64,000 nt of DNA. It comes from Boswellia sacra. Lineage: Eukaryota; Streptophyta; Magnoliopsida; Sapindales; Burseraceae. The stretch is from the NCBI GenBank assembly GCA_013180625.2, contig SNVD02010008.1:186001-250000 (forward strand), in the 5' to 3' direction. Under the pieces are notes generated by a model. It did no database searches, was not told the origin of the DNA, and saw nothing but the letters and a program-made list of their open reading frames with translations. Each line of letters opens with the position of its first letter. Position 1 is the stretch's first letter. The translations under genes were made by a program, and so were the position numbers. Below are positions 1-64,000 of the stretch, piece by piece.

Positions 1-371
1 GCCACATCACCTGCCACGTGTCGCCATGTCAGAGACACGGCAGCACAGTGGACCCCACCTGCCACGTCAGCAAATCGTTGAAAAATTTCATTTTGGCCCC
101 TGTATTTTCGGGTAAATACATTTTGACCCCTGAATTTCTAAAATTTACATTTCAGTCCTTAGGAAATATCAGTTTGGCCCCTGTAGTTCTGGTGATTACA
201 TTGTGCCCCTTTTAGTTTCTGAAATTTCATTTTAGCCCTTAAGAAATTTCAGTTTAGCCCTTAAAGTTTCCAAGGAAGAGGCTATTCCACCTAATTTGAC
301 CGTTCCGGACGTAACGGTGAGCTCTGATTTTTTAAATTCAATTTCTATTTTAGTGAATTAATTATTCTAAA

Positions 372-1202
372 ATGAAAGAATCATCCGGAGCCATGATAAA
401 ATTGACTGCTACCAATTACACACTATGGAGGCCCAGGATGGAGGATCTCCTTAGTTGTAAGGATCTATATGACCCTATAGAATTTGAAGGGCAGAGACCT
501 GAGACAGAAAAAGAGGTAGAGTGGAAGAAAATTAATAGAAAATGCATCGGTCAGATCAGACAATGGATCGATCATAGTGTCTTCCACCATGTAGCCAAAA
601 AAACAGATGCATATACTCTATAGAAAAAATTAGAGAGTATGTATCAAGCCAAGTCAGCACAGAACAAAGCCATCCTGATGAGACGGCTTATGAACTTGAA
701 GTTACGGAACAGAACTCCTGTAGCAGAACATACAAGTGAGTTCCAGAACTTGGTGAATCAGTTGACAGCAGTCGAGTTACAGCTTGGAGACGAAGAACAA
801 GCACTTCTACTTCTCAGTTCCCTTCCAGATTCATGGGAGACGTTAGTGGTCTCCATCAGTAATTCAGCACCCGGAGGCAGACTTACCCTATCAATGGTTA
901 AGGATGCCTTAATGAACGAGGAGGCAAGAAGAAAATATGCAGGCACCAGTCAAGATGAAGCCTACATCACAGAGAATCGAGGAAGACAGTCTCGAGGTGA
1001 AGACTGGAGAAGAGGCAGAAGCAAAAGCAGAGGCAGATCGACAAACAGAAGGGGTAGATCAACAGATGGGCGGAGACCCACCTACAAATGCTATCACTGT
1101 GGCAAAGAGGGTCACATGAAGAAAAATTGTCGCAGTCTTCAGAAGCAGAACCAGGAGAGTTCACAAACACAAAGTAGCGACGAGCCACGGTTACAGTGGT
1201 AG
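372..1202 (+). pseudogene. gag: Copia gag (capsid/nucleocapsid) with one internal stop
   Basis: The capsid precursor that packages element RNA. The ATG at 372 opens a frame with the N-terminal signature KLTATNYTLWRPRMEDLL typical of plant Copia gag; the frame is interrupted by TAG at 621-623 where family members carry Trp, then continues in the same frame from 624. The middle part matches the UBN2/gag-polypeptide fold (leucine-rich, LLLLSSLPDSWETLV). A basic Arg/Ser-rich stretch precedes a CCHC zinc knuckle, CYHCGKEGHMKKNC (about 1090-1131). The frame ends at 1202 because of an indel near 1170-1190; the protease continues in another frame. With one internal stop and one frameshift it cannot give a full Gag-Pol product. 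Confidence 0.9.
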
Positions 1203-1657
1203 AAGATGTAACCATCTGTGCAGAAGAGACGTGCTTCCACACAGCAGACCAAGGAGTAGAATAGGTAATTGACACAGCAGCTTCCTGCCACGTCACTCCT
1301 TGCAGAGAGATCTTCACCACGTACAAAGTAGGAGACTTTGGGATAGTGAAGATGGGTAACAACAGCACCGCAAATATCATGGGAATTGGTGATATTCAAT
1401 TCCAAACGAACGTCGGATGCAAAATAATTTTGAAGGACGTTCGTCATGTGCCAGATCTTCGACTCAACTTGCTCTCAGTAAAAGCCTTTGATCAGCAAGG
1501 TTATGAGAGCTGCTTCACCAACGATACATGGAAAATGTTGAAAGGGGTCATGGTGGTTGCTCGAGGTAAATTATGTGACAATCTTTACAGGACTCATGTA
1601 AAGATAAACGGAGAGAGCCTTCATGTAGCAGAGCACATGGTACTTCCAGATTTGTGA
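1187..1657 (+). pseudogene. Copia protease and linker
   Basis: An aspartic protease that would mature the polyprotein. After the frameshift the reading frame resumes with an acidic linker and the active-site-like motif VIDTAASCHVT (Asp near 1271; family usually D-S-G-A-S), directly preceded by a TAG near 1260 at a position where Trp would be expected. The downstream part (LLSVKAFDQQGYESCF) is the usual stretch between protease and integrase. The frame ends at a TGA (1655-1657) immediately before the HKRLGH motif of the GAG-pre-integrase domain, again a likely former Trp codon. Catalysis is doubtful given the Ser-Gly to Thr-Ala substitution and the stops. Confidence 0.8.
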
Positions 1658-2640
1658 CATAAAAGGCTCGGTCACATGGGTGAAAAGGGTTTATCAACCC
1701 TTCAGAAAAAGAAGCTGATCACTGTTTCCAAGGATGTAGCATCTCATCCTTGCGACTATTGTTTGTACGGGAAAAAACGGAGGGTGTCATTCAGCTCCTC
1801 ATCAGTGAAGAAATCAAAGCTGTTAGAGCTAGTACACAGTGATGTATGCGGACCTCTTGAAGTCGAGTCCTTAGGCGGTAAAAGGTATTTCTTGACTTTT
1901 ATTGATGATGCATCTCGGAAATTGTGGGTGTATTTCCTCAGAACGAAGGATGAAGTTCTAGAGAAGTTCAAGGAGTTTCACACCATGGTAGAACGTGAAA
2001 CGGGTAAGAAATTAAAATGCCTTCGATCAGATAACGGAGGCGAGTATACCTCAAGAGAGTTCAATGCCTACTGTCGAAGATATGGCATTCGACATGAAAG
2101 AACAGTCCCACGCACACCACAACACAATGGAGTGGCCGAGAGGATGACTCGAACCATCATGGAACGAGTCAGAAGCATGCTCAGATTGGCTAAGTTACCC
2201 AAGCCATTCTGGGGGGAGGCAGTTCGTACCGCCTGTTACTTAATCAACAGAGCACCATCGGCACCACTGAACTTCGAGATTCCAGAAAAGGTATGGTCTA
2301 ACAAAAAGCCCTCCTATAATCATTTGAAAGTGTTTGGTTGTTTAGCCTTCGTACATGTATCCAAGGAGCTCAGACAGTAGCTCGATGCAAGAACTGTTCC
2401 ATGTATCTTCATCGGTTATGGAGATGAAGAATTCGGATACAGATTATGGGATCCCAAAGAAAAGAAAGTCATCCGGAGCAGAGATGTCGTATTTCACGAA
2501 GACCAAACATATGAAGACACTGAAAAGACAACAATATCTACAAATCCCACTAGCAGTGCCCCAGATATTGTTGCAGATTCTACCCCAACACCAAATGCTA
2601 CAAGAAATGATGAAGTACTAGAAGAAGTTCCAGAAGCAGA
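1658..2640 (+). pseudogene. Copia integrase (GAG-pre-integrase, core, C-terminal part)
   Basis: Inserts element cDNA into the host genome. The HHCC zinc-binding domain begins HKRLGHMGEKGL and ends CDYCLYGKK. The catalytic core (rve) follows with first Asp in LVHSDVCGPL (about 1830-1860), second Asp in RSDNGGEYTS (about 2026-2055), and Glu in QHNGVAERMTRTI (about 2120-2160), so the DDE triad is visible. A TAG at 2378-2380 interrupts the frame; after it the same frame continues with the usual CIFIGY and RSRDVVFHE motifs to the acidic Pro-rich linker before RT. Apart from that stop and the TGA at 1655 the domain is well preserved. Confidence 0.9.
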
Positions 2641-3620
2641 TCAGGAGGAAGAAAATGAAGAGATTGCTGAGCCGGGGGAGCCACAATCACCTATAGAAGC
2701 TGCTATACCTCCTGGAAATGAAGAACCTCAGCTAAGACGATCTGAGCGAGGTCAGATTCCGTCGAGGAGATATCCGGAATCAGAGTACACACTGCTTACT
2801 AATGAGGGGGAGCCAGAAAGCTTTCATGAAGCTTTATCTCATCCAGACAAAGAACGATGGCTACATGCAATGCAAGATGAGATGAATTCTCTAGAGAAGA
2901 ACAAAACTTATGAACTGGTCGAGCTCCCAGACAGAAAGAAGGCACTGAAGAACAAGTGGGTATTCAAGCTCAAGAAAGATGGAACAGGAAACGTGATAAA
3001 GCACAAAGCCCGATTGGTGGTAAAAGGATTCCTTCAGAAGAAAGGAATTGACTTTGATGAAATATTCTCACCGGTGGTAAAAATGTCCTCAATCTGCGTC
3101 ATCCTCAGATTGACAACAAGTCTTGATTTGGAGCTTAAACAGATGGATGTGAAGACAGCATTTCTTCATAGAGACTTGCATGAAGAAATCTACATGGAGT
3201 AGCCAGAAGGGTTCGAGGTTCCAGAAAAAGAACACCTCGTGTGCAAGCTCAAAAAGAGCTTGTATGGCCTCAAACAAGCACCAAGGCAATGGTACAAGAA
3301 GTTTGACTCCTTCATGGTGAGTCATGGGTACAAAAGAACCGCTGCAGACCAATGCGTCTACTTTCAGAAACTTCCAGGTGGAGATTTTGTTGCATTAATG
3401 TTATATGTGGACGACATGTTGATCGTCGAAAAAGATACAACAAGAATAAAGCAGCTGAAGAATGAACTATCAAAAACCTTCGGTATGAAGGACTTGGGAC
3501 CAGCTCAGCAAATCTTGGGGATGTACATTCGTCGAGACAGGAAACAAAAGAAATTATGGTTGTCTCAAGAAAAATATGTTGAACGTGTGATCCAAAGGTT
3601 CAAGGTTCAACATGGATAGT
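2641..3620 (+). pseudogene. Copia reverse transcriptase (RVT_2)
   Basis: Copies element RNA into DNA. After a linker (LRRSERGQIPSRRYPES) the RVT_2 domain starts near 2840 with FHEALSHPDKERWLHAMQ and continues through KTYELVELP, KARLVVKGF and MDVKTAFLHRDL. A TAG at 3200-3202 falls where the family has Gln before PEGF. Next come LKKSLYGLKQAPRQW and the catalytic box LYVDDMLIV (about 3400-3426), which is intact. Near 3601 a direct 7-bp duplication (ttcaagg) shifts frame, so this frame terminates at 3619 and the polyprotein continues in the frame of 3612. The active site is present but the frame is broken twice. Confidence 0.92.
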
Positions 3621-4376
3621 GCCAAGCCAGTTAGTGTACCACTGGCTAATCATTTCAAGCTGAGCAAGAGATCATGTCCCTCATCCAAGAAAGAGATAGA
3701 GGACATGGCGTCGGTGCCCTATTCTTCTGCTGTAGGAAGTTTGATGTATGCCATGGTGTGTACAAGGCCAGATATTGCTCATGCTGTAGGAGTCGTGAGC
3801 AGATTTCTTTCCAATCCAGGGAAAGAACATTGAGAGGCAGTCAAGTGGATTCTCAGATACCTTAAAGGTACTTCGAAGATATGCTTGTATTACGGGGGAG
3901 CTGATCCAATCTTGGAAGGCTATACAGATTCAGATATGGCCGGAGATCCTGATAGTAGGAAATCTACATCAGGTTTTGTTTACACTTTTGCAGGGGGAGC
4001 TATATCATGGCAGTCAAGATTACAGAAGTGTGTTGCGCTATCCACGACAGAGGCAGAATACATTGCCGCAGCGGAAGCTGGAAAAGAAATGTTGTGGCAG
4101 AAGCGATTTCTCCAAGAACTTGGGATTGAGCAAAAGGAGTACAAAGTACACTGTGACAGTCAAAGTGCTCTGGATTTGAGCAAGAATTCAGTGTACCATT
4201 CTCGAACGAAGCATATCGACATCCGCTATCATTGGATACGAGAGGTGATGGATAAGCAACTGTTGAAACTAGTGAAGATCCATACTAAAGAGAATCCAGC
4301 CGACATGTTAACAAAAGTGGTCACCAGAGACAAGCTAGAACTATGCAGAGACATAGTTGGATTAGAAGCTGTCTAA
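3612..4376 (+). pseudogene. Copia RT C-terminus and RNase H
   Basis: Degrades the RNA strand of the RNA-DNA hybrid during replication. The frame starts after the duplication-induced shift and includes the standard Copia connection (YSSAVGSLMYAM, CTRPDIAHAVGVVSRF). TGA at 3831-3833 replaces a likely Trp codon in KEHWEAVKW-type context. RNase H begins around YTDSDMAGD (near 3919) and shows the family motifs STTEAEYIAAAEA (Glu), HCDSQSALDL (Asp) and SRTKHIDIRYHWIRE, then ends with NPADMLTK and a natural stop at 4376. All recognised catalytic acids are visible in this domain. Confidence 0.9.
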
Positions 4377-4404
4377 TTACTTTTGTTGTTACTCCCTTTC
4401 ACAT

Positions 4405-4422
4405 GGGATGGAGGGGGAGAAT
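4405..4422 (+). other. Copia polypurine tract
   Basis: The purine-rich run ggatggagggggaga lies immediately 5' of the 3' LTR and fits a plus-strand priming site. Confidence 0.8.
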
Positions 4423-4789
4423 TGATGAGCTCATGCATGACATGCATGAGTTCTAGAATTCTGCTGAGCTCATGCATGACATGCATGGCTTCCAGAATCC
4501 CTCCCATGTGAATGCATTGAAAGTCAAAGGTAGGTGGCCAAATTTGATTTGAATTTGTATGCAGAATTTCCCTATAAATATGGGACGAATTCTGCCTTGT
4601 TTAGGCATTACAGAGATTCCAGAGAGAGTCCAGAGTCTAAACCATAGAGTTTAGGATTAAGAGAGAGAGCTAGGAGAGCTCTAGAAAATTTAGGGGAGTT
4701 TTTGTATAATTCTTGTATATTGATTTTCTCTGTTAATACAAGTCATTTTTCTCCCAAATTCTGTTCTGAGTTTATATTACATCCCAACA
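4423..4789 (+). repeat. Copia 3' LTR (367 bp)
   Basis: Starts TGATGAGCTCATGCATGA after the polypurine tract and ends CCCAACA, giving TG..CA ends. It holds a TATA box (TATAAATA, 4573-4580) and a duplicated segment (gagctcatgcatgacatgcatg repeats near 4427 and 4465). It closely resembles the 5' LTR at 31635-32002, which defines both boundaries. Confidence 0.9.
4573..4580 (+). promoter_or_regulatory. TATA box in Copia LTR
   Basis: TATAAATA in the context CCCTATAAATATGGG. The same box is conserved in the related LTR near 31785, supporting it as the element promoter. Confidence 0.6.
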
Positions 4790-4792
4790 GAT

Positions 4793-5181
4793 GGGCCAAT
4801 AGCAATACTCTCTGGTCTAAACCCTCGTCCCTTGAGCTTGGTTCTCCATTTCTTTGCGGTGGCTGTCTATGGCATTGGACGCTTACTGCTCCCTTTCCCA
4901 TCCCCAAAACGTTTGTGGATTGGAGCTAGATTGATTTCAGTAAGTATCAACAGCTTTTTTAACTTGCATTTTTCTGCTTCATGGCTCATATTATTACATT
5001 ATTTTCTTCTGGAAGATAAGTTTATCACCAGTTACATCTTCTCATATTTATTATATGTTCCTTTCTAATCTTAAAGGGAGCATCAGGCATCATTTTCCCT
5101 ATAGTAAAGGCTGAAGGAATCAGACAGATGTTCTTCCCTGTTGCTGTGCCAGCATACTACAGAGCTCCTCCTGTTAATTAA
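4793..5181 (+). pseudogene. C-terminal two exons of an unidentified host gene, cut by the Copia element
   Basis: Immediately after the Copia LTR an open frame of 49 codons (4793-4939, beginning GPIAILSGLNPRPLSL) ends at a good donor (TCA|GTAAGT). A 137-bp AT-rich intron follows, and the frame resumes in phase 0 at 5077 (GASGIIFPIVKAEGIRQM) to a TAA at 5181. The split is consistent with a real plant gene. Exon 1 includes a hydrophobic stretch (LVLHFFAVAVYGIGRLLL) that could be a membrane segment. I do not recognise the family. Upstream exons are either left of the window, beyond the Copia element, or lost. It could be a gene disrupted by the insertion or an already dead fragment. Confidence 0.6.
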
Positions 5182-5330
5182 CTCAGAACCTTCAAAACAA
5201 CAAATTCTACCAAATTATGGAGGAGAAGTTTAGCATATTCTTTTATTTATTTGTTTATTTTCTCTCCAAACCAATTTTTGTGTATGTTGAGTTTCTCTCT
5301 TCCACCAAAAACTTGAGTTAGCAAGCATAG

Positions 5331-5870
5331 TGTCACGGTCCGTCCAAGTTGCTTGCTAGAGATGGCTCAAATGTACACAAGGCTTGGCTAAATCTAAGTT
5401 CATATTCTAAAATTCTAGCTAGTGGCATTAATGTAAATATCTAGACATTCTAGATGGTCAAATATAGCCGTTGGGAACTAGCCGTTATATAGCCGTTAGG
5501 AAACTAGTCATTATATAGCCGTTAGAAATTAGCCGTTATATAGCCGTTAGAAACTAGCCGTTATGGAGGAGGTGACTTACTATAAAAACCCCTCAAGGCT
5601 CATTTGTAACATATCGAAGCTAATCCACATATTCATTGAATTCAAGCATTGTAAAGCTTTTAAGTGTAATACAAAGAATTCTTGTGTAAGCAATACTTAC
5701 CTTCATTCTTCCTACTCTTCTCTTTGTTGCCTTCAAGTTCTTAAGCTCAACGGTCCACAAGCTTCTTCCTTAAGTGAAGCAAGCTATCCGCGAGGCTTAC
5801 TTAGCAACTTTGGGTTCAAGTTGTCTAAGTGCCGCACGAGCAAGCTATGCTAAACTCCAAGCTCGTGACA
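5331..5870 (+). repeat. 5' LTR of the GAG-only element
   Basis: 540 bp, TGTCAC..GTGACA. It carries an internal tandem array of the motif tatagccgttagaaactagccgt (about 5465-5565), followed by a TATA box at 5581-5588 in the context gacttacTATAAAAACCCC. Only scattered substitutions separate it from the 3' LTR, plus a change in number of the internal repeats. Confidence 0.9.
5465..5565 (+). repeat. Tandem tagccgtta-type repeats in LTR
   Basis: Short units of about 20-25 bp (tatagccgttag, actagccgtt) repeat four to five times just upstream of the LTR TATA box; the 3' LTR has a rearranged version at about 8045-8145. The position suggests U3 enhancer-type repeats. Confidence 0.75.
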
Positions 5871-5872
5871 GT

Positions 5873-5884
5873 TGGTATCAGAGC
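5873..5884 (+). other. Primer-binding site (initiator tRNA-Met type)
   Basis: TGGTATCAGAGC two bases after the 5' LTR end, complementary to the 3' end of plant initiator tRNA-Met. Confidence 0.85.
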
Positions 5885-5906
5885 ACGATTCGAGCATAAA
5901 AAACAA

Positions 5907-6896
5907 ATGGCATCCGACATGGAGATAAACATCGAGGAGCAAGTCCGTGGACGAGTGAAACAATCTCTTTCACAACCACGCCCACAAGGAAAGCGTGGTA
6001 AGTCTAAAGCTCCACTCGCAGAAGTTTTGGAGCCTCATGTTGCAAGCCTAGAACAAACTATCTCGGGGATAGATAATACGATCGAGGGGCTCTCCGAACG
6101 TCTCGAAGGCCTAGAGACGGAATACGGGGAGATCACCTAAGCCACAAAGTCCAACATCAACGAGTTTAGCAAGGCTTACGAGAAGGAACTTCGTAATATT
6201 ACACGAGAGCTCACAAGCTTGCGGAGCTTTGTGGAGCATGAGTTGCGAGGACTCCGTGCCGAAGTAGAGGAAACTCGCACGGAATGGGAGAAGCACCAAT
6301 GCGAGCACGCTAGCCCATCCTACACAAGCGCTAATGCGTTGATAAATATGCAAGTGCCTACTCCCGCCACATGCAATGGCACCCGCAATGCAATGAAAGT
6401 GGAAAACTTCCTCTTTAGCTTGGAGCAATACTTCGAAGCTAAATGTGCCTACAATGATGCTCCAAGGATCGGTGTTGCGCCTACGTTTCTACTTGATGCA
6501 GCCCAACTTTGATGGCGTCGAAAGCATGGCGATGCGGGCAAAGACCTCATTTGCCTCCGCACATGGGAGGATTTCAAGAGAGAACTCCGAAAGCACTTCT
6601 CTTCTAGCAATGCTGAGAAGGAGGCAAGAGGTCATCTCCGCCGATTGAAGCAAAGCGGCACAATTCGTGAGTACATTAAAGACTTCACTACTATAATCCT
6701 TGAAATTGAGGACATGTCTGAGAAGGACTCTCTCTTCTATTTCCTTGACGGTCTCAAAGATTGGGCAAGAATCGAACTAGAGAGGTGCGGTGTACAAAAT
6801 CTCGATGATGCTATAGCCGTGGCCGAATCTCTTGTGGATTACTCTTCCCAATTCAAGGAGAGAAAGCCCAACCACGAGAAAGATGGAGAAGAGTAG
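5907..6896 (+). pseudogene. gag: Gag-like protein of the GAG-only element, two internal stops
   Basis: The frame opens at ATG 5907 (MASDMEINIEEQVRGRV) and stays in one frame to 6896, broken by TAA at 6138-6140 and TGA at 6510-6512 (a likely former Trp). The first part is charged and predicted coiled-coil-like (LEQTISGIDNTIEGLSERLEGLE). The second half matches the retrotransposon gag fold: KVENFLFSLEQYFEAKC, TWEDFKRELRKHF, then GTIREYIKDFTTIILEIEDM and FLDGLKDWARIELER. This is the Gypsy-type capsid domain. Its role would be particle assembly, possibly packaging the element itself, but this copy cannot be read through without suppressing both stops. Confidence 0.85.
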
Positions 6897-7800
6897 TATC
6901 ATCCTCACAAGGAAAGTGGTGAAAGCAAAGCATTCAGAGGGGACAAACGAAACACACCTAATAGAGGTACGTAAGTCTGATACCCGTAAACCTAAGAGCC
7001 CTTGCTTCATCTGTGATGGCCCTTATTGGGTACGTGATTGCCCAAAGAGGAAGATCCTCAATGTCTTTATCGCTCAAGACGGGGATGTTCATAATGAGGA
7101 GCCACAAGCGAAAATGGGTTCCCTTCATATCATTGGTGCACTCAAGAAAACCACACCTGCCAAGAAGGGTTTAATGTATGTGAGTGTCACCATTAACGGT
7201 AAAGATGTGCGTCACGGGAGCCACGCACAATTTTATTTCCGAAGAAGAGGCCAAACGGTTAGGTCTCAGATACACCAAAGGAGGTGGCACCATCAAAGCC
7301 ATAAATTTAACTGCCAAGGCAATTATGGGGGTGTCTAAAGCCACATCCGTCCAACTTGGCACGTGGAATGGTAAGCTTGATTTCTCTATTGTTCTTATGG
7401 ATGATTTCTAAGTAGTGCTCGGTATGAAATTCTTCAATCAAGTCCATGCCTTTCCCATACCATCTTCTAACTCCCTTAACATCCTCGATGGGGGTCATTC
7501 ATGCACGGTCGATATAGAATGTATAGCTAAGGTCGAGAAGAAGATAATGTCCGCACTACAACTCGAACAAGGAACCAAGGGAGATGTGAGCCTCCTTACT
7601 CCCATTCAGGAGCTCAACGATGGGGAGAACATCGTTGTTGCGAAAAATGCACAAACTGTGGCCATCCTTAACAAAAACAAGGATGTTGTGCCTCGAGGGC
7701 TACAATCACCAAGGCAGGAGGAGTTCAACACTGAACCTCCACCCATAGTGCCTTATTGCACGATGCCTCCCAAGTCCACGAAGAAAAAGAAGGCAACCAA
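6897..7800 (+). pseudogene. Zinc knuckle and retropepsin-like region of the GAG-only element
   Basis: After the Gag stop the reading continues in shifted frames. A degenerate zinc knuckle CFICDGPYWVRDC (about 6999-7043) has Tyr where the family usually has His. A protease-like stretch follows near 7205-7440: VTGATHNFISEEEAKRLGL, where the catalytic Asp of the DTGATHNF motif is replaced by Val, then a flap-like region and VVLGMKFFNQVHAFPIP. A basic Lys/Arg-rich tail lies near 7770-7880. No RT or integrase follows before the polypurine tract. Both the missing Asp and the frameshifts argue that the protease is inactive. Confidence 0.75.
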
Positions 7801-7898
7801 AAGGTCACGCAAGCGCGAAAAAGGGAAGCATCAACGTAATCACTCACTTGCAACCAATGATACATCCTCAAAGACGCGACGGGGACGTCGCAGAATCA

Positions 7899-7910
7899 GG
7901 TGGGGGAGAA
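7899..7910 (+). other. Polypurine tract
   Basis: aggtgggggaga-type purine run abutting the 3' LTR start at 7911. Confidence 0.75.
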
Positions 7911-8450
7911 TGTCACGGTCCGCCCAAGTTGCTTGCTAGAGATGGCTCAAACATACACAAGGCTTGGCCTAATCTAAGTTCATATTCTAAAATTCTAGCT
8001 AGTGGCATTAATGTAAATATCTAGACATTGTAGATGGTCAAATATAGCTGTTGGGAACTAGCCGTTATATAGCCGTTAGGAAACTAGCCGTTAGAAACTA
8101 GCCGTTATATAGCCGTTAGAAACTAGCCGTTAACTAGCCGTTATGGAGGAGGTGACTTACTATAACAACCCCTCAAGGCTTATTTGTAACATATCGAAGC
8201 TAATCCACACATTCATTGAATTCAAGCATTATAAAGCTTTCAAGTGTAATACAAAGCATTCTTGTATAAGCAATAGTTGCCTTCATTCTTCCTACTCTTC
8301 TCTTTGTTGCCTTCAAGTTCTTAAGCTCAACGGTCCACAAGCTTCTTCCTTAAGTGAAGCAAGCTATCCGCAAGACTTACTTAGCAACTTTGGGTTCAAG
8401 TTACCTAAGTGCCGTACGAGCAAGCTACGCTAAACTCCAAGCTCGTGACA
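7911..8450 (+). repeat. 3' LTR of the GAG-only element
   Basis: 540-bp copy of 5331-5870 with a handful of substitutions and rearranged tagccgtta repeats. An open frame within it (8143-8433) is mirrored in the 5' LTR and is not a gene. Downstream flank starts atag. Confidence 0.9.
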
Positions 8451-8739
8451 ATAGTCCTTCTCAAAGAGCAAGCAAACAAATTCGTTTCAACTTGCATTAA
8501 TTGTAATATACTTTTCATTATTTGATTTCAATATTTGCTCTGAGGTACTTAAAATTTATATCTTTCTTCAAAGAAAATGCAGCAATTTTTGTTATATTAT
8601 ATATTCTATTCACCAGCAATGAACTTGCTAGTGTATTTATTTATTAATTTCGCTCCACAGCCAATTTGTATCTGTAGAGTTTCTCTTGTTCGCCGGAACT
8701 CGAGTTGGCGAGCATATATACGCCAGTTATATGTGTTGG

Positions 8740-9040
8740 AAGATTTTTAAATATATTATAAGATGCATCATAAAAAATGTACTTTTGAAAGTAGACGCGA
8801 GAAATAAAAATTATAATTTTTTTTTATTGAACTAAAAATGCTTTTTTTTTTTAGTTCACTTAAAGGCAAAGATTCACACAAGCAAGTGCCTTTTGTATTA
8901 TTATTATTACACAATAATCTCAATTTTATTCTCTACAATGCAAGTAAAGACAAATTAATTAATAGCTAGCTTATTCTTTATTGTAATTAATTAGCTCGTA
9001 GCAGTATCTGCTCATAGAACATCAGAAACCTTTTAATACA
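8740..9040 (-). repeat. Relic of a duplicated PR-1 3' region
   Basis: About 280 bp (ttaaaggcaaagattcacacaa through gctcatagaacatcagaaacc) aligns with 10205-10472, the region just beyond the stop codon of the PR-1 gene. Similarity stops where the PR-1 coding sequence would begin. This is best read as the 3' untranslated remnant of a second, deleted PR-1 copy. Confidence 0.7.
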
Positions 9041-10471
9041 ATTAAGTTGGTTATATATTTTATTCTTATTAATTATATTAATCCGTTCTATGTTATAAAG
9101 AAATAACTAATTTATAATTAAAATTAAGAAACAAAGTCATCAATGTTGGTCCCAAAACCTTTGGATCAATAGTAGTAATTATTGGATAATAATTAAGATT
9201 TCGATTATGACTTATTTGACCGTAGTAATGCAGTAGACACTGATTGGAAGAGTTCGAACTGTACACATAAAGATATGATTGACTTTCTTAATCACTTAAA
9301 ATTCTCTTCTATTATTAATCCTTTTTGAAAGAAAATATTCACTTATCTTTCTCTGGTTTTGGTTTCTCTTTATCTTCTTATAAAGTTGATTTTCAAAGAA
9401 AATCTTTCAAAAATTGAAACTAAAATATTTCATGGGCACCAATGGCTGACCTAGGAATTTATGAGAGAGGGGTATAGTAAATATTTAACATTTATAATTT
9501 AGAGTTGATAAAACTTAATGTAAGAGAATTTATTAAATAAAATAAAAGTATATAAAATAAGGGTACATTAGAATTATAACGGTTCAAAATTATAATTTAT
9601 AAAGAGTGTTAATTTTCTTTGAATTTGATGCCAACAAAAAAGTAGATTTTCTTTCAAAATTTCTCTTTGTAATTGTTCTAAAAACATTATTTTATAATAT
9701 ATTACGTTTTGCTCAAAAAGACTACAAATAAATGAAATAAAATAAAAATCTCTCAAATATAATTTTTAATGATATTTAATTTTATTAAAAATTATAAAAA
9801 ATATTTAGTTATTATTGTTCATCAAGATTTTCAAATTTATACTCTTCTAGTAACAATTAATTAATTTTTTAAAACTATAAAAGAAAACATGAAGAGAAAC
9901 ATAAAATTTATGTCAAATTAAATATATAAGAATTAAAAAATCTAAAATTTTTAAATGAATAAAATAATAAAAATTAATTTATATAAACTTATATTGTTGT
10001 TGGATGAAAGTCTTTTATACGTAAAAGAGTTGAGAAAATGAAAGATAATATAAAACTTGAAATTAATTAAATTTAAAAAAAAATGATATAAAAGTGATTA
10101 TATAAAATAAGGGAATTGAGAACAAATTTCAAATTTTAGAAAGACCGGGCCTCTGGGTCCTACGTAGGTTCGCCATTGATGGGCACTTCTTATAATAAGT
10201 ATCATCTTGTACTTCATATATGTCCCAGTTATATGTTGGGAGATTATTAAATATGAATATAAGATGCCTCATCAAATTTAACTAAAAAATGCATTTTTGT
10301 CGAATTCAGTTAAAGGCAAAGATTCGCACAATCAAGTGCCTTATGCATTATTATTACATAATAATCTCAATTTTATTCTCTACAATGCAATTAAAGACAA
10401 ATTAATAGCTTATTCTTTATTTTAATTAACTAGCTCTGAGCAGTATCTCCTTAGAGAATATCAGAAACATC
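9041..10471. other. AT-rich intergenic DNA
   Basis: Very AT-rich, with no coding frame or RNA gene that I can support. The last part (10205-10471) is the 3' flank of PR-1 that is duplicated at 8740-9040. Confidence 0.6.
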
Positions 10472-10966
10472 TTAATATGGACGCTGCCCAACGTAATTGC
10501 CTGGAGGGTCATAGTTGCAAGTGACAAACCACCACCCATTGGTGCACTGAACCCTAGCACATCCAAGACGAACCGATTTGCTCCAAACAACTTGTGTATA
10601 GTGCAAGCATTGCTTTCCCCCAGTACATGAATTGGTATTGTAGTCATAGTATTGCTTCTCTGCTACCCACAAGTTCACAGCGGCTGTGCCTGTGAAATTA
10701 CCGCTGCCTTTGGCCAGGTTCTCGCCATAGGTTCCACTAGAATGAATAAGATTACAATCTGAAATTCTAGAATTTGCGTAGTTTTGTGCATATGCTGCTA
10801 CCGTGTTGTCCCATACGATATTGGCAACGCCTACTTGCGCTCGAGCCGCATTATGAGCACTGAGATAGTCTTGTTGTGAGTTTTGGGCATGGGAGAGTTG
10901 AATGTTGAGCAGGGCAATTATTCCCATAAAAACAGTAAGAGATAGGCAAATCTTTGACAACTTCAT
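10472..10966 (-). CDS. PR1: Pathogenesis-related protein 1 (CAP domain), secreted
   Basis: An intact, intronless 164-residue frame, the usual length for basic/acidic PR-1. Residues 1-27 form a signal peptide ([20 protein letters not shown] core, cleavage near SHAQ). The CAP domain then runs to the end: [21 protein letters not shown]-type [23 protein letters not shown], the PR-1 signature [16 protein letters not shown] and [15 protein letters not shown]. Six Cys residues expected for three disulfides are visible. PR-1 accumulates in the apoplast on salicylate-linked defence; the C-terminus of the family releases a CAPE peptide. A TATA box lies about 85 bp upstream. The ending YVGQRPY matches family members, so the protein looks complete. 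Confidence 0.96.
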
Positions 10967-11047
10967 TATGGTGGCTTGCTAAATGTATTGTGGAGGATAT
11001 CCTTTGCTTTGAGATTGACTGATGACAACGGAGGTATGATTGAAATG

Positions 11048-11055
11048 TATTTATA
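11048..11055 (-). promoter_or_regulatory. PR-1 TATA box
   Basis: On the minus strand TATAAATA in the context CTCTATAAATACAT, about 82-90 bp upstream of the PR-1 ATG, a normal distance for a plant gene with a 50-60-nt leader. Confidence 0.65.
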
Positions 11056-11124
11056 GAGAAAATGCAAGAAAAATTATCTTTAAAGTTGTGTTCATTGTAA
11101 TGGTTTGAAGCAAGCCTGATAACC

Positions 11125-11420
11125 AAAACGTCCCCCCTGGACGTGAGAACTTCTTACAAATGATAAAACTAGTAAGTTTTCTGCATCGAACAAAGTGAAT
11201 TTCATGTTCTTCCTGCAGTTGAAAGCAATTTAATATAATTAAAGCGACAATATAAGAGTTAAGAAGAAGAAGAAGATGGCATTTTTTTTTCTTGATCTCA
11301 TCCTGCAGTTGCGTAATGAATAAGTGGAAAATAAATTATGCATATTAACCTTATAATTAAATTCATGTACACAAGACTTCAGCTGCGCTGTTATGAATCT
11401 GCATATGGTATATATGTTAG
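11125..11420. repeat. Duplicated segment, copy A (PR-1 upstream region)
   Basis: Shares ordered blocks with 14645-14900: ctttctgcatcg, caaagtgaatttcatgttct, gaaagcaatttaatat, gaagaagatggca, ttcttgatctc, ggaaaataaat. Together with the two J-domain-like gene copies this outlines an old tandem duplication. Confidence 0.7.
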
Positions 11421-11446
11421 CTTAATTATAATATAAACTAATAAGA

Positions 11447-11454
<8 letters not shown>

Positions 11455-11511
<57 letters not shown>
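11455..11511. repeat. Palindromic (TG)n(TA)n(CA)n microsatellite
   Basis: gtgtgtatata.. continues as a long TA run and ends ..atacacacacacac, so the whole tract is self-complementary. A shorter relative, without the TG arm, is at 15246-15291. Confidence 0.9.
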
Positions 11512-13800
11512 TATTCTGATCTCTAAATATATTTAATTAGCATATATGTAGCCTAACAATTCTATTGCTGCATGCATTCTCTTGTTCGTAGGTGCATGCT
11601 ATATTGTTAGATACAAGTTTCAATTTGAAGTAATTTTCAATCTTAAAATTTATTCCTTAACAATGAAAAAGCTAGCCTTCGAAGTTGGCACCACATGCAT
11701 GATTGATTGTTCCTTTATATATGAAATGTCAATGTTACGAAATATGCAAGCAACTTTGGATCAATACGAACAAGTGGGCCTTTTTGTTTTAACAATTTAC
11801 TTTCTCTTCTTTCTCTATTCAAAGTGTCCATGTTACTTTTCCAACTTTTCAAGTAATATGCGCTTCTTCAACCTTTCATATCCCATAAGATGTAAATGTA
11901 ATAAGTGGTTGGTGTCTCTATATATATACACACACAATTGTTCCTTGAATTCAGGCAAACAAACAAGATGAGAAAAGTTTCAAGGTCTCATAATTCTAAT
12001 GGTCGTAATTGAGACAGGGAGGAAAATAATGGAAAGTTCTAATTTTATAAGTTGAGATTTAAGTGATTACATGTTATAACAAAATAATAAAATAAGAATA
12101 AAGATCATATATATATAAAGTAATTAAGAATAATTTTATTTCAAATGTGATATAAAATTTTAAAGTGTCTTTTCCATATAAATCTTTTACTTAAGTTTTT
12201 AGGTGGATTATATATAAGAAATTTTCTTTTAGAACTAGATTATAAGACTTGCAATCTAGAGTGATGCTATATACTCTCCAGCTATATTTCTTAATAAGCC
12301 CCAGTCTCAAGGATAAAATTGTAATAACAACTACTGAGAGAAAGGGTTGTGTATAAAATAATCTGATTTCTGATTTACTGCCATTAGATCTATATTCTAA
12401 GAAACCAAACTTGCATCTTATTGTTGCCCTCTACCCGCCAACTTACTTTATAATTTCTTTATATTGTTGGTGTCGGCGTTTATAAAAGAAATTAGAACTA
12501 TTCATCCATTTTTATGATGCTTTATTGTCCCTCTTTTCTCTTGTATCTCCTAAACGAATGTAAAGCATTCTATATTGTGAATTCATAAATAATCCAAAAA
12601 CCACCTTCTTATCAACATTATAATATTTCATTGTAAAGAAAACAAGTGTGTTTTTCTTCTAAAAAGCATATTAAAAACAAAGATAACAGATTTTGTTTTA
12701 CGAAATATATAAAATAAAATCACTTATTTATAATTATTTTTGTTAGATTATATTTGTAGGATTGTTTTATTCCAAGAGTGTTGTTAAATTAGCATAATTC
12801 ATAAAAGTTGGAGGGATCTGGTATACGAGGTGCTTTGACTATTTTTCAATTGAATGAAGAGAAGAAGATGTTGGTAATAAATTTTATATAATATTACAAT
12901 TTTGTCCTTACCAAATAAAAAAAAAAGGGCTATTTGGTCCCAAAGTGGAGCCTAAATAGTATCACTCATAATTTAAACTTTGCATATTAAATTAAAATCC
13001 ACTAAAACTTGGCTAGGTTGTAGCATGGTCCACCCGCCCCTGGTTTCCAACCCTTGAAATTATATGATGGATTAGAATGGGTAGCTAAAGAAAAGTTTTG
13101 TAGGTGTGAGATACTTTTATAAAATTGATTTGAAGCAAAGAGAAAGACGTTTAGACATATCAATAATTTATCATTTACATGTTAATATCATATAAGAAAA
13201 CAAATCATTTAAAATAAGAATTTGAAGACGCTATTTCAAATTATAATTAAGATTGTATTTCAAATGGGTAATATTATTTTTTATAATTATTTACATATTA
13301 TGTTTTTTTAATTAAAAATATACCATCCTAGAATTGATAATTAAAAAAATTTGTACAATATAAATATATCTCAATCATGTATATAAAATAGTAGACACGT
13401 GAGACAAAATTACTTGAAACTTCCATGAACCGAGCATCAAATGCCAGAAGATTCGAATTTCAGGTTATATAGTGAAACTTTCTGTTGCACCGGGCTATCA
13501 TTGACGAAGTGTTAATATTGACATCTCTTTGAAACAAGTTTTACGATATCCACATGAGAGATGTTATCGTGCATGGCCAGTCCATATAATGCCCCGATTG
13601 GTAATAACCATGCGACAACCTAATTCTATTTTATCGATTATATATTTTCCATAAATTAAATCAAAATTATCCAAATTAACTCTGGTAATTATCACCTAAT
13701 CACTTCTTAGAACTTTCATTATCCGATGACGATTAGGAAACAAGTTTCACTTTCAAAATAATCACTCTAAATGAAAAACAATATGGAAACTTTTTTATTC
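11512..13800. other. AT-rich intergenic DNA between PR-1 and the J-domain-like gene
   Basis: No supported gene. A 129-codon frame at 11582-11971 has no recognisable domain and parts of it recur at 15065-15215, so it is probably non-coding duplicated DNA. 13430-13620 resembles sequence flanking the large LTR element (15770-15867 and 29532-29570), again part of the local duplication. Confidence 0.55.
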
Positions 13801-13888
13801 ATTCATTCATTCATTACCCAAATTAATTATCCTCTTCTCTTCTTATTAGATTAATTTCCTCTGCGACTTCTTCTCTTTACTTATCACC

Positions 13889-14320
13889 ATGACCAACATC
13901 ATGATCGCCACGGCCAAGGAGGAGTTCTCCGAGAAGAGGATTCTCTCTGCATTCAAATGGGCAAGTATGGCCAAGTTGCTCAACCCTTTCTACCCTACCG
14001 TCGACAAGTACCTTGAAGTTTGTCGTATACAGGCCACGGAAATCACCAAACTCCCATCAGGAAGCCTAGATTGCTACTCTATTCTTGGCATTCGTCAAGA
14101 AGACGCAGCCACTGTCTCCACCGAAACCATGACCCACGCCTTCGTCAAACTCGCCAAGATCATCGACCCAAAAGTCTACTGCTCGAAAGCTGCTCCCACT
14201 GCTTTCAAACTCATCGAGACAGCCTTCGAGGTTCTCGGAGACCCTAAGTCTCGCCGCGTCTTTTACGTCCGGAATGGTTTGCCGCCACCAAAAAGGAGCA
14301 AAGTCTTCCCAGGATCGTGA
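13889..14320 (+). CDS. Short J-domain-like protein with degenerate HPD motif
   Basis: An intact 143-codon frame. Residues 1-45 resemble the N-terminal segment of plant DnaJ proteins of the type that starts with an alpha-helical tract (AKEEFSEKRILSAFKWASMA, YPTVDKYLEVC). Residues 58-130 form a J-domain-like unit: LDCYSILGIRQEDAATV, HAFVKLAKIIDPKVY, AFKLIETAFEVLGDPKSRRVFY. The His-Pro-Asp loop that activates Hsp70 is replaced by IIDPKV, so a normal co-chaperone function is unlikely; it fits the J-like class. The start is set by atcaccATG after a pyrimidine-rich leader. Codon usage is GC-rich at third positions compared with surrounding DNA. A truncated sister copy lies at 31497-31634. Confidence 0.85.
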   Translation: MTNIMIATAKEEFSEKRILSAFKWASMAKLLNPFYPTVDKYLEVCRIQATEITKLPSGSLDCYSILGIRQEDAATVSTETMTHAFVKLAKIIDPKVYCSKAAPTAFKLIETAFEVLGDPKSRRVFYVRNGLPPPKRSKVFPGS

Positions 14321-15228
14321 GGTCTTGCGCTCCCAGAACCAGAAGCCAGGGCCATTCCAGTCATCGTGTTGGCATTAGTAGATGCCCTCCTTCTCCTGTT
14401 GTTGATTTTCTATATTAGGGTTTTGACTTGCTTGCACTGAAGATCAGACGAATTTGTGATGACAAATTGGAAGTAGTTTCTCTCTGTTTTCTATGTCTCC
14501 GTTTTTTCAGCTTCGTTGTGGTTTTGAATTAGTTAGGTTTTGGGCTTGATTTTTAGCCCATAACATCTACGAGTATCTTTTATTCACACATTAATTGGAT
14601 TCGGATATTATTAAGTAAATGAATATTAATGTATGAAAACGTAACTTTTTAGAAATGGTAAACCCGGTAAGCTTTCTGCATCGGACAAGGTGAACTTCAT
14701 GTTCTCCCCTTTCCTGAAAGAGCAGAAAGCAATTTAATATTATTAAAGGGACAACCTACGAAGAAGATGGCAGTTTTTCGCTTGATCTCTTACCGGTGAA
14801 TAATTGGAAAATAAATCATGCATATTTTTAGTTAACCTTGTAACTTAATTCATGTATAAAAGGCTTTAGCTGTACTGTACTTGTGAATCTGCACATCCCT
14901 TGATTACAATATAAACTAAATAAGAACGTATATATGTCAATAAATACATAATCTGAATTTGATTATGATATATATAGTATAATAATTTTAATGCTACATG
15001 AAAATGTAAGGTAATTTATTGGAATGATGGAGCAACTAATTATATCTATGATAAGCATTCTCTTATTAGTATAGTGTTCATGTATGCCATATTGTTGGAT
15101 ATACATGTTTCCATTTGAAGTAATTTTCAATATTACAATTTATTCCTTAACAACGAAAAAGCTAGCCTTCGAAGTTGGAACCACATGCATGATTCATCAA
15201 CATATGAAATGTCAATGATACGAAAAAA

Positions 15229-15290
<62 letters not shown>

Positions 15291-15867
15291 TATGTAACTT
15301 CGCAAACAATACGAGGGAAGTGTTGAAGGACTTATAATTCTGACGGCTGTAATTATGATGGACGAGTACTAGCAGCAAAAAGACAAGTTTCGGAGGGGTT
15401 GAAATAGTATTATAAAATTGACTTGAAACAAGATAAAATATAGTTTATATCTATGTATCGTTAATTTATTTTATTAATTTATCACCATATTTCATTATCA
15501 TATAAGACGACAAATCATTTAGAATAAAAATTTAAAGACGCTAGCTATATCGAATTTTAATGAAGACGTTATTTGAAATATGTAATATTATTATTTATAG
15601 TTATTTATTAATTATGTTTTTCCTTTATATATACAAGATTAGAATTGGTAATTAAAAAGATATATATAAATATATAAATAAATCTTACTCATGTATTAAA
15701 TAACAGACGTCACTCAAAATTACTTGAAACTTAGATGAATCCATATATCACATGTCAGAAGAATATTCGAATTTCAGGTTATATAATGAATTTCAGGCTA
15801 TCCCATATGAAGTGATAAAATTGACAACTCTTTATTAAAACAAGTTTAAGGATATCCACATTGCAGA
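14321..15867. other. 3' flank of the J-domain-like gene and duplicated segment copy B
   Basis: 14645-14900 and 15065-15215 match PR-1 upstream DNA (11150-11420 and 11600-11780). A poly-A run followed by (TA)n and (CA)n lies at 15223-15291. No gene is seen; the frame on the minus strand over this tract is only low-complexity translation. Confidence 0.6.
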
Positions 15868-18800
15868 TGTAATGCCCGTTGGGTTATTGGGCCTGAAGAA
15901 GGCCCAGCACAGTCCATTTTTAATAAAAATAAATAATAAATAATAATAATAGGAGGAGAAGGGGGGAGGAGGAATCGGGAGAGAGAGAAGGGGGAAGGTG
16001 GTCACTGTTTACCGTCGCCTTTGACTGGCTATTTCGATCAAATTCCGGCGAGTCTCTGACCCCACGATATGTCATTTTGAAGCTTGTAACGTCCTTTTTC
16101 CAATCATATATGCCTTGTCCTTGGGTTTTTCATCGTTTTTGCGGATCGAAGCGTGGAAGCCAGCGGCTTCCTATGCATTTTTCGGCCAAAATTCGGTGAG
16201 TTACCGGTAATTCTATATATTAAATTAAAGCTTATTCCATGCTCTTTCTAACCATACCATTTTTGTTACATGTTGATATACGAATGTTGCAAATCGGAGA
16301 GAAATGAAATTTGATCACTATTCACTCACCGGCGACGACATTCCGGCGACATTTTCAGTCATGTTTTTCCGGCCATCAAATAATTTTTATAACATTATTC
16401 ATCCATAAAGGAGCTTAAATTCAGTGAGTGGATTATATTTTGATAATTTTATTTTTATATTATAGTGTATTAAATTTATGGTTTTTCATATGATATACGT
16501 TATTAGATTAATTAATTGAGTTATATTAAGATGCTTTTAGAATCGATAATGATGAATTATGTATTTCGAAAATAAGTATATGTAAAGTATTTAATTTTGG
16601 ATAAAAGAGATGATTATGGGTGGTGCTAGTAAATTAGTTTTTGAATATGTAGCAAGTATTGTTTTGATAAGTTTGAATACAATAGAAAAATGAATTTAAA
16701 GTGAAAGTTGTAGAATGAATATATGTTATATGTTAATCGAAAGTAGAAAGTTTTTGTTTATAATTGGAAAAGAGACATTTATAATTAAATGAATTTGTAA
16801 AGGAAATTGAGGTATTTAGTTATTTTTCTTAAACAAATACATATGTTTAAGAAATAATGTTTTTGATTTACAAAATAATGAGTGATTTTATATTCAGAAT
16901 AATAGCAAATTAAAAAGGAAAGGTTTTGGAAATTAGAATTTAATTTTGCAGGGGTGATAATATTAAATTCTAAAATTACCCAATAGTAGGGTTTGAATAT
17001 AAATTTAGAAAACTGTTTTAGAATTTACAGGACCTAAATGCAGAATTCTAGAAATTTTAGGATAAAAAAGAAGATTTTAGTTAAAGCATGATATTTAAGA
17101 ATTTGGAAATCTTTGAAATTCTAAATTGAATGTTATATGCAAAGTATGAGATTTTGAGATAAAAATAGAAATTACGGTTTATAGTGAGATGAAAAGTATT
17201 TTATTTTATAGATATTTTAGAAAGTTTTTAGAAAGAGTATAAGATTTATTTTTTTTAGATAATTAGATATATATATTTTTTTGTATTTACTTAGCTATGT
17301 TTATTTAGTATTTTATAGAATTTCTGAAAATTTTATTGAATTCAGAAGAATTCAAGTTAGCTTCTTTTGTATTTCTCGAGGGTTAATAGACATAGTTGTT
17401 ATGTTTGCTTTCAATTATTAATATGTTTCAAAGCTAGTTTTCAAAATGATTGTAGACATAAATTTTAGTTTCAAAATTAGTTTTGAGCAAAGATATAACA
17501 CTTTTAAAGAAAGATTCATATTATATATACATGAATTGTTTTCTATATTATTATAGATGCATATTCTATCATTTTATAGAAAGTGTAAAAGCAGAACAAT
17601 TATGATCATAGTTTTATATAGTAATTTGATTTCCAAGATTTCTTAAAGTATTTGCAATTACTCTTTTAAATATTTATTATGAATTTTCAAGGATTCGGAT
17701 ATTATGAGTTTCAGCTTATATAAGTTTTACAAATTTTGATAAATCTGTTTGAGAAGCAATGATTTAGTATATGAAGCAAATTTTGAAAAGAAATCAGTTT
17801 TAGCAAAAAAAAAAAAAATTTAATTATATTATACTAAGTTAGTACGCAGCTCACTTAGACAGTGAGACAACAGATTTCAGATAGAAAGATAGAGACCCTT
17901 GGGGCCCATTCAGACACACATAGAGGCTTTAAGCCGTGTGATCTGAGCGCTTTACCCCTTTGGGGGCAGTTCTACGCATGCGTATGACCAGATAGTAGGC
18001 CTATACGATGTTAGATCTCGCCAGATACGGATAGCTCTGCCTGTGTGATGTAGATCTCACCAGGTACGAGGAGATTCAGATAGCAAGCCTGTGCGATGTT
18101 AGATCTCGCCAGGTACAGATAGCTCTGCCTGCGTGATGTAGATCTCACTAGGTATGAGAAAATTCAGATAGCTCTGCCTGTGCGATGTTAGATCTCGCCA
18201 GGCAGGATCAGACAGTTTCATGGGTACTTGTTTAGTATAATGAAAAGAGTTTTAAATATGTTTATATGAGTTAGTTTGAGAAAGAAGCATTATCCGTAAA
18301 AGTTTATTTCGGAAAGAAGATTTTAAAGAAATTATGTTTTGTTTATTAAATAACTGAAGCGATGATTTTAGCATATCATCATGAGTTTTATTTTATGAGA
18401 TTGAGAAAATATGCATTCTTTCCACTGCTTTTAAAGAATATAGAATCAAGCAATTTTATTTGAAGATTTTTAATCAAAAGTTATTTGTTTTGAAAATTCT
18501 ATAAGATATTTGATGATATTTTGACAAGTACGATAGATTTTTCTTAAGTATAAATATAAGATGAGTTTTCTAGTTAGAAATGTATTATATAATTTTATTA
18601 TGAGACAGTCATAGTCATACAATTTATGATTTGTTTAGAGAATAAATTTAACTAGTGATTGAGTATATGATGAGGAAAATGTTATTTAAAAATTCTATAC
18701 TATTTTATTTCTTTTCGCATCTGTTTATACATCTTTTTAGAGAGAAGAAAGAGATATAATGATAAATTTTACAGTGTATACGAGATTAAATAAGGGTTCA

Positions 18801-19648
18801 AAGTAAATGTACGCAAGCAATTTGCTTATATAGTTTAAGAATATTAAGTTATTTTGGTAAGTAAGTTGAAGAATTATATAAAGTGTTTTCTTTACAGATG
18901 GTTATTAAAATTTTATAGTTGTTTTATAAGAATGAAGTTTATAAAGAAAGCTGAGAAGAAATAGTCGTTTGTACGTTATTTTGAAAAGAAAAATATACTG
19001 GTTCCCTTTTAGAAGTGATTATACATTGTATTTTGTTTTAAGAAAAATGAAATTTTAGAGCACAAAGCTTTATTTAAAGAATGAGTTGTGTGAAAGAAAG
19101 AAAGTAATATTTTATGTAATAAAATATGTCCACTCACTGAGCCTTTAGCTCATTCTTTTCCTATTTTTTTTCCTAACCAGATGCTACAGGTTTGGTGCTA
19201 AGCTGTCTTTAATGCAAAGGAAGGCCACACGATGTATACTAATTTTTCATGCATTAAAATTATTTCATTTTTATGTATCTTGTATAAATTTTTAAAGGTT
19301 AAGTACGTTGAGTATGATTTATTTATCTTTTAGGATATTGTGGTTGGTAAGGACGAAAGTTCCAAAAAGAAGTCGGGATGAGGAATATTTTAGAAGTGTA
19401 AAAATGTGTATTTTTGCAGGGGGTTTTCTTCAAATTATAGGGGAAACTCTGTCGGTTTTTCAATAAAAATATTCCGAGTATTTTTTTATTTTATATAAAA
19501 GACACAAACTAAAAAAATAATTTTTTATGAATAGTTTTATCAGAGTGACAGAGCAAAAAGTGTAGGAAGATAGTTAATTGAAAGATTGTTCTTTTAGTGA
19601 ACAATTTTAGGCATGACTTGCCTGTATAGCTAGGGGCGGGTCTTGTCA
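15868..19648 (+). repeat. 5' LTR (3.8 kb)
   Basis: Extends from TGTAATGCCCG to TTGTCA, just before the primer-binding site. The first 350 bp are comparatively GC-rich with repeated ccggcgac-type motifs, the rest is AT-rich with an embedded tandem array at 17985-18205. No long reading frame is present. Confidence 0.88.
17985..18205 (+). repeat. Tandem repeats within the 5' LTR
   Basis: Alternating units of about 40-45 bp containing gcgatgttagatctcgccagg and tgatgtagatctcaccaggt, about five in total. The same array occurs in the 3' LTR at 22290-22510. Confidence 0.8.
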
Positions 19649-19651
19649 ATT

Positions 19652-19663
19652 TGGTATCAGAGC
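19652..19663 (+). other. Primer-binding site (initiator tRNA-Met type)
   Basis: TGGTATCAGAGC three bases after the end of the 5' LTR. Confidence 0.85.
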
Positions 19664-20109
19664 CTAAGTTATAGATTCCGATTTTTTTATGGCTTGTGAA
19701 AGTAGTTTTCAGCATTGTTATGTAAAGTATTATTTTCTTAAAGATAAGCATGCATCGTTGTGGCCTTTGTACGAGACTTATAAAGTGCATAAAACACCTC
19801 CTGTATTGTAAGTATCCCTAGTATGAAGTAGTGCTAAGAGTTCTAACTGATTGTTAGCACTCAGAAAAGGATTACGTAATTGTATATCTAAAAATAGTTA
19901 TTCTTTAACACATCCTTGATGCTCATATATTCCGCATGAGTACACTTCACTTGTTTCATATTTGACCACGAAGCTAACATGGTTGGAAGTAGTTTGACTT
20001 ACGAGAATGGCTTATGTGAATTATTGAAAGGAAGTATGAGCTTAGTAGCCAAGTTTAATTCAACTACGATTATAATTTCGAGGACGAAATTTTTTTTGGG
20101 GGGTAGTGT
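19664..20109 (+). other. Minimal internal domain with polypurine tract
   Basis: No Gag, RT or integrase sequence. It ends with the conserved phrase atttcgaggacgaaatt (about 20075-20091) and the tract ttttttggggggtagtg (to 20109) adjacent to the 3' LTR. Open frames here are short and unrecognised. Confidence 0.7.
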
Positions 20110-22289
20110 TGTAATGCCCGTTGGGCCATTGGGGTTGAAGAAGGCCCAACCCAGCCCATTTTTAATAAAAATAAATAATAAATAATAATAATAGGAGGAG
20201 AAGGGGGGAGGAGGAATCGGGAGAGAGAGAAGGGGAAGGCGGTTACTGCTCACCGCTGCCTTTGACCGGCGATTCCTGTCAAATTTCGGCGAGTCTCTAA
20301 CCCCACGATATGTCATTTTGAAGCTTGTAACGTCCTCTTTCCAATCATATATCCCTTCTCCTTGGGTTTTTCATCTTTTTTGCAGATCGAAGCGTGGAAG
20401 CCAGCGGCTTCCTATGCATTTTTCGGCCAAAATTCGGTGAGTTACCGGTAATTCTATATATTAAATTAAAGCTTATTCCATGCTCTTTCTAACCATACCA
20501 TTTTTGTTACATGTTGATATACGAATGTTGCAAATCGGAGAGAAATGAAATTTGATCACTATTCACTCACCGGCGACGACATTCCGGCGACATTTTCAGT
20601 CATGTTTTTCCGGCCATCAAATAATTTTTATAACATTATTCATCCATAAAGGAGCTTAAATTCAGTGAGTGGATTATATTTTGATAATTTTATTTTTATA
20701 TTAAAGTGTATTAAATTTATGTTTTTTCATATGATATACGTTATTAGATTAATTAATTGAGTTATATTAAGATGTTTTTAGAATCGATAATGATGAATTA
20801 TGTATTTCGAAAATAAGTATATGTAAAGTATTTAATTTTGGATAAAAGAGATGATTATGGATGGTGCTAGTAAATTAGTTTTTGAATATGTAGCAAGTAT
20901 TGTTTTGATAAGTTTGAATACAATAGAAAAATGAATTTAAAGTGAAAGTTGTAGAATGAATATATGTTATATGTTAATCGAAAGTAGAAAGTTTTTGTTT
21001 ATGATTGGAAAAGAGACATTTATAATTAAATGAATTTGTAAAGGAAATTGAGGTATTTAGTTATTTTTCTTAAATAAATACATATGTTTAAGAAATGATG
21101 TTTTTGATTTACAAAATAATGAGTGATTTTATATTCAGAATAATAGCAAATTAAAAAGAAAAAGTTTTGGAAATTAGAATTTAATTCTGCTGGGGTGATA
21201 ATGTTAAATTCTAAAACTACCCAATAGTAGGGGTTGAATTATAAATTAAGAAAACTGTTTTAGAATTTGCAGGACCTGAATGCAGAATTCTAGAAATTTT
21301 AGGATAAAAAAAAAGATTTCAGTTAAAGCATGATATTTAAGAATTTGGAAATCTTTGAAGTTTTAAATTGAAATTTTTGGGAATTAGTTAAATTTTGAAG
21401 TATAATTATGTGGAAGAATGTTATATAGAATGTTATATACAAAGTATGAGATTTTGAGATAAAAATAGAAATTACGGTTTATAGTGAGATGAAAAGTATT
21501 TTATTTTGTAGATATTTTAGAAAGTTTTTAGAAAGAGTATGAGATTTATTTTTTTTAGATAATTAGATATATGTTTTTTTTTTGTATTTACTTAGGTATG
21601 TTTATTTAGTATTTTATAGAATTTCTGAAAATTTTATTGAATTCAGAAGAATTCAAGTTAGCTTCTTTTGTATTTCTCGAGGGTTAATAGAGCCAGTTGT
21701 TATGTTTACTTTCAATTATTAATATGTTTCAAAGCTAGTTTTCAAAATGATTGTAGACATAAATTTTAGTTTCAAAATTAGTTTTGAGCAAAGATATAGC
21801 ACTTTTAAAGAAAGATTCATATTATATATACATGAATTGTTTTCTATATTATTATAGATGCATATTCTATCATTTTATAGAAAGTGTACAAGCAGAACAA
21901 TTATGATCATATTTTTATATAGTAATTTGATTTCCAAGATTTCTTAAAGTATTTGCAATTACTCTTTTAAATATTTATTATGAATTTTCAAGGATTCGGA
22001 TATTATGAGTTTCAGCTTATATCAGTTTTACAAATTTTGATAAATCTGCTTGAGAAGTAATGATTTAGCATATGAAGCAAATTTTGAAAACAAATCAGTT
22101 TTAGAAAAAAAAAAATAAGAAAGTTTAATTATATTATACTAAGCTAGTACCTAGCTCACTTAGACAGTGAGACAACCGATTTTAGATAAAAAGATAGAGG
22201 CCTTTAGGGCCCGTTCAGACACACATAGAGGCTTTAGGCCGTGTGATCTGGGTGTTTTAGCGCTTTAGGGGTAGTTCTACGCATGCGTA

Positions 22290-22510
22290 TGATCAGATAG
22301 TAGGCCTGTGCGATGTTAGATCTCGCCAGGTACACATAGCTCTGCCTGTGTGATGTAGATCTCACCAGGTATGAAGAGATTCAGATAGCAAGCCTGTGCG
22401 ATGTTAGATCTCGCCAGGTACAGATAGCTCTGCCTGCGTGATGTAGATCTCACCAGGTATGAGAAAATTCAGATAGCTCTACCTGTGCGATGTTAGATCT
22501 CGCCAGGCAG
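22290..22510 (+). repeat. Tandem repeats within the 3' LTR
   Basis: Counterpart of 17985-18205; units carry gatgttagatctcgccaggta alternating with gatgtagatctcaccaggta. Confidence 0.8.
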
Positions 22511-24092
22511 GATCAGGCAGTTTCAGGGGTACTTGTTTAGTATAATGAAAAGAGTTTTAAATATATTTATATGAGTTAGTTTGGGAAAGAAGCATTATCT
22601 GTAAAAGTTTATTTTGGAAAGAAGATTTTAAAGAAATTATGTTTTGTTTATTAAATAACTGAAGCGATGATTTTAGCATATCATCATGAGTTTTATTTTA
22701 TGAGATTGAGAAAATATGCACTCTTTTCACTGCTTTTAAAGAATATAGAATCAAGCAATTTTATTTAAAGATTTTTAATCAAAAGTTATTTGTTTTAAAA
22801 ATTCTATAAGATATTTGATGATATTTTGACAAGTACGATAGATTTTCTTAAGTATAAATATAAGATGAGTTTTCTAGTTAGAAATGTATTATATGATTTT
22901 ATTATGAGACAGTCATAGTCATACAATTTATGATTTGTTTAGAGAATAAATTTAACTAGTGATTGAGTATATGATGAGAGAAATGTTATTTAAAAATTCT
23001 ATATTATTTTATTTCTTTTCGCATCTGTTTATACATCTTTTTGGAGAGAAGAAAGAGATATAGTGATAAGTTTTGCAGTGTATATGAGATTAAATAAGGG
23101 TTCAAAGTAAATATACGCAAGCGATTTGCTTATATAGTTTAAGAATATTGAGTTATTTTGGTAAGTAAGTTGAAGAATTATATAAAGTGTTTTCTTTACA
23201 GATGGTTATTAAAATTTTACAGTTGTCACTACAAGAATTTTTTACATATTTGTCACTTCACAATTTTTTTATTTGATAGTTTTTAAAAAAAATGAGAAAT
23301 TTAACCATGTCTTAACAGTCAAACCTATTAATTCATCTTATTTGTCTCTTTTTGTCTTTATTCAATCACATATATATCACATTTTTATAAAAATTTGACA
23401 AGTATGTGAAAATATAATTTTTTCTTTTCATTCTCAAATTTTCTTCTTTCTTTTCATTTTTGTTTCAAATATGTGAATATAATATTTAAAATTTCAATAA
23501 ATTTATTTAAATATAATTAAACAATATAATTTTATTTTTAATTTAAAATCAAAAATAATTTTTAAAATCTTTAAATTAAAGATAACATTATTATATATAT
23601 GAAAAGAATAAATTTTTAAATATTAAATTTTAGAAAAATAAATTTTTAAATATGAAAATTTTATGAAATAAATAAAATTATTTTTTAATTTAAAAGTGAT
23701 GAAAATCATATTATTTAATTACTTTAATGAAAATTAAGTAATTAAAAATATCAAAAAAATTATTTTACAATAATATAATATTTTAAATATGTAAAAAATT
23801 ATTATAATTTATTTTAAAAATTATGGATAAGAGGTGGGAGGGGGAGGAGGATGTAAATTGAAAAAAGAAAAAAATTAAAAAAGAGAAAAAAAAGGAGAGT
23901 TAGTATAGAGAATCAGAGACAGGAGTCGAGATGAATGAATGAATGAATTATTTGAAAGAGCGAGCCGAACTGCGACGATCATCAAAATGCATCGTTTTTG
24001 TCAATCAAAAACCCTAGCCCTATCCGTTTTACGCCTTTCTAGGCTTTCGATCTGTTGATCTGTGGATCTGCTGTGATCTGAGGTTAGGGCGA

Positions 24093-24362
24093 ATGAAAAC
24101 GGAGCGAATGATGTCGTCGAACGAGGATCTGGACAGGCAGATCGAGCAGTTTATGGAGTGCAAGCCGTTGTCGGAGCGGAGGTGAAGGCGCTTTGTGATC
24201 AAGCGAGAGCGATTTTGGTGGAGAAGTGGAACGTGCAGCCGGTCAAGTGTCCCGTCACCGGTTGCGGCGATATTCACGACCGGTTTTATGATCTAATTGA
24301 GCTTTTTCGCATCGGCGGCAATGGTCCTGATACTAATTATCTCTTCATGGGTGATTACGTGG
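24093..24362 (+). pseudogene. Captured exon 1 of a PP2A catalytic subunit gene
   Basis: A GC-rich island. From ATG 24093 or 24111 the frame reads [20 protein letters not shown], the conserved N-terminus of plant protein phosphatase 2A catalytic subunits. A one-base loss near 24175 shifts frame; from 24178 the family sequence continues ([44 protein letters not shown]). It stops at a donor site G|GTAAGT (24363), so the exon-intron boundary was captured from genomic DNA. The metal-binding GDIHGQ box reads GDIHDR, which would impair catalysis. The preceding 160 bp (aaaaccctagccc) look like the donor gene's 5' untranslated region. The remaining PP2A exons are absent. Confidence 0.9.
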
Positions 24363-24487
24363 GTAAGTAATCTCTTCATCAGTTTTTGGATCTATATTCT
24401 AATAATATTTGATATAATTCATGAAATTTATTTTGATTATTTGCTTGCTATGCAAAATTGATTGGAAATTACATTGAAAAAAAGTTT

Positions 24488-27256
24488 GACAAATTATGTT
24501 GGAACATTTGGGTCAAGATGCTGAATGTCTTGATTTTGCACCGGATACCGAGCTTTATGCTTTTTGTGTGTTTACAGATGCACAAGTAATGCATGTCAGA
24601 TGTTTAGGAATAATGCCTGTATATTTTATTACAGTAATTTCTTTGTTTTTTGCCGGCTATGGTGGGAAATTACATTATGATTTTCATATGTAATTATTGA
24701 TTATGTTTTTGTATATCCTTTTCTTATATGACCAAGTGGCCAATCCCATATGATGATTTTTATGTTTCTGTATATCCCTCTCTTATATGACCAAGTGGCC
24801 AATCCCATATGATGATCTGAAAAGGTTTGGGATTTCTCCACCCCTAGAAGGAAGATATATGTCTCGCTATCAAGTATTTTTCCTGTTTACATTAACCTTT
24901 TACTGCTATGTATATCAGCTATTTTCCCAATAAGCATTTCATAATTGAAACTTAAGCGAGTATTCGCAAATTGAGAATTGGACTTATTTTTCTTGCTCAA
25001 CAGTTGCCTCTCTGCCGATGTCTCCAAATACATTGTTCTTTACTGTAACTCTTTTAGACAATTACTCCAAATCTACAAGATTTTGCAAGATTATGAGAAA
25101 TTTGTGCTCAGCCTATTGCAGGTATCATATACATCATGGTTCCTTGATGCATTCAACTATGCTATGGCAACCAGTAAAGATGTGCTGAATTTGAGTATTG
25201 GAGGACCTGATTACTTGGATCTCCCATTTGTAGAGAAGGTAAGACATCCTTGGCCTGCTAATTATATTTGTAAAACTTGATATAGCTTACAATCTAAAGC
25301 ATGTGAAAATAGGAAATATGAATTATAGATTCTCTCTGTAGATACTATCAAGTTACATGAACATTGATTTGTAAGATTACCAATTTTTCCTTCGAAAACT
25401 TCTGTTGCTTTCTTTGTAGTATGCTTTGACGCATGGTCATGCATCTTTAGAACATTTATGCTATTGAAATTTAGGAACTTTTTGTAAAACTAAGTACAGC
25501 ATTATTTTTCACCAGGTTTGGGAAATAACAGCAAATAACATTATTATGGTTTTGGCAATTGGAAATGATGGACCACTTTATGGTACTTTAAACAATCTAG
25601 CAGATCTGACTGATGTTATTGGCGTTGGTGGCATTGATTATAGCGATCACATAGCCTCATTTTCTTCACTTGGCATGAGTACTTGGGAGATTCCTCATGG
25701 GTAGTCTCTCATTCTTTGTGTTTCCAGACGGATCTTAATTTCATTTGGACTCTGAATATTGGGTGGCTCTTTTTTTTTCTTGTTTTTCTTGTTAATTATT
25801 TTAAGTGACCATACCAAAGTTATTCCCTTTGCTGCTATGATGGTGTAGAATGTCAATACCTAAAAAGCAACCACAATTTTGAATTAGTTAGTCATATTCA
25901 ATTATTGCTATATGGATATGTCTAAGACTAGAACTAGACATCTCGAACCATAGTAGAGCAACCGCATTTGACTTATGAAAAGTGAATGTATCATACATCT
26001 AATTGTTGCATTTATATATATGAAAATGAAGTTTTCGATTTAATCTCTTTTTTCCATTATTGTTCTGAAGACAATTTGGTTTTCCTTCTCCCTCATAGAT
26101 ATTGTGGGTGCATGTCAGTGCAACAATGAATTTATGCAAAGCATACTATGCCACTAGTGCTACAGTGCAAATAAGCTAGAATTTGAAAACTTTTACCTTT
26201 GAATTGCACAACATTTCAGTTTAATTGGCCATCTATAAAAAATAAATTTCGTCAAGAGTTTTAAGCTCTGTATCTTAGATGACTTTTCCATGGTTGTACA
26301 TGGCTTAGAAAAAATCACTCTACTTTTGAGAATCCTCGTCCTTGCAAAAGAACATCCAGTCTATGAAACTTGGTCGGCCACTCATCTGAGAAGTTGTCTG
26401 CTTGATGTTGTTGATTGATTTATCATGATTGAAAACCTTTTATCTTGAGACACCTTTCTTCATCTGTTGCTTCTCATGAAACTCTTGCTGATGACATGAA
26501 GTTTCCTTTCATCAAGCGGTGATGCCTTATTGTTTAATCACGGCTTTTTGGCAATTTAGACATCTAGTAATCTTTTAGGCTAAGCATGCAGTGATTGCTT
26601 ACCATTGCATTGACTGTTTTTTTAGAAAATTAATACACTTGCTATATGCATCCTCTCCTTTCAATAAATAAAACTTATGTTGACATATTCAAGATTACTT
26701 CCTTTTTCTTTTTCTTGTTATTTTTCTTTTCAGTTTCTGCATCCCTCCATATGCTTGCCTTGTTATGCTTATTGTTGTACTAAAATGATTTGACTATGTA
26801 ATTTGTATCAACAACTATGGTCATGTGACACTAGATATTTTAGCATATAGATGGGAAATTATGGGTTCCAAGATTAGCACAGGATGTAAAAGCTTATCAG
26901 GCACTAGTGTAGCAAGTCTAGTGGTTGCAAGGGTAGTATGTCTGCTTGTCAGCATTATCCCTGAAAACAATCGGAAAATCATTCTAAATCCGGCAAGCGT
27001 GAAATAAGTATTGGTTGAGGGGGCTGCAAAGCTTGCTGGTCCAAATATGTAGGAACAAGGTGCCGAAAGAGTTGACCTGTAAGTTCTCATTTTATGTGCA
27101 GATTTCACTCTGTCATTCTTTTTTGCAGTGTAATTTTTAGTATTTTTGCTTGTGTATTCATTACCATATACGTCTCTAGTTTTAGTATTATTGCTTCTAA
27201 TTTTTTTGCTCTTTTTCAGATTAGAGTCATATGAAATCATGAAGAACTATCAATGA
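24488..27256 (+). pseudogene. Captured exons of a site-1 protease (SKI-1/S1P-like subtilase) gene
   Basis: Five exon-like blocks in order: 24488-24585 (GQDAECLDFAPDTELYAF, donor GTAAT), 25122-25238 ([30 protein letters not shown]), 25516-25700 ([36 protein letters not shown], donor GTAGTC), about 26815-27078 (IMGSKISTGCKSLSGTS) and 27220-27256 (LESYEIMKNYQ). These match membrane-anchored site-1 protease of the Golgi, which activates membrane-bound bZIP factors by cleavage. The oxyanion Asn (GNDG) and the nucleophile motif GTSVAS are present, but the exons with catalytic Asp and His and the C-terminus are missing. Stops occur in the fourth block and its acceptor site looks lost. Introns were kept, so capture was at the DNA level. 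Confidence 0.88.
25701..26814 (+). other. Intron-like interval of the captured S1P fragment
   Basis: About 1.1 kb of AT-rich DNA between two S1P exon blocks; nothing else recognised. It may be the donor gene's own intron. Confidence 0.5.
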
Positions 27257-28469
27257 ATTTATGAATAATCTACTTTTTCAATTCTGATCTATTGAGTTTT
27301 TGGTCAATAGGTCCTAGTGTTTCACCAGACTTTGTTATATGGAAGTTTAAAAAATGAAAATTACACAATTTTCATTTCATTTTATTTCTTTTTGGTACAA
27401 GTTTTTGTTTGTCATGATGTAGATTACCACCTCTCAGATGCATTACTTATCTTTCCGCTGACTAGAGTTCGAGCTGTATATCTGCTATCTCTTTTTGCAA
27501 CCTTTTATGCTGTTTTTTGTAACTTTTTATGTAATTTTGCTTAACGTTTTGTGTATTGATTTTGTAAACTTATATTTAAACTACCAGGTTTTTGCATTTT
27601 CAGTTTTATCTCTATGGTCTGCAGTTGGATTCTCCCAAGTGTTTGCTGGAAACATGTCAAAATTCGGACTTATTTCATATGGCTAGATGAATTAGATGGT
27701 TTGTCAAGCAATTGACAAAAGGGAAATCACATCTTAGGTGCTTGGTTTTCTTTATGTACTTATGATTTCTTCCACTTGGATCTGTTTTCTTGTTATGTGG
27801 TTGTTGTATTCCAACCTCATTATCAGCTTTTTACCTACTGGCTTAAATAAACTCTTCCTTCGTTAATAATTGGCTTTTAGATCTTCTAGTTTTGTATTTG
27901 TGGCAAATTAAGTAATTTCCATCTATGTAACTGATGAATCTCTCTAATTGTTAAATTTCAGCAAAAGATTTTGAATTTTCTCTTGTACCATGTAGCCATG
28001 AATGCTGCAGTAGCATTCTGTTATTGCTACCTACATACATCAAGCAATTATAGAAGCATTTGGAAATAATGGTATGACTTTGTAAGCTCAACTGCAATAA
28101 TGTAATTGAGTATGAAGCACCATATCAATTTGTAACCACTATGATGCACCTGCATACATGTGTTTCAAATGAATGCTTGACCTTTAGCTTTTTATTTCCT
28201 TTTTCCTGCTTTAGAAATTAGATGGATTTGATACACTTCACTTGCCATAATCCATTGTTATTCTTTACTCTTATTGGTGTAAATTACTGACTACATGAAT
28301 TACAAAGTTGCTAATTACTTGGTATTGTGTAGTATGCTTACTTGTTTGTTATATAGATTTTTGATATATGATAAAGTGTGATTGATTTGAGGATTGAAGC
28401 TTGTTTTATGAGAAATTTGTTTAATGTAACAAATGATTCATATTATGAATTTCTGAAATTTAATATACC

Positions 28470-28470
<1 letters not shown>
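27257..28470 (+). other. Unassigned interior of the CACTA element
   Basis: AT-rich. A short frame at 27588-27686 (SVLSLWSAVGFSQVFAGNMS) follows a plausible acceptor (tttgcattttcag) and might be another exon fragment; I cannot assign it. Confidence 0.4.

Positions 28471-28508
<38 letters not shown>
28471..28508. repeat. (TA)n microsatellite
   Basis: About 19 TA dinucleotides near the right end of the CACTA element. Confidence 0.9.
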
Positions 28509-28511
<3 letters not shown>

Positions 28512-28514
28512 TAC

Positions 28515-28790
28515 TTGGCCGTTAAAAACTGCCAAGTATATATATTTTTTTATTTTTAAAACTAATTATACTTGGCAGTCAAAAACCGTCAAGTATATTT
28601 TTTTTTATTTTTAAACCTACTATATTTGGCGGTCAAAAAACGCCAAGTATAGTTAGATGCATATTTGGCACTTTGACCGACCGCCAAATATAGTCAAACT
28701 GACTATATTTGGCAGTGCCATTGGTGGCGCTTTTAAAACCGTCAAATATGATCATATTTGACGGTCAAAGACCGCCAAATATGATCATTT
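28515..28790. repeat. CACTA right subterminal inverted repeats
   Basis: Many copies of a 12-15-bp motif in both orientations: tatttggcggtcaaa, gaccgccaaatat, acttggcagtcaaa, accgtcaagtat. Such arrays next to CACTA ends bind the element's transposase in known families. Confidence 0.8.
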
Positions 28791-29531
28791 TTCTTGTAGT
28801 GTGTTTTATAAGAATGAAGTTTATAAAGAAAGTTGAGAAGAAATAGTCGTTTGTACGTTATTTTGAAAAGAAAAATATACTGGTTCCCTTTTAGAAGTGA
28901 TTATATATTGTATTTTGTTTTAAGAAAAATGAAATTTTAGAGCACAAAGCTTTATTTAAGGAATGAGTTGTATGAAATAAAGAAAGTAATATTTGATGTA
29001 ATAAAATATGTCCACTCACTGAGCATTTAGCTCATTCTTTCCCTATTATTTTTCCTAACCAAATGCTACAGGTTTAGTGCTAAGCTGTCTTTGATGCAAA
29101 GGAGGGCCACACGATGTATACTAATTTTTCATGCATTAAAATTATTTCATTTTTTATGTATCTTGTATAAATTTTTAAAGGTTAAGTACGTTGAGTACGA
29201 TTTATTTATCTTTTAGGATATTGTGGTTGATAAGGACGAAAGTCCCAAAAAGAAGTCGGGATGAGGAATATTTTAGAAGTGTAAAAATGTGTATTTTTGT
29301 AGGGGGTTTTCTTCAAATTATAGGGGAAACTCTGTCGGTTTTTCAATAAAAATATTCCGAGTATTTTTTATTTTATATAAAAGACACAAACTAAAAAAAT
29401 AATTTTTTTATGAATAGTTTTATCAGAGTGACAGAGCAAAAAGTGTAGGAAGATAGTTAATTGAAAGATTGTTCTTTTAGTGAACAATTTTAGGTATGAC
29501 TTGCCTGTATAGCTAGGGGCGGGTCGTGTCA

Positions 29532-31496
29532 ACGGATGCTATAATGCATGGCCAGTCCATAACACCACGAATATCGAGCCACAACCAATTAGAATTAGGA
29601 AACTTTGAGTATAAGCCTTGAAAGATACTTCAATCGATTGAATTATCAACACTGTTTAGTACACATATATATACAAAAAGCTTTGGATAGCTGTTAAACT
29701 CTGATTGATTAAATTGTAACTAATTATAAGTAATTGTAACTCTGCTAACAAAGCTAACATAATCAGCAAACAGAGTTAACAGCACCAGCTAACAGACTAA
29801 CAATAGTAACTAATTGTATTGAACGATTATAGCTAACACAACCTATCTAAAATTATATGTTAATTTAATTGATTATATAGTTTCCATTAACTTTGGAATC
29901 AATTGTTTATAGTTGTTCCATTTTTATCGTATCTCCTCATCACAAGTGAAATGACTTTTTCACCAATATATGGTTCCATCGAAGGCATTCGTAAGTTCAC
30001 ATACAAACATTAAAACATGTTTGCTAGCCGAAGTTTGTGCAATTGGCCCGCAAACTTCAATTTAATTATTATTTCAAAAGGTAATTGACATTCTTAAGAA
30101 TCAGGTTAATAATCAGATAAATTTGAATTAAGTTAGTTTAATTATTTAGTAGTTCTTATTTGTTTGGTCTAGTTCCTCACTAATTAATCTCTACTACAAG
30201 CAATTTTTTTTTTTAATTTTGGAGAACAACGTATTAGGATAGGCAAAAAAAAAAAAAAACCGAGAAACTGAACCAAACTGTCAAAACCGGTTTGTTTTTG
30301 TTTTGTAGCTTAATGATATTTTTGTACTAGACTTTTTTTTTTTATTCATCCATAAATTATTGCAACCATGTGACTTTCTAAACCATATATGGAAACCTTA
30401 ATAAATTAGTTCCAAATTCTTGATAAAACATTACTTATTGTTTACTACTAAATATTTAATTTTAAAGGACTTCTATATATACAATATAACCATATAATCA
30501 TACTTATATAATGTGTGATGTGATGTAACATAATTTGATTAGATAATAAAATTACACAATAAATATACGATGCAGTAATTTAATGATATGACATTGAATG
30601 ATATTATGTCACGTTATGTTATATGAGAGTGATTGTATAAGAAGTTTATTATTATTATTATTATTATGAAATTTGAATTGTGACATTGGTTTTGGATATG
30701 TAATTAACATTGTATTGCTTTATTGCCTATCTTTAACTCATCCTAAATAAATGAAAAAATAAAAACAAAACCAAGCACAATTAATCCAATTTTCATCAAA
30801 AGACTTAAATGCACACAATACATAATAAGTATTACTCACCCAAAAATATTCATTCTCAGTTCAGTTAGATTGTATGAATTAAGTTATATGACTTTATTGT
30901 ACACCCAGTATTACTCATCCTAAACATCATCTTTGAATTTTGTACATCACCAGAAACTCTTTCGAAAAAAATTCTTCTATAAAACAATTAATAAGAAAAA
31001 AAAGATAGTTGAAATGAAAAGATAATACTAGTAAAATAAAATTTTAAGACAATAGCAATTAGCAAATCTTTAATTAGTCATGTAATAAAACTGAATATAT
31101 ATAATTTGACCGTTGGAGGCAAGGTCAGGGAGCGCCACAATTTGGTATCTAACAGCTTATGATGTCTCGGAAAACCGCCTTTATAATCGATTTAGGAAAC
31201 ATAATAGAATTTGAAACTAACTCGGATTATAATCCTTGCAAGAAATATAAATTAAAATTATCCAAACTCGATCTTACAATTATCACTTAATCACTTCTTG
31301 TATTGCAACCTTCATTACCCTATTAAGATACAAATTTCACCTTCATACTAATCGCTACAAACATTAACAAACAATTAGGAAGCTTTTTTTTTTTAATTCA
31401 TTCATTCATTACTCAGATTAATTATCTTCCTCTCTTCTTGATTTCCTCTCTTCTTGATTTCCTCTCAAACTTCTTCTCTATTCACGTATCATCACC
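29532..31496. other. Host flank of the large-LTR element
   Basis: The first bases (atgcatggccagtccata) match 13572-13592. 31140-31496 matches 13640-13888, the leader of the intact J-domain-like gene. Between these, 29600-31100 is extra AT-rich DNA relative to the other copy with no recognised gene. Confidence 0.55.
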
Positions 31497-31634
31497 GTGA
31501 CTGACGTTATGATTGCCACGGCCGAAGAGGAGTTCTCAAAGAAGAGCATGTCTCTGCTTTCAACTGGGCAACTTTAGCCAACTCATTCGACCCTTTTGAC
31601 CCTGACATCTACAACTACGTTCAAGTTTATCATA
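31497..31634 (+). pseudogene. Truncated duplicate of the J-domain-like gene
   Basis: Colinear with the first 45 or so codons of the gene at 13889 (gttatgattgccacggcc, gaggagttctc, caagtttatc), but the start codon reads GTG, indels shift the frame, and the copy ends abruptly at the Copia LTR that begins at 31635. The remainder of the gene is not found after the element, so it was lost with later rearrangement. Confidence 0.85.
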
Positions 31635-32335
31635 TGATGAGCTCATGCATGATGCATGGAGCTTCTAGATCCCTCCTATGTGAATGAGTTGAGTCAATGG
31701 AGGTAGGCACCTCCCATATGGTAAGTTAAGGTTAGGTGAACTACCCACCTAACTTTGTTGAAATTGTATGCAGAATTTTTCTATAAATATGGGACGAATT
31801 CTTCCTGAGTTTGTAAGAGTGATGGATTGCAAAGAGAGTCCAATCCAAAACCAGAGAGTTCTGAGAGTGTGAGAGAGCCAAGAGAGCTCCAGGATTAGTT
31901 TAGGGGAGTTTTTGTGTAAATCTTGTATATTGAATTTTCTCTGTTAATACAAGTTAATTTTCTTCTAGAAATCTGTTCTGAGTTTGCATTGCATCCCCAA
32001 CAAGTGGTATCAGAGCCTCGTTAAGCTCCTGGAACGTCAGAACAGAGAGAAAAAAAAATTAGAGAAAATTCGTCCCCTGTTTCTGGAAAATTTTGAATTT
32101 TCGGAAAGTGTTCGAATTCCAAATTTGAAGTGTCCAGTGTGCTCGTGACGTCGTGTTGATCATTCTGCAATTTTTCGGCAATCGATCCGACCACCAGAGA
32201 AGCCTCACGTGCCACCAGCCTGCACTGCGAGTGGGCTTCACTCGCCTCACGTGCTGCATGCGTGTCTCAAGGAAGAAGACGACCCACGTCATCACACTTT
32301 TGTCACGTCATCAGGACACGTCAGCATAGCCACGT
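31635..32335 (+). mobile_element. Copia 5' end: LTR, primer site and leader only
   Basis: 31635-32002 is a 368-bp LTR (TGATGAGCTCATGCATGA..CCCCAACA) related to 4423-4789 and sharing its TATA box and gttctgagttt end. TGGTATCAGAGC at 32005-32016 is the tRNA-Met primer site. The leader continues to 32335, where the Athila-like LTR begins. No Copia coding sequence follows on either side of the Athila-like element, so the rest of this copy is deleted. Confidence 0.9.
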
Positions 32336-33864
32336 TGACACATCCGAAAAAGGATTGTCTCCCAAGTATAGGAGTGTCGAAGTAATAAAACCCGGTGAGA
32401 CCGGGGTCGATCCACGAGGAAGGGAATTTAAGCGTTACAAATTATAAGCTAAACAAATGTGATATGGATGATTCAAAGAGGTGACATGATAATATCAACA
32501 AGTATGTAAGATGGTAGGTGGTATTACCGACCATTCAAATATAAAACAAAAAGCAAGAGGAGGTAAAACCATCCATGGAAATAGGTGGTATAACCAACCA
32601 TAGTAAATTAAAGAACAATTTCATAAGGTGGTAGAACCTACCATAGTAAATAAAATAAAAAGTTCATAAACAATAGAATAATTAAAATACAAGAGGAATT
32701 AACACAATAACAATGAAGGCTAAGGTTAGGGGATCCGCCCTTAATATTTCAAATAAGGATAATTAACCCATTTTAGTTATATGAATTATATTTGTTTCAT
32801 TACCAATATTTATACCACTTCTTGTAAATGGGTTCAAGCATCCAATGTGCCAATCACCATATGTCTACAACAAATCAAGGTTCCTAACTAGATTCGTGTC
32901 GGTAAGGAAGAACCATACATCATCTAGAAAGGATCCAAGCATTTGATGTGCCAAGGATTGTCGACAATGGATCAAGACCTCCACTTTACGAGTGGTGTCA
33001 AGATTGATTAAGAAATTAAATATAAATCATATTGAATAAACATTATAAGATTAAGATTATTAAGCACATATTAAGGGTTAGAGAATCCTTATTCTCATAT
33101 CAAGGGTTTCACCCTTTCACCTTAGCAAAAGAGAAATTAGAAGAACATTATAATAGAAAGAAAATAAAATGCAAGAAAAAGGAAATTCATTAATAACATA
33201 AACACACAAAACACAATACAAGATCCTAGCCAAAGCCAAAATGTTCCAGCCAAGGCCAAGATGCCCTAATGGGTCACAAGGCACCTCTATTTATAGATAC
33301 ATCCAGGGGCAAACTTGTCAAATTACAAGGGCATAATTGTCAAATATTAGTTGTAAATATCTTTGACAATTGGGATCATTAGGCACCGACTTTGACCATC
33401 AATTTTGACATCGAAATGTTGTGAATTTTAATCACATGTCTTCATGAAAGTTGTAGATATTTCTCTCAGCTTTCTAGAACATATTGATTTGCACAATTTG
33501 GATACGTATTTTGAGAGATACGGTCCAAATACTGAGGCCTGGTCAGACTGGGCCGAGACTGTAGATGGGTTCACTTCAAGCCCAATTTTGGTCCACTAAG
33601 AGCCCGAATTTGATGATGCTTGTGAAATGCAATCTTGTAGACAATTAAATCAGCTTTCCAAAACATTAAGAATTGCACCATTCTGATCTATAAATAGAGA
33701 GTTATGCCCATTTTACCGAACCTGTAACAAAACCAAAATTAAGAGAAATTAATTCCAAAGATGCAAATGCTACAAATATGCTTAAGTTGAGGAATTTAAT
33801 GACACTATTAATGCAATATGATGAACTAAACTCTTATTAAACATGCATATTTAAGTGTTCATCA
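32336..33864 (-). repeat. Athila-like 3' LTR (1529 bp)
   Basis: On the minus strand begins TGATGAACAC and ends GGATGTGTCA. Matches 42443-43971 with about 14 substitutions clustered near the R/U5 end (plus-strand 32443-32515). Confidence 0.92.
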
Positions 33865-33878
33865 CACCCCCCAACTAG
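33865..33878 (-). other. Athila-like polypurine tract
   Basis: Minus strand agttggggggtgtg directly before the 3' LTR. Confidence 0.7.
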
Positions 33879-35228
33879 CTTATTGCTAGTCCCTAGCAAT
33901 TAAAGCGTTATTATTTAGAAGTGATTTATAGAATTTTACATCCAAGGTGGTCATTATTGCACTCTCCTTGATTTTATCCAAATAAACAAACTCTCAACTG
34001 ATTTTTTTTTTTTAAATGACTCATGTACCCTTCAGTCAAGATATCTACAAACCTTCTTTTGTGCTCAGTTGACACATGACTATGGGGCTTATTAGAAATA
34101 AGCCATATCGGTTCTAGTATTTGTTTAGGCTAACAACCTTAGGTAGGGGATATTCATTCATTTTATACATTTTTTCTTTTTTTTTTCTCTCTTTTTTTTT
34201 TTTTTTTTGAAAGACTGCATCTTTAACTCATGTAGCGAGCCTTAGGCTAATGACTCCCAGACCAGTTGGCCTTAGGGCATTAGGTGTTAAGACACCCCTA
34301 CGAGCTTAACGACTCGGGTTGCCGATGCTTTATTTTTGCTTAGAAACTTGTGGATAGTGCAATGTTCAATCCCATTAAGCTTTCTCCTTAATCCATGTAG
34401 CGAGCTTTGGGCCAATAGCTCCCAAACCAGTTGGTCTTAGGGTATTAGGTGTTGAGGCACCCCTCGGGCTTAATTGCTCGAATTAAGGAGGCTACAAGAC
34501 CAAACTTATCCACCATTGCTTTCTCTCTTTTTTTCTTTTTTTTTTCTTTCGTTTTTCATTTTTTTCATTTTTTTTTTAAACTTTCCCCTTCCTTTTGTTG
34601 TTTTCCTAAACAAAACAAAAGAACTCAAATATTGCAATATTTCATTTCGCCACCCACAATCATACATCAAGGTATGTGTGTGTGTGAAGAAAGATTCATA
34701 GATACTTGCTTAATGAGCACATAAGCACATAATTTATTAAATGATAAGGTTGTGAGAGTTCATAGATTTGAATGATTCAAAGTGAAATGAATAAGACCTC
34801 CTTGTTATAAAATTCAAAAATCAAGACTAAATAATATCAAATAAGTCTTCGAAAATGTAAGAATAAAATGACAAATTGGTTAGAATAGGTTTCAAGAGTT
34901 CAAACTGGTCCTCCCTACTCTGCCATTCCTGACCCAGAATGCGTCTCAAGAGGATTTGAACTCCTTACACCGCACTCTGAATCTAATTACTAACTCGCTT
35001 TCTTTTTTTTTTTTTTGCAAGAAAAAGTAAAATTTCAAGACACACTTATGTCTACTATCCTTCCCCCCCAACTAAATGAAACATTGTCCTCAATGTTTAA
35101 ATGTAGAGAGATAAAGTATAGGAGACATTACCTGAAGCTTCTATTATTGAAGAGAGATGACCTGAAAGACTCATAAAATAACATGCTAAAAATAAAATAA
35201 AATAAAATAAACGACAAGAAGAAAAAAA
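33879..35228 (-). other. Non-coding tail between LOG and the 3' LTR
   Basis: No supported gene. It contains a direct repeat of about 80 bp (34233-34312 and 34394-34473, sharing accagttgg and cattaggtgtt) and several T-rich runs on the plus strand (34160-34209, 34530-34580). Confidence 0.6.
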
Positions 35229-35897
35229 TTACAAACGGAGATTCAAATCCAATTTGCACTTTTTGTTTTGCCCTCCTGCCCAATTAATTTGAGTACTAGC
35301 TAGGTCAGGTTCATACTCAACTTCTTGTAATTTGTCAAGTAACTCACCAGCAGAAGTGGCAGAAACAAGGATCTTTCTCGCTGAATGAGGGATAAAATTT
35401 TGTTCCACAGCTGCATCAACAAAACTTATCAAAGGATCAAAGAAATTTTTGACATTCAACAAACCTATGGGTTTTTGATGGAGATTCAGTTGGGCCCAAG
35501 AGGCAATTTGAAAAATTTCTTCAAGAGTGCCAAAGCCACCTGGTAAAGCAATAAAGGCATCTGAATTGATGAGCATATGTGCCATGCGTTCATGCATAGA
35601 GGAGACTTGTAACACCTTCCCAACCGTTTTTCCAACAATGCTTTCTACAACCAAAGCTTTAGGAATAACTCCTCAAACTTGACTGCCTCCTACATGTGCA
35701 GCTGTTGATACGCAACCCATTAACCCGAGGCTACCTCCCCCATAAACCACATGAATCTTTCTTTCAGCCAGTAGCCTACCAAGATAGTTTGCTACTTCTA
35801 CAAACTCCTCACTTTTACCCGGTCGAGATCCGCAGAATACACATATCCTTTGGATTCGACGTTGTGAAGTTCCCTCTATGTCTATGCAACTCTCTAA
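35229..35897 (-). pseudogene. LOG-like: LOG-type cytokinin riboside 5'-monophosphate phosphoribohydrolase, intronless, captured in retrotransposon
   Basis: LOG enzymes release active cytokinin bases from nucleotide precursors in the cytosol. The minus-strand frame gives RICVFCGSRPGK, VVYGGGSLGLMGCVS, then a single TGA (35673-35675), GVIPKALVVESIVGKTVGKV, MHERMAHM, ALPGGFGTLEEIFQIASWAQ, KPIGLLNV and a family-like C-terminus ending QINW and a basic tail; about 220 codons, the usual LOG length. The nucleotide-binding GGGS.GLMG and the catalytic PGGxGTxxE motif are intact; MHERK has Met for Lys. No in-frame ATG lies between the upstream stop (about 35898) and RICVFCG. Plant LOG genes have several introns; none is present here, and the orientation equals that of the element, pointing to capture through an RNA intermediate. 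Confidence 0.9.
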
Positions 35898-36199
35898 CTA
35901 TGTGTGAGGAAGAGAATAAGAGATGTGGTATTTATGGGGTGCAAAAAGGTATGCTAATGATGACATCTAAATAGGTAGCTTGGTTGCTTTTTGAAAAATA
36001 TGACAATAATGCATAGAAATTCAAAAAAAGATGATGAAATAAGACACCATAAGTCAAGCAAAAGATACAAATTCAAAAATGACAGCTATAAGGCATTAAA
36101 ATTCAAAAATGATGGGTCGCATGCATATGTACAGGTAGTTGTGACTGTGGCTCACATCTTCCTCTGGTTTTACGTCCAGAAACGGCTTAAACACCTTCT

Positions 36200-36817
36200 A
36201 TGAGTTGGGGATATGCTTCCCATCCAGTTTTCTTATAAACTGGCAAACAGGGTCATTTTGAGTCAGATTCCCAAGACTATAGCGTTCCTGCTCATCTCGG
36301 AATTGTGTCCACAAATTAAAAATTTCACGCTGCACAAGTCCACAAGAATGCGTTTCAAGAGTCGTTCGGATATCATCCAAAGACTTCTTACTCAGTCATA
36401 TTGATGAAACGGTGTTTTATCCTCCGCGATGGTTTAGACACAAAAACCCCAAAGGCAGCAGGCAACGGGGTTACAAGTCAATCTGCCCACCAATATGTGC
36501 ACACAACAGCGATGAAACAATAGCACTTTGCTCTTGCTTTTTGGCCATACGAGCTTTTATTCCCAAAAACCTGGCATTATGGGAAACAAGATTATCTGAA
36601 AACTAACAAGAGATCGAACCTTGGCTTTAATTAACCATCTTAAATCAGCAGGAATACCCTTACGCATCAACAACCTTAGTCTTTCTGCACGAGCTTTATA
36701 AATTTTAAGCAAATCATTTTGAGGAACAGAGGGAAAATGTTTGTGCAATTTTGAGAGAATGGTATCCATGTGAAGAAAATAAGAGAGAAGAAAAGAAAAT
36801 GGATGCAAGGTGAGCAA
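36200..36817 (-). pseudogene. Unassigned frame between integrase and LOG
   Basis: A broken coding stretch on the minus strand. The first part (MDTILSKLHKHFPSVPQNDL, then AERLRLLMRKGIPADLRWLI) continues after shifts through KARMAKKQEQSAIVSSLLCA to DDIRTTLETHSCGLVQREIF and ends KLDGKHIPNS. It is rich in charged residues, has no signal peptide or membrane segment, and does not look like an env-like protein. It could be an extra ORF of this Athila-like family or another acquired host sequence; I do not recognise it. Confidence 0.5.
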
Positions 36818-36897
36818 CAGTTTTTAGGGAACTGAAAAACCGACTTTAAAAGCCACGGAGTACCGTGTCCGCCACTTGACCGGGAAAAATCAATCCT

Positions 36898-38127
36898 TTA
36901 AAAGGATCGATTAAAGCAAATGGACTCTTCGTTTTGGGCAAAATTTTCAAAGAATGGTTTTAACCGTTGACCATTAACTTTAAAAACATTACCATTCTTT
37001 GGGTTCTCAATTTCAATTGCTCCATGAGGGAAAACATTTTTAACAATGAAATGCCCAGTCCAACGAGACCGAAGTTTACCAGGAAACAAATGCAATCTTG
37101 AATCATACAAAAGAACTTTTTGTGAAGGTTCAAAAGATTTTCTAACAATGTATTTGTCATGAAAAACCTTCATTTTTTTCTTTGTAGATTTTAGAATTTT
37201 CGTAAGCCTCATTCCTGATTTCTTCAAGTTCACTTAGTTGGAGTTTACGTAACTTGCAAGCATCATTCAAATTTGTGTTGAATGTTTTAATAGCCCAATA
37301 AGCTTTATGCTAAATTTCCACAGGCAAGTGACAAGGTTTTCCATAAACTAGTCTATAAGGAGACATTCCCAATGATGTTTTAAAAGCAGTTCGGTAAGCC
37401 CAAAGTGCATCATTAAGTCTTAAAGACCAATCTTTACGATTTGGGTTAACCGTTTTTTCTAAGATCTGTTTTATCTCCCTATTAGCTAATTCAACTTGTC
37501 CACTTGTTGGTGGGTGATAAGGTGTAGAAATTTTATGGGTTATTCCATATTTCTTCATTAAGGTTTCAAATGGTTTATTACAAAAATGTGTACCCCCATC
37601 ACTAATAATGGCTCGAGGAATTCCAAATCTACTCAAGATATTCTCCTTCAAGAATTTGACAACTGTTTTGTTATCATTGTTTCGACATGGAATTGCCTCG
37701 ACCCATTTTGAAACATAGTCCACTGCAACAAGGATGTACACAAAACCAAATGACGGTGGAAAGGGTCCAATAAAATCGATATCCCAACAATCAAAGATTT
37801 CAACAACAAGAATGGGATTTAAAGGCATCATGTTTCTTTTTTAAATGATCCCAATGTTTGACAATTTTCACACGTTTGGCAAAATGCATGTGCATCTTTA
37901 AATAAGGTGGGCCAATAAAATCCACATTGTAAGATCTTAGCAGCTGTTTTTCTAGATGAAAAATGTCCTCCACATACTTCAGAATGACAAAAGTTAATGA
38001 CACTACTTACCTCATTGTCGGGTATGCATCGTCTCATTATTTGGTCTGGACAATATTTGAACAGGGAAAATGGGTTGCAATGACAGTAAAAAAGTTGATT
38101 CAACCTGGTCCCACACGATACGGACAC
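36898..38127 (-). pseudogene. Athila-like integrase, frameshifted
   Basis: The zinc-binding domain (38127-37828) has HSEVCGGHFSSRKTA and CQTCENCQTLG. The core (37831-37310) has [20 protein letters not shown] with the first Asp, [12 protein letters not shown] with the second Asp, and [14 protein letters not shown] with Glu, a full DDE triad. The C-terminal part (37233-36898) has [17 protein letters not shown] and [11 protein letters not shown], characteristic of the Athila lineage. Frame changes at about 37830 and 37300 split the domain into three frames, so it is not expressed as one protein. Confidence 0.92.
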
Positions 38128-38455
38128 TGATTATTCGATCAGACTGTCGCTAGAGCACAAAAGAAAAAATTTACAAGGTGAGTAGCAACCCCAAGGTACA
38201 AGTGTAGCAACAGAATAATAAAAATTTATCAGGAAAGAATCCATTTGATAGGTGAAGTGATCAATTAATGTCTCTGTCGTTAGTCTTGAAAGACATCAGC
38301 AACGACATTGCGGCGCCATAGTCTCTATCCATTTATGTTATGATAGTTGAAATTCATTGGATGCAATTGAAGAAGTCCACTCGTATCAATGACTAGGTTA
38401 TTGCATCCGTTTAGGTCGGATTAAAATACTCACAGCTGAAGATGGTCAAGTAGTA
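38128..38455. other. Foreign 330-bp segment replacing the RNase H C-terminus
   Basis: RNase H is readable up to FRSYLI (about 38455) and integrase resumes at 38127, but the 330 bp between encode neither. The segment (caaggtgagtagcaacccc, aagtgtagcaacag) has an LTR-like flavour but no TG..CA ends or duplication that I can see. About 100 residues of RNase H and linker are missing. Confidence 0.6.
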
Positions 38456-38489
38456 AACAATGTTGGAGAGCAATTAAATAAGATCGAAA

Positions 38490-40565
38490 TTATCCCAATG
38501 CAAATAATACTGCAAGTAGTTCTTTTTCAGTTGTTGTGTAATTCATTTGCGCATCATTTAAAGTCCTACTTGCATAGTATATGACATAAGGCTTACCTTC
38601 TTTTCTTTGTCCTAAGAAAGCACCAACGGCATAGTCACATGCATCACACATCAATTCAAAAGGCAAGGACCAATCAGGAGATTGCATAATTGGAGCAGTT
38701 GTTAAAAGTCCAATTAGTGTATCAAAGGCATTTTGAAATTCTTGAGTCCATTCAAAGGAAGTATCTTTTATTAAGAGGTTACAAAGAGGTTTAGATATAG
38801 CACTGAAATTTCTTATGAACCTCCTATAAAATCCAGCATGCCCTAAGAATGAACGAACCTCTTTAACTGTTTTTGGTGGAGGCAAATGGGAAATTAATTC
38901 CACTTTTGCTTTGTCCACTTCAATTCCTTTAGAAGACACCACATGACCTAAGACAATTCCTGAAGTGACCATATAATGACATTTTTCCCAATTCAAAATA
39001 AGACCTTTTTCTACACACCTTTTTAGGACTTTTTCTAAATTTTCAAGACAATTATCAAAAGAGTTTCCAAAGACAGTTAAATCATCCATGAAAACTTCTA
39101 AACAATGCTCAACCATGTCACTGAAAATGCTTAACATGCATCTTTGAAAAGTGGCTGGGGCATTACAAAGTCCAAAAGGCATTCTCCTAAATGCAAAAGT
39201 GCCAAAGGGGCACGTGAATGTGGTCTTTTCTTGGTCTTCAAGTGCAATGGGGATTTGATAGTAGCCTGAATATCCATCAAGAAAGCAGTAGTAGGGGTTT
39301 CCTGCTACTCTTTCAAGAATTTGGTCAAGAAAGGGTAAGGGAAAATGGTCTTTTCTAGTGACAGCATTTAATTTTCTACAATCAATGCACATCCTCCAAC
39401 TAGATGAGACACGAGTTGGCAATAATTCACCCTTTTCATTTTTAACTACTGTAATGCCAGATTTCTTAGGTACTACTTGTGTAGGGCTTACCAACTTACT
39501 ATCAGAAATAGGATAGATAATTCCCACATCAAGTAGTTTGAGAACTTCAGCCCTAATGACCTCTTTCATGTGTGGATTTAATCTCCTTTGAGGTTGTTGA
39601 GATGTTTTGGCATTTTCCTCTAAATGTATTCTATGTGTGCAAATTAAAGGGTTAATGCCTTTTATATCTTTTAAAGTCCACCCAATTGCATTTTTATGCC
39701 TTTTAAGCACTTCTATCAACTTACCTTGTTGCTCGCATGTGAGGAATGAAGAAATTACCACCGGATATGTCTGATTCTCCCCAAGATATGCATATTTCAG
39801 TCCTTCAGGTAAGGGCTTCAATTCTAGCTTGGGAGCTTCATCTTCCTTGCTTTCATTCATTTGCCCCAATTCTTCAAATCTTGATTTTGAGCCTTTTTCC
39901 ATCACCTGTGCACAATCCAATAAAGAGCATATATCAGAAAGATCATGTTCTAGTTCCATGCTTGATTCTAACGAATTCACTAAACAAGTTTCCAAAGGGT
40001 CAGAAGAACTCCCTTTTTGGATGTGATCTTCCACAATAGATTCGATCATATTAGCCTCCTCAATTTCATCTTCTTCTTCATGTGGTTGTTTGCACATATT
40101 GAAAACATTTAGTTCCAATGTCATGTTCCCAAAAGATAGCTTCATGACTCCATTCCTGCAATTAATCAAAGCATTAGAGGTAGCTAGAAATGGACGTCCT
40201 AAAATGACAGGAATTGAATTACATACTTCCACTGGTTGTGTGTCCAAGACAATAAAATCCACTGGGTAAATGAATTTATCGACTTGAACTAACACATCTT
40301 CTACTACTCCTCTTGGTACTTTAATTGATCTATCAGCAAGCAAAAGAGTCACAGAAGTCGGTTTTAACTCACCTAAATTGAGTTTCTGAAAAACCGAATA
40401 TGGAAGCAAATTCACACTAGCACCAAGATCAAGTAAAGCTTGTTCAATTTTATGCTCTCCAATAACACATGAAATTGTAGGACAACCTGGATCCTTATAT
40501 TTCACTGTATTATTATTTTGAAGAATAGCACTTACTTGCTCGGCTAGAAAGGCCTTCTTTTTCAC
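38490..40565 (-). CDS. pol: Athila-like pol: protease, reverse transcriptase, partial RNase H
   Basis: An uninterrupted 691-codon frame, the longest in the window. Residues 40-190 hold a retropepsin-like domain, with LLDLGASVNLLP (Asp-Leu-Gly where most retropepsins have Asp-Thr/Ser-Gly) and VILGRPFLATSNA. RT follows from about residue 270: PSWRMCIDCRKLNAVT-like SSWRMCIDCRKLNAVTRKD, CFLDGYSGYYQI, RMPFGLCNAPATFQRCM and the catalytic box VFMDDLTVFG. RNase H starts near residue 615 (LPFELMCDACDYAVGAFLG) and is cut after TTEKELLAVLFALG by a stop at 38490. The RT looks catalytically complete; RNase H is truncated. It is not in frame with gag. Confidence 0.93.
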   Translation of the reverse strand: MKKKAFLAEQVSAILQNNNTVKYKDPGCPTISCVIGEHKIEQALLDLGASVNLLPYSVFQKLNLGELKPTSVTLLLADRSIKVPRGVVEDVLVQVDKFIYPVDFIVLDTQPVEVCNSIPVILGRPFLATSNALINCRNGVMKLSFGNMTLELNVFNMCKQPHEEEDEIEEANMIESIVEDHIQKGSSSDPLETCLVNSLESSMELEHDLSDICSLLDCAQVMEKGSKSRFEELGQMNESKEDEAPKLELKPLPEGLKYAYLGENQTYPVVISSFLTCEQQGKLIEVLKRHKNAIGWTLKDIKGINPLICTHRIHLEENAKTSQQPQRRLNPHMKEVIRAEVLKLLDVGIIYPISDSKLVSPTQVVPKKSGITVVKNEKGELLPTRVSSSWRMCIDCRKLNAVTRKDHFPLPFLDQILERVAGNPYYCFLDGYSGYYQIPIALEDQEKTTFTCPFGTFAFRRMPFGLCNAPATFQRCMLSIFSDMVEHCLEVFMDDLTVFGNSFDNCLENLEKVLKRCVEKGLILNWEKCHYMVTSGIVLGHVVSSKGIEVDKAKVELISHLPPPKTVKEVRSFLGHAGFYRRFIRNFSAISKPLCNLLIKDTSFEWTQEFQNAFDTLIGLLTTAPIMQSPDWSLPFELMCDACDYAVGAFLGQRKEGKPYVIYYASRTLNDAQMNYTTTEKELLAVLFALG

Positions 40566-41199
40566 ATTTAGTTTTTCTTTTTACAGTGCACAAGTCCTTC
40601 AAAAATTTTGCATAAGAAGGTACCTGTTTGATCACATCAAGCAAGGGAATGTTGACCTTTACCTGTTTGAAAATTTCAAAGATTTCAGAACTGTGAGTTT
40701 GCTTCTTTTGTGTGGCTAATGCTTGAGGAAATGGAGGCACAGATGAGGATATGGTTTCCTCTTCGCTAGGTGTTGGTTTAGCAGCCTCTTCCTGCCCTTT
40801 AGAGATCGATTCTTCTTCTTTCTCACAAGGGTCAGGAATGTGTTTTTCAACAATCTTACCATTGCGAAGGGTCATGACTGACTTGGCTTGGTCAAAGTAA
40901 TGGTTACTTGAACTTCCTGCATTTGAGTTAGATTGATCTTTGGGGTTTTGCAATGTTTGAGAAGGAAATTTTCCCTTTTCTTGGATGCTAAATGTCGATG
41001 CAAATTTTGCAAGAGTTTCTGACAAATTTGCTAATGTTTGAGCAGTTTGACTATTGAAAGTCTCTTGCTTTGTAATGAATGAATGCAATGTCTCTTCAAA
41101 GTCATTCCTAGGAGGAGGAGCATATGCATGATCATGAGAATTTTGAAAATTTTGTCGTGTTTGAAAAAGGGACTTGTGAAGATTGTGCATGATTGTCAT
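40513..41199 (-). pseudogene. Athila-like Gag-Pol linker
   Basis: A 228-codon hydrophilic frame with MTLRNGKIVEKHIPDP and the lineage-typical VKVNIPLLDVIKQVPSYAKF and FLKDLCTVKRK, joining Gag to protease. It overlaps the start of the pol frame by 53 bp in another frame, so a frameshift separates them here. Confidence 0.8.
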
Positions 41200-41329
41200 T
41201 TTTCCAGCTAAAATTTGGATGATTTCTCCAACCAGGATTGTAGGTTTGTGAATATGGATTGTGATTTGGCCTTTTGAAAGTGTTCAAGGCATTGGCTTCT
41301 TCATGGAGACATTCCTAAAGGCAGGCAAA

Positions 41330-41390
41330 GTTGGGCAATCATCAGTAGAATGGTCATTGTCATCACAAATGTTACAGACATTTTCTTGAA
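41330..41390 (-). pseudogene. Athila-like zinc knuckle
   Basis: Minus strand CNICDDNDHSTDDCP, a CCHC nucleocapsid motif, lies between the gag frame and the linker frame. Confidence 0.75.
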
Positions 41391-41441
41391 TAGATTTCAA
41401 TTGACCACTCTTTTTCATCTCTAGAGCCTCGACTTTTCTAG

Positions 41442-42308
41442 CTAGGGATGCGAATTTGGCTTGAAGGTCATGGTCTTCCCTAAGGTTGTAATACCTCTAT
41501 TGGATGTCGAGGTTTGGGCCTTGCTTGGTACCTCATAGGTGCCAGCAGTGTCCCAATTTTGTGCCTTTTCTGCCAAGGAATCTAGGAAGTCAAGTGCTTC
41601 CTCAGGGTCTTTTTCTTTAAATTCTCCATTACACATTAATTCCACTAGTTGCCTATCTTGAGGTGTTAACCCTTCATAGAAATGTGCAACTATTCTCCAA
41701 GTTTCAAACCCATGGTGAGGACAGGTATTAAGTAGTTCCTTATACCTATCCCAAGATTGGTAAAGGGTTTCTCCTTGTCTTTGAGAGAAATCAGAAATTT
41801 GTCTTTTAAGAGAATTTGTTCTATGGGTAGGAAAAAATTTTTTCAAAAATTGTTGTTTCATCTCATCCCATGAACTGATGGAATTCGACCTCAAATTTTG
41901 TAGCCATGTTCTAGCTTTATCTTTTAAAGAAAAAGGAAAAAGCTTTAATCTAATGGTGTTTATGCTACAATTTGGATCAGTGTAGGAGCTACATACCTCT
42001 TCAAAGAGTTTCAAGTGCGAATATGGGTTCTCCATGTCAAGGCCATGAAAAGTGGGTAGAAGTCGAACAAAACTTGGTTTGAAATTGAAATGGATTGAAT
42101 CTGGAGGAGAAACTACACAAGATGGTGCACTAGTCCTTACCGGATTCATGTAGTCTTTGAGGGTTCTTCGTTGGTTTTGATCATTTTGTTGCGAACGGTT
42201 GTCCCCTTCATCCGTGAATATTTCCTCATGATTGTTGGCCATGTTTTCTAAGGAAGATGATATTTTTCTAACAAGTCTACCACTAGATGTTCGTGACCAA
42301 ATTTTCAT
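41442..42308 (-). CDS. gag: Athila-like Gag
   Basis: A 288-codon frame, starting 111 bp inside the primer-binding site. Residues 70-235 are the retrotransposon gag fold: FKPSFVRLLPTFHGLDMENP, RLKLFPFSLKDKARTWLQNL, WDEMKQQFLKKFFP, GETLYQSWDRYKELL, FYEGLTPQDRQLVELMC. The C-terminal part is polar. The frame ends before the zinc knuckle, so this Gag lacks nucleocapsid unless a frameshift is suppressed. Confidence 0.88.
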   Translation of the reverse strand: MKIWSRTSSGRLVRKISSSLENMANNHEEIFTDEGDNRSQQNDQNQRRTLKDYMNPVRTSAPSCVVSPPDSIHFNFKPSFVRLLPTFHGLDMENPYSHLKLFEEVCSSYTDPNCSINTIRLKLFPFSLKDKARTWLQNLRSNSISSWDEMKQQFLKKFFPTHRTNSLKRQISDFSQRQGETLYQSWDRYKELLNTCPHHGFETWRIVAHFYEGLTPQDRQLVELMCNGEFKEKDPEEALDFLDSLAEKAQNWDTAGTYEVPSKAQTSTSNRGITTLGKTMTFKPNSHP

Positions 42309-42418
42309 GCAAGAAAGGAAGAAGAAAAGAGAGCAAAAGATGAAAACACAAAAATAAAAAATTTAGATCTAAGATGAGAAAAGAGAACACTTACAATTTT
42401 GCACGCCAATTTTTACCT

Positions 42419-42436
42419 TCCCCGGCAACGGCGCCA
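42419..42436 (-). other. Primer-binding site (tRNA-Asp type)
   Basis: Minus strand TGGCGCCGTTGCCGGGGA, six bases inside the 5' LTR; a site used by Athila-like and related plant Gypsy elements. Confidence 0.85.
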
Positions 42437-42442
42437 AAAACT

Positions 42443-43971
42443 TGACACATCCGAAAAAGGATTGTCTCCCAAGTATAGGAGTGTCGAAGTAATAAAACCC
42501 GGTGAGACCGGGGTCGATCCACGAGGAAGGGAATTTAAGCGTTACAAATTATAAGATAGGCAAATGTGATATGGATGATTCAAAGAAATAACAAGAGAAT
42601 ATCAATAAATATGTAAGATGGTAGGCGGTATTACCGACCATTCAAATATAAAACAAAAAGCAAGAGGAGGTAAAACCATCCATGGAAATAGGTGGTATAA
42701 CCAACCATAGTAAATTAAAGAACAATTTCATAAGGTGGTAGAACCTACCATAGTAAATAAAATAAAAAGTTCATAAACAATAGAATAATTAAAATACAAG
42801 AGGAATTAACACAATAACAATGAAGGCTAAGGTTAGGGGATCCGCCCTTGATATTTCAAATAAGGATAATTAACCCATTTTAGTTATATGAATTATATTT
42901 GTTTCATTACCAATATTTATACCACTTCTTGTAAATGGGTTCAAGCATCCAATGTGCCAATCACCATATGTCTACAACAAATCAAGGTTCCTAACTAGAT
43001 TCGTGTCGGTAAGGAAGAACCATACATCATCTAGAAAGGATCCAAGCATTTGATGTGCCAAGGATTGTCGACAATGGATCAAGACCTCCACTTTACGAGT
43101 GGTGTCAAGATTGATTAAGAAATTAAATATAAATCATATTGAATAAACATTATAAGATTAAGATTATTAAGCACATATTAAGGGTTAGAGAATCCTTATT
43201 CTCATATCAAGGGTTTCACCCTTTCACCTTAGCAAAAGAGAAATTAGAAGAACATTATAATAGAAAGAAAATAAAATGCAAGAAAAAGGAAATTCATTAA
43301 TAACATAAACACACAAAACACAATACAAGATCCTAGCCAAAGCCAAAATGTTCCAGCCAAGGCCAAGATGCCCTAATGGGTCACAAGGCACCTCTATTTA
43401 TAGATACATCCAGGGGCAAACTTGTCAAATTACAAGGGCATAATTGTCAAATATTAGTTGTAAATATCTTTGACAATTGGGATCATTAGGCACCGACTTT
43501 GACCATCAATTTTGACATCGAAATGTTGTGAATTTTAATCACATGTCTTCATGAAAGTTGTAGATATTTCTCTCAGCTTTCTAGAACATATTGATTTGCA
43601 CAATTTGGATACGTATTTTGAGAGATACGGTCCAAATACTGAGGCCTGGTCAGACTGGGCCGAGACTGTAGATGGGTTCACTTCAAGCCCAATTTTGGTC
43701 CACTAAGAGCCCGAATTTGATGATTCTTGTGAAATGCAATCTTATAGACAATTAAATCAGCTTTCCAAAACATTAAGAATTGCACCATTCTGATCTATAA
43801 ATAGAGAGTTATGCCCATTTTACCGAACCTGTAACAAAACCAAAATTAAGAGAAATTAATTCCAAAGATGCAAATGCTACAAATATGCTTAAGTTGAGGA
43901 ATTTAATGACACTATTAATGCAATATGATGAACTAAACTCTTATTAAACATGCATATTTAAGTGTTCATCA
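42443..43971 (-). repeat. Athila-like 5' LTR (1529 bp)
   Basis: Minus strand TGATGAACAC..GATGTGTCA. A strong TATA box is read on the minus strand as CTATAAATAGAGG (plus-strand 43391-43404; equivalent at 33284-33298 in the 3' LTR). Confidence 0.92.
43391..43404 (-). promoter_or_regulatory. TATA box of the Athila-like LTR
   Basis: Minus strand TCTATAAATAGAGG, conserved in both LTRs; it would drive the full-length transcript that includes the LOG copy. Confidence 0.65.
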
Positions 43972-44815
43972 TACCATGAGAAGAAAAATGAGAAACCAAT
44001 TAAGAAAGAGAAGATTGTTGAGAAGGGCAAGGAAGTTGCCAAGGAAGAGGTCAAGGAAGAAGAATACCAAGTAATAAAGCAATTGAAGAAGACTCAGGCG
44101 AATGCCAGTATTTGGGACTTGTTAATCTCGTCTCAAAAGCATATAGAAGCCATGGTGAAGGCTTTGACAGAAGTAGAGATATCAATGACAACCACTCCAA
44201 ATGAGATGTTGACTGCCATGACTAGAAAAGAATCCAAGGGGTTAAAACAGAGGGGGCTAATCACTTTCACTGATGATGATTTGCCTATTGAAAGAAAGAA
44301 TCACAATAAGCCGTTGTTCATCACCGCGAAGATTGGAGAGCAGATTTCTCCTTGCATCATGGTGGATGGTAGGTCTGCTATCAATATTGTGCTTATGAAG
44401 ATATTACACAAGTATGGTGTTAGTGAAGATGATCTCGAGCCCTGTGAGATGGTGATCAGGGCTTGTGATGACTCGAAAATGAGTATTGTTGGGATTTTCA
44501 AGGCATTAGTAAATACTGAACCTATTGAAGTTAAGACTGAGTTCACTGTTCTTGACATTCTTGTTACCTTCGCTGCTTTATTGGGCCAAGCATGATTCCA
44601 TCCACTTGGTAGGATTCCTTCCACTTGACATCAGAAGATCTTATTCAATATGGATGAGGAGATTATGACCATTCATGTTGCCTCAATCATTGCACCCGCT
44701 ACCTTAGGTGTGAAGGTTGGAAAGATACCTTACATGGGAGGCTTCTATGTAGCCATGATCAATGAGATCAGTCCACTTGTTGCTGGAATAATAAAGAAAG
44801 AAGGGTAATTACCAA
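43972..44815 (+). pseudogene. Tat-like Gag end and protease
   Basis: A Lys/Glu-rich tract (VEKGKEVAKEEVKEE) leads into QLKKTQANASIWDLLISSQK, the usual Tat junction, then ITFTDDDLPIERKNHNKPLF and a retropepsin-like region in which the D-T/N-G active site reads VDGRSAINIV. The frame ends near 44595 (LLGQA, family LLGRPWIH). Confidence 0.75.
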
Positions 44816-46450
44816 GGACTGGGCTTGGGAAGAATAGAAATGGTCTACCATCCCTTCCAGATTTCAAAGGTCAAACCACTACAAGAGGGTTAGTCTATGT
44901 GTCCGATGAAGAAGAAGACTTTAGGCCTAAGAAGGGGGAATTCATCAAGTTCGTCAAAGCCTAAGATATGACGTATGTGGGAGCTGTTGAACCATTAGTT
45001 TACAATAAAATGTTGAAGCCCGAATTTGAAATTTTTAGGGATATACTTCAAGCTGGAATCTTTAAGAGGTATGACTTAGCTGAAGAGATTGAAGAGATAA
45101 AGAACAAGGAAGAGAAGCTTCCAAAGTTGCTAATGGAGTCATCTGTCAAACTTGTTGCCGTCATTAAATAAGGGATTAAAGACATCTATTATGAAGTTTA
45201 TTCCTAACCTCTTTGAAGAAAAGGACAATATTTATGTTTCTAATTTTAATGCAATAAAGAATAATTTTGCTTACTTGTTTGATGTTTATCGTAATGGCAT
45301 TGTGCATGATAATATGCATTTCAGTAGAATATTTGATATTCATGCCATTCAAACTTATGACATTAATCTTGGTACAATTGAAAAATGCAAGAATATATGC
45401 ATTGGACTTAATACAACTCCTAAAGAAAGAGAGAGAGTTGAAAAATTACTAAAGAAACATGAAGAAGTCTTTGCTTGGTCCTATGATGGCATACCCGAAA
45501 TCGATAGAAGTATCGTTAAGCATATGATTCCAACGTATCCGCACATAGAGCCGGTCAAGCAAAAGTTAAAGAGGTTAAGACTAGAATGGGCTCAAAAAAT
45601 CAAGGAAGAAGTCTCAAAGTAGATTGAAGCCAGGTTTCTAGATTTGACAAATTATCTAGAATGGTTAGCCAATATTGTGTCAGTGTCAAAGAAGGATGGA
45701 AGAGTCTGAATATATGTTGATTACTGAGACATGAACAAGGCCTCATCGAAGGATGACTTCCCTTTGCCTCACATTGATGTGTTGGTGCACAACATTATCG
45801 CTAGTGTGATGTTATCTTTTGTAGATGGGTTTTCTGGTTACAACCAAATAATGATGGCCAATGAAGACAAGATGAAATCGACCTTCATTACGGAGTGGGA
45901 AGCTTACTGTTATAAGGTGATGCCTTTCAAGTTGAAGAATATCAGGGGCAATCTACCAATGAATGGTAACGATACTATTTCATGATATGATGTACAAAGA
46001 GATAGAAGTTTATGTAGATAACATGATCTGAAATTCGAGACTCGAGATGGTTATTTTAAAGTATTAGACAGATTCCTAGAAAGGGTGAAGAAGTACAAGC
46101 TATGGTTGAATTTGAAGAAATGTGTTTGTGGAGTCATCTTAGAGAAGCTGTTGGGATTCATAGTTGGCAAGTAGGGGATAGAGATAGGTCCTAGCAATGT
46201 TAAGGCGATTACGAAGATGTCATCGCCCAAGGCAAAAAAAAAAGGTTAGAGGATTTCTTGAGAAGATCTAATACATCAGTCAATTCATTGCCAAATTGAT
46301 GATAGTTTGTGCACCTATCTTTAGACTCCTAAAAAAGGATTAGCCAGTGACGTGGAATGATCAGTGCTAAGAAGCATTTGAGAAGATTAAGAAGTATTTA
46401 TAGAATCCATCAGTTTTAAGACTATAAAAACCCAGCAATAATTTAACTCT
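44815..46450 (+). pseudogene. Tat-like reverse transcriptase
   Basis: Recognisable pieces in several frames: GLGKNRNGLPSLPDFKG and TTTRGLVYV, VKHMIPTYPHIEPVKQKLKR (45500-45600), DDFPLPHIDVLV and LSFVDGFSGYNQIMMANEDK (45745-45880), YKVMPFKLKN, then the catalytic box degraded to YVDNMI (about 46010). Stops at 45620, 45728 and 46022 and the Asp to Asn change make it non-functional. Confidence 0.85.
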
Positions 46451-46454
46451 CTAC

Positions 46455-46712
46455 TTGGCTCTTGAGGAGGAGGCCATTGGTGCTATGCTAGCACAAGATG
46501 ATGAGAACAGTGTGAAACATGGCATTTACTATCTTAACAAGAAGTTGCTACTATACAAGACTAAGTACAGTTACATGGAGAAGATGTGCTTAGCCATAGT
46601 ATGGCTTTTGAAGAAGTTGAGGCACCACTTTCAATCTTATAAGATTAAGGCTATCTCAAAAGAGGATCTGATGAAGTATCTTTATGAAATACCATCCTCG
46701 ATAGGAAGCTAA
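46455..46712 (+). pseudogene. Tat-like RNase H
   Basis: LALEEEAIGAMLAQDDENSV, YYLNKKLLLYKTKYSYMEKM and AIVWLLKKLRHHF match the Gypsy RNase H; the frame is cut at 46712. Confidence 0.8.
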
Positions 46713-46759
46713 CAAGATGGCTAGTCCAGTTGTAAGAATTTGACATTGAGTATGTCACC

Positions 46760-47262
46760 ATGAAGGTGGTGAAAGGAAGAGTAATTGTAAAATTCTTGGC
46801 CATGAATCCGATCAATGAAAATGAACCATGGGAGTTGGATTTCCCAGATGAACATCTAAAGGTAATCTCCCTAGTCGGATGGAAGATGTTCTTTAACAGA
46901 GCTGTTAATAGAAACGGTGCTAGAATAAGAGTTATTCTAGTATCACCAATTGAAGAAGTCATTCCCTTTACTAAGAAGCTGGAGTTTAGAGTTACTAACG
47001 ACATGGCTAAGCATGAAGCCTATGCCTTTGGGTTAGAAATCATGACAATAATGGGCATCATTGAAACAGAAGTGTTAGGCATTCGAAGTTAGTCATTTCT
47101 CAAACCAATAAAGATTTGGATGTAATAAAAGAAAGGTTAAAGCGATATTTGGAGCATATTAGAAGATTGATTGGGAGGTTCAAGCAGTATACCTTCACGC
47201 ATCTTCCCAAAAATGAGAATCAGATGGCTGATGCTTTAGCTTCTTTGCATCAGTTTGGGTGA
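46760..47262 (+). pseudogene. Second (archaeal-type) RNase H-like domain
   Basis: WKMFFNRAVNRNGARIRVIL, LEFRVTNDMAKHEAYAFGLE and, near 47198-47260, HLPKNENQMADALASLHQFG. This extra RNase H following the canonical one is typical of Tat elements. The first catalytic Asp (WKLYFDGA in relatives) is Asn here and the frame stops at 47092. Confidence 0.75.
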
Positions 47263-47479
47263 GTACTCAAGAGCTGTTGGTGAGGCAAATAGTGATATCT
47301 TGCTATACAGAACCCTAGGCAATGGAAGCCAAAGTGGATGAGAAGCCATGGTTCTATGATTTGAAGAAGTATCTAGAATAGAGGATTCTACAAAAGGAGT
47401 CTAGTAAGCAAGACAAGGTTGTACTGTGAAGGTTAGCCCAACAATTTACTTGTCATTAATGAGTGATGTACAATAGAAT

Positions 47480-48595
47480 GCCAAAAGGGATGCAATTAAA
47501 GTGTGTCGATAAAGAAGAAGTTGGACGGCTCATAGAGAAAATCCACAGTGGAGTATGTGGGCTACACATGAACAAGCTAATACTTGCAAAGACGATAATA
47601 AGGCAGGGTTTTTATTAGCTAACCATCGAGATAGATCGTGTCTAATTTGTGAAACCTCGTCACTAGTGCCAGATCAATAGAAATTTGATTCACCAACCAC
47701 CTTTAGAGCTATAAGGAATGGTAGCACTATGGCCCTTCACTGTATAAGACATTAACATTATGGCGAGATAAGGTCGTTAGCCTTTAATGGGCATCAATAT
47801 ATGATGGTGGTGATTGACTACTTCACCAAGTGCATAGAAGCGGGGTCCTAAGGTAAACTGAGCACAAGACAGATAGCGAAGTTCATTAAGAAGAACATCA
47901 TATGTAGATTTGGAGTACCACATCACATCGTGACTGATAATAGGTTTCATTTCCAGGATGAGACTAAAACCTTCTTGAGAAGTATGGGATTGAACACCAT
48001 AAGTCATCTCCATACTGGCCACAAGCAAATGGAGCATTAGAAACAGCCAATAAGAACAACAAGAAGATGCTGGCCAAGACGGTGCAGACATACAAAGATT
48101 AGGCTAAGAAAGTTATTATTTGTATTATGGGGTATAGAACGACACCTAGAAGCTCAACAGGCATGACACCCTTTTATTAGTGTATGGTTCAGAAGCAGTC
48201 CTACCAATTGAGATAGAAATGCAATCAGCAAAGGTTCTAATGGAAGCAGAAACTCCTAAAAGGGAATAAGTTCAAAATAAATGTGAACAATCAGCTTTGA
48301 CAGATGAGAAAAGAACGAAGGCCAGATACCACATGCAGTTATACTAAAAGTGGGTTGCTCGAGCCTTTAACAAGAGAATAAAGGCAAAAAAAATTCAAAG
48401 AATAATTGGAATTGGTCCTCGAACAAGCAATGTTGATAATGTTTGATTCGAGAGCAAAGTTCAAACCCAACTGGGAGGAGCCATTCATTGTGATAAAGGT
48501 TATGTCTGACAAAGTCGTCATCTTATCAGACATGTAAGGAAATGAGTTCGCAGAGCCTATCAACATAGATAGGCTAAAGAAATATTATTTGTGAA
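47480..48595 (+). pseudogene. Tat-like integrase
   Basis: Pieces in different frames: HSGVCGLHMNKLI, QYMMVVIDYFTKCIEAG (about 47790-47850), KFIKKNIICRFGVPHHIVTD (47880-47940), GSEAVLPIEIEMQSAKVL (48187-48240), KFKPNWEEPFIVI and NIDRLKKYY at the end. Numerous stops and a damaged HHCC finger. It is homologous to 61850-62740 on the other strand. Confidence 0.85.
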
Positions 48596-48799
48596 AGTGA
48601 GAATAAAAGAAAAGAGTGTGGGAGGAAAATTAATTAGTTAGAAAATCAAAAATGGCTGATTAACGACAAGAGTTGTATCATTGTACATATATTATTTTAA
48701 GAACAAACGATTGTACTTTTATTAATGAAATGAAATTGTTTAGAAACAAATATACTTTTAAAATGTCTCATTATTTTGCATGATAACAAAAGAAAGCAT

Positions 48800-50340
48800 C
48801 TAAGCTAACAATGAAATTGTCAATGTCACCTCAGGCTCTTCGTTGGACTACGAATACGTTTGTTGTATCGCTCACAGCATTGTCTGACTCAAACAGTCGA
48901 ATCAGGAATGGAAGCCTAAAAGGTCACCCAACCCTTGTATTAATCATCTATCTAAAAGTCAAAATCATGGAACAGATTCCTCTTGATGGTTCAAAGCCAC
49001 CAAGAGTCCCTCACACGCTCTAAATAGTGAGTAAATAGTCTTCTAAGACCGAAAGTAGTCAACAAGTCTATGATCTTCTACTTAAGTTCATAATGCCAAT
49101 GTAGTCTATTAGGATCATAAAAATAACTATGGATGAAACCTACCAAAGGCACGTACGCAATGTAGGTCTCGACTGTCACATGCTCCAGCCTTCACTATGG
49201 ATAGTGCCAATGAGCATCCAGAATGACTTAAAGCTAGTCAACCCAAGATGAATATCTCTCAAGTCTCTTCCTTGTATGAAGTTGAGGGCTATAATAGGAA
49301 ATATCCCCCATCAGACGGTGCTAGAATAGACAGCCTCTCTTGTAACCAAATTTGAAAAACAAAAAAAGAAAAATAAGAAAACCCTGTTAAGTAAAAAACC
49401 TGAAAAGGCGGCTTAGGCAAAAGTTAGGGTAGAAAAAAGAAAAAACCTGCTGAGCTGAAAACTCGAAAGGGCGACTCAGGCACAAGTTAGGTCAAGCTTG
49501 TTAAGTTAAAAACTCCAAAGGGCGACTTAGGCAAGAATTAAAGCATGAAAGAATAAAAGAAGAAAAAAAAGAATAAAGAAAAAGCCTATTGAGTTGAAAA
49601 CCTAAAAAGGGTGGCTCATGCAAAAATTAGGGCAAACTCACTAAGTCAAAAACCCGAAAGGGTGACTTAGGCAAAAAATTAGAGCATGAAAAAAAAGAAA
49701 AAAGAAAAAAAAGAAAAAAAAACCTGCAAAGTCAAAAAACTGAAAGGGTGACTTAGGCAAAAATAAGGGTAAAAAGAAAAATACCTGAAGAAATAAAAGA
49801 CTACCACCGAACCCGTAACTGGGATCAATCTTGACGCGGTCTAGTCCAATCAATGTCTCAGTAAGAATGATGGCCATAAGATATAGTTCTCTAGGACCAT
49901 TCGATGAAACCAATAGAAACTGTGCAAGTAAGCAGAACTAAAGAAGCTGAAGCTAATCGGATAAGATCCTATCCATCATCTTAAGCAAAAGCATGATGGA
50001 AAACAATATCACTCTACAACCTCCAGTGTGAATACCATGGTAGAAATCAAAAAGTCAAAGAAATCAATAAGGCGAGACATCGATAATGTCTCAATAGTAG
50101 GTAGAATGATGCTCTCCAAACATAACAAATGATAACCAAGTATAGTACAGAATTCCTTATGTAGGGGGCAAAGCTCTTGCCCATTGAAGTGGACGACATG
50201 GTCGTAAGAATCTCACAAGGCCGTGAAGTCCCTTACATGTCGAAGCAACTTCAAATTGTAAAGGCAGCTAGATTCAAGTAGCTTCTAGTCATCTTCCTTT
50301 AGAAGTTTTAAGAATGACTGAAGAACTTTGAGAATGGCCT
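48800..50340 (-). pseudogene. DUF7745-like gene antisense to the left Tat-like element
   Basis: Minus-strand reading gives LLRHVRDF, HVVHFNGQELCPLHKEF and ILGYH (50200-50340), LIDFFDFLISTM (about 50040), then LTETLIGLDRVKIDPSYGFG (49800-49870), an intron-like interval with tandem repeats (49370-49790) and IWLQERL (about 49325). The order equals that of the better copy at 60302-61546. Plant proteins with this domain are often linked to Tat-type elements. Stops are frequent, so it is a pseudogene. Confidence 0.65.
49370..49790. repeat. Tandem repeats in the intron-like part of the antisense gene
   Basis: About seven degenerate 55-75-bp units containing aaaacccgaaagggcgacttag and gcaaaaattagg. 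Two or three units exist in the right copy (60950-61105). Confidence 0.75.
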
Positions 50341-50394
50341 TAGACTTGTTAGAAAACACGAGAAGAGGCGTTGGAAGGTATAAAGAGAAGTAGA

Positions 50395-50520
50395 AGGTAA
50401 AAAGAGAAGGCTGATGGTGACAATCCTCACTTATCATCACCATTATTAGCAACATCAACTTGAGCTTGAAGATGCTTAACCTCTCACTCTAGACACTCGA
50501 TTTGTTGGCAACCCGTCTAG
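50395..50520 (-). pseudogene. 3' end of a plant-mobile-domain-like gene
   Basis: Minus-strand sequence matching 59625-59755 (coiled-coil tail with LQAQV-type repeat and poly-Asp end). The rest of that gene (57430-59600) is missing from the left copy and replaced by repeats. Confidence 0.6.
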
Positions 50521-50879
50521 TCCAAGCAAGAAGCATATAGTTAGAAAAGATTATTAAGATAGACATCATGCATACATGAAACATAAAATATTTTTTTTTG
50601 TAGGAAACACGATCCAAAATGGAGCATAGTTTAGAAGTCACTGAGTTTGCAGAAATCACAATACAGTATTAAAAACTAGGGTAGTCACAAAGGAAAAAGA
50701 CCTAATACCTTATTGATTGGAAGCAGCACGATAAGCAAGTAGGCCTGGATCAGGCAGATTAGTCTTAATAGAAGTAACAAGATGCTCAAGCTGCTTGAGT
50801 CAAGCAATTTAGTCTTGAGCAGACCCAGATATGCAAATTGCCTAGATTAGGTAGCTCAGTGTCAAGTAAAATCAATTCA

Positions 50880-51180
50880 AGTAGAACTGTTTGAAGATCT
50901 GCCTTGAAGAAGACATCCACCTTAAAGAAATAATCTCTTTTGAAGAAGGTGTCTTTCTCGAAAAAGGCATCCATATTGAAGAAAGAACCTCCCTTGAAAA
51001 AGGGCATCGACCATGAAGTAGGAGTCCACCTTGAAGAAAACATCTCATTTGAAGAAGGAAGTTCACCATGAAGAAGGAATTTAAATTCCACCCCAAAGAA
51101 AGGATTTTGAAGAAGAAATTTAATGTCCGCCTTGAAGAAGGAAATCTACCTTGAGTATGAAATGTCACCTTGAAGAAAGG
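50880..51180. repeat. Degenerate minisatellite (ccttgaagaa units)
   Basis: About twelve units of 22-28 bp around ccttgaagaaggaa and caccttgaagaa. Frames across it are repeat translation. Confidence 0.7.
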
Positions 51181-51182
51181 AT

Positions 51183-51320
51183 TTGAGAGAAGAAGAGAGT
51201 GAAAAGAGTAGAAAGAAAGAAAAGACAGAAAGAAAGAAAAAGAAAGAAAGAAAGAAAGAAAGAGAAAGAAGAAAGAGAAAGAGAAGGAAAGAAAAGAGAG
51301 AAAAAGAAAAGAAGAGTGAA
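51183..51320. repeat. (GAAA)n purine tract
   Basis: Nearly pure A/G. It is the inverted counterpart of the (CTTT)n tract at 57170-57310, with matching unique flanks. Confidence 0.9.
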
Positions 51321-53186
51321 AACCTCAATATTGACCTTAGGACCGAAAGAGTTTTCAAACATAACCGATGACAAGCACTTAGCCATGGAGTAACATTAGT
51401 TGATGGAATCTTCGAACAACCCACATGGAAGAATTCCTTTAGAGACTAGAAAGCAGATTGTTAAAGAATGCGTCAAACAAGGTAAAATTTGAATTGATTT
51501 GAAATCATCCATACATGTTTGATATTTTGCAAGAATTTGCAAGAATGATGGCAAGATCCCCAGTAAGCCTAAAAATCAACAACATGATAAGAACTCCCTA
51601 GTAGAGGACGTAAAATCCCATAAATGTAAAATCCAAAGAGATTAAGAACAATGAATGCTTTGCTAAAGGCATGAAGAATTGAAAAGTCCAAAGCATAACT
51701 ATAAATGGGGCTTTCATCTCGCTAGAGTGGTTGCGACTATGATACTATGTCAAAGCCTCTTTGAAACTTAAGGGAACACGAACGAGCCATGGGCAACTAT
51801 GGAGAAATGGAGTCACCGCCCAATTATTCAATTGAGAATGAATAAGGGCAATCTGATTCCTCAGTTCAAGACCTAAACTACCCTCATCCCTTAAAAGATA
51901 GGTTCGAGAATATAGGTATGAGCCATTCACCTCACCCGAATCAAAATTTGGCCTCCATTAGGGTATGCCAAATAAGAATAACTCATGCTGTTATACAGTC
52001 CTCCTAAGTGATACATTTTAGGCACATATTCCACTTGTATCTTCTTTATGACATGTAAGGTGATTTCATTCAATAACAATTGTGTATTCATATAGAAAAA
52101 GAGGGAGAAGAATAAAGTTACATTCTTCTCAAATATGGGGTTTAGGGGAGAGGATTACTTTGTTCTTCAACAATAAAATAAATTCTACTTCTAACACTTC
52201 ATATATTCATTCATTCATTCATATTGATCATAGCATATTCATGTAAATCACATCTTCAATATAATCAATCAATGCAAGATTCAATAAATGAGGAATTCCT
52301 CACCACCATATGTGAGTCTATTATATGTTTATTAAACCTCTATATGTATATTCATACACACAATTATCATTATTAGTGATGGTCGCTCACCATCATTGTA
52401 AGTCCACCATCACTTTATGGTATCATTCTAATCATAGTATATTCATGGTATATTCATACATTCATTCATATCAATCAATTAAAATTCTATACAAAGTTAT
52501 AATCTAGAATCATGGCACTTCTACCTAGATATGATAATTCTATCATGGTAGTTCTGCCTAAGCATGACAATTCTAGCCTATTCATAGTAATCATGACATA
52601 CTCTAGCCTAATCACGGTTATCATGGCATATTATAGCCTAATTCAATCAATTAAGGCAAACATGGCAATTTCAACCAATCAAGGTATAATTCATACCTAA
52701 TTCTATGTAATTTCCTAACATGCTTCAAAAATCATAAGTTTTTCTAGCATGATTCTAATCATGTACTCTTAAGCATGATTCTAAACATGTGCTCCTAAAC
52801 ATGATTCTAAGCATTCGCAAAGAAAATAAAATCCTAAGCATGACTCTAATAAAGGAGGAATAGATGACTTACTTTGACAAGCATTTCCATCTTACAAAAT
52901 AAAGAAAGGGCTTCAAGACTTCATAAACCCTAATCATGCTCCTAAGCATCAAAATCAATCCTAAACATGCTTATTCTAATCATAAATAAACCTAAATATG
53001 CTTATTCTAAAGCAAGCAAATAAAGAAGAAAAATAGAGGGAGAAGAGAGAACTGCTCTCAAGAGGTACCCTTTACAGGTTTAGAGCAATAGAGCACCTAG
53101 AAAATTTTAAACTAGAAAAAACCCTTTGAATTCTTAAGTATGTCTTTAAGAGGGAGAAGAGAAGATTTTGATGTGTGTTAAAAAGT

Positions 53187-53213
53187 GGGGGGGGGGGGGG
53201 GGGGGGGGGGGGG
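53187..53213. repeat. Homopolymer of 27 G
   Basis: Uninterrupted G run followed by tgggtttgggggggcg. It could form G-quadruplexes and its length may be uncertain in the assembly. Confidence 0.9.
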
Positions 53214-53889
53214 TGGGTTTGGGGGGGCGTGGTTGAAGAGTTTAGTTGAAAAAGAAAGCAAATTCTAAAAAAAGGAAGGATTCTAATTATAAAAAGAGAA
53301 GAAATGGACGGATATGTGAGGACTGTCGGCTGGCAGTGGGGCAGCTGGCCGGCTATCCTACAACTATCGACTGGTTGTAGCCTATCGAACCCTATTGTTT
53401 CACAACTTTTTAGTGTAGTCCTCCTTCGACCTTCGTCTGTTCGATTGTGAGTAACTTTTCAAGTTTAACTCTGATTTGCAATTTGTAAAATTCTATAAAA
53501 ATTAGGCATCCGTAGCTTCGTATTATATGGCTCATCAATAGATTTCTCCTAGATAAATTTCTATGATTTTTTCAAGTCATATTTCATTTTTCATGACTCT
53601 TGTTTGGTTTTCTTCTCACCTTTCTTCCTCTTACTTCTAGGGGCATTTTGATCATTTTTATTACTTGACATTCATCTTCACTTCATTATCAAACCTAAAA
53701 AATTCAGTGTCTACAGCTTGTCCCTTATTTTGGAGAAGTTTGTGAGACACAAAGATCAATAAACTACTTTTTCTTCATCTTTCCTCTTCTTATCTTGGCA
53801 TCCTCACCTTCATTTGCATTCTGTCAGATTTCTCATCATTTGCTTTCCTTTTCAATTACTATAAGAAAAGTTCACCTACTCAAAAGCTG

Positions 53890-54370
53890 ATGTGCCTACT
53901 CAAGGGCTAAAATGCATCCTTCTAATGCATGCAATGCACTCTTCTAGTGTGGACAGATGCATCCTTATGATGCACAATTTGCACTCTTCTAGTACAAGCG
54001 AATTCATCATTCTAATGTATGAAGTGCATCCTTATGATGCTAAGATAAAACACTTTCAGTGCATCTACTTCTTAAAGTTTCTAACACTTTTCAGTGCAAT
54101 TACTTCTTAGGGTTTTTTAGCACTCCTCAGTGCACCTATTCTAAGAGCTTTGAACACTCTTAAGTGCACCTACTTCCTAGGGTTTCCCACACTCTTCAGT
54201 GTGCCTCTTCTTAGGGTTTGTGCCTATTCTAAGGCATAAAACACTTTTAAGTGCATATACTTCTTAGGATTTTTAACACTCTTCAATGTGCCTTTTCTTA
54301 GGGCTTGTGCCTATTCTAAGGGCTTAAAACACTCTCAAGTGCACATGCTTCTTAGAGTTTCTTCTATTGC
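53890..54370. repeat. Degenerate tandem repeats (cactcttcagtgcacc units)
   Basis: Roughly fifteen units of 25-45 bp around tgcaCACTCTT.AGTGCA and cttcttagggttt. The frame at 53892-54110 is only repeat translation. Confidence 0.75.
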
Positions 54371-55264
54371 ATGCCTATCAGAAAAATGTCTATCATGCAT
54401 TGCTTTGCGACCATTAGTGTAGTGTTCCAAACAAAAAAAATGTATGTATATATATGTTACCAAATTAGAAACTATGCCTAAGGGTATTTGAGTAATTTTA
54501 TTTGAATTTGATGGGCTTTAGGCCATGAAGTACTTGTAAAGCCATGTTTAAATATACGAGAATTGGGTTGGATTATAGTTGTGGGCTTATGTTAGAATTT
54601 GATAAGGATTAAATGGGTTTGGTAAAATAAGTGGGCTAAGGCCCATGAATTAAGGCCTTGTATATATATGAGAGACATGAGAGTTCCAGAAGGGGGGTTT
54701 TTCTTCCACTTGACGATAGAAGAGGAGAGTCTTACGGTTACAAAGAAAAAGAGAAGAAGAAGAAGAGGAATAAGAGAAGGAAGAAAAAAGAGAGGAAAAG
54801 AAGGGAAAAATCAAAGAGTTTATAGGCTTGAAAACTAGGTAGGGATTTTCTAACACTATGCTTAAATCGTGTTATTTATTTATGTTGTTCTTAATTGATA
54901 TGGGTTGTAATACATGTGATTTATGGTTAAATTGATTGTTTGTTGCTGGGATGATGAATTACTTGTGAAATTATGTGCGTATGAAGTGAAGGAGATGTTG
55001 TTCTTGATAAAAGTTGTGATTCATGTGACTGTCCTATGTTCTTTGAGTTGCTACATTTTTCTGGATTGCGATTTGTACAATTTTTCTGTTGTTTAGGAAA
55101 ATAGACATATGAAGCTTTAAATAGCCACTAATTTCATTGAATTTGGATTTAAAATGAAATTTTGGTGAATTTTTGAAATTAGAGGTCGAAATTTGGAAAT
55201 GATATTGTTCAACCGACATATTCGAGCAGGTTCACACCTCTGTATAATTTCAGATTGATATTTA

Positions 55265-55800
55265 ATCCGACACGACTCGACACGTAGTGTTGATTGTCAA
55301 GTGGATGTGTCGAGTGTTTGTTTTGAATGTTTCGAGTGTATGTTTTGAATGTGTTGAGTGTTTGTTAAAAATGTGTCGAATGGCTGTTATGAATATGTCG
55401 AGTGGCTGTTATGAATATGTCGAGTGTCTGTTATGAATGTGTTGAGTGGCTATTTTGAATGTGTTGAGTGGCTGTTTTGAATATGTCGAGTGGCTGTTAT
55501 GAATGTGTCAAGTGTTTGTTATGAATGTGAAGAGTGTCTGTTTTGAGTGTGTTGAGTGTCTGTTTTAAATGTGTCGAGTGTCTGTTATGAATGTGTCGAG
55601 TGTCTATTTTGCATGTGCCAAGTGGCTGTTATGAATGTGTCGAGTGTTGTTATGAATGTGTCGAGTGTCTGTTTAGAATGTGTCAAGTGTCTGTTTGGAA
55701 TATGTCGAGTGTCTGTTTTGAATGTGTCGAGTGTCGTATGCACGACTCGACATGTAGTGTCGAGGGTCGAGTGTCTGGTGTCGAGTGTCGAGTTATGAAA
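55265..55800. repeat. 22-bp minisatellite (tgtcgagtg units)
   Basis: About 22 units of the type gaatgtgtcgagtgtctgttat, variable at several positions, ending in a denser tgtcgagtg run. It lies inside the probable solo LTR. Confidence 0.9.
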
Positions 55801-55924
55801 AGTGTCGAGTGTCGAGCGAAATTACAGAATTGACCCGACCCCTCCTGACAGGTGTGGATTTTTTGTAAAAATTATATTGTTTTGAGACTTATTTTGGAAA
55901 TTATATTAAAAGGTTTATAAGTGT

Positions 55925-56160
55925 ATGCATTGGTCCTTGGATGGGCTGTCTTGGATACGGATCCAAGGAGAATACGGATATGAAATTCTTAGTGTTGGAC
56001 TTTGGATGGGCCGTCTTGCATACGGATCCAAAGGAAACACGAATATAAACTTGATGTGTTGGACCTTGGATGGGCCGTCTTGCATACGGATCCAAGTAGA
56101 ACACGAATATAAACTTGATGTGTTGGACTTTGGATGGGTCGTTTGGATACAGGTCTAAGG
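55925..56160. repeat. About 60-bp tandem repeat, four units
   Basis: Units share ttggatgggccgtcttg and atacggatccaag and gaatataaacttgatgtgttgg. The first and last units are diverged. Confidence 0.88.
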
Positions 56161-57169
56161 GAAACAGTAGATGAAAGATTTTGATTGTTAAGTGAATAAG
56201 TGATAACTTGATGTGTGAATGAGAATGATTGCTTGACTTATTATAATTGGTTGTGTAACTATGTAATTGACTAACGGTTTGAATGCTTGTGATTTACTAT
56301 AATGTGATAATCTTTCCTACTGGGCTATATGCTCACCCCCTCCCTCCACAGGTATACAAAAAGATATTCATACTAGTGGTGTTCCAGAGCTTTCCTAGGG
56401 AGTCTAGGCGTTTACATGCATGCGATGGTTTTGGGAAAAGTTTTGACTAGCCTAAATTGTGATAGGAATTATTAGCCCATGTTCTAAGTGTGGTCATCAG
56501 TGTATGTAAAGTTTATCTTGAATAAATAGCCAGATGTTGTAATAGATTCATGTGATATGTATAAATAAATGTATGAATAGGAAAATGAGAAAAAAAAAGT
56601 GAGATATTGATGATATCTTTTTATTATTTTTCTTAATCAATCACCCTTAAAGTCTCTAAATAAAAGATTTTAGGGCGTGACAATTAGACCTTTTCATTCT
56701 TTATAGCTTTGACCGAGTATTCTTCTTTGATCTATTCATTGAGTTTCATGCCATTTTTTTGAGTATTCTTCATTCTTCTTGTTCTCTAGGGAAAAATTCT
56801 TCATTGATTGTGCTTTATCATTCTTTGTTCTTAATTTCTTCAGATTTTGCACTCGTAGGACCCTTCATTGGGGAAGTTCATATCATATTGTCAATTCTCA
56901 GACTTACTAGAGATCTTTCTATCACCCTTGCAAAATTTCTGCAAAACATCAAACATCTCTGGATGATTTTAAATCAATTCAAAATTTTACCTTGCGCGGT
57001 GTATTCTTCAACAAGCTGTTTTGTACTTTCTAGAGGAATTCTTCCATGTGGATTAGTTGAAAGATTCTATCGATTGATGTTACTCTCATTTCCTTGTGAG
57101 TTGCTAAACTATTGCCATAGTCGGGTGCTTGTCACCAATTCTTTCAGTGTCCTAAGGTCAATATAGAGT

Positions 57170-57310
57170 TTTCCTTTTCCTCCTTATCCTTTTCCCTCTT
57201 TTCTTTCTTTTTCTCTTTTCTTTGTCTATCTTGTTTTCTTTTCTTTCTTTCTTTCTATTTTTCTTTTTCTCATTTTCTTCTTTCTTTCCTTTTCTTCTTT
57301 TACTTTTTTG
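57170..57310. repeat. (CTTT)n pyrimidine tract
   Basis: Inverted counterpart of 51183-51320. Confidence 0.9.
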
Positions 57311-57432
57311 CCCCTCATTAAAGAAATAGCCAGTCGACTGTGGAATGATTGTTGGTCGATAGTTGGATTGTCGATCAACGGTCAACTAATAACTGCCCAA
57401 TAGTTTGACTGTCGTTCGATGATGGAGGGGTC

Positions 57433-57439
57433 TATATAA
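57433..57439 (+). promoter_or_regulatory. TATA box of the plant-mobile-domain-like gene
   Basis: TATATAA in ggtcTATATAAGGACCC, 124-160 bp before the first plausible coding ATG codons (57563, 57591). Confidence 0.6.
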
Positions 57440-57562
57440 GGACCCTTCGCCTTCCTCTACTTCATTCGCATGTCATTTCTTCATTTTTCATCTGATTTGC
57501 CTCTAGCTCTCTCTTACTTGTTTGTTTTGACTTCCTACTTATCTAGTCCATCTTGACTTGAA

Positions 57563-59732
57563 TGAGAGAGATTTGGTGTAGAGATCGACGTTGAGAGGTC
57601 TTCCAAAAGACCAAGAGGTGCCTGTTGCGTACAACGTGGATTTCTACATGATCAACCAGGCATGCATTCTTCTTCATTCTTCAAACTTCCATTTTCTAGG
57701 AATTTTTTGGGCATGTATTCATGTAGAGACTTCAATTTCTTACCTTAGGACTTATATGAGAATAAGATATGTGGATCATTTTTTGGAGGCTACACTTGGC
57801 TCTTAGAGATAGAGAATAAGGCTGTCACAAATAGGATTACGGCTATTGGCTTCTATGAGTTTATTACTTGTCTTCTATATGCTTCTTAGCACACCGATCA
57901 TCTAGCACTAGCTACTCTATATGAGAGGTAGATAGACATAACCGCACTTTTTATCCTTCAGTTGGTGAGATGACTATCACGCCATTCGATATTACCACTC
58001 TGATCGACCTTTTGTGTGGTAGAGAGGTTATACCTATCGATGCTTCTATCACAAACTCGAAGGATCAGCAAAATTTGGTTCACTAGCTTCTTCAATATGA
58101 TGTAAAGATAAAAAACAACATCATGATTTGATACATTGCATTGTAGAAATATTGAGCCAATAGATCAAACCTGCCTCCAGTCGAGCTAGATCAGTATGCA
58201 CATAGCTTCATCATGTAGCTACTTAGTTCGATGCTTTTTGCCAATGCATCAAATACTACCTTCTTGACTCTACTTCCTACCCTCCAAGATCTCGATCAAG
58301 TGAGGAGTTTTGATTGAGGTCGCTCTACTTTTGGCCAGTTATACTTTGGTTTAGACCATGCATGTCAAAATATCACGGCGATAACTGGCTTTGCTCCTTT
58401 GCTTAAGGTAATTTCTCCTCTTTTACATTTTCATGTTTTTTTTTTATAAATTATATTTCTGATTCTTTCTTGTTTATAAGAGATAAATTCTTTCTTGTTT
58501 ATAAGAGATATGGGCCGACGAGTTGGGTGTCCTACCTTCCCCACTTCTTGCTTGTTAGGACTTTTCCTTCCCATGGATGAAGAGGTGGGCTGCACGACGC
58601 GCAGAGCTTGAGAGATCTCATGAGTTAGACTTCTTTCATGATTACATTCACATAATGACCTGGGATAACGTAAAAGATATTGCATTAAGTATTTCATTTA
58701 TATCATAATCTCACCATATTTCTATTCTTTACAGATTTGTTCTGAGTGGTGGAGGCCTATTGAGGGTTGGTTAATTGCTATGAGGGTTGCTACCCTATTT
58801 ATTAACTATCATATCCTTCTCCTATGCATTGACAACATGATATAGTATCGAGGTGACCGAGTCTGGGATTGGTTCAAAGGCCCAAGGCATTGTCTAATTG
58901 CTCCTTCCCTGCCAGTTCTAATGATAGACTCAACTGACGTGGCTATGGAGCCAGATGTGCCAGATTACACAGCTATGATACACTTGAATGGGATCGAGTT
59001 CTTAGTGATGACAATTTCTTATGCTGACACATTGCTATATACTAGGCTAGGTCAATCTACTGATAAGGTTTATCATCCTATTTTTAGTGTTGGTTGCAGC
59101 TTTTCCAGTCGTGCTAATAGCTCTTCTGCTCGTTGTGGGAAGAGATCGAGGGTTTCTTCTTTTGCTACCAGCACATATGTCTCTTTTGCTGTTGCTACTG
59201 AGCAGTCTTGTCCACCTCTAACCCCTACAGCTGCTTCATTCGTTCCAGCTAGTCATATGCTGAGTGACCTCTAAGCCTACCCTAGCAATGTAGTCTACAC
59301 GTGGGATGCCAATTGGCATATCAGCAACCATGTGATCACTGAGGACGCGACCATGCTTGTTCCTTTCATTCCTCATAATACCATTCTGGTAAGTCTTTTG
59401 ACCATGTATTCCTCAAGTTTCGTATTTTTCTTCAAATATTTGTTAGTCATAAAAATGTAATGCAATGCAGGTACCACAGTCTTCCATGGAATGTGTCTTC
59501 CAGATGCAAGCTGCTTCTCATGGGTATGTCTTGCAAATATCTTACTAGTATCAGGTAAAGTACTACTCTATGCTTATCATAATTTCTATCTTAATAGTTT
59601 TTCTAACTATATGTTTCTTGCTTGGATTAGACAAGTCGTCAGGTGAATGCCCATTTAGAACGAGAGATCGAGCGCCTTCAGGCTCAAGTTGCTGCCTTTT
59701 TGGTTAATGATGATAATGATGGTGATGAGTGA
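57563..59732 (+). pseudogene. Plant-mobile-domain (aminotransferase-like) gene, antisense to the Tat-like element
   Basis: Reading several frames on the plus strand gives the order expected of a plant mobile domain: ITAIGFYEFITCLLYAS and HLALATLYER (57845-57930), FYPSVGEMTITPFDITTL (57945-58010), LLSSMLFANASNTTFLTLLP and DLDQV (58215-58300), GQLYFGLDHACQNITAITGF (58335-58400), CSEWWRPIEGW (58738), VWDWFKGPRHCL (58862). An intron probably separates 58410-58735. A C-terminal coiled-coil block (LEREIERLQAQVAAFLV, then an Asp-rich end and TGA at 59730) closes it. Family members MAIN/MAIL1 act in the nucleus in silencing and genome stability; many other copies reside in transposons. Multiple stops make this one a pseudogene. 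Confidence 0.75.
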
Positions 59733-60210
59733 GGACTGTCGCCATCAATTTCCTTTATGTTGATATCTTTGTTTTGTTCATTTAGCTTCCATGTATGAAC
59801 TTTTGTGTTTCAACTTTTCATGATGTATAATCAAAACAATCAGTTGTGTGAACATACTTCAACAACTTAATGAAAATTTTCTATTTTCAGTTTCGTACAC
59901 TGCTCTTCAAACTATGCATTTTTTATCAATTTACATCCAAATTTTTTCAAATTTGTTTCTACATCATGATTTATTCAATTCTAAACAAAATTACAAAATC
60001 TCAAAGTCATGCGGTCGAAATTGCTTGTCGGTATATGGATTCGAAATTGAAAACACGCGAAAGAGGAAACTAGGGGGCCTTTTGCCCTAACCACTATCGA
60101 TTAGCTGTTCTATAACCGTTGATCGATGATTAGACAATGGGCTGATAGTCCTTCCATTTCCTGTTCTATGGTCTTCCCTGTTCTTGCCTTTTTTACTTTA
60201 TTTCTGGGAC

Positions 60211-60217
60211 TATATAA
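60211..60217 (+). promoter_or_regulatory. TATA box of the DUF7745-like gene
   Basis: TATATAA in gggacTATATAAGTG, 91 bp before the ATG at 60302. Confidence 0.65.
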
Positions 60218-60301
60218 GTGTTGTTTCTCATTACTATTTCCACACCTTTCAACACTTCCTCCCTTGTTTCTTAAGTGCTCTTCTCGACATTGCTTTTCAA
60301 C

Positions 60302-61546
60302 ATGTCTGAGGCCACGCTTAAGACCCTCCAACCTCTCTTGAAGGTTCTAAAGGATGTTGTCTGGAAGTGAGTTAAATCCAATTGTCTCTACAGTTTGAAG
60401 TTCCTTCGACATATGAAACCCGACATTTCTTTTCTTAAGGATTGCACGAAGTTTTGGGATTCTCATAATCACATCTTCCACTTCAAAAAGGGCAAGAGCT
60501 TGGCCTCTTGAATAAGGAATTCTCTGCCATACTCGGTTGTCATTCATCCAATTTTTAGAGCATCATTCTGCCTACTATTGAGACACCATTGATTTTGATC
60601 TTATTGACTTCTTTGACTTTTTGATTCCTACCATGGGCATTCCCACCAAAGGCGATAGAGTGACATTACCTTCCATTATGCCTTTTCTCGAGATGATGGA
60701 TAGGGCTTTGTCCAATTGGCTTTACCTTATTCAGTTCTGCCTTCTTACACAATCTCTGCTGGTCTCACTAGACGGTCTATTCATATCTTGTGACCATCAT
60801 TTCTCAAATGAGATCTGATTTTACAATAGTTCCCTTGATTCTTGTTGAGACATTGATTGGACTAGACCATGTTAGGATTGATCTAAATCAAAGATTCAGC
60901 GATTGTCTTTTACTTCTTCAGGTAATTTTTGTTACCTCTCATTTTTGCTTAAGCCGCGGTTTCTGGTTTTCAACTTCACGGATTCATTTTTCCTTTTTTT
61001 CTACACTAACTTTTGCCTAAGCTGCCCTTTCGGGTTTTCAACTTAGCCGGCTTGCATTAATTTTTGCCTAAGCCACCTTTTCAGGTTTTCAACTTAGTAG
61101 GCTACTTCTTTTTTTTTTTTTTTTTCAGATTTGGTTACAAGAGAGGCTGTGTGTTCTAGCATTGCCTGAGGGGGATATTTTTCCATTATAGCCCTCGGCT
61201 TTATACGAGGAGGAGATTTGAGAGATGTTCTTCTTGGGTTGACTAGCTTCAAGTCATTCTAGATACTTAGATCTGTTGGCACTGTTTATGGTGAAGGATA
61301 GAGCATATGACCATCGAGACATATATTGCATGTGTGCCTTTGACAGGTTTCACCGATGGCTCATTATATGATCCTGCTAGACTGCATCGACAGTATGGAA
61401 TTAAGCAGAGGATTATGGACTCACCGACTTCTTTAAGTCCTAGGAGGCTGTTTACTTGTTATCTAGGGCATGTGCAAGATTCTTGGCCGCATCAGACCAT
61501 CAAGAGGAATCTGTTCCATGATCTTGACTTTGAGATAGACGATTAA
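60302..61546 (+). pseudogene. DUF7745-like gene, antisense to the right Tat-like element
   Basis: ATG 60302 gives MSEATLKTLQPLLKVLKDVV, a TGA, then YSLKFLRHMKPDISFLKDC, FWDSHNHIFHFKKG and FSAILG, resembling the start of the plant DUF7745 domain (FWDP.., PTxEEF..ILG). It continues FDLIDFFDFLIPTMGIPT, VPLILVETLIGLDHVRIDL and LLLLQ to a donor at 60922; an intron with repeats runs to an acceptor after a T-rich tract (61128), then IWLQERLCVLALPEGDIF and, in another frame, RLHRQYGIKQRI and HDLDFEIDD with TAA at 61546. Function unknown. Stops and shifts exclude a full protein. The position, antisense between integrase and LTR, matches the left copy. Confidence 0.7.
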
Positions 61547-61849
61547 TACAAGGATTGAGTGACCCTTCAGGCTTCTATTCCTGATCCTACTATTTGAGGC
61601 AAACAGTGTCGTGAGCGATATGGCGAGTCTATTCATAGTCTAACGAAGAGGCAGTGACGACATTGATAGCTTCATTGTTAGCTTAGATGTTAGATGCTTT
61701 TCTTTTATCATCATGCAAAATAATAAGACATTACAAAGTCATACTTGTTTCCAAATAAACAATTTCAGTTCATTAATAAAACAATTTCTTTTATCCCAGT
61801 TAGTATAGAATTTCATTTTCGACTCAAAAACTATTGGCCTATCTTGTTT

Positions 61850-62740
61850 ACGGACTAATTCCCCTTCTTTGAACTTCTTTTTCTTTATTCTTTTGTTAAA
61901 GGCTCAAGTGACCTGCTTCCGGTATAGTTGCATGTGATATCTGGCCTTCATTCTTTTCTTATCAATCAAGGCCAACTATTCACATCCATTGTGAATCCAC
62001 TCCCTTCAGGAATTTCTGCTTTTATCAAAACCCTCGTTGATTTCATTTCTATCTCAATTGGTAGGACCGCTTCTGAACTATGCACCAACGAGAATGACGT
62101 TATGCCCGTTGAACTTCTAGGTGTTGTTCTATAACCACATAACATACAATAGCTTCTCAACTCAATTTTTGTGTCTGTACCTTATTGGCCAACATCTTCT
62201 TGATGTTCTTATTGGTTGCTTCTACTACTTTGTTTGTTTGCAACCAATATAGAGATGACTTATGGTGTTCAATCCTATACTTCTCAAATAAAGCCTTAGT
62301 CTTAGCCTGAAAATGAGCCCCATTGTCAGTCACGAGATGATGTGGCACTTCAAATCAGTATATGATATTTTCTCGATGAACTTCGCCATCTGCTTTGCCC
62401 CTAGTTTACTGTATGACTCAGCTTGTATCTACTTTGGTGAAGTAGTGCCACCACCACTTATCGATGCCTATTAGAGGCTATCGGCCTTATGTCACCTATA
62501 ATGTCAATGCCCTATGCAGCAAACACAATGCCATCATTCCTTGTAGCTCTAGGGGTGGTTGGTGAATCAAATTTTTCATTGTTCTGGCACATGTGACGCC
62601 TTTTCATAAATTAGAGACAATCTGTCTCCATGACTAGTGAGTAAAAGCCCTGCCTCACTATCTTCTTTGCAAGCATCAGCCCATCCATATGTGGCCCGCA
62701 TACACCACTATAGATTTCCTTCATGAGTCTTCTAGCTTAT
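61850..62740 (-). pseudogene. Tat-like integrase, right copy
   Basis: Minus strand: MKEIYSGVCGPHMDGLMLAK, a degraded middle, HHLVTDNGAHFQAKTKALFE with the second catalytic Asp, ATNKNIKKMLANKV, RTTPRSSTGITSFSLVHSSE and AVLPIEIEMKSTRVLIKAEI. Many stops in the first half. Homologous to 47520-48300. Confidence 0.85.
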
Positions 62741-63060
62741 TTCTCCCCTTATCTCTACCTTGGCAGTTGGTGGCCAACTGCCTGACTGGTTTAGACTCAT
62801 CTTGGTTGGCTAGGCCTTTCCCCCTATCTCTACCTTGACTACTCTCACCCTCATCACCACCATTTCCTTCGGGCGACAATTGGTTTGTGCGGTTAGGCCC
62901 AGTACACATGGCTTCTACAAGTTAGGCCATTTGTTATTGAAGAACGATGATGTCAGCCCACACTTGAGCTGTCTCACGTTGTTGTTGTTGTTGGGCATGG
63001 CCATTTCAGCAATTAGTTCCTCTTGTCTTGTCAAACAACCACCTCATCCAACCCAAGCTA
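62721..63060 (-). pseudogene. Gag N-terminal fragment fused to integrase by deletion
   Basis: Minus strand reads a Gln-rich stretch (AQQQQQRETAQVWADII) then LSPEGNGGDEGESSQGRDRG, the polar N-terminal Gag type of such elements, and runs into integrase within about 20 bp. Several kilobases (rest of gag to RNase H) are missing. Confidence 0.6.
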
Positions 63061-63366
63061 TGATGGCTGCAAAATAAAGGTATTAATGCCGTGCATGTAT
63101 TCATGATATGATGCATGTTCATACAAGGGCATATACATTCTTTTAGCCTTCCAACCTTATTTCTCCCATACACACGAGGTCGAGTCTCTTTTTCTATGAT
63201 TTTTGGTCTTATTCCCAAGTCATGATCATAGGGTGTGGGCATCCAAGATCCTCTCTCATAATTCTAACATTCAAGTTGATGTTGGATTCTACATGATTAT
63301 AATAACTGGCTTCTAAACGTCATAATAACTTTAACTCATAGCACGTGTCTCATTTTGTTCTTATGG
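63061..63366. other. Unassigned 5' flank of the right Tat-like element
   Basis: Could include leader or LTR remnants; no repeat partner found in the window. Confidence 0.4.
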
Positions 63367-64000
63367 CACTACAAGAAATTTTCACATATTTATCACTTTG
63401 TATTTTTTTTATTTGACGATTTTAAAAAAAAAGTGAGAACTATAACATTAATATGAAAGTCAAACCCATATTTTCTTCATACTTGTCGCTTATTGTTTTG
63501 ACTATATTACATATTTCTCACATTTTTAGATAGTGACAACTAATTAATAAGTAATTAGGATACATATGAAAAAAATAAGTATTTAAACTTAGAAGAAATT
63601 CTTAGGGGTGATTATGATAAGTTATAATATATTAGAAATTCAGGTAATTTTACTAAACTATATAAACAAAATAATTTCCAAAAACCTAACCTAACCTAAG
63701 CCATCTCTATCTCGTTCCTCTAGCGCCGCAGCACCTCCTCCGCGACTCGCCGACTCCAACCTTCCCGACTTCAGTAGCCCTACGAGGCACAGACTCTAGC
63801 AGCCCCATAACTCGTCGACTCCAGCAGCCCTGCACCTCCAGCAGCCTCGCCTCGCGCTGACAGTAGCAGCCCTGTGACTCGCCGACTCCAACAGTCCCAC
63901 TAGGCACCGACTCCAGCAGCCCCACCTCACATCGACAGTAGTAGCCCTGCGAGGCATTGACCCCAGCATCGCGTAGTCACTATCTAGAAAAATGGTTAGT
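63367..64000 (+). mobile_element. End of a second CACTA-type transposon (runs off the window)
   Basis: CACTACAAGAAATTTTCACATA is followed by about 110 bp closely similar to the left end of the element at 23227 (atatttatcacttt, tttttatttgacgatttt, agtcaaaccca), so it is a related element. The other end lies outside. From 63700 the base composition turns GC-rich. Confidence 0.8.
63715..63975. repeat. GC-rich degenerate repeats inside the second CACTA element
   Basis: Four to five units of about 55-65 bp built from gactcgccgactcca, gcagcccc and ggcaccgactccagcagccc. Captured host DNA is possible, since the related element carries a GC-rich gene exon in the same place; the minus-strand frame over it shows no domain. 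Confidence 0.6.

Follow-up and report, generated by a model that had tools for sequence, protein, structure and literature searches.

The window, by which we mean the whole 64,000-nucleotide stretch of Boswellia sacra DNA analyzed here, contains an 11.6-kb retrotransposon that carries a LOG-type frame and has its coding domains on the minus strand. The element was assigned to the Ty3/gypsy type because reverse transcriptase precedes integrase; an LTR pair, gag followed by the order protease, reverse transcriptase, RNase H, and integrase, and a primer-binding site are all present. Comparison of the window with itself placed the 3' LTR at 32335..33868 and the 5' LTR at 42442..43975 (both minus); the two are identical at 1519 of 1534 positions, with 15 substitutions (11 of them transitions) and no gap, which bears out the figure of about 99% given in a preliminary description of this locus. 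The primer-binding site (42419..42436, minus) adjoins the 5' LTR and reads as complementary to the 3' terminus of plant tRNA-Asp, and a brief G-rich run at the 3' LTR (33865..33876, minus), located from the sequence, would serve as a weak polypurine tract. Profile matches on the minus strand identified gag (PF03732, 3.3e-23; 41445..42362); protease, reverse transcriptase, and the start of RNase H (PF13650, PF00078, PF17919, and PF17917; 38493..40580), in a frame that stops inside the RNase H profile; the integrase zinc-binding domain (PF17921, 8.1e-14; 37831..38130), in a frame that differs from that of the reverse transcriptase; and the integrase core (PF00665, 1.9e-19; 37313..37840), in a frame distinct from both, which closes with a stop. 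Between integrase and the LOG frame, an open stretch at 36560..36823 (minus) gave nothing above the Pfam cut-off, only weak hits (0.079 and 0.18), and is possibly the remnant of another extra frame. Antisense to gag, at 41707-41815 (plus), Rfam reported plant snoR71 just above the gathering threshold (41.4 bits against 40), a marginal hit that may be due to chance.

The element may well belong to the Athila clade. Neither a second RNase H, a plant mobile domain, nor Athila ORF-1 was found among the 40 open stretches of at least 55 codons in the internal region, where pol is broken. A second (archaeal-type) RNase H is described as a mark of Tat, and ORF-1 is reported from only 16% of Athila elements (PMC6317226).

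Elsewhere in the window, pieces of a Copia-type retrotransposon occupy 624-3199 (plus), in which gag, integrase, and reverse transcriptase each have a frame of their own; a CAP-domain protein frame (PF00188, 1.6e-19) lies at 10475-10978 (minus) and a DnaJ-domain frame (PF00226, 2.3e-08) at 13850-14317 (plus). A direct repeat of about 3 kb (15868-18922 and 20110-23226) is 96% identical, and an adjoining segment (18913-19649) recurs at 28794-29532 with 97% identity. Further along, the segments 47529-50196 and 60474-62727 are diverged repeats of each other in opposite orientation, matching in several blocks at 74-78% identity, and at 55302-55740 self-matches at successive 22-base shifts reveal a tandem array whose unit is about 22 bases long.

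At substitution rates of 1.3e-8, 7e-9, and 2.5e-9, the LTR divergence corresponds to 0.38, 0.70, and 1.97 million years, respectively, ages that are valid only if both LTRs derive from one insertion. Comparison of 4- to 11-mers near both ends of the element found no target-site duplication of 4 to 6 bp; a lone shared 4-mer sits off the LTR edges, with the right-hand copy overlapping the end of the LTR. Duplications in a survey of plant elements are reported as 5 bp (93.4%), 4 bp (6.2%), or 6 bp (0.4%) (PMC6317226). The LTRs may therefore come from different elements. Pol is broken, with reverse transcriptase, integrase zinc finger, and integrase core in three frames, and by this reading the copy is dead. 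Judged qualitatively, these lesions look like more than would be expected from the LTR difference accumulated since insertion, and we infer that either the lineage had already decayed and was moving in trans or this copy is a recombinant. Because the target duplication was not found and pol is broken, the similarity of the LTRs cannot serve to date the capture of LOG. The element had been called young; given the missing duplication and the pol in three frames, that word fits the LTR identity only.

The LOG-type frame (PF03641 and TIGR00730) occupies 35897 to 35229 of the minus strand and comprises 222 codons (221 sense codons and one TGA, at codon 75) followed by TAA. The domain coordinates confirm that it lies in the sense of pol, between integrase and the 3' LTR. 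Directly upstream is a TAG, and the frame has no ATG start, the first Met falling only within the GLMG motif. With the stop written as X, it matched PF03641 at 2.5e-39 (134.9 bits; cut-off, 27) and TIGR00730 at 2.2e-50 (170.9 bits; cut-off, 96.35). The best match among solved structures was 2a33 (At2g37210), which we take to be AtLOG3, followed by 1ydh (At5g11950; 5.7e-56), presumably AtLOG8. Alignment with these two proteins and with chain 5zbj, presumably a bacterial LOG from Pseudomonas, left 177 core columns gapless; therefore, the core of the frame contains no intron and no frameshift. Both GGGSLGLMG and PGGFGTLEE are intact, the latter fitting the family motif PGGxGTxxE, and the catalytic residues, Arg and Glu, have been retained (MHER is present). 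The frame's membership in the LOG family is real on this evidence, and the near-complete, intronless frame with both motifs that had been described is borne out by the profile matches and the gapless core. As was also proposed, this copy is inactive to judge from its sequence, since it has no ATG and its reading frame is broken by the TGA. A chance open frame was rejected on two grounds: the match to AtLOG3 has an E value of 2.5e-63, and none of 2000 dinucleotide shuffles contained as few as one stop (0/2000 with ≤1; mean, 12.7; minimum, 3).

Upstream of the frame, 31 bases away, lies a TATA-like CATAAATA (35929-35936, minus) followed by a pyrimidine-rich stretch. It is a weak feature, to which we gave no weight: CATAAATA is one mismatch away from TATAAATA, in AT-rich DNA. 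If present in sister copies, it would hint at captured promoter DNA.

The LOG frame is only distantly related to the two plant LOGs that made up our comparison set. Over the aligned portions of the reference sequences, it is identical to AtLOG3 at 102 of 199 positions (51.3%), to AtLOG8 at 92 of 185 (50%), and to 5zbj at 83 of 176 (47%); between the references, AtLOG3 and AtLOG8 share 131 of 185 positions (70.8%), and AtLOG3 and 5zbj share 87 of 175 (49.7%). A scan of genome contigs with a 147-residue piece of the frame returned one relative (47%), at locus L001 of a Phocaeicola metagenome-assembled genome, and scans of viral contigs returned none for the LOG, integrase, or reverse transcriptase piece or for a degenerate motif of the LOG type. 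In a tree of five sequences (the LOG frame, AtLOG3, AtLOG8, 5zbj, and the Phocaeicola LOG; LG+G4, 1000 ultrafast bootstraps), AtLOG3 and AtLOG8 form a pair that excludes the element LOG with a bootstrap value of 100, and 5zbj groups with the Phocaeicola LOG (94). Since the frame falls outside the AtLOG3-AtLOG8 pair and is only 51% identical to AtLOG3, it is no recent copy of a gene of that type. We rejected such an origin as unsupported, and with it the recent capture of a transcript of this type of gene.

At the 52 columns where AtLOG3 and AtLOG8 agree with each other but not with 5zbj, the LOG frame is plant-like at 23 and like 5zbj at 9, and a plant origin is mildly favored. The similar identities to plant (51% and 50%) and bacterial (47%) LOGs might raise the question of a chance resemblance or a bacterial contaminant; however, the E value to AtLOG3, the excess of plant-like columns, and the fact that a plant-type element encloses the frame within its LTRs argue against both, and we consider this explanation exceedingly improbable.

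Much of the divergence of the LOG frame appears to have arisen under constraint, since the frame keeps 59 of the 74 columns that are invariant in AtLOG3, AtLOG8, and 5zbj (15 are changed), compared with 23 of the 52 plant-only columns (Fisher P = 5.7e-05). On this point the small number of stops carries little weight, because neutral simulation to 51% identity with substitutions alone averaged 3.6 stops per run, and 45 of the 400 runs ended with at most one. About 15 indels would be expected in neutral sequence at the same identity, at an assumed 0.08 per substitution; the absence of gaps, together with the kept columns, is therefore stronger evidence for constraint than the stop count. The sequence may have been under this constraint as a host gene, as part of the element, or both.

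In the first case, a LOG-like gene of the host may have accumulated the divergence and the capture may then be recent, which would count against an old acquisition by the element. The parent would have been a divergent, possibly intronless host LOG-like gene that is not of the AtLOG3/AtLOG8 type, and it would have entered the element shortly before insertion. The 99% identity of the LTRs and the nearly intact state of the frame are consistent with such an event, and a candidate source is suggested by a second plant clade of PF03641 proteins, alpha, which is described as lying apart from all reported LOGs (PMC11593424). The LOG domains of Citrus and poplar elements, on the other hand, suggest an older association unless they represent separate captures, and we regard a recent capture as possible but somewhat unlikely.

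It can also be envisioned that the LOG sequence did not travel with the element, but that LINE-type retroposition brought a processed LOG pseudogene into an element already in place, with no link to that element's life cycle. A single copy of the element was seen, its LOG frame is broken, and a 7-base direct repeat (35183-35189 and 35951-35957) brackets the frame, all of which would fit a separate insertion. However, by our hand estimate about 0.25 7-base matches are expected from length in margins of 60 bases, and more in AT-rich DNA; furthermore, there is no poly(A) after the LOG stop codon in the sense direction and no bracketing direct repeat of at least 10 bases between 34900 and 36300, and Gypsy elements elsewhere carry this domain too (PMC9289625). 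LINE-type retroposition was rejected as less likely on the missing poly(A), the missing longer repeat, and the near-chance 7-mer. The preliminary description had named target duplications around the LOG segment itself as the mark of a separate insertion; no such repeat of at least 10 bases is present, and the one near-chance 7-mer leaves that origin standing as very unlikely.

The preliminary description also referred to the frame as cytokinin activating. Membership in the LOG family and the catalytic Arg and Glu accord with that label; the prenyl pocket fits it less well. Met, His, Lys, Glu, and Trp have been proposed as prenyl-pocket residues, as in AtLOG3, OsLOG, and CpLOG (PMC4979012), and in the alignment the LOG frame retains Met, His, and Trp, while Lys is replaced by Met and Glu by Gln. 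The same work also assigns the pocket Lys to adenine binding and reports that replacing AMP-binding or catalytic residues with alanine, except for one serine, nearly abolished activity (PMC4979012). The frame scored 115.9 bits against the NCBI equivalog model CtkRMPhLog, below its cut-off of 300, a value that plant LOGs themselves may or may not reach. Because two of the five prenyl-pocket residues are altered, cytokinin release is doubtful even for an intact relative, which might not be an ordinary cytokinin-activating LOG. It is also conceivable that Gypsy elements keep a LOG lineage of their own, apart from host LOGs and with an altered base pocket, and that they benefit from it, for instance, through changed local pools of cytokinin or nucleotides in the dividing cells by which copies are passed on; the window would then hold a recently killed member. 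We consider this unlikely.

On balance, we favor, with modest confidence, the explanation that an Athila-like Ty3/gypsy lineage acquired an intronless LOG-type coding sequence long before the present insertion and has carried it as a sense extra frame. The source would have been the coding sequence of a LOG-type nucleotide phosphoribohydrolase without introns. Peanut LOG genes are reported to have 3 to 7 exons, the majority having 7 exons and 6 introns (PMC13257298), and the gapless LOG core, set against these intron-rich genes, appears to count for a processed-transcript origin. From the absence of introns alone, we infer that such a transcript would have been copied into element RNA during reverse transcription; template switching, as named in the preliminary description, is a proposed rather than a demonstrated route. 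The sequence would then have been kept in the interval between pol and the 3' LTR; that the LOG frame shares its strand with gag, reverse transcriptase, and integrase supports this explanation. An intact relative would be predicted to express LOG from the LTR transcript. The copy described here, which has no start, one stop, and a broken pol, is a dead passenger, and if pol was already broken at the time, the element would have moved with the proteins of other copies. If LOG-carrying elements elsewhere keep an intact, constrained LOG, then a mobile element would carry an enzyme of hormone activation, and host meristems or the spread of the element could be affected.

A LOG passenger in a Gypsy element is already known in kind. 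A survey of 121 angiosperm genomes (Alvarado-Marchena et al. 2022, PMC9289625) reported that Gypsy consensus sequences from two citrus species, Citrus sinensis and C. clementina, contain the YgdH domain of LONELY GUY proteins; switching off the copy filter added Populus trichocarpa. These findings are described there as "in line with" those of Steinbauerova et al. 2011. Among the literature matches listed, we met LOG domains in LTR elements only in this survey. Compared by description only, the Citrus and poplar elements are, like the present one, Ty3/gypsy LTR elements that have a domain of the LOG family in addition to gag-pol. The interval between pol and the 3' LTR is described as the most frequent place for extra frames, whether sense or antisense (PMC7264820), and plant LTR elements with sense extra frames, such as env-like frames, have them in the same place and orientation as LOG (PMC7264820, PMC6317226). 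Plant extra frames are described as mostly without known conserved domains (PMC9289625), whereas the LOG frame belongs to an enzyme family of hormone metabolism. A host-type enzyme domain in a Gypsy lineage is likewise reported from Phalaenopsis, in the form of an AlkB-type RNA demethylase; that protein was active in vitro (PMC9289625), whereas the LOG copy is broken and was read from DNA only. AtLOG3 and AtLOG8 share with the LOG frame the family, the PGGxGTxxE motif, and the catalytic Arg and Glu; they differ from it in sequence (51% and 50% identity, respectively) and in the pocket Lys and Glu, which are Met and Gln in the LOG frame. The LOG sequence in this element may thus be an old or unusual acquisition, and the copy provides a mapped example of a LOG that differs greatly from AtLOG3 and AtLOG8, a difference that speaks against the casual recent capture of such a gene.
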